A DNA stretch of 34,741 nt from Candidatus Blautia intestinigallinarum (GTDB taxonomy: Bacteria; Bacillota; Clostridia; Lachnospirales; Lachnospiraceae): positions 1 to 34,741 of the forward strand of contig DXIX01000021.1 of the NCBI GenBank assembly GCA_019112635.1. Reading direction: 5' to 3'. The translations under genes and the position numbers were made by a program. The notes under the pieces are model-generated. The model was not told the origin of the DNA. It did not search any database and worked only from the letters and a program-made list of their open reading frames with translations. Shown here one piece after another: positions 1-34,741 of this stretch. How positions within the stretch are numbered: position 1 is the first letter of the stretch; every line of letters starts with the position of its first letter.

Positions 1-39
1 TTTAAATTTGGCGCTGAAACTTCTTCTTTGTCTGGACAT
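1..39 (-). CDS. IS3-family transposase OrfA, N-terminal 13 residues only
   Basis: The frame starts at the ATG at 39 and reads MSRQRRSFSAKFK before leaving the window. This matches the basic start of IS3/IS911-type OrfA helix-turn-helix proteins, which bind the IS ends and are joined to OrfB by frameshifting. A purine-rich ribosome site (AGAGAGGA) lies a few bases upstream. Only the extreme N-terminus is visible, so the family assignment leans on the basic (S/T)-F/Y-S-x-x-F-K pattern and on the OrfB remnant at the right edge. Confidence 0.65.
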   Translation of the reverse strand, partial: MSRQRRSFSAKFK

Positions 40-125
40 AGTAATGAATCCTCTCTTTCGTATTGATTTTAGTATATCAGATTCATTAAAAATTGTCCGA
101 AAAAGTGTCTTAATTTATGAGACCA
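1..125 (-). mobile_element. 5' end of an IS3-family insertion sequence, running off the left edge
   Basis: This is the transposase-proximal end of an IS that continues beyond the window. Read on the minus strand it begins near position 125 with TG, passes GACACTTTTTC, and reaches an ATG at 39. The opposite edge of the window carries an IS end with the similar stretch GACACATTTTTC at about the same distance from its own terminal TG, so the two are probably inverted-repeat ends of one IS type. The boundary at 125 is inferred from where the interrupted permease frame stops matching its family. The target duplication cannot be checked because the other end of this copy is outside the window. Confidence 0.75.
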
Positions 126-531
126 TTATATATAATCCAAGACTTTGAAGCATTTTATATAAAGGAACCAGTGCTACTTGTTCTGATAAAGCCATTCCGC
201 CCAATATAATAAACAATACAAAATTAGCACCTTTAACACGAAATCTTGTTAATCCATAAGTAAGTAGGGCACTCAAAATCAAAATTGCTGCAATTGAAAT
301 AAAACTTACCAGGACTGAATTTTTGAAGTAATCAAACAAACCAAGATTCCATGCTTTCACGTAATTAGAAAATTGCCACACTTCTGGCAGCGCCAGTGAA
401 TCATTAAACAATTCCACATTACTCTTAAACGAATTAATGATCAGCCAAAGCATTGGAAGTAAAATAATTCCGCAAAGAAAGAGAAAAAAAAGATTCAATA
501 TAAGCTTCTTTAATCTCAAAAATATTCCCAT
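115..531 (-). pseudogene. sugar ABC transporter permease (MalG type), truncated by IS insertion
   Basis: This is the second inner-membrane permease of a carbohydrate ABC importer and would correspond to FrlM in the Bacillus subtilis frl operon. The ATG at 531 has GGAGG seven bases upstream and is preferred over the earlier GTG. A first membrane segment (about residues 7-28) and the MalG-like stretch ending LVPLYKMLQSLGLY are clear. Family members run to about 275 residues and carry the EAA loop that docks the ATPase in the second half. Here the protein ends after about 138 residues: the frame passes into IS sequence at about 125 and stops at 115. The EAA loop is therefore absent and the product should not work as a transporter. 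It follows the partner permease by 11 bp in the same operon. Confidence 0.85.
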
Positions 532-542
532 ATCTTTCCTCC

Positions 543-1418
543 TCACACTTGTCCTGACTTTGTAATTCGAATCTGAAAAATAGATATAACAACTGTAACT
601 ACAAAAATAAACACACCCGTAGCTGCTGCCATTCCCAAATCATCGTGTAAAAATGCATTTTGGTACAAATATAGTCCTAATACCTGTGTCTTATCTCCCG
701 GCCCACCGGCAGTCGTAGAATAAACTTCTGTAAACAACTTAAAAGCACCTATAATTGCTATAATCGAACATACTAAAATCTGTTCTTTAATCAAAGGAAT
801 TGTCACATACCATGCTTTTTTAACTGCCCCTGCACCATCGATTGTTGCTGCCTCCAGATAATCTGAAGGCACATTTTGAATCGCAACAACCAAAAGTACA
901 ACGTTATATCCAACCCATTGCCACTGGCTCATTAAAATAATACAATAAATTGCATATTTCGAATCCCCAAGCCAGGCTTGTGTCCACTGTTCAAGTCCTA
1001 ATGCACGTAAAGCAGAATTTAGAAGCCCCAAATCAGGTGTGTAAATAAATGTGAACAGCAGTCCAACTGCAACCAGTGATACCAAAGATGGCATAAAATA
1101 AATATTTCTATATATATTTCGGAATCTCCCCGCCAGCTTACTTTCCAGCATCAACGCAATTACCGTACCAAAACCGATCTGGAAAACAAAGGAAAATAAA
1201 GCGTACAAAATATTATTTTTCAGCATTGTAAAAAAAGTATCATCTGAAAATAATCTCCGATAATTATCCAATCCTACAAACGATGCGTCTGATGAATAAG
1301 AAGACAGCCGAAAAAAACTATATACAATATTTGAGATTACAGGTATAAATACAAAAAACACAACCATGAGCAGACCAGGTAATATGTATAAGTATGGAAT
1401 ATATTTTTTTCTGCTCAA
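543..1418 (-). CDS. carbohydrate ABC transporter permease (MalF/UgpA type)
   Basis: This is one of two inner-membrane subunits of a CUT1-family sugar importer. The 291 residues contain about six hydrophobic segments. The EAA-loop region is visible as YLEAATIDGAGAVKKAWYVT with downstream IPL, the contact for the ATPase. Length is normal for the family. It starts at a TTG (1418) with AGGTGA upstream. It lies between the binding-protein gene and the truncated second permease. Its position beside FrlD- and FrlB-like genes suggests that fructoselysine or a related glycated amino acid is the cargo, as for B. subtilis FrlN. No ATPase gene is present here, as is usual for CUT1 systems that share an MsmX-like ATPase. 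Confidence 0.9.
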   Translation of the reverse strand: MSRKKYIPYLYILPGLLMVVFFVFIPVISNIVYSFFRLSSYSSDASFVGLDNYRRLFSDDTFFTMLKNNILYALFSFVFQIGFGTVIALMLESKLAGRFRNIYRNIYFMPSLVSLVAVGLLFTFIYTPDLGLLNSALRALGLEQWTQAWLGDSKYAIYCIILMSQWQWVGYNVVLLVVAIQNVPSDYLEAATIDGAGAVKKAWYVTIPLIKEQILVCSIIAIIGAFKLFTEVYSTTAGGPGDKTQVLGLYLYQNAFLHDDLGMAAATGVFIFVVTVVISIFQIRITKSGQV

Positions 1419-1437
1419 ATTTCATCACCTTTCTCTC

Positions 1438-2766
1438 TTATTCCGAAGATTCCTCTTCTCCAATTAGTGATTTCGATTCTTTTACCACTTCCTGAATCTT
1501 TTCCATTGCCTCCTGAGGTGTTACATCACCATTTGTCAAATCAGATAACTGTGTATAATACTCTTCTTTTACTGTAGAATATAATACATTATCAAACCAA
1601 GGACTCATAGACTCTGCCTGAGCAATGACATTATAAGCATCTTTTAACATTGGATCTTCAATTCCATTTACCGCTTCTTTTGACGCATTAAACCAATTGA
1701 CTTCTTTTGCCATCTCAGCACCCACTTCAGGTCCTAAAAACCATTTCAAAAATTCCATACACTCATCTGGATATTCTGTCTTGGATGATACTAAAAATCC
1801 TTCAGGAGAACCTGGCAAAATCGATGGATCGCCTTCTCCTTCAATTACTGGAAAACTAAACATTCCCATATTAATATCTGGATTTTCAGCAAGAATATAA
1901 GGAATTTCCACTACTTCTGGATAAAACATGGCTGCTTTCCCTTGAGAAAATCCATTTCTTGCAATATCCCATGTTGTTCCCTGGGCACCTTCTGTAAAAT
2001 ACGGTATTAATTCCTGATAATATTCCATCGCTTCTACATATCCTGGATCTGTAAATTCAGCTGTTTGCGGAGTATAGTCCTGATCTCTCACCTCATCACT
2101 GACTGTCATCAGATTCAATGCCCCTATCAGAAGAGAAGCCGGCCATTTATCAACATTACCATAAGCAATTGGAATATATCCTTTACTTTTAATAGTTTCA
2201 CAAACATCTAGAAATTCTTCCCAAGTTGTCGGTAACTCAGAAATGCCACATTCCTCAAAAATATCTTTATTATAGAACCAGATCTTTGCATCAAGACGGA
2301 AAGGAATTCCATATATCATGCCATCGGAAGTTGTATACTGTGCCATTTGAGATTCCAATAGTGAATCCTTCCATTCAGGATCTTCTTCAAAGTATGGTGT
2401 CATATCCAAAACTAAATCTTCACGAATGAAGCGTTCTGAAAATTCTCCGGGCCAGCTAAAAAAGATATCCGGACAATCCTCACTTCCTACAAGCACTTTA
2501 ATTTTTTCTTTGTACGGATCATTTTGAGCACTCATAATCTCAATATCGATATCCGGATGATTTTCTTCATACTCAGCTATTTTTTCCTCAATAAATGTAT
2601 TGTACGGTTCATCCGGAAAACGATGAAAAAATTTAATTACCTTTTTCCCTTCTCCGTTATCAGCTTGTGTATTTTCCGAACTCTCTCCACCTCCACAAGC
2701 TGCCAATGTTAAGATCATTGTACCGCTCACCAACACACTTATCAGTTTCCTCCATCGCTTTTTCAT
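1438..2766 (-). CDS. extracellular sugar-binding lipoprotein of the ABC importer
   Basis: This is a family 1 solute-binding protein anchored to the membrane by lipid. The N-terminus is basic (KKRWRK), followed by a hydrophobic stretch and the lipobox LTLAACGGG, whose Cys (about residue 24) would be lipidated. An acidic, Ser/Glu-rich linker and a typical SBP body follow, including DPYKEKIKVLVGSEDCPDIF and PFRLDAKIWFYNKDIFEECG. The ATG at 2766 has AAGGAG at 7 bp and is preferred over the ATG two codons earlier, which lies almost on the ribosome site. About 442 residues is normal. It is the first transporter gene after the kinase and should deliver the glycated amino acid to the permeases (FrlO role); the specificity is inferred from neighbours. 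Confidence 0.9.
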   Translation of the reverse strand: MKKRWRKLISVLVSGTMILTLAACGGGESSENTQADNGEGKKVIKFFHRFPDEPYNTFIEEKIAEYEENHPDIDIEIMSAQNDPYKEKIKVLVGSEDCPDIFFSWPGEFSERFIREDLVLDMTPYFEEDPEWKDSLLESQMAQYTTSDGMIYGIPFRLDAKIWFYNKDIFEECGISELPTTWEEFLDVCETIKSKGYIPIAYGNVDKWPASLLIGALNLMTVSDEVRDQDYTPQTAEFTDPGYVEAMEYYQELIPYFTEGAQGTTWDIARNGFSQGKAAMFYPEVVEIPYILAENPDINMGMFSFPVIEGEGDPSILPGSPEGFLVSSKTEYPDECMEFLKWFLGPEVGAEMAKEVNWFNASKEAVNGIEDPMLKDAYNVIAQAESMSPWFDNVLYSTVKEEYYTQLSDLTNGDVTPQEAMEKIQEVVKESKSLIGEEESSE

Positions 2767-2800
2767 AGTCATTCTCCTTTCTGTTTTTTATATTTTTATT

Positions 2801-3697
2801 TTAAAAACTTTTTCCATATCCAAATGTGCCATCACATTTACAAGTTCTCGCAGAAAAAATTGCAGCTTGGTACATACTGATCTGAATTAAACTTTTTTGA
2901 AATTCCTTTTTAAATACAATGCCGTTTCCAATATCCTTCTTTGCCAAAGGAAAGTCTCGTGCTGTTTTCATTTTATCCACATACATTGTTAGAAAACTTG
3001 CAATAAAGGAATCTCCAGCTCCCATCGTGTCTGTTGCTTCTACCAAATACGGAGACTGAAAATAAAATCTCCCGGAATCATCCAAAATAACCGCACCTTT
3101 CTCTCCTCTGGTAGCCAGGACAAGACTTTTACATCCATATTCCATAATTTTTCTCATAAGTGATTTAACTTTACCAAGTTCCATATCTCCACAAGAAATA
3201 CAAGCACAGTCAAGATACGGTACACATTGTCGAAAATATACATCTTCTGCCTTATCAGAAAAATCCATTGACAAAAAAACATTTGTTTTTTCTATATTGG
3301 GTAATTCTTCTTCCAAATAACTAAAAATACTTGTATGCACTAATTCAAAAGATTGAATGTATTCCAAATCCAATTTAGTTAAAGAAAGAGGATTTGTTCT
3401 TGATACACCTCCATGATTTGATCCAATAAATTTTCTGTCGCCATTGGTAATTTCAACTTCGGAGTATCCATTTTCCCCTTTTACATATCGGCAATGTGTC
3501 AGATCTAATCCCAACTGCACAGCTGTCAAATATACATGTTGTGCCATATCATCATCGCCAAAAACACCAAGATAACCACTCTCATATCCACACATCTTAG
3601 AAAGCACTGCAATATTTAAAGCATTACCGCCTGGATACATAGTTTTTGTATGCATATATTTATCTACCACATTGTCGCCGATTCCTAAAACTTTCAA
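2801..3697 (-). CDS. frlD: PfkB-family kinase, probable fructoselysine 6-kinase
   Basis: It would phosphorylate imported fructoselysine at C6 in the cytoplasm to give the substrate of the deglycase. Ribokinase-family marks are visible: GDNVVDKY and PGGNALNIAV near the N-terminus, the DFSDK motif shared with FrlD of E. coli, and the C-terminal DTMGAGDSF signature with the catalytic Asp at about residue 229. At 298 residues it is slightly longer than E. coli FrlD. The start is a TTG at 3697 with AGGGGTG just upstream. It is the first gene of the leftward frl operon and faces a divergently transcribed deglycase. A different sugar kinase is possible, but the FrlB and FrlR partners make fructoselysine or a close Amadori compound the best guess. 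Confidence 0.82.
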   Translation of the reverse strand: MKVLGIGDNVVDKYMHTKTMYPGGNALNIAVLSKMCGYESGYLGVFGDDDMAQHVYLTAVQLGLDLTHCRYVKGENGYSEVEITNGDRKFIGSNHGGVSRTNPLSLTKLDLEYIQSFELVHTSIFSYLEEELPNIEKTNVFLSMDFSDKAEDVYFRQCVPYLDCACISCGDMELGKVKSLMRKIMEYGCKSLVLATRGEKGAVILDDSGRFYFQSPYLVEATDTMGAGDSFIASFLTMYVDKMKTARDFPLAKKDIGNGIVFKKEFQKSLIQISMYQAAIFSARTCKCDGTFGYGKSF

Positions 3698-3749
3698 ATT
3701 TCACCCCTACTTTCTCATTCACTTTTAAATCGTTTTGTTTCATAATGTC

Positions 3750-3778
3750 ATTATATAACGTTATATACAAATTATCAA
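3750..3778 (-). promoter_or_regulatory. promoter of the leftward frl operon with embedded operator
   Basis: On the minus strand TTGATA (3778-3773) is followed after exactly 17 bp by TATAAT (3755-3750), a near-consensus sigma-A promoter upstream of the kinase gene. The perfect palindrome ATATAACGTTATAT at 3753-3766 lies in the spacer and overlaps the -10 box. Closely related sequences sit on the -10 boxes of the deglycase and repressor promoters, so this is the probable binding site of the GntR/UTRA regulator. Confidence 0.75.
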
Positions 3779-3915
3779 TATAATTCATTCTTTTTTTATT
3801 TTTTTGTGTATTTCATTTAAAATATCACTCTTAAATATAGTATTTTTAGATAAATCATTTTATTATCTAAAAATATTTAATATATCTTTTCTATCTATTT
3901 TGTGAATTATGCATA

Positions 3916-3953
3916 TTGAGCTCTTTTATATATAATGTTATAATACGTTATAT
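3916..3953 (+). promoter_or_regulatory. promoter of the deglycase gene with two operator-like sites
   Basis: TTGAGC (3916-3921) is followed after 17 bp by TATAAT (3939-3944). Two degenerate copies of the palindrome ATATAACGTTATAT overlap the -10 region: ATATAATGTTATAA at 3930-3943 and ATAATACGTTATAT at 3940-3953. Binding here would block RNA polymerase, consistent with repression relieved by a glycated amino acid. The rest of the 285-bp divergent spacer (3698-3982) is very AT-rich and I see nothing else in it. Confidence 0.72.
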
Positions 3954-3982
3954 AAAATACAAATCAAGGGAGGGATTTTATT

Positions 3983-4975
3983 TTGTTTTTTGATGAGAAA
4001 ATTGTACAGCAAGAGCATCTAAATGGAAAAATGCTCATTCCAAAAGTTGAAAAAACTGTAGATGTTATCTGTGAAAAAGGTTATCAGAATATCTTTTACA
4101 TTGGAATTGGTGGAACTGCTCTACTGGCAAGCCAAATGCAGAATATCGTTAAGCAGCTAGGAGCAAAACTTCCTTTATATGTTGAAAATGCCGCTGACTT
4201 CTGTCTGGTAGGAAATCCATACTTCTCACAAAATTCTATAGTAGTAATTGAATCTGTTTCCGGAGACACAAAAGAAATGATACAAGCTGTTGATAAGGTA
4301 CATGAACTTGGTGCTTCCGTTCTTGGATATGTAGAAAAACAGAATTCTCCATTATATGAGAAAGTTGATTATTTAATTTCCTCTACTGGCTGCGCACAAT
4401 ATTTCTGGTATACTGTAACATTTCGCTTTTTGAAAAACGCAGATATGTATCCAGAATATGATAATTTTATAGAAAATATAAAAAACTTATCAGAGAATGC
4501 AGTTTCTATTTTTCAACAAGCAGATTCTAAAGCACAAGAATATACTCTTCATCACTGGAATGAACCTTTACAATATCTTATTGCTTCTGGAAATCTGGAA
4601 GCTTGGGCTCATTGCTACGGTATGTGTACACTAGAAGAAATGCAATGGATGAAAACCAGGCCGCTCTCTGCTTCAGATTTTTTCCATGGCACTCTAGAAG
4701 TAATCGAACGTGATACCTGTATCATGTTAATGAAAGGTGAAGATATCACACGTCCCTTAATGGAAAGAGTTGAAAATTTTGCAAATAAGATTTCAGCAAA
4801 TGTTACCGTCTTCGATACAAAAGATTTTGAATTAAATGGAGTCGAAGAAAAATATCGTGGATTACTTTCTCCTATAATTGTAAGAACTGCTTTTAAACGT
4901 ATTTCTTTGTATTTGGAATATTATCGTCGCCATCCTTTGGATATTCGGCGCTATTACCGCCACCTGGAATACTAA
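3983..4975 (+). CDS. frlB: SIS-domain deglycase, probable fructoselysine 6-phosphate deglycase
   Basis: It would split fructoselysine 6-phosphate into glucose 6-phosphate and lysine. The protein is a double sugar-isomerase (SIS) domain enzyme of 330 residues, normal for FrlB. The first SIS domain shows YIGIGGTALLASQM and the phosphate/sugar-binding run ESVSGDTKEM; the second domain includes MKTRPLSASDFFHGTLEV. The start is a TTG at 3983 with AGGG eight bases upstream; no good ATG lies nearby. It is divergent from the kinase and transporter genes and is followed by the GntR regulator, which has its own promoter. GlmS-type or other SIS isomerases are alternatives, but no glutaminase domain is present and the neighbours support frl. 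Confidence 0.82.
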   Translation: MFFDEKIVQQEHLNGKMLIPKVEKTVDVICEKGYQNIFYIGIGGTALLASQMQNIVKQLGAKLPLYVENAADFCLVGNPYFSQNSIVVIESVSGDTKEMIQAVDKVHELGASVLGYVEKQNSPLYEKVDYLISSTGCAQYFWYTVTFRFLKNADMYPEYDNFIENIKNLSENAVSIFQQADSKAQEYTLHHWNEPLQYLIASGNLEAWAHCYGMCTLEEMQWMKTRPLSASDFFHGTLEVIERDTCIMLMKGEDITRPLMERVENFANKISANVTVFDTKDFELNGVEEKYRGLLSPIIVRTAFKRISLYLEYYRRHPLDIRRYYRHLEY

Positions 4976-5015
4976 ATTGACTAATTTTGAATTTACAAAA
5001 ATTACCAAAGCTTCA

Positions 5016-5044
5016 TTGTCTTTCCAAATTTGTAATGTTATAAT
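5016..5044 (+). promoter_or_regulatory. promoter of the GntR regulator with operator-like -10 region
   Basis: TTGTCT (5016-5021) and TATAAT (5039-5044) are 17 bp apart. The -10 box is part of TAATGTTATAAT (5033-5044), which matches the core of the operator-like sites at the deglycase and kinase promoters. This suggests autoregulation of the repressor. Confidence 0.68.
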
Positions 5045-5079
5045 AATTGAGGAAACACAATCCAAATGGAGGATAAAAG

Positions 5080-5802
5080 ATGGGAAAGCTCAATAAAAAT
5101 TCCAGTGTGCCTTTATATCAGCAGCTTATTGACGAAATCAAATCCCAGATCACACAGGGAGATTTAAAAGAAGGGGATAAAATCCCCACAGAAGTAGAAT
5201 TAAGCGAAATATACAATGTCAGCAGAATTACAATTCGTAAAGCAATTGAACTACTGGTAGAAGACGAAATTTTAATAAAACGTCAGGGGATTGGCACTTT
5301 CGTTGCTGCAAAAAAATTAAATCGCAACATGAATGGTTTTATGGGATTTTCTCAGAGTTGTTTAGCTGAAGGACGCCGTCCTGGCACTCAACTAATGAAA
5401 GCAGACCTTGCTGATCCAACTTTAAATGATAAAGAAAGCCTCAATCTGGCCGAAAATGAGAAAGTTATACGTATTATACGTTTACGTTTTATTGATGACT
5501 ATCCAGTTATGCTCGAAGAAAATCATTTTCCGACCAAATATGCATTTTTATTTGGAAAGAATTTAAACTCCTCTTTATACCAAATTTTAAACGAAGCTGG
5601 TATTTACATGAGTCGAGGTGTAAAACAATTTGGCATTTGCTATGCTAATGATTTAGAAGCTGAATCCCTCAATGTAAAAAAAGGAACTGCTTTATTAATG
5701 GTAAAAGACGTAAGTTACGATAAAGAAGGTATACCGATTCATACATGTAAAAGCATCATTAATCCTGAACGCTACAAGTTCATTGTTACAACAACAAGTT
5801 GA
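5080..5802 (+). CDS. frlR: GntR-family (HutC/UTRA) transcriptional regulator of the frl genes
   Basis: This is a ligand-responsive DNA-binding repressor. Residues 1-75 form a GntR winged helix (PLYQQLIDEIKSQI, then KIPTEVELSEIYNVSRITIR and GIGTFVA), and the rest is a UTRA effector domain (EKVIRIIRLRFIDDYPVMLE). The length of 240 residues is typical. GGAGG precedes the ATG. It is the last gene of the rightward arm and has its own promoter with an operator-like sequence. FrlR of B. subtilis is the same family and position class, so the effector is probably a glycated amino acid or its 6-phosphate; that part is inference. A strong hairpin terminator follows. Confidence 0.83.
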   Translation: MGKLNKNSSVPLYQQLIDEIKSQITQGDLKEGDKIPTEVELSEIYNVSRITIRKAIELLVEDEILIKRQGIGTFVAAKKLNRNMNGFMGFSQSCLAEGRRPGTQLMKADLADPTLNDKESLNLAENEKVIRIIRLRFIDDYPVMLEENHFPTKYAFLFGKNLNSSLYQILNEAGIYMSRGVKQFGICYANDLEAESLNVKKGTALLMVKDVSYDKEGIPIHTCKSIINPERYKFIVTTTS

Positions 5803-5835
5803 AAGAAATCGTCAAACAAAAATCTGTAAATTTTT

Positions 5836-5865
5836 TGGTGGTCGAACAATTCGGCCACCATTTTT
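5836..5865 (+). terminator. intrinsic terminator after the GntR regulator
   Basis: TGGTGGTCGAA (5836-5846) and TTCGGCCACCA (5850-5860) form an 11-bp stem (one G-U pair) with a three-base loop, followed by TTTTT. It ends the frl region. It also marks the step from AT-rich to GC-richer DNA. On the minus strand the hairpin is followed by A residues, so it is not a good terminator for the opposing polysaccharide operon. Confidence 0.85.
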
Positions 5866-5887
5866 CATTTCATTCATTAAGAAGGGC

Positions 5888-6640
5888 TTATTTAAAATAA
5901 GGAATCGGCTCCTCCCAGAGGACTTGCCTTCCTTCCAGAATTCTCCCCGGATTCTCCTCCAGGAGCAGCCAGGGACAGCTCTCCCCGTACTTTCTCTCCA
6001 GAGTACCGGCAAGCAGATCCATCGAGGTAGTCCGCCACACCGGGCTGTGGGCGTCCGAGGCGGCCACTGCCGCCAGGCGATGCCGGAGAATAGAATCGGC
6101 TGTCTGGCGGACTTTTTCCCCGAATCTGCCCAGAATGCTGCCCTTATTCACCTGAATCACCACACCCATCTGCTGCCATTCATAGATATGTGCCCGGATG
6201 TGCTGTACACAGTGATACCGTTCCGGATGAGCAAGCACCGGCAAATATCCGCCCTCCAGAAGGCGGTCCATGACCTGATAAATCTTAAAAGCCGGCACAT
6301 CCATGGGAAACTCCACCAGGACATATCTGGTCTGATTCAAGGTGAGAAGCATCCCTCTTTTTAATTTTTGCACCACATCGTCACTGGCAAAGATCTCCAT
6401 TCCCGCTGCCAGCTGAAGAGGAATTTTCTCCTCCATCAAAAGTCTTTTCAGCCTCTCCAGACACCGGTTATAGGTCTCCACCCAAATATCCTCCCTCTGA
6501 TGGGGAAGATTGCTGTGGGAAGTGGCAGCCAGAACCGTCACCCCGCTGTCCACCGCCATCTGCGCCATTTCCAGCGCATCCTCCCAGGAAGACGCTCCGT
6601 CATCCAATCCTGGCAGAATATGCGTATGCAAATCGATCAT
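5888..6640 (-). CDS. cpsB: CpsB/CapC-type protein-tyrosine phosphatase (PHP fold)
   Basis: This manganese-dependent phosphatase would remove phosphate from the tyrosine-rich tails of the two BY-kinases upstream and so set polysaccharide chain length or output. PHP motifs are clear: MIDLHTHILPGLDDGA at the N-terminus (metal-binding His4 and His6), LAATSHSN, a central LVEFPMD, VLAHPERYH and the C-terminal ASDAHSP. The length of 250 residues fits the family. Its ATG overlaps the stop of the upstream Ig-like gene (ATGA), so the two are translationally coupled. It is the last gene of the long leftward arm. Confidence 0.92.
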   Translation of the reverse strand: MIDLHTHILPGLDDGASSWEDALEMAQMAVDSGVTVLAATSHSNLPHQREDIWVETYNRCLERLKRLLMEEKIPLQLAAGMEIFASDDVVQKLKRGMLLTLNQTRYVLVEFPMDVPAFKIYQVMDRLLEGGYLPVLAHPERYHCVQHIRAHIYEWQQMGVVIQVNKGSILGRFGEKVRQTADSILRHRLAAVAASDAHSPVWRTTSMDLLAGTLERKYGESCPWLLLEENPGRILEGRQVLWEEPIPYFK

Positions 6641-7500
6641 CCTCTGTCTCCTTCCGTCACCGTGACACTTAAGACGGCTTCCGCTGACTGTGTGCCATCC
6701 ACGGAAGTCACTGAATAAACCACCGAGTAGGTCCCAGGAACATACACATTGACCATATTGCTGATCTGAACCCGGTCGGCCACACTGCCAAAATCCGGGT
6801 CCTGGGCTTCCTGCAGATAATCCCAGGGAGAGAACTCCACTCCCTGCAAAATCTCAATCCGGTTCTGCACCAGGGTCAGAGTCAGATCTTTTATTTCCCC
6901 GGAAATCTGTGCCTGAACCACCTCTTCCGTGTGATCCAGATAAGCATTGTCCAGGGAAAAAGTCAACTGATAGATCCCGCTTGAAATCTTCTCCCGCTTC
7001 CAGGTGATCTGATCCGTGATATCCACACCAAAGCCATTCTCGCCTTTGATTTTCCCTTGCCTTTTCAGATTCTCAATCAGATTATTCAAATCCTCTGCGT
7101 CCAGCTCCAGCCTGGAGGGAACTGTGATTTTGGGTCCATCGTAGTCCTTGAGAACCAATGTCCGCTGCGCAGTAGCCTCCTCTCCAGAGGGAGAAAATAC
7201 TGTATAACGGATCTGCTTTTCGCTGCCGCTTCCCTCTCCCGTGATCACTGCGCTGACCTCTCCCGTAAGATCGGTACCATCCTCGTCAGACGCCGTCACA
7301 CCCTCCAGAAGATCCAACTCTCCATTTCCGTCGTAAACCAGCTCCTCCGACGCAAAATGCAGAGAGACTTTCGACTCTTCCGGTTCTCTTTGACTGGAAA
7401 CAGACTGGTTCTTTGTATCCTGTCCGACTGCCACGGCAAAAAGAATCAGCAACAGAAACAGACTGAGAATCCCGGCTCCCCGGAAAAGATTCTGTCTCAT
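6637..7500 (-). CDS. membrane-anchored protein with Ig-like (DUF5011-type) domains
   Basis: The 287-residue protein has one N-terminal hydrophobic segment (ILSLFLLLILFAVAV) and an extracellular beta-rich remainder. At least two Ig-like repeats can be seen. The last ends in VPGTYSVVYSVTSVDGTQSA, the G-T-Y-x-V-x-Y-x-V pattern of DUF5011/HYR-like modules. An earlier one contains EGVTASDEDGTDLTGEV. It overlaps its neighbours by 4 bp on both sides, lying between a BY-kinase and CpsB. A second gene of the same architecture (10383-11204) lies on the other side of the two kinases. The role is unknown; the context suggests an extracytoplasmic adaptor for polysaccharide assembly or attachment. Confidence 0.75.
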   Translation of the reverse strand: MRQNLFRGAGILSLFLLLILFAVAVGQDTKNQSVSSQREPEESKVSLHFASEELVYDGNGELDLLEGVTASDEDGTDLTGEVSAVITGEGSGSEKQIRYTVFSPSGEEATAQRTLVLKDYDGPKITVPSRLELDAEDLNNLIENLKRQGKIKGENGFGVDITDQITWKREKISSGIYQLTFSLDNAYLDHTEEVVQAQISGEIKDLTLTLVQNRIEILQGVEFSPWDYLQEAQDPDFGSVADRVQISNMVNVYVPGTYSVVYSVTSVDGTQSAEAVLSVTVTEGDRG

Positions 7501-8948
7501 CCTTCTCCTTTCTGTTCCCCGTAACCATATTTTCCATAATAGCCGTATCCATACCGGCCATAGCCATAATATCCATATTTTCCTTTGTGCAGAGGCACCC
7601 CGTTAAAAGCATAGCCAAGGATAGGACAGCTGCTCTCTTCCAGCCCGGCAAGACTGTCTAAAATCCTCCGCTTCTGCACGAAATCATGACGGATCACATA
7701 GAGAATTCCATCCGAATATTCCGCCATCAGGCTGGCGTCCTCGAACATCTCCGCAGGAGGAGCGTCCAGGATAATCAGATCGTTTTCCTTTCGAGCCTGC
7801 TCCAGAATCTCCTTAAAAACAGGATGATTCAGAACTCCCGGGACGTTTCGTACCGGCAGATTGCCGCACAGAAAACGAATACCGCTTCTTGGATCCGTCT
7901 CCACCGCCTCTTCCAAAGAAACTTTTCCTTTTACCACACCGAACAGTCCCTGACCTTCTTTTTCCGTCAGCTTTTTCCGGTCAATCTGTTTACGCAGATC
8001 CCCGTCAATGAACAGCACCCTTTTTCCGTGAGCTGCCGCCGCATAAGCCATATTCAAAGCCAGCGTGGATTTTCCTTCGCCGGAAATCGTACTGGTCACC
8101 AGGAGAATTTTCCCGTTCTTCTCCTCCATCTCCCGTTCCGCTTTCAGCTCGATACTCAAGATATTTTCCCTGAATCTCTGGGACAAATCCTTATTAAAAA
8201 TACTCAGAACCTGCTCCTTTGACTTCTTTCTGGCCTTCGACCGGATCTGGGGAATATTTCCCATACAGGTAAGATTTATCACATTTTTCAGCTCATCAGG
8301 CGTCTGCACGGTCTTTCGGAAAAGTGCGTACAGCGCAATCAAAAAGACTCCTGCCGCTGCGCCGAACAACGCTCCCTTCACCACCTTGCGGGTGTAATTG
8401 GGCTGATTATAGGGCTCTGTGGGAACCGTGGGCACATTGATCATATTAAATTTCGTATCGCCGATGACAAACCGGGCCACATCCGGATAGACCCGGATGG
8501 CAGACTCCAGAATCTCTTTGGCATCCTGCGGGTCATTGCTGGTCACAGTCATGGTAATCAGGTTGGAATTTGAAACCGCCTGGGCTGAGATACTGCCATT
8601 GATGCTATTCACACCCAGATCTGCCTCGATGGCATCGTTCAGCAGACTGCTGCTTAAAATATAGGGAAAAGTCTTCGCCAACTGCCCGGCAGTGGTGCTG
8701 TCGTAGTAGAAATTATAGCTTTCCGTCCCTGTGGTCTCACTGGTTCCCCCTGTCATCACCGTAAAGGAAGCTTCGGAGCGGTACATGGGAGTGTAAAACC
8801 TGGAGTTTTTCACATACAGAACCGCACTTCCCAGAAGGGCCAGAATCAGAATCAGCCACCAGAATCTCATCAGTCCCTGAAGAAAATTCCAGAGCAAAGT
8901 CCCAAGGTCAATCTCCAGCTCTTCCCGGTCTTCTCTTCTCTCTTCCAT
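7497..8948 (-). CDS. fused Wzz/CpsC chain-length domain and CpsD-like tyrosine kinase (1)
   Basis: This bacterial tyrosine (BY) kinase controls exopolysaccharide polymerisation and export. A Wzz-type region has membrane segments at about residues 29-46 and 190-210 with an extracellular part between. A cytoplasmic kinase domain follows, with Walker A (STISGEGKSTLA, near residue 290), Walker A' (LFIDGDLRK) and Walker B (LIILDAPP). The C-terminus is a Tyr/Gly tail with about ten tyrosines (starts GKYGYYGYGRYGYG), the likely autophosphorylation cluster and CpsB substrate. Firmicutes usually encode CpsC and CpsD separately; here they are fused as in Proteobacteria. A paralogous fusion lies directly upstream, 3 bp away. 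Confidence 0.9.
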   Translation of the reverse strand: MEERREDREELEIDLGTLLWNFLQGLMRFWWLILILALLGSAVLYVKNSRFYTPMYRSEASFTVMTGGTSETTGTESYNFYYDSTTAGQLAKTFPYILSSSLLNDAIEADLGVNSINGSISAQAVSNSNLITMTVTSNDPQDAKEILESAIRVYPDVARFVIGDTKFNMINVPTVPTEPYNQPNYTRKVVKGALFGAAAGVFLIALYALFRKTVQTPDELKNVINLTCMGNIPQIRSKARKKSKEQVLSIFNKDLSQRFRENILSIELKAEREMEEKNGKILLVTSTISGEGKSTLALNMAYAAAAHGKRVLFIDGDLRKQIDRKKLTEKEGQGLFGVVKGKVSLEEAVETDPRSGIRFLCGNLPVRNVPGVLNHPVFKEILEQARKENDLIILDAPPAEMFEDASLMAEYSDGILYVIRHDFVQKRRILDSLAGLEESSCPILGYAFNGVPLHKGKYGYYGYGRYGYGYYGKYGYGEQKGEG

Positions 8949-8951
8949 GAA

Positions 8952-10370
8952 TTACTCCCTCCCTTCTGCCCGATGCCGGCCACGGTATCCGTAATAACGG
9001 TATTCCTGATTCATATGGAACAACTTCTCCGAATGGAACGCATTCAGGACAAAACCGGAAAAATCCGTGCCGGACTGCTTAATATTGTCCACGGTATCAT
9101 TCACTGCCCGGATATCCGTCCAATCCTGACGTACCACCAAAAGCACGGTATCTGCCGCTTTCAGCAGAAGCTCTGTGTCACTGGCCAGAGACATCGGTGA
9201 CGAATCCAAAACCAGATAATCCACCGAATTTCTTCCGTACTCCACCAGCTTTTGCATATTTTCAGAATCCAGATACTTGGCCGAATTATGTACGCCGCCC
9301 TTTTGAAAAGCCCGGAGAATTCCATACTTTTTCTCATATACCAAAACCTTTTTCAGAGGGATCTTTCCCTCCAGATAATCCGTCAGAGAATGGTTCTCCA
9401 TCTGCGGTCTTCCAAAGATTTTATACTGAGCAGGCTTCTTCAGATCCGTGTCCACCAGAAGCACTTTCCTTCCCTTCTCCGCAAGAGCCAGAGCCACATT
9501 GGAGGCAATGGAAGATTTTCCCTCGTTCTCCGCCACACTGCTGATCATAATCACCTTCTGCTTCTTTCTGCGCATTCTGTGATCCACATGGGTGGCCAGC
9601 TTCCGGATGGCCTCCACGTATCCCACACTCACCAGCGGCGAGGCAATCAAAATGGTCTCATGTCTCTTCTGAAGAAATTCCCGCAGTGTCCGGTTCTTTC
9701 GCTCATAGGGGATGGTTTCCAGGACTCTTCCGTCCAGATTCCTTCTGGCCCCCGCCTTCGTCTTCACCGTAAAGCGCAGCACCGATGCAAGGACAATCAG
9801 GCCGGCTGCCGCCGCTGCTCCTCCCAGCATGGCAAGCTTCTGCAGCCTTGTGATATTCACTCCGTTGGAAGGGGATACCGGCACCGTCGGCTCCTGCACC
9901 ATGCGCAGCACCGCGTTGGAAAACAGGTAATCCGACACCGTATCATAATTCTCGATGGCAGACTGGATAATCAGGTAGGCCTGTCTTGGATTCACCGAAG
10001 TCACTTTCAGGACGATCAGATTCGTCTCCTCAATGATCGAAGAAGAAATCTCCCCTTCGATACTCTCCTGTCCCAGCTCCTGGGCAATCTTTTCCCGAAG
10101 CACGTTGCTGTCGAACACCTCGCTGAAAATCTCAGCCATCTGATTGGCCAAGGTCAGTGAGGAATAGGCACTGCTGTTGTTTCCCCTCGCACTCACCGCC
10201 ATGGTGGCTGTGGCCGTATACTCCGGCACATAGACCAGCCCTTCCGCTCCGGTGACAGCGAACCACCCGGTCACTGCCGCCAGAATAATCACCCACACAT
10301 TCCGGCACAAATCCCGGAGGATACTGAATATGCTGATCTCATCCAGATTAAATTCTTTCCTCTCATCCAT
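8952..10370 (-). CDS. fused Wzz/CpsC chain-length domain and CpsD-like tyrosine kinase (2)
   Basis: This is a second BY-kinase fusion of 472 residues, paralogous to the next gene. It has an N-terminal membrane segment (about 28-50), a Wzz-like extracellular region, a second membrane segment near residue 180-200, and a kinase domain. Walker A reads SSVAENEGKSSIASN (near residue 282), Walker A' reads LLVDTDLKKP with Lys in place of the usual Arg, and Walker B reads YLVLDSSP. The tail is short with only four tyrosines in EYRYYGY and then basic, so its phosphorylation capacity should differ from its partner. The two may form mixed rings. It lies 12 bp after an Ig-like membrane protein gene. Confidence 0.88.
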   Translation of the reverse strand: MDERKEFNLDEISIFSILRDLCRNVWVIILAAVTGWFAVTGAEGLVYVPEYTATATMAVSARGNNSSAYSSLTLANQMAEIFSEVFDSNVLREKIAQELGQESIEGEISSSIIEETNLIVLKVTSVNPRQAYLIIQSAIENYDTVSDYLFSNAVLRMVQEPTVPVSPSNGVNITRLQKLAMLGGAAAAAGLIVLASVLRFTVKTKAGARRNLDGRVLETIPYERKNRTLREFLQKRHETILIASPLVSVGYVEAIRKLATHVDHRMRRKKQKVIMISSVAENEGKSSIASNVALALAEKGRKVLLVDTDLKKPAQYKIFGRPQMENHSLTDYLEGKIPLKKVLVYEKKYGILRAFQKGGVHNSAKYLDSENMQKLVEYGRNSVDYLVLDSSPMSLASDTELLLKAADTVLLVVRQDWTDIRAVNDTVDNIKQSGTDFSGFVLNAFHSEKLFHMNQEYRYYGYRGRHRAEGRE

Positions 10371-10382
10371 GGTATCTCTCCT

Positions 10383-11204
10383 TTATTCCCGCACAATCAC
10401 CGTCAGCCAGGTCTCTCCTTCCAGCCCCTGCTCATTGGTGATCTGATAATGAACCTGATAACAGCCTTCCTCCTGGGTATTCACTCCGGATTCTACCGTG
10501 AGTCCTTCTGTACCCATCACATTTCCGTCTGCGTCTTCCACATCCTCCACATAACTGCCGGGGTCAAAATCGGCTCCCTTTTGAATGTAAACCAGAGGTG
10601 AGGTAAGATTAATCTGACAGGCCGCATTGGAGCCCTCCACCACATGAACCGGAAGGGTTTCCTGCTGAGTATCCCCAAAACTGTTGGTCACTTCCACCTG
10701 AATCGAATATTCCCCCGCCAGCCGGTAATTCACATCACTCTCCACCAGGCGTACCAGGGAAGAAATATTTCCATCAATGATATCATTCGCCCCCACATAA
10801 GTGATGGCGCTGCCGCTGGCCCCTTCCCGGAAAATCAAAGGCTCTGACAAGGTGAACTTGGGAGACTGGTAATCCGTAAACTTTGTCTTTCTGGTCAGAG
10901 TCGCTGACTGATTGGAAGAATCAAAAACCACATAGGTGACATTGCAGACTCCTTTTTCCACGAACTGAGAAAAGCTTCCCACCACAATCTGATCCGTCAG
11001 ATCTCCGTCTTTTGCGTCCTCTGCACGAAGTCCCTCCAGAAGCTGCGCTTCCTCATACTGGGAAGGCACCTCCAGCACCTCCCGGTCACTGGTAATCTTC
11101 GGCCTCGTGGGATCTTCCTCTTGTTTTTCCTTCAGCCAGGACGCCCCGTACAGCCCCAGACTTACAATGAACAGCACAATCACTGCAATTTTGACATACT
11201 TCAT
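10383..11204 (-). CDS. membrane-anchored protein with DUF5011/Ig-like repeats
   Basis: The 273-residue protein has an N-terminal membrane anchor (IAVIVLFIVSLGLYGASWL) and an extracytoplasmic region of Ig-like repeats. Each repeat shows a D-G-(D/N)-L/I-(T/S) turn, as in EDAKDGDLTDQIVV and NDIIDGNISSLV, followed by a V-x-Y or G-x-Y-x-V strand (GVCNVTYVVFDSSNQ, AGEYSIQVEVTNSFG), typical of DUF5011. AAGGGG precedes the ATG. It heads the polysaccharide-control part of the operon, 66 bp after the ABC exporter, and mirrors the architecture of the gene at 6637-7500. Function is not established. Confidence 0.75.
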   Translation of the reverse strand: MKYVKIAVIVLFIVSLGLYGASWLKEKQEEDPTRPKITSDREVLEVPSQYEEAQLLEGLRAEDAKDGDLTDQIVVGSFSQFVEKGVCNVTYVVFDSSNQSATLTRKTKFTDYQSPKFTLSEPLIFREGASGSAITYVGANDIIDGNISSLVRLVESDVNYRLAGEYSIQVEVTNSFGDTQQETLPVHVVEGSNAACQINLTSPLVYIQKGADFDPGSYVEDVEDADGNVMGTEGLTVESGVNTQEEGCYQVHYQITNEQGLEGETWLTVIVRE

Positions 11205-11270
11205 CTTCTACCCCTTTTCTACTACTGATTTTTCACATTTTTCCTGTGCCTTTTGCCATATTTTCTCCTC

Positions 11271-13031
11271 TCAGAACGCTTCCAGGAATTCCTGAATTCC
11301 CTTCTCGTCCACTTCCAGGATTCGGCTGTCCTGTATCTTATAAACCCTGCTGCACAGGGAAAATACACTCGGTCTGTGGGCTGCCACGATCACCGTCCGG
11401 AACGGTTCCTTTCGAATGATATTCCGCAGCACCCGCCGCTCCGTTCCCACATCCAGGGCACTGGTTGCCTCATCCAAAATCATCACCGGAGCATCTGCCA
11501 GAAGCGCCCGTGCGATGGAAAGCCTCTGTTTCTGTCCTTCCGAAAAACGCTGTCCCTGCTCTCTTACCTGGGTGTCAATGCCTTCTTCCAGTTTCTCCAC
11601 AAATTCCCAGGCACAGGAGGCTTTCAATGCATGTATGATCTCCTCATCCGTGGCCTTTGGCTTTACCATCCGCATATTCTCCGCAATCGTCCCGGAGAAC
11701 AGAGTATTTCCCTGGGGAATATAGCTGAACAGACATCGGGTGGAGGCTGATACCTCCAGGGAATCCCCCTTCGGATTGCCCACGCGGATCTTTCCTTTCT
11801 GTGGATGGAACAGCCCCAGCAGAAGCCGCAGTGTGGTGGTCTTCCCCTGTCCCGAGGGACCAATCAAAGCCACAATCTCTCCTGGCTGTGCGCAAAAATC
11901 CGCATTCTGATAGACCCATTTTCCATCCTGATATCGAAAATCCACATCCTCCATCCGCACATAAACCCCTGCCTCTTTTGCCCTCGCCTTCATGGCCAAA
12001 GCTTCCTCTTGGTTCACCAGGGACTCCCTGGGAAGCTCCACCACCTCCATGACACGCTCCGCACTGACACAGGCACGGACCGCTGAGGGAAGGAGGCTTA
12101 GGATCGAGCTAAAAGATCCTCTCAGGGAACCTGCCATAGATACGAACATGGTCATGGTTCCGTAACTGATCGCTCCCTGCCAGAGCCGGTATACGGCAAA
12201 TCCATAACAGGCATAACCAATCACCTGCCCCACCAGGGAAGTGATAATCGTGCTGATGGACTGAAATTTATTCTGACGGGAGGCCACATCCATGGTCTCC
12301 TTCTGAATCTCATAGAACTTCTTCGTCACCTGATCCAACATTCCAAAAGCTTTGATAAACTGCAGATTCTGGAAAGTCTCCTGATCAAACACCGTCCGGT
12401 CACTGGACAGCTCCTGGTTCTCCCGCTGGAACTGGCGCATTTTCCGGGTGGTATAACGGGAAGTAAAAAAAGAAACCGGAGCTCCTGCCAGCGCAATCAC
12501 AGCCATGGCCGGATCGTTGCGGATCATCACGATAAACGCCCCGCCGAAACTGACGAGAGCCGTCACCGCATTGGGAAGAAAAGTGAGCACACTGTTGGCC
12601 ACCGATCCCGCGTCTCCATTCACCCGGTAAAGCAGATCACCGGAACGGTATCCCGCCAGAGCCTCCCAATCCGTGTGCAGTACCTGCTCATAGATATCTG
12701 CCCGGATCTCATTGGTCACCTTCTGGCGGACCCGAAAGGAGATCCTCATCTTCACCGCGTTGACAAAAATCTGCCCCACACCCACGCCCACGTAAGTGGC
12801 TGCCACCTGGAGAATTCCGCTGGAACTTACCCCCGTCACTGCATCCACCAGATCCCGGCTCACCATGGAAGTGCCCAGCCCCAGGATAGAACCCGACGCC
12901 CCCAGAAGCACATAGATGACAATCATCAGCCAGAACCGCCGGACATATATGTACATCCAGAGCATCTCAGAAATCAATTGTTTTAACCTTCCCTCACGAA
13001 TTCGGGTGAGGATATGCTTCAGTTTCTTCAT
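11271..13031 (-). CDS. ABC exporter with fused membrane and ATPase domains
   Basis: This half-transporter would work as a homodimer exporting a small molecule or peptide. About six membrane segments occupy residues 30-310, followed by an ATPase domain with Walker A GPSGQGKTTT (near 390), signature SEGQKQRLSIARA (near 497) and Walker B VMILDEATSALD (near 517). There is no N-terminal C39 peptidase, so any leader cleavage must happen elsewhere. I chose the ATG at 13031 because GAGGAG lies directly upstream; earlier in-frame starts at 13055 and 13064 have no ribosome site. Its position just after the PqqD/radical SAM/kinase genes makes it the candidate exporter of their product, but a role with the polysaccharide genes that follow is also possible. 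Confidence 0.88.
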   Translation of the reverse strand: MKKLKHILTRIREGRLKQLISEMLWMYIYVRRFWLMIVIYVLLGASGSILGLGTSMVSRDLVDAVTGVSSSGILQVAATYVGVGVGQIFVNAVKMRISFRVRQKVTNEIRADIYEQVLHTDWEALAGYRSGDLLYRVNGDAGSVANSVLTFLPNAVTALVSFGGAFIVMIRNDPAMAVIALAGAPVSFFTSRYTTRKMRQFQRENQELSSDRTVFDQETFQNLQFIKAFGMLDQVTKKFYEIQKETMDVASRQNKFQSISTIITSLVGQVIGYACYGFAVYRLWQGAISYGTMTMFVSMAGSLRGSFSSILSLLPSAVRACVSAERVMEVVELPRESLVNQEEALAMKARAKEAGVYVRMEDVDFRYQDGKWVYQNADFCAQPGEIVALIGPSGQGKTTTLRLLLGLFHPQKGKIRVGNPKGDSLEVSASTRCLFSYIPQGNTLFSGTIAENMRMVKPKATDEEIIHALKASCAWEFVEKLEEGIDTQVREQGQRFSEGQKQRLSIARALLADAPVMILDEATSALDVGTERRVLRNIIRKEPFRTVIVAAHRPSVFSLCSRVYKIQDSRILEVDEKGIQEFLEAF

Positions 13032-13110
13032 GCCGCTCCTCACAGGCACATACATGCCCGCCAAGTCTTTCGTCTGCTAAAACAGTAGTACTCAAAACTA
13101 TCTTTTTTCA

Positions 13111-13163
13111 AAAAAATTTCATTCCTACGCCCGTCCTATCCCCAGACGCGGGAATGAAATTTT
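13111..13163 (-). terminator. hairpin terminator or attenuator between kinase and ABC exporter genes
   Basis: Directly after the kinase stop codon, AAATTTCATTCC and GGAATGAAATTT form a perfect 12-bp outer stem, extended inside by partly paired GCGTC/GACGGGC, and followed on the minus strand by a run of T. It should stop or reduce transcription from the peptide module into the ABC exporter and polysaccharide-control genes. No obvious strong promoter is visible in the 80 bp between the hairpin and the exporter start. Confidence 0.75.
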
Positions 13164-13954
13164 TAATTGCCAAATAAAGTTTCCTCCGTCAAGCGCACTG
13201 CCTCCTCATCTGGACGGCAGGATAATTCATAGACTGGGATGGCGCTCAGCAGATGGTCTAAGGTCTCCAGACACAACTCCATGCCATTTTCCAGCCACTG
13301 GGGATAAAACACGTTGTTGGATACCGCCGTCACCTTCTCAAAGCCAGTCAGCTCCCGGATGGAATTCTCCGATTCCTGCTTCAGGACAATCATGGCATGA
13401 ACGGGCACACTGGTATTCTCACAGTAGGGAGAAGAACCATGCCAGGGAGTTCCCCAGCCAAGGAAGTTCTCTTCCGTTTCCTGGACAAACACAATATCAC
13501 CGTTGATGATCAACGCATCCCGGTATTTGTTCCAAAGTTCCGCCTGGGTAGTCTTGCCAATGCCGGAAGGGCCGAGGAACATGAGACCACAGCCTTTATG
13601 TTCGATTAGGGAACTGTGAAAAATTATTCCTTTTTTCTTTGTTACATGAGTACAAAACATATCTAGAAGAAAGTTATCTGCTTCCTCCCCTTTCTCGGAT
13701 ATAATCAGCCTGCCTTCTGTCCATTCTTTGTTAACAGCAAAAATGCTCAAATGGTTTATTAGTAATTGAAAATTAATACCATCAAGTTGTACGAATGCTG
13801 TACCATAAAAAACAGGGGCATTGAAACTGGCATACGCAGAAAAAAGAGGGGGAACCTGCGTCTTATATACTTGATATTTTTCCCAACAATATCCCAGCAA
13901 TAAATTATTTTCTATTTTTATATTATAATTTGCAACCTTATAAACACTCATCAT
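13163..13954 (-). CDS. HPr-kinase-like protein of a peptide-modification cluster
   Basis: The 263-residue protein has a P-loop FLGPSGIGKTTQAELW near residue 130, followed by INGDIVFV and GWGTPWHGS, as in HPr kinase/phosphorylase-like kinases found in RiPP clusters (lasso-peptide kinases, ScmC of the SynChlorMet cassette). True HprK is longer and has a different N-terminal domain, so a metabolic HPr kinase is unlikely. The known relatives phosphorylate a serine of the precursor peptide. The ATG overlaps the stop of the 119-aa gene (ATGA). The first about 115 codons are AT-rich (28% and 22% GC on two hand-counted 60-base lines, 13741-13800 and 13861-13920), while the part from the P-loop onward has the GC content of the neighbours, suggesting a recombination junction just before the P-loop. 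Confidence 0.78.
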   Translation of the reverse strand: MMSVYKVANYNIKIENNLLLGYCWEKYQVYKTQVPPLFSAYASFNAPVFYGTAFVQLDGINFQLLINHLSIFAVNKEWTEGRLIISEKGEEADNFLLDMFCTHVTKKKGIIFHSSLIEHKGCGLMFLGPSGIGKTTQAELWNKYRDALIINGDIVFVQETEENFLGWGTPWHGSSPYCENTSVPVHAMIVLKQESENSIRELTGFEKVTAVSNNVFYPQWLENGMELCLETLDHLLSAIPVYELSCRPDEEAVRLTEETLFGN

Positions 13955-14310
13955 GCCTCTGAATGATCAACATCCATACATCCACTATCTACTCCGACTG
14001 CGTTGTAAAAATTGTCCCATCCCACTAATGTATAATTTTGTGCCCAATGAGAAAACACATCATTGAGATTTCCATTTTCTGCTACATAGTCAGCCACATC
14101 ATCATTCGAATCAAACTCCGGATACATATTAGTCGGACTTCCCTCTATCTCATGCATCCACCCTCGACCGGAAAATCCGCTTTCATTCCACATATAATAA
14201 ATTCCTCGAACAATAGAAGCTCCCGAGGGAATCTCATTACTAAATGTAGAAACGGAATATGCACTTACTTCTTCATAAGCATATCGATTCTCTACATAAT
14301 ATCCTCCCAT
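13951..14310 (-). CDS. unrecognised 119-aa acidic, aromatic-rich protein; candidate peptide substrate
   Basis: I do not recognise this protein. It has no signal peptide or membrane segment, is rich in Tyr, Trp, Asn, Ser and Asp, and has one Cys near the C-terminus (DSGCMDVDHSEA). The ATG at 14310 is preferred: AAGGGG lies 8 bp upstream, whereas the ATG at 14319 lies almost on that site. Its start lies within the 3' end of the radical SAM gene and its stop overlaps the kinase start, so it is coupled to both. Position and size suggest it is the substrate of the radical SAM enzyme and kinase, but it is long for a RiPP precursor and could instead be a small partner protein. The whole gene is AT-rich compared with the radical SAM gene upstream. 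Confidence 0.6.
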   Translation of the reverse strand: MGGYYVENRYAYEEVSAYSVSTFSNEIPSGASIVRGIYYMWNESGFSGRGWMHEIEGSPTNMYPEFDSNDDVADYVAENGNLNDVFSHWAQNYTLVGWDNFYNAVGVDSGCMDVDHSEA

Positions 14311-15383
14311 ATATTCCATTCCCCTTTCTCATCGTCATAATATTTCTTCACTTTGTTGCAAAACTCCTCTGTCACCCGGTGGGGGCTGCCGCACTCGGCG
14401 GCCAGAGTTCCGGCGCATTTCATACACGCCTTCTGTACTTTACAGGTCTTACATTCCTCAGGCCAGTCCAAAGCCTCCTCATACTGAATCAGCTCCTGCC
14501 AGGCCTGTGAAAACGCCCGGTCACGGACGGAGAGATCCGGCTCATTCATAAAGCTGCAGAACCGCATCATCCCGTTCCAGGTCACCCAGTACCCCAGACG
14601 GTAGTCCTTACAGTAGGTACAGGGCTTTCGTTCTATATTCACCGGCACCTTCTCAAGACGGTACCGGATCTCTTCTTTCTTCTGTTGTTCCAGTTTCTCT
14701 TCCACCCGAACCATCCTCGCCTGGCTGTCCGGATTCCGCACAGTGGCTTTCACGCCGCCAGTGGCCATCCAGGGAAGCCGGTTCTGATATGCGTAATAGG
14801 CCATCCTCGGCACATCCTCCAGATTCTGGCGGATCACCGTGCTGATAAGCTGAACAGGAATTTTAAGCTCTCTCAGTGTCCGGATTCCTCTATCCACTCT
14901 GGAAAATCCGTCTTTGACACGGCACACCTGCTCATACACCTCATCATTTGATCCATAGAGGGTGATCTTCACAGCCCTGGGTGGGTACTCGGCCAGAAGA
15001 TCAGCCATGTCCCCCTGGATCAGAGAAGCGTTTGTCTGAAGCGTGATAAAAAATCCCATCTGTGTCAGTTCCTTCCAGATTTCCGGAAAATCCGGATGAA
15101 CCAGAGGTTCGCCGCCGGTAACACACAGCCAGACAGTTCCCGCCTCTTTCGCCGCATGGGCCGTCTGGATCCATTCCTTCCCGGTCATCTCCCTGCCGTA
15201 CCAGGGGATCTGCTTCTCATCAAGGTGCACATAGCACATACGGCAGTTGAAATTACAGCGGGGCGTCAGTTCGAAAGTTCCTGAGATGGGAATGGCATCC
15301 TGATATGCTTTCTCCCAGACTGACTTATAGAAGGGATCCAGCCATTCCATCCGCCGGCAGGCCGGCTCAAATTCATAACTCAT
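14292..15383 (-). CDS. radical SAM/SPASM peptide-modifying enzyme
   Basis: This enzyme would reduce S-adenosylmethionine to a 5'-deoxyadenosyl radical and install a crosslink or other change on a peptide. The radical SAM cluster motif is CNFNCRMC (Cys about 43, 47 and 50 of 363), followed by the SAM-binding VTGGEPLVHPDF. The C-terminal SPASM region has Cys pairs for auxiliary iron-sulfur clusters: CTYC, then FCSF, then CKTCKVQKACMKC and ECG, with a final FC. The ATG at 15383 has AGGTGA at 5 bp; an in-frame GTG at 15392 overlaps the PqqD stop. Its partner is the PqqD-like gene immediately upstream. SPASM enzymes with a separate PqqD partner typically act on ribosomal peptides; the chemistry cannot be told from sequence. 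Confidence 0.9.
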   Translation of the reverse strand: MSYEFEPACRRMEWLDPFYKSVWEKAYQDAIPISGTFELTPRCNFNCRMCYVHLDEKQIPWYGREMTGKEWIQTAHAAKEAGTVWLCVTGGEPLVHPDFPEIWKELTQMGFFITLQTNASLIQGDMADLLAEYPPRAVKITLYGSNDEVYEQVCRVKDGFSRVDRGIRTLRELKIPVQLISTVIRQNLEDVPRMAYYAYQNRLPWMATGGVKATVRNPDSQARMVRVEEKLEQQKKEEIRYRLEKVPVNIERKPCTYCKDYRLGYWVTWNGMMRFCSFMNEPDLSVRDRAFSQAWQELIQYEEALDWPEECKTCKVQKACMKCAGTLAAECGSPHRVTEEFCNKVKKYYDDEKGEWNIWEDIM

Positions 15384-15388
15384 GGCTG

Positions 15389-15706
15389 TCACCTTTTCTC
15401 GGGCATCCGGACGAAGACTTTCCCCCGGACAACACCGTCATCTAAGATATTGTTATCGGCCAGCGTCTTCAGGAATTTTTCAATATCCGCTGCCGCTTTC
15501 TCCCTGGTCACTCCTTCATAATGCTCCAGAATTCTCTCCACCAAGTCTTCTTTCTCAAACTCATGATCCTTCATATACTCCCACAGATAAGCCGCGGAAG
15601 ACGATATGTAGACGATGGAAGTCACTTCCCGGACCCGCTTTCCCGTAGGGACGATCACATATTGTCCTGCGACTTCTCTTAGCATCAGTCCGTCTTTTAA
15701 TTTCAT
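15389..15706 (-). CDS. PqqD-family peptide chaperone (RiPP recognition element)
   Basis: The 105-residue protein has the PqqD winged-helix pattern. An N-terminal beta hairpin (GLMLREVAGQYVIVPTG) is followed by the marker ISSSAAYLWEYM and a helical C-terminus (LVERILEHYEGVTREKAA, then FLKTLADNNILDD). Such proteins bind the leader part of a precursor peptide and present it to a radical SAM enzyme. It overlaps the histidine kinase stop by 4 bp and the radical SAM gene follows within a few bases, so the three are likely translated together. The overlap ties the modification genes directly to the sensor kinase. Confidence 0.88.
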   Translation of the reverse strand: MKLKDGLMLREVAGQYVIVPTGKRVREVTSIVYISSSAAYLWEYMKDHEFEKEDLVERILEHYEGVTREKAAADIEKFLKTLADNNILDDGVVRGKVFVRMPEKR

Positions 15707-17055
15707 GTTCCTTCCTCCTCCATATTCAGTACCACGCGCAGAATGAATTTTTCTTCTTCACTCCATGCTTCCACACTTCCCTGGTACTTTCTCGCAATCA
15801 TCTCAATGCTTTCCATTCCATAGCTTTTGACAATCTTTCTCAATGTCCCGGCTGGAATACTGTTCTCTATTTTTATCAGGATACTTTTCTTAAACTGCCT
15901 CACAATCACCCGGATCACCGGGCTGGATCCGCTGCACTTTCCGCAGGCATTCAGCGCATTCTCCATGGCATTGCCAAAGAGAACAGTCATATCCACCATA
16001 TCAAAAGGATAGGTCTCTTTGACCTGAATACTGCACTTGGTATGAATTCCATTGTTCTCCGCCTGAATCACATAATACCGGAGTATCCCATCCAGACAGG
16101 GATTGCCGCAGATCTTCTTTTTCTCCATTTCTTCTGTCTCATAGAGATAATTTCCAATATAATCCTGCAGCTTTTTCACCTCTCCATCCTGAGCGAGAGT
16201 GTTCATAGTCCGCAGATGAAGACGCAGATTGTGCCGGCTGCGTTTTTCCTTTTCGATGCCGTCACACACCCACTTATACTGCTGTTCATAGGAACTTAAT
16301 CTGGAACGCATATCCTCTTTTTCTTTTTCCAAAATCAGGCAGACAAAATAGATAAAATACGCCAGAAGATCGCATACGATAAAGCAGATCATCCAGACAC
16401 TCAGATAGATCTTGGAACTGATTGTGGAAACTTGCATCGACAGATTCGCTTCCATCTGCATGGCGATAATGATCAACCCCAGAATCGCCACAGAACAAGA
16501 AGTAATAAAATTCAGCGTTTTCTTATTTCCCTGGACAAGCTCCTGGACATTTCCGTACCGCAGGAAACGGTAAATCCACGGAAAGCTCAAAAGTATCACA
16601 ATTGTATAAGTCACAAGATCTCTGACCGAATAAGGCGAGAACATTCCTATTGGCATAGGCCTCATGAATTTCACCGTAATCTTGTTCGCGATATAGATTA
16701 AGATCCCATACTGGACAACCAGCATATACAAAAGAGTCTGCCCTCGGGTTCCTTTCTGCAGCCTCAGAAAATAGACAAGAGTCATACCTGCCAGTCCGGC
16801 GGCGAAGATCAGATTTCCCAGATTCATCAGTTCTCCCCAGCTGACTCCCTGGCTGCGCAGGATTCCCAGATAGCAGGAACCTCCGGCATAAAAGGCAGCC
16901 ACAGCTGCACACAGGAGAATCAGAAACCGTCTCTTCTCATAGCGCAAAGAATCCGGCTGAAGCGGCAGGTATGCCAGAAAGATCATTGGAAAACTCTGAA
17001 GCATATAGCCGCAAAATTGAATCAGTACATATGTACACACAACTTGCTCATTCAT
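15703..17055 (-). CDS. GHKL-domain sensor histidine kinase (AgrC-like)
   Basis: This 450-residue membrane sensor has about six hydrophobic segments in the first 235 residues and a cytoplasmic kinase. The likely phosphoacceptor His is in RSRHNLRLHLRTM. The N box is LFGNAMENALNAC. The later ATP-lid region is short (SYGMESIEMIARKYQG), as in the GHKL/HPK10 class that includes AgrC and other peptide-pheromone receptors. It lies 10 bp after its response regulator and overlaps the PqqD gene by 4 bp. The class often senses secreted peptides, and the nearby peptide-modification and export genes suggest that the product of those genes could be its signal; that link is inference. Confidence 0.88.
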   Translation of the reverse strand: MNEQVVCTYVLIQFCGYMLQSFPMIFLAYLPLQPDSLRYEKRRFLILLCAAVAAFYAGGSCYLGILRSQGVSWGELMNLGNLIFAAGLAGMTLVYFLRLQKGTRGQTLLYMLVVQYGILIYIANKITVKFMRPMPIGMFSPYSVRDLVTYTIVILLSFPWIYRFLRYGNVQELVQGNKKTLNFITSCSVAILGLIIIAMQMEANLSMQVSTISSKIYLSVWMICFIVCDLLAYFIYFVCLILEKEKEDMRSRLSSYEQQYKWVCDGIEKEKRSRHNLRLHLRTMNTLAQDGEVKKLQDYIGNYLYETEEMEKKKICGNPCLDGILRYYVIQAENNGIHTKCSIQVKETYPFDMVDMTVLFGNAMENALNACGKCSGSSPVIRVIVRQFKKSILIKIENSIPAGTLRKIVKSYGMESIEMIARKYQGSVEAWSEEEKFILRVVLNMEEEGT

Positions 17056-17065
17056 CGGTCAACTT

Positions 17066-17767
17066 TTATTCCTCCATATAATGTTTGAAAATATAGTCAT
17101 TATATTTCCGTCGGTTCTCTGCCCGCTGCCTCCGACTGAGCATAAATACCATCCCCTCCACTTCACAGGAATCTGTGTTCATCCGCTCCACAGCCTCCAT
17201 ATTCACAATCACACCACGGTTGATGCGCAAAAAGCGGTCATCCAGATTTGTCATAAACATCTGGAGGCTTTCCCGAACCTTAATTACAGCTCCCGTCGCC
17301 ATGTGGATGTACAGATAATTGTGCATGCTTTCTATATAAGTAATCTTCTGGTAAGGAACCTCCTGTTCCTGCTTGCTGCTTACATCATAAATCGTCAATT
17401 TGGAAACTACTTTTTTCTGAAAACGTTCCTTTATTTTCCAAAGCAGTTCTTTCTGATAAGGCTTAACCAGATAATAAAAAGCATTCAACTCGAATGCTTC
17501 CGGCCCAAACTCTCTGCTGATACTGACAAGGACAATCTCCATCTCCGGGTGGAACTCCCGTATTTTCTTTCCTGCCTCAATGCCTCCTATTTTCTGCATA
17601 AAAATATCCAAAAACACCAGATCATAGGTCTCACCGACGTCGATCTGAGCCAACAAATCCTGCCCGTCATCGAATAAAAAGAACTCCGTACCCGGCCAGA
17701 CAATTTTCAACAATTCACACAATTCTATGCGGTCATTTTTATTATCATCACACACTGCAATTCTCAT
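17066..17767 (-). CDS. LytTR-family response regulator
   Basis: This 233-residue regulator has an N-terminal receiver domain with the acidic pair D7/D8 (VCDDNKND), phosphoacceptor D54 (LVFLDIFMQ) and K102 (YYLVKPY). A C-terminal LytTR DNA-binding domain follows (ITYIESMHNYLYIHMATG, then FLRINRGVIVNMEAVERM). It is the first gene of the leftward arm and the partner of the GHKL kinase. LytTR proteins bind paired direct repeats about two helical turns apart. Two such pairs (20-bp period) lie upstream, one beside this gene's own promoter and one before the polysaccharide operon. Confidence 0.92.
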   Translation of the reverse strand: MRIAVCDDNKNDRIELCELLKIVWPGTEFFLFDDGQDLLAQIDVGETYDLVFLDIFMQKIGGIEAGKKIREFHPEMEIVLVSISREFGPEAFELNAFYYLVKPYQKELLWKIKERFQKKVVSKLTIYDVSSKQEQEVPYQKITYIESMHNYLYIHMATGAVIKVRESLQMFMTNLDDRFLRINRGVIVNMEAVERMNTDSCEVEGMVFMLSRRQRAENRRKYNDYIFKHYMEE

Positions 17768-17783
17768 AATTTACCTCTTTATC

Positions 17784-17846
17784 ATTATATATGTGCCATT
17801 TTTTTCCTTCCAGTACCAGTTATCCCAATTCGTTACCAGTTATCCC
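17784..17846 (-). promoter_or_regulatory. promoter of the leftward arm with paired LytTR-like repeats
   Basis: The 13-bp sequence TACCAGTTATCCC occurs twice exactly, at 17814-17826 and 17834-17846, 20 bp start to start. On the minus strand the pair is immediately followed by a weak -35 (TGGAAG, 17812-17807), a 17-bp spacer and a perfect TATAAT (17789-17784). The ACCAGTTAT core resembles the LytTR half-site seen for AgrA-like regulators. A weak -35 beside a repeat pair fits an activated promoter and autoregulation of the two-component system. Confidence 0.7.
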
Positions 17847-17941
17847 TCACTGTGTATGAATCCAGTTTCTTAGTAATACTATAAAGCAATATCTTATTAA
17901 AAATATATTTTCATATCATTTTTTTCTATTTTTGGTACTTT

Positions 17942-18020
17942 TGCCACTTATCCCATTTTTTTACCAGTTGTCCCATTTTTCCCTGACTCTATGGACTTTT
18001 CCGGAAATTCACGCTATAGT
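17942..18020 (+). promoter_or_regulatory. promoter of the LCP gene with a second pair of LytTR-like repeats
   Basis: Two tandem 20-bp units lie at 17941-17960 and 17961-17980; the second reads TTACCAGTTGTCCCATTTTT and the first differs from it at three positions. Their 13-bp cores (17942-17954 and 17962-17974) match the repeat pair on the other arm. Downstream are TGGACT (17992-17997), a 17-bp spacer and TATAGT (18015-18020), then GGAGG before the ATG at 18056. The repeats would sit about 50-85 bp upstream of the start point. The AT-rich remainder of the divergent spacer (17847-17941) shows nothing else. Confidence 0.68.
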
Positions 18021-18055
18021 GAAATCGAAAACAGCATGAATTTTGGAGGCTTTTT

Positions 18056-19507
18056 ATGTCGAGTCAGCAGAAAAATCACCATGAGAAGAAAATCCGGATT
18101 CCTGGAATTCTTCTCGTCGTATTTATGTTTTTTATTCTGATCTTTTTCGTATCCGTTGTCTTTTCCACTCAGATGCTGCCGGCCGCTCTGTTGGCCATCG
18201 TCTGTGCGGGATGTCTGATTTCCTTGCTTCTCACTTATTTTCTCACCAGGGATCTACGGCACAGAATTCGATTTGTTCTGGGTGTAGTCTGGAGTCTTCT
18301 CTGTCTGGTCCTATGTCTGTTCGCCGGTTACTATGTCCGCCAGACTCAGGATACCCTCCAGAAAGTTTCCTCTCCCCGTGTACAGAATTCCATCATCTCT
18401 TTCTATGTGAAACAGGAAGATCCCGCCGAAAACCTTTCGGATGCTGCCGATTACACCTTTGGCATCTTAAAGACCCAGGACCGGAGCAATACCGATGAAA
18501 CCCTGAACCAGGTCAGCGCCGAGCAGAATCTCACCTTACAGACCCTGGAATTTGACGGACTGACGCAGCTGGCTGACGCTGTCCGGGACGGCCAGATTCA
18601 GGGCATGGTTCTGAACCAGGCTTATCTGGATCTCTATGAAGAACTGGAGGGATACGAGACATTTCCAGAAGAAATCCGCATTCTCTCCACCCAGCAGGTG
18701 GAACAGGTGGTGGAAAATGTGCTTTCCCAGGAGGATTCTTCCGATTCTGTGATCAACATCTACATCAGTGGAAGCGATACCCGGGACAATACGCTCACCA
18801 GCCTGACCCGCAGCGATGTGAACATCATCGCCAGTGTCAACACAGATACCGGAGAGGTGCTTCTTCTGTCCACGCCAAGAGACTATTACATACCTCTGTC
18901 CATCTCCGGCGGAGTGCCGGACAAGCTGACCCATGCGGGAATCTATGGTGTTCAGGTGAGTATGGATACCCTCTCCATGCTCTATGACATTTCCATCGAT
19001 TACTATTTCAAGGTGAATTTCACCGGATTCGTGGATATCATCAACGCTCTGGGGAACATTGAAGTTCAGTCTGACTATGAATTTGACGCTGGCGGATATC
19101 ATTTTACCGCAGGCACCAATGTGCTGGACGGAGACGCCGCCCTGGCCTTTTGCCGGGAACGTTACTCCTTCAGCAGCGGAGACCGGCAGAGAGGCCGCAA
19201 CCAGATGGCCGTAATCAAAGGGATCATCCAGAAAGCAGCCAGCCCTGCTATTCTGACTGACTACACTTCCATTCTGGAAGGTGTACAGAACTGTATCGAT
19301 ACCAATATCCCTTATGATCTGATGGCGGAGCTGGTACGCCAGCAGCTCTCACGGAAAACCACCTGGAACGTCACCACCTACAGTGTCGATGGAACAGGAG
19401 ACAACCAGGTACCTTATTCCATGAGCTCCCGTGTCTATGTGATGGTTCCTGACATGGCCACCGTGGAACACGCAAAAGAACTTCTGGCCCAGGTCGCCGG
19501 TAACTGA
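18056..19507 (+). CDS. LytR-CpsA-Psr (LCP) family cell-wall glycopolymer ligase
   Basis: LCP enzymes move lipid-linked polysaccharide from undecaprenyl phosphate to peptidoglycan outside the membrane. The first 105 residues hold about three hydrophobic segments. An acidic accessory region follows (about 115-250), then the LCP domain with DVNIIASVNTDTGEVLLLS, the conserved PRDYYIPL (Arg near 274), GVPDKLTHAG and CRERYSFSSGDRQRGRNQ, which carry the phosphate-binding Arg residues. At 483 residues it is normal. TTGGAGG precedes the ATG. It is the first gene of the rightward polysaccharide arm. A strong terminator follows, so it may be expressed more than the genes behind it. Confidence 0.92.
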   Translation: MSSQQKNHHEKKIRIPGILLVVFMFFILIFFVSVVFSTQMLPAALLAIVCAGCLISLLLTYFLTRDLRHRIRFVLGVVWSLLCLVLCLFAGYYVRQTQDTLQKVSSPRVQNSIISFYVKQEDPAENLSDAADYTFGILKTQDRSNTDETLNQVSAEQNLTLQTLEFDGLTQLADAVRDGQIQGMVLNQAYLDLYEELEGYETFPEEIRILSTQQVEQVVENVLSQEDSSDSVINIYISGSDTRDNTLTSLTRSDVNIIASVNTDTGEVLLLSTPRDYYIPLSISGGVPDKLTHAGIYGVQVSMDTLSMLYDISIDYYFKVNFTGFVDIINALGNIEVQSDYEFDAGGYHFTAGTNVLDGDAALAFCRERYSFSSGDRQRGRNQMAVIKGIIQKAASPAILTDYTSILEGVQNCIDTNIPYDLMAELVRQQLSRKTTWNVTTYSVDGTGDNQVPYSMSSRVYVMVPDMATVEHAKELLAQVAGN

Positions 19508-19616
19508 CCCGCGCCTTTTCCCTGATGACCGAAGCAGCCTTTACAGGCAGGCTTTCTGTAATCGGAGTCAATCTGTCTTTGGCAGTTTGTCTCATAAATT
19601 TATTTTGTGTCTCCAT

Positions 19617-19671
19617 AAAGAGAAGTGCCGACAGGCGGTTTTGTCCTCCTGCGGCACTTTCTCTTTCTTTT
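19617..19671 (+). terminator. intrinsic terminator inside the polysaccharide arm
   Basis: AGAGAAGTGCCG and CGGCACTTTCTCT pair over about 12 bp with an inner CAGG/CCTG extension and loop, followed by a T-rich run. It separates the LCP gene from the epimerase. The remaining 19508-19746 spacer has no clear strong promoter, so downstream genes depend on read-through, antitermination or a promoter I cannot recognise. Confidence 0.85.
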
Positions 19672-19746
19672 GAAAAACTTTTCTTTTTCAAATTCCGAAT
19701 AAATCTTTTTCATTTGCTCATACTACCCTCAAATGAGGTGATTCAT

Positions 19747-20802
19747 ATGCGACTGAAACTGGAGCAGAAAACCATTCTGATCACAGGCGTGGCTGGTTTC
19801 ATAGGCTCCTGTCTGGCAAAACAGCTGCTGTCAACCATATCTGCCGTGAAGATTATCGGCATCGATAACCTGAATGATTACTATGACGTGAAATTAAAAG
19901 AGAGCCGTCTGGTTAAGCTTCGTCTCTACCCGAATTTTGTCTTTCTCAAGGGTGATCTGGCGGATAAGTCTTTTGTGGAAAAAGTCTTCACCCAGTATTC
20001 CCCGCAGCTTGTGGTCCACCTGGCAGCACAGGCAGGAGTCCGCTACAGCCTGGTCAACCCGGACGCCTACATTTCCTCCAACCTGGTAGGCTTTTTTCAC
20101 ATTCTGGAAGGCTGCCGCCACTTAAAAGAGACTGCCGGACACCCCGTGGAGCACCTGGTCTATGCATCCAGTTCCTCCGTATACGGCAACAACCGGAAGC
20201 TTCCCTATTCTGTGGGAGATCCGGTGGACCACCCGGTGAGTCTCTATGCAGCCACCAAGAAATCCAACGAACTCATGGCGCACGCTTACAGCAAACTCTA
20301 TGAAATTCCCAGCACCGGTCTGCGCTTTTTTACCGTCTATGGCCCTGCCGGGCGGCCGGATATGGCCTACTTTCGATTCACCGATCAACTGGTACAAGGA
20401 AAGACCATTCAAATCTTCAACTATGGAAACTGCAAACGGGATTTCACCTACATTGATGACATCATCGAGGGTGTCATCCAGGTGATGAAAAAGCCGCCAA
20501 CGAGCGGGGAAGAAACGGTGCCTTACAAGATTTATAACATTGGAAATCATCACCCGGAGAATCTTCTGGATTTCCTGGAAATTCTGAAACAGGAACTGAT
20601 CCATGCACAGGTTCTTCCCCGGAATTATGATTTCCAGGCCCACACCCAGCTGGTTCCCATGCAGCCTGGGGACGTGGAGGAGACCTATGCGGACATTGAT
20701 GATCTGATACGTGATTTTAACTTTCGTCCGCACACCAGCCTGCGGGAGGGCCTTCGGACTTTTGCCTTCTGGTATAAACGGTATCGGGGCGGTATCTTAT
20801 GA
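19747..20802 (+). CDS. NAD-dependent sugar epimerase, probable UDP-glucuronate 4-epimerase
   Basis: This short-chain dehydrogenase-type enzyme would make UDP-galacturonate from UDP-glucuronate for the polymer. It has the NAD-binding ITGVAGFIGSCLA and the marker NLNDYYDVKLKESRL common in UDP-glucuronate 4-epimerases. The catalytic Ser/Tyr/Lys are in YASSSSVYG and SLYAATKKSN, and the late motif KRDFTYIDDI is also present. The ATG at 19747 follows GAGGTG; the longer open frame upstream reads through the terminator and is not coding. At 351 residues it is normal. Its stop overlaps the Alg14-like start (ATGA). A UDP-glucose 4-epimerase role is less likely. Confidence 0.86.
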   Translation: MRLKLEQKTILITGVAGFIGSCLAKQLLSTISAVKIIGIDNLNDYYDVKLKESRLVKLRLYPNFVFLKGDLADKSFVEKVFTQYSPQLVVHLAAQAGVRYSLVNPDAYISSNLVGFFHILEGCRHLKETAGHPVEHLVYASSSSVYGNNRKLPYSVGDPVDHPVSLYAATKKSNELMAHAYSKLYEIPSTGLRFFTVYGPAGRPDMAYFRFTDQLVQGKTIQIFNYGNCKRDFTYIDDIIEGVIQVMKKPPTSGEETVPYKIYNIGNHHPENLLDFLEILKQELIHAQVLPRNYDFQAHTQLVPMQPGDVEETYADIDDLIRDFNFRPHTSLREGLRTFAFWYKRYRGGIL

Positions 20803-21278
20803 AAAACAGGAAGAAAAAGCCCCTCCGTTCTCCCAAGCTCTGCCTGGTCTCCTCCTCTGGCGGACACTGGGAACAACTGCAGAAGCTAAAACCTCTCACA
20901 GCCAAATATCCTGGTTTTTTTGTGACTGAGCGCACCCGTTTTCCAGTCCCAAAGGATACTTATCGGATGCTGCAGACAGATGGCAAAGATCCCCTGATGC
21001 CCGCCAAAATGATCTGGAATTCCCTCTACGCCCTCTACATCTGGATGCGGGAAAAGCCGGATCTGGTCATCACCACAGGAACCATGGTGGCCTATCCTTT
21101 TTACCTTCTTTCGGTACTGTTTCATAAGAAATTTATCTTTATCGAGACTTTTGCCCGGGCAAATCTGCCCACAGTGGCAGGACAGAAAATGCAAAAACAT
21201 GCGGATCTTTTCTTTGTCCAGTGGGAAAGTCAGAAACGATTTTATCCAAACGCCATCTACAGGGGGTGTCTATATTGA
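20799..21278 (+). CDS. Alg14-like membrane-anchoring glycosyltransferase subunit (PssD/CpsF type)
   Basis: The 159-residue protein begins with the Alg14 signature LCLVSSSGGHWEQLQKL and continues PGFFVTERTRFP, with a hydrophobic region around residues 90-110. Alg14-like proteins recruit an Alg13-like catalytic partner to the membrane and together add a sugar to a lipid-linked first sugar. The partner gene follows with a 4-bp overlap. It overlaps the epimerase stop, so the whole set is one operon. Confidence 0.88.
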   Translation: MKNRKKKPLRSPKLCLVSSSGGHWEQLQKLKPLTAKYPGFFVTERTRFPVPKDTYRMLQTDGKDPLMPAKMIWNSLYALYIWMREKPDLVITTGTMVAYPFYLLSVLFHKKFIFIETFARANLPTVAGQKMQKHADLFFVQWESQKRFYPNAIYRGCLY

Positions 21279-21796
21279 TTTTTGTGACTGTGGGATCCCG
21301 GAATTATCCCTTTGACCGGCTGTTTCGCCGGCTGGATGAGCTCTGTGAACAGGGAATCATCACCGAGGAAATCTTCGCCCAGACCGGGACTTCCACTTAC
21401 CATCCCAGGCATTACCGCTTTCAGGATTTCCTCTTCGCAGAAGAGTTTGACCGGAAGATACGAAAAGCTCATATTGTGGTAAGCCACGGAGCGTCCGGCT
21501 CCATCATGAGGGCCCTGCACCACGGCAAAAAAGTCATTGCCGTCACAAGGCTGGCCAAGTACAAAGAACATATCAACGATCATCAGATTCAGACGAACGA
21601 AGCATTTTCCCAGAATGGCTATGTGCTGATGGCCGATCTGGAGCTTCAGAATCTCGGAGATTGTTTTCAGAAAATCTATGAAAAGAAAGACCACTTAAGG
21701 CCCTGGGAGAACAAAGATCCCCTGGCCATTGTCCGTCAGATTGACACATTTATACAGGAGAACTGGGAGGGAAGAACATGGATTTCAGCCAGATAG
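21275..21796 (+). CDS. Alg13-like glycosyltransferase catalytic subunit (PssE/CpsG type)
   Basis: This 173-residue GT28-type domain pairs with the preceding Alg14-like protein. It starts IFVTVGSRNYPFDRLFRRLDE, carries HIVVSHGASGSIMRAL (nucleotide-sugar binding) and the NDHQIQTNEAF run typical of the family. I chose the TTG at 21275, which overlaps the previous stop and has AGGGGG about 8 bp upstream; longer versions run back into the previous gene and match nothing in the family. The sugar added cannot be deduced. Confidence 0.86.
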   Translation: MIFVTVGSRNYPFDRLFRRLDELCEQGIITEEIFAQTGTSTYHPRHYRFQDFLFAEEFDRKIRKAHIVVSHGASGSIMRALHHGKKVIAVTRLAKYKEHINDHQIQTNEAFSQNGYVLMADLELQNLGDCFQKIYEKKDHLRPWENKDPLAIVRQIDTFIQENWEGRTWISAR

Positions 21797-23052
21797 AAGC
21801 AGCGGGAAAACAACTGTTTGAACGGTATCCCCGCACCCGCAGAATCTTAAAGAGAGTTTATCACCTGGCAGGACGTCTCTTCTCCCGGGAACATATCCGT
21901 TCCCGGGGACATCTCTTTCGAATCACGCCAAAAGATTCCTGGGAATATTTCTATGGATATTATGATAAGTCACCGTGGGACGCCACCGACCGTTATCTGC
22001 TGGCTCTGAGGGCCCGGTGTACCTGGCGCCAGCCCGCTCCCGGCCAGAGCGCAGTCCTGGTTCTCCTGGACATGGAAAACCCGGATAAAGTCCGCCGCCT
22101 CGCTGTCACCCGTGCCTGGAATGTTCAGCAAGGCTGCATGGCCCAATGGCTGGGGCCCGACAATCACAGCCGGATCATCTACAACGATTTCCGGAACGGC
22201 CGTTACTGTTCCGTCATCCTTCAGGTCAAAGACCGCACGGAAGAAAAGGTGCTGCCCCTGCCCGTCTACGATGTCTCCCGGGACGGTCATTTCGCCCTGA
22301 GCCTGGATTTCTCCCGGCTTCACCGTCTCCGTCCCGGATATGGTTATTCCAATCTGCCGGATACGACCGCCGGGCAGCTCTGTCCGGATTCCGCCTGCAT
22401 CTGGCGGATGGATCTTCAGACCGGAAAGGTCACCGAACTTCTCCGGTACACCGATCTGGCTTCCTTTATGCCTTCCCCTTCCATGGAAGGCGCCGAGCAT
22501 AAAGTCAACCACCTGATGATCCGGCCGGATGGAAAACGTTTTATGCTTCTCCACCGCTGGATCAAAAACGGCAAGAAGCACACCCGGCTGGTCACCGCAG
22601 ACTGTGACGGTCAGAATCTTTGCAACTTAAGCGATGATGTCTTTGTCTCCCATTGTTTCTGGAAGAACAACGAAGAAATCCTGTCATTTCTCCGCAAAAA
22701 AGCCACTGGAGACCACTACTGCCTCCTGCGGGATCAGTCTTCTGTCTACCGGATGCTCTGGCCTGACCTGACCCGGGACGGCCACTGCAGTTACTCTCCT
22801 GACGGTAAGCTGGTCATCACCGACACCTATCCTGACCGGAAGCGTCTGGCCTCGGTATATCTCTGCCAGGAGCATGAGGACAAAAGTCAGAGAATCGCCC
22901 AGGTGTATTCCCCGTTCCGCTATGACAACGACTGCCGCTGCGATCTCCATCCCCGTTGGAACCGCAGAGGAGATACCATCTGCATCGATTCTGTCCACGA
23001 GGGAAAACGAGCCATGTATCTGCTTCCCCTCCGTGGCCTGGATCTCTCATAA
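21778..23052 (+). CDS. cytoplasmic propeller-like protein of unknown role in the polysaccharide cluster
   Basis: I do not recognise a catalytic family. The 424-residue protein has no signal peptide or membrane segment. After a basic N-terminal helix region it shows repeated blade-like units resembling TolB/WD40-type propellers, for example KRFMLLHRWIKNGKKHTRLV, GHCSYSPDGKLVITDTYPD and DLHPRWNRRGDTICIDS. A distinctive early motif is YFYGYYDKSPWD. The start overlaps the Alg13-like gene by 19 bp, with GGGAGG before the ATG, so it belongs to the operon. It might modify or sense a sugar intermediate or act as a scaffold for the glycosyltransferases; none of these is shown by the sequence. Confidence 0.7.
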   Translation: MDFSQIEAAGKQLFERYPRTRRILKRVYHLAGRLFSREHIRSRGHLFRITPKDSWEYFYGYYDKSPWDATDRYLLALRARCTWRQPAPGQSAVLVLLDMENPDKVRRLAVTRAWNVQQGCMAQWLGPDNHSRIIYNDFRNGRYCSVILQVKDRTEEKVLPLPVYDVSRDGHFALSLDFSRLHRLRPGYGYSNLPDTTAGQLCPDSACIWRMDLQTGKVTELLRYTDLASFMPSPSMEGAEHKVNHLMIRPDGKRFMLLHRWIKNGKKHTRLVTADCDGQNLCNLSDDVFVSHCFWKNNEEILSFLRKKATGDHYCLLRDQSSVYRMLWPDLTRDGHCSYSPDGKLVITDTYPDRKRLASVYLCQEHEDKSQRIAQVYSPFRYDNDCRCDLHPRWNRRGDTICIDSVHEGKRAMYLLPLRGLDLS

Positions 23053-23112
23053 TCTTGTATCTGTCAGACTTCTGGAAGAGTTTCGTCTTCCGCCATCTGG
23101 AAAGGAGGCTTT

Positions 23113-24153
23113 ATGGATCCCGCAATCCGAATTGTAATCCCCTGCCACAACTGTGCCAGGACCATCTGCCGGGCGCTGGATTCCCTGCATCAACAGAGTT
23201 TTCAGGGCTTTGAGGCTATACTGGTGGATGACGAATCCACCGATGACACCTGGAAAATCATCACACAGTACGCTGCCCATTCTCCGTTAAAGCTCCTCTG
23301 CCTCTCTCAGAGACATGCCGGTGCCGCCGCTGCCCGCAATCTGGGCATGGAAGACTGTACAACACCCTACCTGATGTTTCTGGACGCAGACGACGTCTAT
23401 CACCCGGACTTGATCCGCTGCCTCTATCATGGAGTCGGACACGGATGCGACACTGCTTTCTGCCTGACATCCCGGGACGTGGACGCAGTCTTTTCGGATG
23501 TCCGGTCTGTCCCTGCAGATTGTTTTCACCGTCTCGCCATCGATGAAGCCATGGAGTATTTCATGTATCACAAAGAACAGATTCATTTCACTGGTTTTCT
23601 GTATTCCAGAGAAATCCTGACCCGGCACGCGATCCGTTTTCGCTCCGGAGTCTGCTACGGCGAAGACCTGGAATTTGTCTGGAAATACCTGGCCCACTGC
23701 ACCAATGCCTGCCTGGTCCATGCCCGCCTGTACGGCTATGAAAATCACCCTGCTTCCGCCGTCCACCAGGTACGTTGGAATAAGACAGACCTGGCCGACG
23801 CCATGCTGCGCACCGGCCAATATCTGCGAAAACAGCATCCAACTTTCGCTGATTCTTTCTCCTCCTACATGCTGCCCCGGTCCATGTGGACTGTAGCCAA
23901 GACCTTCGCCCTGGGAAGAAAATGGTCCATGTACCAGCTCTTTTGTCAGCGCTACCATCTTCGCCCTTATATGAGACAACTGGCCGAAACCGCCCGCAGC
24001 AGGCCCCTTCGGCTCACTGCCAGGCTCTATCTTCTCAGCCCCTGGCTTTTTTATCACGGAGTGGGAATGATTTCCCGGCTTCGAAGAATGAAACTGGAAA
24101 GAAGGAATTCACACCATGCCTACCATCAGCGTACTGACCAGCATCTACAATGA
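23113..24153 (+). CDS. glycosyltransferase family 2 (1)
   Basis: This 346-residue GT-A fold transferase would add one sugar to the lipid-linked repeat unit at the cytoplasmic face. The N-terminus has IRIVIPCHNCARTICRALDS, the nucleotide-binding ILVDDESTDDTW, HAGAAAARNLG, and the metal-binding MFLDADDVYHPD (DxD). YGEDLEFVWKY further on is the usual catalytic-base region (ED). The C-terminal part is basic without a clear membrane helix. AAGGAGG precedes the ATG. The next gene starts 38 bp before its end. Confidence 0.9.
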   Translation: MDPAIRIVIPCHNCARTICRALDSLHQQSFQGFEAILVDDESTDDTWKIITQYAAHSPLKLLCLSQRHAGAAAARNLGMEDCTTPYLMFLDADDVYHPDLIRCLYHGVGHGCDTAFCLTSRDVDAVFSDVRSVPADCFHRLAIDEAMEYFMYHKEQIHFTGFLYSREILTRHAIRFRSGVCYGEDLEFVWKYLAHCTNACLVHARLYGYENHPASAVHQVRWNKTDLADAMLRTGQYLRKQHPTFADSFSSYMLPRSMWTVAKTFALGRKWSMYQLFCQRYHLRPYMRQLAETARSRPLRLTARLYLLSPWLFYHGVGMISRLRRMKLERRNSHHAYHQRTDQHLQ

Positions 24154-25048
24154 GACTCCCCAAGAGATCTTCCAAGCCGTCCGCTCCATTCAAGGACAGA
24201 CCTTCACAGACTGGGAGCTGATCCTGGTCAATGACCATCCCGGCCGCCAAGAACTGGAAGAACTTCTGGCCTCTCTGGCTCTGACAGATCCCCGTATCCG
24301 TTTTCTCGCCAACCCCAAAAATCTGGGACTTGCCCGCTCCATGAACCGGGCCGCTGCCGCGGCCCAGGGACGCTATCTCGCCCGCATGGACGCAGACGAT
24401 ATCAGCGCGCCGCGGCGTCTGGAAGAAGAACTTGCCCTGCTCATCCGGGAAGACTGCGGACTGGTCTGCTGCCGCTTTCAGACCATCGATGAGGGAGGCC
24501 AAATTCTCTCACAGGAAAGTCCATACTATACCTCCCGGCAGCTTCAGGCCCTGCTGCCCTTCCGAAATGTCATCCACCATCCCACGGTACTCATGCAAAA
24601 AGAACTTTTCTTTCAGGCCGGGGGATACCGTCCCTATCCCTGTGCCCAGGACTATGATCTCTGGCTTCGTCTCAGGCAAATGCAAGTGAAGATGGCGATG
24701 CATCAGGAAGTCCTCTTCTCCTACCGGATCCGCGGAAAAAGCACCACCGGACAGCGGCGATATCTCCAGGCACTGACGCTGAACTATCTAAGAGAAGCCT
24801 TTCGAAAGGAGTACAAAACCCGCACCGAACTGCCCTTCCCGGACGCTTACGCAGCATATCTGCGCCGTCACGGTTACCACCGATGCCGGTCACAGAACCG
24901 TTTCGACAAAGCCACGTATCTTCTGCAGAACTCCTGGAAATCCTCCCCCGCAAAAAGACTCTGTCTTCAGACTCAGGCAGCTTTTCTGTCCGGCGTCTAC
25001 CGCAGAAATTTTCTCTATCAGATTCAAGCAAAGAGGTTGAAAATATGA
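24116..25048 (+). CDS. glycosyltransferase family 2 (2)
   Basis: A GT-A fold transferase of 310 residues with TISVLTSIYNETPQEIFQAV, WELILVNDHPG, NLGLARSMNRAAAAAQG and the DxD motif ARMDADDISAPRRLE, followed by CAQDYDLWLRLRQ as the catalytic-base region. The pattern (RMDADDI, HPTVLMQKELF) is the one common in capsule and EPS loci. GAAAGAAGG lies upstream of the ATG inside the previous gene. Its stop overlaps the next start (ATGA). The donor sugar is unknown. Confidence 0.9.
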   Translation: MPTISVLTSIYNETPQEIFQAVRSIQGQTFTDWELILVNDHPGRQELEELLASLALTDPRIRFLANPKNLGLARSMNRAAAAAQGRYLARMDADDISAPRRLEEELALLIREDCGLVCCRFQTIDEGGQILSQESPYYTSRQLQALLPFRNVIHHPTVLMQKELFFQAGGYRPYPCAQDYDLWLRLRQMQVKMAMHQEVLFSYRIRGKSTTGQRRYLQALTLNYLREAFRKEYKTRTELPFPDAYAAYLRRHGYHRCRSQNRFDKATYLLQNSWKSSPAKRLCLQTQAAFLSGVYRRNFLYQIQAKRLKI

Positions 25049-26097
25049 CGAAATTCAGTATTATTGTGCCGGTCTATCAGGCCCAATCCTCCCTGGACCG
25101 CTGCATAAAAAGCCTGCTTCGGCAGACTCTCTCCGATATCGAAATCATTCTTGTGGATGACGGAAGCACAGACCAAAGTCCGTCCATCTGTGATCACTAT
25201 GAGGCAGAAGATCCCCGCATCCAGGTTATTCACAAACCCAACGAAGGAGTCAGCGCCGCCCGCAACGACGGTCTTTTGGCCGCCCGCGGGGAATGGGTCA
25301 TCTTCTGTGATTCTGATGACTGGATGGAACCCTACGCCTGCGAGCTGCTCTGCCAAACGGGCACAGAAAAACATGTGGATGTGGTTCTGGGCGATATCCA
25401 TCTGATCCAGAAAGAGCGCAAAATTTACAATCAGTTTTTTGCCGAGGAATTCGTCTGGCGTTCCCGGCGCAGACTGGATGACCTTGTGGCAGCGGACATC
25501 TACCAGGCATACTGTCCCCTGCCTCCCTCCACTCCTTCCATCGGATACGGCGGTCCCTGGAACAAAGCAGTACGGCGGCAATTTCTCCTGGATCATGAAA
25601 TCCGGTTTGACACGAAACTGGGGGGAATTTTTGATGACATCCTGTACACCGCCTTTCTGTATGCCAATGCCTCCGGCGTGGCCTATGTACAAAGGCCTGT
25701 GTACAACTACGTCCTGAACCCCTCTTCCGTCACCCGCAGCTACCGGCCCGACACCCTTGCCGTCAACCACCGGATTTTCCAGGCTTTCTCCAGCTTCATC
25801 CACTCCCACGCGCCAAACAAACGCTGGGAACAGGCTTATCAGGCTATGGTAATCCGCCGCTTGGAAGAAAGCCTGCGTCTGTACTTCTTCCACCCATCTA
25901 ATGAGATGCCACGGTCCACACGCCTGGCTCTGCTGCGAAAAACCATCCGCACCAAACCGTATTTCACAGCACTTCGAACCGTGGAAAAGCGAAAGCTCAC
26001 CTCCAGTCAGCGGAAGATGGTATCTCTTCTGCGTCTTCACTGGATGGGAGGCCTTTGGATTCTCTATCAATTAAAAGTCATCCTGAAAAAGATTTAA
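25045..26097 (+). CDS. glycosyltransferase family 2 (3)
   Basis: A 350-residue GT2 with FSIIVPVYQAQSSLDRCIKS, EIILVDDGSTDQSPSICD, NEGVSAARNDGL and the DxD region IFCDSDDWMEP. FDDILYTAFLY is the probable catalytic-base part. I start it at the ATG at 25045, which overlaps the previous stop and follows AGAGGTTGA; the longer open frame upstream only repeats the 3' end of the preceding gene out of frame. Ten base pairs separate it from the polymerase gene. Confidence 0.9.
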   Translation: MTKFSIIVPVYQAQSSLDRCIKSLLRQTLSDIEIILVDDGSTDQSPSICDHYEAEDPRIQVIHKPNEGVSAARNDGLLAARGEWVIFCDSDDWMEPYACELLCQTGTEKHVDVVLGDIHLIQKERKIYNQFFAEEFVWRSRRRLDDLVAADIYQAYCPLPPSTPSIGYGGPWNKAVRRQFLLDHEIRFDTKLGGIFDDILYTAFLYANASGVAYVQRPVYNYVLNPSSVTRSYRPDTLAVNHRIFQAFSSFIHSHAPNKRWEQAYQAMVIRRLEESLRLYFFHPSNEMPRSTRLALLRKTIRTKPYFTALRTVEKRKLTSSQRKMVSLLRLHWMGGLWILYQLKVILKKI

Positions 26098-26107
26098 GGA
26101 GCATCCC

Positions 26108-27334
26108 ATGAAACGTTATCTGAAAGCCGGCAGGCATGAGACTGCCTATTTAACCGCATTTGCCGTGTACATCCTGCATCAGGTCCTAAGCTACTCTCTC
26201 TACGTGAGCCTGCTTCCTGATACACTCTTCTGGTTTCTGAAACTTACGGCCGCTGTGCTCTTATTGTCTGCCCTTCTTTTGCAGGGCAGACTCTCTGTGC
26301 AGGAGCTTTTGACCGATGCTTTTTTGACAGGTCTTGGAATTCTCGCCGCCATTTACAGCCGCCGGGGATTTTCCCTGCTGCTCTTGCTGCTGTTCCTTCT
26401 GGCCGCAGGCTCCCTGGACTTTTGGCGCCTGCTCAAAGTGAACCTGTGGACACTCCTAGGAGGCTGGTTGTTAGTGACCCTCTCCTGTCTGGCCGGACTC
26501 ATCGAAAACCGTACTTATCCCCGCCCGGCTCTGGGAGTTACCGCCCAGACACTCGGCTTTAACTACTACGCCTATCCCACCATGATCCTGTTCACCAGCA
26601 GTGTGATTTACCTGGTTCTCAAAGGAAAGAAAACCTCCTGGTTCTCCCTGCTTTTCGTGTTCCTCCTCAACGCTCTGGCAGCCCAGATCTACACCACCCG
26701 GATCTATCTTTGGGCCGTCACAGCTTTTGAAGTGTACCTGATTCTGGCCTGCAAATTTTCCCTAATCTCCCTGAAAAGCCGCCTTTTTCTCTATCTGGCA
26801 CGGTGGGGACACCTCCTTTGCTTCCTGGGATCTCTGGCTCTTTATACTTTTTATGAGAGTTCCCATCCTCTGTGGGCCGCCCTCAATGCCGCCCTCTCAG
26901 GGCGTCTTCAGCTTGGCAGCCAGGGACTTTCTGCCTATGGAATCCACCTGTTCGGCACGGAAGTCATCATGTACGGAAACGCAGAACGGGTCTATGGAAA
27001 TGTCTCCGCACAGTCCGATTACATTGACAGCGGTTATCTCTACACTCTGCTCGCCTATGGCATTTTGTTTACCCTGCTTTTACTCCTCTGCTACACCTGG
27101 ATCTTCCAGTATCTGTACCGCCAAAAAGAAGTTCTTCTCTACGGCTGGCTTGGACTGTTTATGTTCCTGAACATCTTCAACAACTATCTGCTGCTTCTGG
27201 AAATCAACCCGCTTCTGCTTCTGACTCTCACAGCTGTCCGACGCCCTGCCCGCCTTCCCCGCAGAATATACGGACACATATCCAAAGCAGAGACTGCTTT
27301 CCCCGCAGACACACAAAAAAGGAGTTCGCCATGA
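26108..27334 (+). CDS. Wzy-like polysaccharide polymerase
   Basis: This 408-residue integral membrane protein has about ten or eleven hydrophobic segments and a larger polar loop at about residues 255-305 (GRLQLGSQGLSAYGIHLFG). That loop has the R/G-x-LG-x-x-G-L look often seen in Wzy and O-antigen polymerase families. AGGAG lies before the ATG. Position between the glycosyltransferases and the flippase fits polymerisation of repeat units outside the membrane. Wzy proteins are poorly conserved, so the call rests on topology, loop and context. Its stop overlaps the acyltransferase start. Confidence 0.75.
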   Translation: MKRYLKAGRHETAYLTAFAVYILHQVLSYSLYVSLLPDTLFWFLKLTAAVLLLSALLLQGRLSVQELLTDAFLTGLGILAAIYSRRGFSLLLLLLFLLAAGSLDFWRLLKVNLWTLLGGWLLVTLSCLAGLIENRTYPRPALGVTAQTLGFNYYAYPTMILFTSSVIYLVLKGKKTSWFSLLFVFLLNALAAQIYTTRIYLWAVTAFEVYLILACKFSLISLKSRLFLYLARWGHLLCFLGSLALYTFYESSHPLWAALNAALSGRLQLGSQGLSAYGIHLFGTEVIMYGNAERVYGNVSAQSDYIDSGYLYTLLAYGILFTLLLLLCYTWIFQYLYRQKEVLLYGWLGLFMFLNIFNNYLLLLEINPLLLLTLTAVRRPARLPRRIYGHISKAETAFPADTQKRSSP

Positions 27335-28338
27335 AACGTATCGCCTATCTGGATGTGGCAAAAGGCTTCACCATTCTCACGGTGATTCTGGGCCACACCC
27401 TTCCCGCAGGAACCCTCAAAACCCTCCTGTACAGTTTTCATATGCCTTTGTTTTTCTTTCTGAGCGGATACTTTTTTAAACCCCTGCGTTTTCCTTCACT
27501 CATTCGAAAAAAAGCCCGCCAGCTTCTCCTCCCCTATGCTTTTACTTCCCTCCTTCTGGTGCTTTTTTCCTCTCTTTTCCTTTTTCTCAAAGGCCGGTTG
27601 GAAGAGATTCCAGGCAACACTACGAAACTTTTCTTTGCCAGTCTCTACGGAAGCGGACTGGATGTCCACACCCCCTTTTTCATCCCTCAAATCGGGGCCA
27701 TCTGGTTTCTTCTTGCCCTGTTTTGGGGGTTCCTTTTGCTGAATACTCTCCTCCTGCTTCCCCGCCCTCTCCCTCTTTTGATCCTACTGTTTGTTCTGGG
27801 ACTTTGCACCTCACCTTTTTTCTGGCTTCCCTTCTCCTTCCAGCCAGCCATGACTGCCACCCTGTACCTCTTTATGGGCTACCAGACCAGACAGCGAAAA
27901 CTTCTGGAGGCCCTGCGAAAACACCGGACTCTCCCCTTACTTCTCCTGATTCTATGGTTTTTCCCGGCCCTCCTGGGCGGCGAAATCATACTGGCAGGAA
28001 ATGTATTTCCCCACATCATCCTGAACCTTCTAAGCTCCACAAGCGGCATTTTCACCTTCCTGCTGCTCTCCTTCTTCCTCTACCGCCGGACCCGTCTCCT
28101 GTCCGGCTACCTCCAGTGGATGGGAAGCGAAACTCTGCTGATTCTCTGCGCCCATCTGCTGGAACTGCGGCTGTTTCCCTGGTATCTGGTACACGCCTTT
28201 CTCACCGATACTCTCTGCTTTACCGGCTGGCGCATTCCCGCTGCAATTGCCCTGTGCAAGACTGCCATCGCCACCGCCGCAGTCTATGTGAAACATCGCT
28301 GGAATTCTCACCCCCACAGAACTTATTTCATATTTTAA
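27331..28338 (+). CDS. membrane acyltransferase (acyltransferase 3 family)
   Basis: This protein would O-acetylate (or otherwise acylate) the polysaccharide. It starts RIAYLDVAKGFTILTVILGH, with the D-x-x-K/R-G and the catalytic-type His, followed by YSFHMPLFFFLSGYFF, both hallmarks of the acyltransferase 3/OafA-WecH fold. About ten hydrophobic segments fill its 335 residues. There is no C-terminal SGNH domain. The start overlaps the polymerase stop (ATGA). Confidence 0.9.
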   Translation: MKRIAYLDVAKGFTILTVILGHTLPAGTLKTLLYSFHMPLFFFLSGYFFKPLRFPSLIRKKARQLLLPYAFTSLLLVLFSSLFLFLKGRLEEIPGNTTKLFFASLYGSGLDVHTPFFIPQIGAIWFLLALFWGFLLLNTLLLLPRPLPLLILLFVLGLCTSPFFWLPFSFQPAMTATLYLFMGYQTRQRKLLEALRKHRTLPLLLLILWFFPALLGGEIILAGNVFPHIILNLLSSTSGIFTFLLLSFFLYRRTRLLSGYLQWMGSETLLILCAHLLELRLFPWYLVHAFLTDTLCFTGWRIPAAIALCKTAIATAAVYVKHRWNSHPHRTYFIF

Positions 28339-28358
28339 TCACATAGGAGGAACCATCC

Positions 28359-29852
28359 ATGTCATCATTTTTTCACACACATTCACACCCTGGCTCTCTG
28401 AGGCGCAGCTTCCTCATGAACATGCTCCTCACCGTCTCTTCCCTTCTCTTTCCCCTGATCACCTTTCCCTATGTCTCCCGGATCCTCCTCCCCGCCGGCT
28501 ACGGAAGAATCTCCTTTGCCGCCTCCGTGATTTCTTACTTCACCATGCTCGCCCAGCTGGGAATTCCCGTCTATGGAATCCGCGCCTGTGCCGGTGTGAG
28601 GGACAATCCCGCCCTGCTTTGCCGGACCGTCCGGGACATCTTCTGGCTGAACCTGGCTGCCACCGCCACCGCCTATCTCGCCTTTTTCACAGCCCTTCTA
28701 GCCACCCCCAGACTGCACCAGGAAAAGCCCCTCCTTTTGCTGCTCAGCCTGAATATTTTTCTTGGCACACTGGGCATGGAATGGCTGTACAAGGCACTGG
28801 AACAATATACCTATATCACCCTGCGCTCCCTGCTCTTCAAGCTCTTGGCCCTTATCGCCACCTTTCTTCTGATTCACAGCTCTGACGACGTTCTCCTCTA
28901 CGGAGGAATCTCCATCTTCGCCGCCTCCGCCTCGAATCTATTAAATTTTCTGAATCTGCCACGCCTGCTTCCACTTCCCCCTCCCGGGGGCTTCTCCCCG
29001 GTGAGAAGCCTGTCCCGGATCAAAGAACATCTGAAATCCGCCCTGGTTTTCTTCGCCATGTCCTGCGCCACCACAGTGTACACCAACCTGGATACCGTGA
29101 TGCTGGGGTTTCTCTCCTCCGAGACACAGGTGGGCTACTATACCGCTGCCGTCAAGATCAAAACCATCCTGGTTGGCATCATCACCTCCCTGGGAGCTGT
29201 CCTTTTGCCCAGGGCCTCCTACTACACCCAAAATGGTCTGCGCCCGTCCCTACACCGCCTTCTGGGAAAGGCTTTTCACCTGATCCTTCTGCTTGCCCTG
29301 CCCCTGACCTCCTATTTTCTTCTGTTCGCCCCGGAGGGAATCATCTTTCTCTCCGGCCCCGCCTACATTCCGGCCGTGACACCCATGCGGATTCTCATGC
29401 CCACATTGCTGCTCATCGGTTTGACAAACCTCATGGGAATGCAGATGCTGGTTCCCTCCGGGAAGGAAAAATCAGTTCTGTACTCGGTAACAGCAGGCGC
29501 CCTCGTCAACTTGGTTCTGAACCTGCTCCTGATCCCCCGCTTCGCCTGCACAGGAGCAGCCATAGGCACACTGGCCGCCGAATCCGCGGTTCTGCTGATT
29601 CAAACCCACATTCTCCAAAACTCCCTCACCCCCATCCTTCGCCGGGGATCTTTTCGCCCGCCGCTTCTGGGAACCCTGGCCGCCACTTTCGTCTGCGCTC
29701 CGGTAAAACTGCTTCATCTTCCCGCTTTTTTTGCACTGGCACTCTCCGCCCTGCTCTTTTTTCTCACCTACCTGGCCGCCCTTTTCCTCCTTCAGGATCC
29801 TCTGGCGCAGGAAATCAGAAGACGGCGCTTGCCCGGCAAAAACAAGGATTGA
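28359..29852 (+). CDS. wzx: Wzx-type polysaccharide flippase (MOP superfamily)
   Basis: This 497-residue protein would flip lipid-linked repeat units across the membrane. Around twelve to fourteen hydrophobic segments are visible. The N-terminal LFPLITFPYVSRILLPAGYGRISFA is cut here at PLITFPYVSRILLPAGYG, the RIL-x-P-x-G-Y-G pattern typical of Wzx/RfbX proteins. YTNLDTVMLGFLSSETQVGY is the conserved mid-protein segment. AGGAGG lies upstream of the ATG. Together with the Wzy-like and Wzz-like genes it defines a Wzx/Wzy-dependent pathway. Confidence 0.93.
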   Translation: MSSFFHTHSHPGSLRRSFLMNMLLTVSSLLFPLITFPYVSRILLPAGYGRISFAASVISYFTMLAQLGIPVYGIRACAGVRDNPALLCRTVRDIFWLNLAATATAYLAFFTALLATPRLHQEKPLLLLLSLNIFLGTLGMEWLYKALEQYTYITLRSLLFKLLALIATFLLIHSSDDVLLYGGISIFAASASNLLNFLNLPRLLPLPPPGGFSPVRSLSRIKEHLKSALVFFAMSCATTVYTNLDTVMLGFLSSETQVGYYTAAVKIKTILVGIITSLGAVLLPRASYYTQNGLRPSLHRLLGKAFHLILLLALPLTSYFLLFAPEGIIFLSGPAYIPAVTPMRILMPTLLLIGLTNLMGMQMLVPSGKEKSVLYSVTAGALVNLVLNLLLIPRFACTGAAIGTLAAESAVLLIQTHILQNSLTPILRRGSFRPPLLGTLAATFVCAPVKLLHLPAFFALALSALLFFLTYLAALFLLQDPLAQEIRRRRLPGKNKD

Positions 29853-29935
29853 CAAACCTTTACGGATTCTCTAAGATAGGAATGGCAATTTTTTACGTGA
29901 ATTATCATTCTATTCCTTCAAGGAGGAACTTCACT

Positions 29936-31168
29936 ATGAAATTCAAAATGAATACTTTGGAGAAAAAATGGGTGCTCTACGATGTGGGAAACTCTGCTTT
30001 TACCTTGCTTGTCTCCACCATCATGCCCATTTATTTCAACTATCTGGCCCAGACTGCGGGAATCTCCGATGTGAATTATCTGGCCTACTGGGGCTACGCC
30101 ACCTCCCTCTCCACCATCCTGGTGGCATTCTTGGGACCGGTTCTGGGAACCGCCTCCGACACCAAAGGATGGAAGAAAAAAATCTTTCTGATTACCTTGC
30201 TGATCGGCGCTGTGGGATGTACATTTCTTGGATTTACTCAGTCCTGGATCTGGTTTTTGCTATTGTTTATCCTGGCAAAATCCGCCTACTCCACAAGCCT
30301 TGTAATCTATGATTCCATGCTCACAGACATCACGGACGAAGGCCGCATGGACGAGGTCTCCGCCCGTGGATATGCCTGGGGATACATCGGAAGCTGCATC
30401 CCTTTCCTCATCAGTCTGATGCTTGTCCTCTTCTATGAGAGCCTGGGAATCACCATGGAGACTGCCATGGGAATCGCCTTTTTGCTGGTGGCCATCTGGT
30501 GGGTTGTCATGTCCGTGCCTCTGTTTCGCTCCTATGAGCAGAAACACTATCAGGAGAGCACCCATCAGCCCGTCCGCTCCTGCATGCGAAGACTGGGACG
30601 GATCCTTTCCGACCTTCGCAGAGAACGAAAAATCCTGCTGTTTCTCGTCGCATTTTTCTTCTATATTGATGGCGTCTACACAATCATTGACATGGCCACC
30701 GCCTACGGAACTGCCTTAGGCCTTGACACCACAGGACTTCTTTTGGCTCTGCTTCTTACGCAGATTGTGGCCTTTCCCGCCGCCCTGATATTCGGGAAAC
30801 TCTCCCGTCTTACGGCCACATCCAGACTGATCCTGATCTGTGTCTTCGCCTATTTTCTGATCGCCCTCTATGGCGTCAGCTTAAAAGAACAGTACCAATT
30901 CTGGATCCTGGCCGTCTGTGTGGGTATTTTCCAGGGAGCCGTCCAGTCCCTGTCCCGCTCCTATTTTGCCAAGATCATTCCCCCAGACAAATCCGGGGAA
31001 TACTTCGGCATCTACGACATCTGCGGCAAGGGCGCCTCTTTTGCGGGAACCACCCTGGTATCCGCCATCAGCCAGTTCACCGGCAGCGTGAACCTGGGCG
31101 TGGGCGCCCTGTCCATCATGTTTCTGATCGGTTTCGTCTGCTTCTTCTTCGCAGACCGGGCTGCGTGA
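29936..31168 (+). CDS. UMF1-family MFS transporter (Atg22-like)
   Basis: A 410-residue membrane protein with about twelve hydrophobic segments. It has the UMF1/Atg22-like start EKKWVLYDVGNSAFTLLVST and MPIYFN, then GPVLGTASDTKGWKKK between helices 2 and 3 and VQSLSRSYFAKIIPPDKSGE later. The ATG at 29936 has AAGGAGGAAC at the right distance; the upstream ATG at 29849 lacks one. It follows the flippase by 84 bp and is ended by a strong terminator, so it may be the last gene of the operon or a separate one. Its substrate is unknown and I see no direct link to polysaccharide export. Confidence 0.88.
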   Translation: MKFKMNTLEKKWVLYDVGNSAFTLLVSTIMPIYFNYLAQTAGISDVNYLAYWGYATSLSTILVAFLGPVLGTASDTKGWKKKIFLITLLIGAVGCTFLGFTQSWIWFLLLFILAKSAYSTSLVIYDSMLTDITDEGRMDEVSARGYAWGYIGSCIPFLISLMLVLFYESLGITMETAMGIAFLLVAIWWVVMSVPLFRSYEQKHYQESTHQPVRSCMRRLGRILSDLRRERKILLFLVAFFFYIDGVYTIIDMATAYGTALGLDTTGLLLALLLTQIVAFPAALIFGKLSRLTATSRLILICVFAYFLIALYGVSLKEQYQFWILAVCVGIFQGAVQSLSRSYFAKIIPPDKSGEYFGIYDICGKGASFAGTTLVSAISQFTGSVNLGVGALSIMFLIGFVCFFFADRAA

Positions 31169-31200
31169 CACCCCAGACACAGCCGGCAGCTCCACAGAAA

Positions 31201-31250
31201 AACAGGCCGGACAGGAAGTGAATCAAAACACCTCCTGCCCGGCTGTTTTT
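31201..31250 (+). terminator. intrinsic terminator at the end of the polysaccharide arm
   Basis: ACAGGCCGGACAGGAAGTG pairs with CACCTCCTGCCCGGCTGT over about 16 positions with three mismatches or bulges and an AATCAAAA loop, followed by TTTTT. Composition drops to AT-rich DNA immediately afterwards; 31251-31465 shows no gene. Confidence 0.85.
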
Positions 31251-31465
31251 ATTATTCGAAGTTTATTTATTTCTGAATTTAAGAAAACACATATGTTTTA
31301 TACGACAGCTTCTATCAAAAAGAACGCTCAGATTTGCAAATCAATCATCACACCACCTATATATGTTTGAACGTTCATTTGAAATGAAATATTGTAGTGG
31401 TTTTACTAACTCCATAATTAAATAACTCTATTATCTTTACCATAATTATCTCCACCTCTTTGTAA

Positions 31466-31766
31466 TCAATCAAAAATCCTCGTAATATCCCTATACCGAT
31501 TTACTACACGGTAAATCTCTGCATATTCTTCTCCCACTTTGTAAATGATCACATAATTCTCCCAAATCGCATACTTGTAATTTGTTCGGAAGCTGACTCT
31601 TTTTGGAGAGATCTGCAACTATCCCCGGAAACATTTGGATATTCTCAAATTTACCATAAATTTCTTTAATCGTCTTTGCAGCATATTCTGCATTATCCTC
31701 GGCAATATAATCACGAATTTCTTTCAAATCCGTTGCAACTAATGGATTAATTCATAATTTCAGCAT
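31466..31766 (-). pseudogene. RelE/ParE-family toxin, broken by a stop and a frameshift
   Basis: RelE/ParE toxins are small ribosome- or gyrase-targeting proteins paired with an antitoxin. Read from the ATG at 31766 the frame meets TGA at codon 5, then continues as NPLVATDLKEIRDYIAEDN and YGKFENIQMFPGI, a clear RelE/ParE N-terminal half. At the A-run in ADLSKK the frame is off by one base: the other frame continues as RVSFRTNYKYAIWENYVIIY and RVVNRYRDITRIFD, the family C-terminus, ending at 31466. Both lesions should abolish the toxin. It lies 3 bp after the antitoxin gene, the normal order. Confidence 0.85.
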
Positions 31767-31769
31767 AAT

Positions 31770-32018
31770 TTACTCCCCCACAAGTGCTTTTAATTCGTCC
31801 AAACTCAGCCAACCTTCACCGCCTTTGACTACCTCCTCTGCCTCCTGCAATTTCATTAAGAGCTTTTTCTCTGCAAGCTCACGCTCATAATCTTCTATAT
31901 CAAGCACAACAAACCGCCCTCTGCCATTCTTGGTAAGATATACCGGTTCACCTTTGCAACATTTTTTCAGGACTTCATTATAATTTCTCAAATCAGATAC
32001 TGGTAAAATATTAGGCAT
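31770..32018 (-). CDS. Phd/YefM-family antitoxin
   Basis: This 82-residue protein has the Phd/YefM DNA-binding start ILPVSDLRNYNEVLKKCCKG, EPVYLTKNGRGRFVVLDIED, and a charged C-terminal toxin-binding helix. AAGGAG stands before the ATG. It would repress its own operon and neutralise the adjacent toxin. The gene is intact while its toxin is decayed, so it may persist as an orphan or protect against related toxins elsewhere. Confidence 0.88.
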   Translation of the reverse strand: MPNILPVSDLRNYNEVLKKCCKGEPVYLTKNGRGRFVVLDIEDYERELAEKKLLMKLQEAEEVVKGGEGWLSLDELKALVGE

Positions 32019-32198
32019 ATTCTTTCATCTCCTTCGCTAATTTCTATTTGTTTCCAATACATGCTTCATTTTATTTAAAAATGCATATGTTATAATCTAA
32101 AATGCACTATTCTCATAATAGACATTAACATCGCACACAAAAGATACTCCTTTTTCTACCGTTGCCAATGCAATAACAGTATCTTTTCCAATTCAAAT

Positions 32199-32444
32199 TT
32201 ATAGAACCCCTCTTCGTCTTGCTTCATCTCCACTATTCTCATTTACCCTTGTTTTTCCTTTTACTGAATAAACGCAAATTGGAAATAACGAAAAATCAAC
32301 TGCTCTAGTTTCCTCATTAAATTCTCTTTGGGCAGTTTCTAAAATTGTTTCGTTTTTCTCCCTATGTCCTCCTGGTACTTCATAGGTATTCCGTTCTTTA
32401 TGTTTACACAAAACCCATCTGCCCTTCGTTCTTGACTGCTGCAT
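32199..32444 (-). pseudogene. NUDIX hydrolase fragment
   Basis: NUDIX enzymes hydrolyse nucleoside diphosphates linked to another group. The 81-residue frame contains a recognisable Nudix box, GGHREKNETILETAQREFNE with EET following, preceded by WVLCKHKERNTYEVPGG. The usual length is 130-160 residues. A stop lies directly before the ATG, no ribosome site is seen, and after VYSVKGKTRV the sequence ends in an unrelated Arg-rich tail, so both ends appear lost. The Gly of the box end is replaced by Arg (EETRA). It is best read as a remnant. Confidence 0.7.
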
Positions 32445-32456
32445 TTATTTCCGTTC

Positions 32457-32876
32457 ACGCTTCTTTGTCCATCTTCCGTTTCTGCTCCTTAAGCGCCTGT
32501 TCTCTCTGTCTCTCCGCCTGAACTATTGTCGCAACAGTATGCCACAGCACTCTTTTCATACGTTCATAATCTTTCAAACTCTCCCTCAACATCCTATTTT
32601 CATTCCAAAGTTCACACGAGCCGTAAAAGAATTAACCTTACTCCACGCCCTTTCGTATGATCTTTGCACATTGTTAAATCTTCTGGAAAGATCTAGATAA
32701 GCCCAGTATACCGACCGCAGTACCGTTACAATCTTTTTGATCAACGACTTTGCTTTTTTCTCCCGGTAGGATTTTCCTGTTTCCAGTGTTCCCGCCTCCG
32801 GCAATACCTCATCTGGATCAGCAGAATATTTTATTGAAATGACTCTGCATCTTAAGACACCCCTCCTTCCTGCCAT
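32457..32876 (-). pseudogene. frameshifted remnant of an unrecognised, helix-rich protein
   Basis: A 96-residue frame (32586-32876) ends SYERAWSKVNSFTAR and then stops. In another frame, from about 32625 down to 32457, the sequence continues YGSCELWNENRMLRESLKDY and ends EQKRKMDKEA. Joined, they would give a coiled, basic C-terminal region with heptad-like leucines and charged residues. The style recalls C-terminal parts of plasmid mobilisation/recombination (Mob/Pre) proteins, but this is weak. No ribosome site supports either piece on its own. I regard it as debris of a mobile-element gene. Confidence 0.45.
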
Positions 32877-32976
32877 CCTGTATTCGAAGTCAAACTTCTA
32901 TGACAAACAATTCTTCCTACCATAACAATTGTAACACAACCACTGCACCCACCTCAACACTATTGACAACAAGTAT

Positions 32977-33066
32977 GCACCCCGCAAGACACCCGCCAAT
33001 GCACGCTGCAGGACACCCCACAGCACCCCGCAGGACACCCCATTGCACCCCGCAGAACACCCGCTG
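32977..33066. repeat. four imperfect copies of a 22-24-bp GC-rich tandem repeat
   Basis: The unit, with core GCACCCCGCAGGACACCC, occurs at 32977-33000, 33001-33022, 33023-33044 and 33045-33066. Three copies are 22 bp and one is 24 bp, with several substitutions. The array stands out from AT-rich flanks and lies 180 bp before the recombinase gene. Units lack the unrelated spacers of a CRISPR array. The rest of 32877-33244 holds no supported gene. Confidence 0.8.
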
Positions 33067-33244
33067 TAGTTCACACATCATTCTTCGTCGAATTTTCCTC
33101 TTTTCCCGCTCCAAATAGCAGTTGAAACCCTGATCTATTTCCAGTAAGATAGCAGATAAGACCGGATTGTTCCGACAATATTCTGCAAACTCCCCAATTA
33201 ATTGCTGTTTTTTCATCAAATACAAAAGAAGGGAAGGCAAAACT

Positions 33245-34186
33245 ATGAGATATCAAAAAGAACAGCAGGAATTACTCATCAATGAGTTTATCAACACACT
33301 CCTGATTCAGAGAAATTTATCCCCCAACACTCTGTACGCATACAAAAATGACCTGCTTGGCATGTCCAACTGGTTCCGCATGCGCAAATACAGTCAATTC
33401 AACGCAAAAGGCATCCAGGACTACTTCTTCTATCTCCAAAACGAAATTGAACTGTCCGCCAGATCCATCCGCAGAAAATACGTCTCCATTCAACAGTATT
33501 GCCAATATATCAAAAATACTCTGAACCTCAATGAAACCTTTTTCTCCTTCACCGCCAGAAAATTCCAACTGCCCCGCACTCTTCCAAAAACCTTGTCCAT
33601 GGAAGAAATCAAAAATCTGATCTCTGCCACCTCCATGGAATTTCAATCCGTCTCTACAGATTACAAACGCCGCCTCTCCATCCGAAATATGTGCATCATC
33701 GAGCTCTTATTCTGTCTGGGCCTTCGCATTGGCGAGATCTCAGCCCTGGATCTTTGCGATTACAACCGGGATGAAAACACCTTGCTCATCCACGGAAAAG
33801 GCAACAAAGAACGCATGTTATTTATCTCCTCTCCCGTCGTCTGTCAGAAAATGAAACTGTGGATCCGCACCCGGGACGAACTGCAGCCCAAAGACAATGC
33901 CATCTTCGTCAATCACCGTGGCGACCGCCTGGGAATCTACGGAATTGAAAAAATCTTTTACAAATACCGGCAGCTGTCCGGAATCAATCCCCACTCCACA
34001 CCCCACTATCTGCGCCACAGCTTCGCCACCCAGCTGCTCAACAACGGAGCAAACATCCGAGATGTTCAGGAACTGATGGGGCACAACAGCATCGCCACCA
34101 CCCAGATCTACACCGAAATCTCCATCACCAGGAAAAAAGAAATTCTGGAAAAATATAATGGAAGAAATTTTATCAATTCCGTATAA
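33245..34186 (+). CDS. tyrosine recombinase/integrase (XerC/D-like)
   Basis: This 313-residue site-specific recombinase has an N-terminal SAM-like core-binding domain (FINTLLIQRNLSPNTLYAYK) and a complete catalytic domain: Arg in LGLRIGE (near 160), Lys in HGKGNKER, HYLRHSFATQ (His and Arg near 253), LMGH, and the nucleophile Tyr in TTQIYTEIS (near 288). The ATG at 33245 follows AAGGGAAGG; the longer frame upstream lacks a site. It has its own terminator. It is bordered by short tandem repeats on one side and IS debris on the other. It could belong to an old integrated element or flip a local promoter; no inverted-repeat pair is obvious here. Confidence 0.9.
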   Translation: MRYQKEQQELLINEFINTLLIQRNLSPNTLYAYKNDLLGMSNWFRMRKYSQFNAKGIQDYFFYLQNEIELSARSIRRKYVSIQQYCQYIKNTLNLNETFFSFTARKFQLPRTLPKTLSMEEIKNLISATSMEFQSVSTDYKRRLSIRNMCIIELLFCLGLRIGEISALDLCDYNRDENTLLIHGKGNKERMLFISSPVVCQKMKLWIRTRDELQPKDNAIFVNHRGDRLGIYGIEKIFYKYRQLSGINPHSTPHYLRHSFATQLLNNGANIRDVQELMGHNSIATTQIYTEISITRKKEILEKYNGRNFINSV

Positions 34187-34198
34187 CCGCCACACAAC

Positions 34199-34243
34199 AA
34201 AGTGCCGCCCAGCCATTTATAATGACCAGGCGACACTTTCTTC
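34199..34243 (+). terminator. intrinsic terminator after the recombinase gene
   Basis: AAAGTGCCGCC (34199-34209) pairs with GGCGACACTTT (34229-34239), with one mismatch, around an AT-rich loop, and is followed by a T-rich run. Confidence 0.75.
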
Positions 34244-34274
34244 TCGTTATAAATTCTCTGTAAATTTTGTTGTT

Positions 34275-34465
34275 TCAAAGTGTTTTATGGATCCTGCCTG
34301 CTTCCTTTGCCTCCCTATAAATATTTTGAACATTTTGAACCATATTTTTCCCCAAGACAAAATTATATGCACTGACCAATCCATCTGATATAATCACATC
34401 TTTAAATGGAATCAACGTTACATCCAGTAGAAAAGGCAGACGTACATGCGGAAACATTTTGATAT
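34275..34465 (-). pseudogene. 3' remnant of a gene interrupted by the right-hand IS
   Basis: Some 60 codons remain, reading KMFPHVRLPFLLDVTLIPFK then VIISDGLVSAYNFVLGKNM and ending EAKEAGRIHKTL. The start codon of the open frame lies inside the IS end, so this is a C-terminal fragment whose 5' part lies beyond the IS. The LIPFKD-x-II-x-DG motif resembles the end of conserved hypothetical clostridial proteins, but I cannot assign a function. Confidence 0.55.
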
Positions 34466-34741
34466 TGTCAAGATTAGTTGACACATTTTTCTCAAGGATA
34501 TCACTGACTATGCAGCTATCTCCAAAGTCTCATAATACTGCCTGCGTTTTACCATGGGAGGAAGGCCGCCATTGGCAGAGCAGATCCTCCGGTTATTCCA
34601 GTAGCTGAGGAAGTATCTCCAGATAAGTACCTTTAGTTCTTCTACTTTCATCTGCTTTGTGTCATAACGGTCATAAAGGAGTTCCGTCTTCATTCTTGCC
34701 CACATACTCTCGCAGCGTGCATTATCATGGCAGCGCCCTCC
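34466..34741 (-). mobile_element. 3' end of an IS3-family insertion sequence, running off the right edge
   Basis: The outer end is placed at 34466, where TGTCA begins and the broken host frame ends. Inside it, GACACATTTTTC resembles the end seen at position 125. The element is in minus orientation like the one at the left edge. The direct repeat of the target cannot be checked because the other end is outside the window. Confidence 0.75.
34508..34741 (-). CDS. IS3-family transposase OrfB, C-terminal part
   Basis: The frame enters from the right edge as GGRCHDNARCESMWARMKTE and ends in YWNNRRICSANGGLPP and TLEIAA. This is the end of the integrase (rve) core: the Glu in CES is the third acidic residue of the DDE triad, and the WNNRR...GG-x-PP tail is typical of IS3 OrfB. 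The catalytic Asp residues are outside the window. About 77 residues are visible. Confidence 0.88.
   Translation of the reverse strand, partial: GGRCHDNARCESMWARMKTELLYDRYDTKQMKVEELKVLIWRYFLSYWNNRRICSANGGLPPMVKRRQYYETLEIAA

Follow-up and report, generated by a model that had tools for sequence, protein, structure and literature searches.

What would a RiPP-type maturation gene set do inside an exopolysaccharide (EPS) locus? The question is raised by a stretch of 34,741 nucleotides from Candidatus Blautia intestinigallinarum, referred to here as the window, in which one operon, lying entirely on the minus strand, encodes in order a LytTR regulator, a GHKL sensor kinase, a PqqD-like protein, a radical SAM enzyme (rSAM), a small protein designated X, an HPrK-like protein, an ABC protein, and EPS proteins. 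The reading preferred here, to which we assign a probability of about 0.6, is that of an EPS-locus module making a RiPP-like, modified, exported small protein that acts with the polysaccharide machinery.

Organization of the locus

The features of the window considered here are the following.

17066..17767, minus strand: LytTR response regulator, heading the operon (Pfam Response_reg 5.4e-15, LytTR 2.7e-12)
15703..17055, minus strand: GHKL (AgrC-like) sensor kinase (Pfam HATPase_c_5 1.3e-12)
15389..15706, minus strand: PqqD-like protein, RiPP recognition element (Pfam PqqD 1.5e-12)
14292..15392, minus strand: rSAM with a SPASM-like Cys set (Pfam Radical_SAM 2.3e-27)
13951..14319, minus strand: protein X, candidate substrate, 122 aa (X profile matches, Cys near the C-terminus)
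13163..13954, minus strand: HPrK/PEPCK-fold kinase-like protein (Pfam Hpr_kinase_C 4.4e-4, predicted fold, conserved residues)
13640..14319, minus strand: AT-rich cassette comprising X and the N-terminal portion of the HPrK-like protein (from GC content; low-end border approximate, placed by analogy with loci L023 and L024)
13114..13162, minus strand: hairpin or terminator-like inverted repeat in the HPrK/ABC interval (12-bp arms, then TTTTG)
11271..13064, minus strand: ABC exporter with fused membrane and ATPase domains (Pfam ABC_membrane, ABC_tran)
10383..11204, minus strand: Ig-like surface protein belonging to the EPS locus (PF16403 2.1e-17)
8952..10370, minus strand: Wzz plus bacterial tyrosine kinase (PF02706; TIGR01007 2.6e-34)
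7497..8948, minus strand: second tyrosine-kinase-like EPS protein (PF13614 2.4e-11)
6637..7500, minus strand: second Ig-like protein (PF16403 2.7e-10)
5888..6640, minus strand: CpsB/CapC phosphatase (PF19567 2.1e-60)
17815..17846, no strand: pair of direct repeats with a 20-bp period, resembling a LytTR operator, ahead of the LytTR operon
17943..17974, no strand: another pair of direct repeats, ahead of the divergent LCP gene
18056..19507, plus strand: LytR-CpsA-Psr (LCP) gene heading the divergent polysaccharide operon (PF03816 8.4e-34), with epimerase, glycosyltransferase, and flippase genes downstream

The gene order and tight joins described in the initial annotation are borne out from LytTR through the HPrK-like gene: a 10 bp gap separates LytTR and GHKL, the GHKL/PqqD, PqqD/rSAM, and X/HPrK-like joins each overlap by 4, and rSAM overlaps X by 28 for an X of 122 aa or by 19 for the 119-aa form starting at the ATG at 14310. 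Coordinates and domain matches likewise agree with its account of a hairpin followed by an ABC exporter and polysaccharide tyrosine kinase genes, the hairpin lying in the 98 bp between the HPrK-like and ABC genes. Among the loci compared, the arms are similar in L023, L024, and L026, imperfect in L021, and partly different in L029; no HPrK/ABC hairpin was seen in loci other than these and the window, and Rfam gives no match in the window at gathering scores.

Recurrence in related loci

The locus is beyond chance: the gene order recurs in 31 related loci, and 203 proteins fit the X profile at E≤1e-3. The order PqqD-rSAM-X-HPrK-ABC-EPS is kept wherever the contig is long enough, with two exceptions (L031 and L044) in which the module is present and the downstream EPS genes were not found. 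Among these loci, PqqD is present in 31/31, HPrK in 28/28, and ABC in 27/27, and 25 of the 27 not cut short have the Ig-like and the tyrosine kinase genes, which supports the proposal that a RiPP-like module is tied to an EPS locus. In L082, the rSAM of which is 41% identical, the X slot is occupied by a 93-aa ORF without a C-terminal Cys, and in L086-L094 by other short proteins. The rSAM has no match in viral contigs; its plasmid matches are all below 60% identity and, among those listed, mostly PqqE. No gene set of this kind was found among the titles and opening parts of abstracts listed from the open-licence literature.

Protein X as candidate substrate

Protein X is likely the modification substrate because it is short and strongly diverged in all 28 loci that reach its slot (median identity 24%), yet has a Cys at most 11 residues from the C-terminus in 29/29 sequences, Cys114 in the window. 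Its build is that of a leader-like N-terminus, a folded middle, and a C-terminal tail with the invariant Cys, accompanied by conserved Trp and Gly positions. The AlphaFold model has a mean pLDDT of 62.8, with residues 1-32 and 111-122 below 50, and matches no structural relative. Neither Pfam nor NCBIfam contains a family matching any of the 29 X at cut-off, and isolated weak matches are all that was obtained there and among solved structures. No second copy is found at E≤10 in the genome, which is 75.5% complete. Within a group of 34 X proteins, identity is 94.5% in the leader versus 71.1% in the core, with framework positions fixed, the diversity of the core being inflated by clustering of the database at 90% identity. 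Mutagenesis of the DGR type was considered and seems unlikely under the codon rule of DGRs, since E, Q, and K occur at variable sites.

Two features of RiPP systems with rSAM and PqqD are present: a small ORF with a conserved leader-like N-terminus beside the rSAM, and a PqqD/RRE protein gene adjoining the rSAM gene. The Cys pattern of the rSAM, judged with Cys counts in 30 aligned rSAMs, has a spacing like that of the SPASM consensus; the Pfam SPASM model does not match the window enzyme at E≤0.1. By sequence the closest PDB chains are SkfB (1.7e-11) and PqqE (4.2e-9), and the single invariant Cys of X is compatible with thioether formation of the sactipeptide/ranthipeptide type.

The HPrK-like protein had been annotated as a relative of HPr kinase. 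This assignment is weak by sequence, the Hpr_kinase_C match (E 4.4e-4, 20.3 bits) being below the cut-off of 33.3, and is backed by the predicted fold: the AlphaFold model (pLDDT 93.2) has PEPCK as top Foldseek match (2.4e-6) and 1.4e-5 for the top HprK/P, and the window protein combines this predicted fold with a P-loop and conserved His and Asp. In 28 sequences H113, the P-loop residues, and D153 are invariant in the conserved part, whereas the first ∼105 codons lie in the variable cassette. Ser, Thr, and Tyr are absent after the last Cys in 7/29 X, and so a constant phosphorylation site in the tail is absent.

Exchange of X together with part of the kinase

In one pair of loci, both from assembled metagenomes, X and the first ∼100 kinase codons behave as an AT-rich exchange cassette, which is new. 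The two Mediterraneibacter loci L023 and L024 are 94-98% identical across 18 kb, except for the first 1.8 kb, which also failed to align, and are unrelated in X (24% identity) and in the N-terminal part of the kinase (HPrK_N). The borders of the replacement are sharp, falling at the X start codon and within HPrK. The X type of L023, shared with one other relative, is rare. In the window, GC content is 39% in X and 33% in HPrK_N, compared with 53% in rSAM and 50% in the C-terminal part of the kinase (HPrK_C). A second strain-level exchange pair was found neither when the 31 loci were all compared with one another nor in 58 genomes of the genus to which L024 belongs. The covariation of rSAM with X (rho 0.35) is as large as that of HPrK_N with X, and that of HPrK_N with HPrK_C is slight (0.23, p 0.026). 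In a group formed by the window, L024, L027, and L040, X identities are 58-64% and those of the kinase halves only 16-26%, so a given X type does not simply come with a matching HPrK_N.

These data bear on two other explanations. That X is a secreted, bacteriocin-like antagonist, diversified by competition and carried by the EPS operon so that its release is co-regulated, would accommodate the high diversity of X and the cassette exchange; bacteriocin loci contain rSAM and exporter gene sets, which those of the module resemble, and SkfB, the closest solved rSAM, is the maturase of sporulation killing factor. However, only X and HPrK_N vary among the genes compared in L023 and L024, so no separate immunity gene follows X, no bacteriocin family is among the Pfam and NCBIfam matches of the 29 X, and the module's position inside the EPS operon is constant, making this explanation unlikely. 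We also doubt that X and the variable kinase half are weakly constrained and simply drift fast, with the module a constant part of EPS assembly or regulation and no meaning for specificity in the cassette. Although low GC, low identity, and the possible pairing of similar X types with unrelated HPrK_N would fit relaxed constraint, the L023/L024 difference is a sharply bordered replacement, X retains its invariant Cys and conserved Trp/Gly positions, and the 34-protein group, even with its inflated core diversity, keeps a conserved leader and fixed framework.

Regulation and signalling

LytTR-operator-like direct repeats precede both the operon and the divergent LCP gene, suggesting that the two-component system controls the module. 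A TATAAT lies between the first pair and the start codon of the LytTR operon; near LCP there is a promoter-like match at 17992-18020, of a kind not above chance. A third, weaker pair with an 18-bp period sits within the GHKL gene, and hence not every repeat match is an operator.

The initial annotation had gone further, proposing modified X as the GHKL ligand. Such quorum sensing, in which processed X would be exported, sensed by the GHKL kinase, and control polysaccharide production, draws on the joining of the sensor to the module in the window operon, on the operator-like repeats at both divergent window promoters, and on streptococci, where peptide signalling via Rgg/SHP affects capsule (PMC13361665). 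Among the 26 loci that have 2.2 kb or more of upstream sequence, LytTR/GHKL lies upstream of PqqD in 10, which also speaks for it, but 8 have a different histidine kinase/response-regulator type (L047 being assigned by its regulator only), 2 have a LytTR match only, and 6 have none of these. Moreover, the sensors of L023 and L024 differ at 5/483 residues despite their unrelated X, so that covariation of sensor and peptide, a feature of agr-type systems, is not seen in this one pair. An AgrB-like gene is absent from the 12 window operon genes scanned, from an ORF list starting at 60 aa. The near-identical sensors with unrelated X, and the loci with another two-component system or none of those tested, weaken the signalling reading; the ligand proposal is not supported, and we regard quorum sensing as improbable. 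GHKL may sense an invariant part of X.

Comparison with known systems

The module resembles the lasso-peptide kinase clusters (paeninodin, pseudomycoidin) in placing an HPr-kinase homologue beside a ribosomal peptide. According to PMC8498205, such a homologue acts on the peptide, and pseudomycoidin has a nucleotidyltransferase as well; PMC4289311 notes HPr kinase in lasso clusters of anaerobes. A nucleotidyltransferase (PF14907) likewise lies beside PqqD in L043 by Pfam and in L041 and L045 by similarity. Lasso clusters also have a PqqD-like chaperone, and NCBIfam lasso PqqD models match the window PqqD weakly. Unlike those clusters, the window uses an rSAM and a substrate of ∼120 aa with a Cys in its C-terminal region, and in the 12 window operon genes scanned Pfam reveals neither an asparagine-synthase-like lasso cyclase nor a B2 protease. 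In contrast to lasso-kinase precursors, which end in a Ser that is the kinase target, only 6/29 X have a terminal Ser, the window X not among them.

Weak NCBIfam matches liken the kinase to ScmC and the rSAM to ScmE/ScmF of SynChlorMet, with scores far under the cut-offs (20.9/125, 68.8/400, and 69.2/400 bits, respectively), and the EPS context and X family set the module apart. It shares with SkfB-type (sactipeptide) and PqqE-type maturases the closest solved rSAMs and, with PqqE, a PqqD partner, but differs in the single invariant Cys and much greater length of X, the EPS location, and the HPrK partner. The kinase resembles HPr-kinase/PEPCK fold kinases in predicted fold and His/P-loop/Asp residues, but scores 17.8 versus a cut-off of 240 bits against HPr(Ser) kinase (TIGR00679) and has a variable N-terminal half.

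Proposed working of the module

The sequence itself shows the gene order and how far it is conserved, the invariant Cys of X, one cassette exchange, and the operator-like repeats. For the module making a modified, exported small protein, we infer the enzymatic steps, phosphorylation, export, regulation, and surface role as follows. The two-component system would switch on the module and perhaps also the divergent LCP/EPS operon. PqqD would bind the conserved leader-like stretch of the substrate X, which the rSAM would modify, the most likely site being the invariant C-terminal Cys or its vicinity. The HPrK-like protein would probably phosphorylate X, which the lobe formed by its variable N-terminal half is likely to face. 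The ABC protein, which has no peptidase domain (C39) among its Pfam matches, would probably export the product, which would thereby reach the cell surface and act there with the polysaccharide machinery; alternatively, the ABC protein could serve a lipid-linked sugar. X and the kinase N-terminal half would form a cassette that is swapped or diversified, in the way of a part that is exposed at the surface or determines specificity. That X is covalently joined to the EPS, for example via phosphate from the HPrK-like kinase by analogy with phosphoglycosylated lasso peptides, giving a protein-tagged polysaccharide whose identity changes with exchange of X and kinase half in the manner of a serotype switch, is a long shot.

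If the proposed working is correct, polysaccharide loci of gut Lachnospiraceae and their relatives would recurrently contain a RiPP-type maturation kit that has been overlooked, and X would represent a new substrate class of ∼120 aa, marked by a Cys close to the C-terminal end, whose members can be exchanged jointly with part of the tailoring kinase. The loci would then constitute a natural experiment on how such kinases read their substrates, and a connection of ribosomal peptides with the diversity of capsules, exposure to phages, or contact with the host would become testable.

Gene order and families

The initial annotation placed a peptide-modification module behind a regulator and sensor pair at an exopolysaccharide (EPS) locus, and the gene order it claimed was borne out: LytTR, GHKL, PqqD, rSAM, X, HPrK, ABC and EPS genes follow one another on the minus strand of the window.

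15703..17055, minus strand: GHKL, AgrC-like sensor kinase
15389..15706, minus strand: PqqD
14292..15392, minus strand: rSAM, radical SAM enzyme
13951..14319, minus strand: X, small protein of 122 or 119 aa, candidate substrate
13163..13954, minus strand: HPrK, HPr-kinase-like protein (variable first ~100 residues, HPrK_N; remainder, HPrK_C)
Minus strand, 3' of ABC: Ig-like, Wzz/tyrosine kinase, second kinase-like, second Ig-like, CpsB
18056..19507, plus strand: LCP, LytR-CpsA-Psr gene
Plus strand, opposite: LCP, epimerase, glycosyltransferase, flippase

The LytTR/GHKL gap is 10 bp, GHKL/PqqD, PqqD/rSAM and X/HPrK overlap by 4 bp each, and rSAM/X overlap by 28 bp, or 19 bp with the ATG at 14310 taken as the start of X; a 98-bp spacer containing a hairpin lies between HPrK and ABC. 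Family searches agree with the families first assigned; the HPrK match is weak by sequence, and the window rSAM gave no Pfam match to SPASM.

Conservation of the module

A scan of species genomes with rSAM yielded 31 related loci, whose best-matching segments share 48-90% identity with it; the module is conserved and EPS-linked in them. PqqD lies 5' of rSAM in all 31; where the contig suffices, HPrK comes after rSAM (28/28), ABC is present (27/27), Ig-like and tyrosine kinase genes occur in 25 of 27 loci, not being found downstream in L031 and L044, and CpsB is present in 23/23. Record names span several genera of Lachnospiraceae together with some Oscillospiraceae/Ruminococcaceae, and many of these names point to poultry gut as the source. 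Distribution is patchy: rSAM matches at E<=1e-50 occur in 26 of 397 sampled genomes of the window's family (11 of them at >=56% identity, own genome counted) and at E<=1e-80 in 12 of 58 genomes of the genus of locus L024, and no kinase match in the 36 other genomes of the window's own genus goes below E 3e-20.

Protein X as candidate substrate

With overlapping frames set aside, a single ORF (95-145 aa) lies between rSAM and HPrK in all 28 loci reaching this slot, giving 29 X proteins with the window. Median pairwise identity is 24%, and every aligned X (29/29) carries Cys among its 11 C-terminal residues, whereas elsewhere Cys makes up 0.24% of residues. Gly48 (window numbering) is invariant, and Trp44, Trp54 and Trp92 are conserved at >=90%. 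The structural model of the window X, with disordered ends (1-32 and 111-122) and a moderately confident middle, has the shape that would be expected of a leader, body and modifiable tail, which is not proof.

Among more distant loci, a similar ORF bearing Cys near the end occurs in L081, L084, L101 and L105, whose rSAMs match the search query at 40-49% identity, and L082 (rSAM 41%) has a 93-aa ORF without such a Cys in the X slot. Other short proteins near rSAM genes end in CLA or CRA (L083, L102, L103, L104); these have a common leader-like start and Cys third from the C-terminus. Short proteins sharing an N-terminal motif around NEYVA(A)C in L086, L087, L088, L092 and L094 are possibly a second precursor class; each of these distant loci carries at least one rSAM, HPrK-like and PqqD-like genes accompany it in most cases, and several have EPS genes as well. 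Close to the module, small S24/S26-peptidase-like proteins in L083 (981-1457; Pfam scores just below cut-offs), L082 (7510-8049) and L094 (12598-13107; both by eye, no Pfam match) are possible leader peptidase candidates.

When 136 X proteins were divided at the I[PS]SG motif into leader and core, the largest same-leader group (n=34) had 94.5% leader and 71.1% core identity, a contrast inflated by clustering of the database at 90% identity, which removed close pairs. Variation in this group falls at particular, mostly polar sites among fixed positions and would fit diversifying selection and loose surface constraint alike.

Exchange of X and HPrK_N

HPrK evolves at two speeds, with median identity of 22% in the N-terminal ~100 residues versus 73% in the remainder. 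X and HPrK_N are AT-rich: mean GC is 49.5 for rSAM, 40.5 for X, 35.3 for HPrK_N, 52.4 for HPrK_C and 53.7 for ABC, being lower in HPrK_N than in HPrK_C in 28/28 loci and in X than in rSAM in 27/29. L023 and L024 match by blastn at 93.7% identity over L023 1824-11076, have no match between 11076 and 11703, and match beyond at 93.6-98.0% to the end; the first 1.8 kb is without alignment, and two further gaps, apparently intergenic, flank ABC. The cassette borders are the X start codon on the left and the HPrK codons for FYTHAV on the right, and protein identities are 97% for rSAM, 24% for X, 18% for HPrK_N, 98% for HPrK_C and 99% for ABC. This difference is exchange rather than drift, on the evidence of one pair, both from assembled metagenomes, the other pairs of the 31 loci being too distant. 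The 5' part of HPrK is out of frame with the remainder in L025 (11393-12225) and L029 (2655-3454), an assembly error or a broken gene.

ABC in L101 (59%, partial frame) and L105 (73-76%, split over two frames) is much closer than the PqqD and rSAM beside it (41-46%); therefore whole modules seem to be exchanged too.

Phage-integrase-type recombinases, confirmed by Pfam, lie 5' of PqqD in L022, L030 and L043, and a tyrosine-recombinase-like protein is seen by eye in translation at the window end (33167-34186); these recombinases may relate to phase variation or to EPS loci being exchanged. The window also has ~2 kb without long ORFs (31200-33150), short frames resembling by eye a toxin-antitoxin pair (31491-31751, 31770-32024), a 22-bp tandem repeat (32975-33062) and an open frame resembling by eye part of an IS3-type transposase (34508-34741).

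Regulation and signaling

LytTR regulators bind paired direct repeats. Pairs with a 20-bp period lie at 17815-17846 before the LytTR operon and 17943-17974 before LCP, with a third, weaker pair within GHKL, giving 3 in the real window versus 0.1 per window in 20 mononucleotide-shuffled windows. Of 13 loci examined, 5 have such a pair within about 215 bp 5' of LytTR (L021, L023, L024, L026, L051; L023 and L024 near-identical); at the same threshold the other 8 had none near LytTR, L027 and L028 among them offering <175 bp upstream, L097 lacking an assigned start and L099 duplicating L025. Given the repeats before the operon, the two-component system likely controls the module operon, and perhaps the divergent EPS operon too. 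The proposal that GHKL senses X finds no support: the L023 and L024 sensors differ at 5/483 residues despite unrelated X. Upstream genes in the 26 loci with enough sequence are LytTR/GHKL (10), His_kinase/RR type (8), a LytTR match alone (2) or none (6). A NusG-family protein 5' of PqqD in L040 (9010-9513; PF02357, 7.9e-12) suggests antitermination control of that EPS locus.

Comparison with known systems

According to PMC8498205, lasso-peptide clusters include an HPr-kinase homologue, and in the pseudomycoidin cluster a nucleotidyltransferase adds hexoses onto the phosphate. Similarly, a PF14907 nucleotidyltransferase adjoins PqqD in L043 (Pfam), L041 and L045 (similarity). Unlike in lasso systems, however, no lasso cyclase was seen in the scanned operon genes, and Ser, the last residue in kinase-bearing lasso systems, ends only 6/29 X; therefore the module is not a lasso system. 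Module proteins fall short of SynChlorMet cut-offs, and no system with the same gene set was among the matches listed in a search of open-licence literature; the module mechanism is one that we infer. The tailoring logic may be one that the module has in common with lasso-peptide clusters. The new points are a substrate family with Cys near the C-terminus and an exchange cassette of X and HPrK_N.
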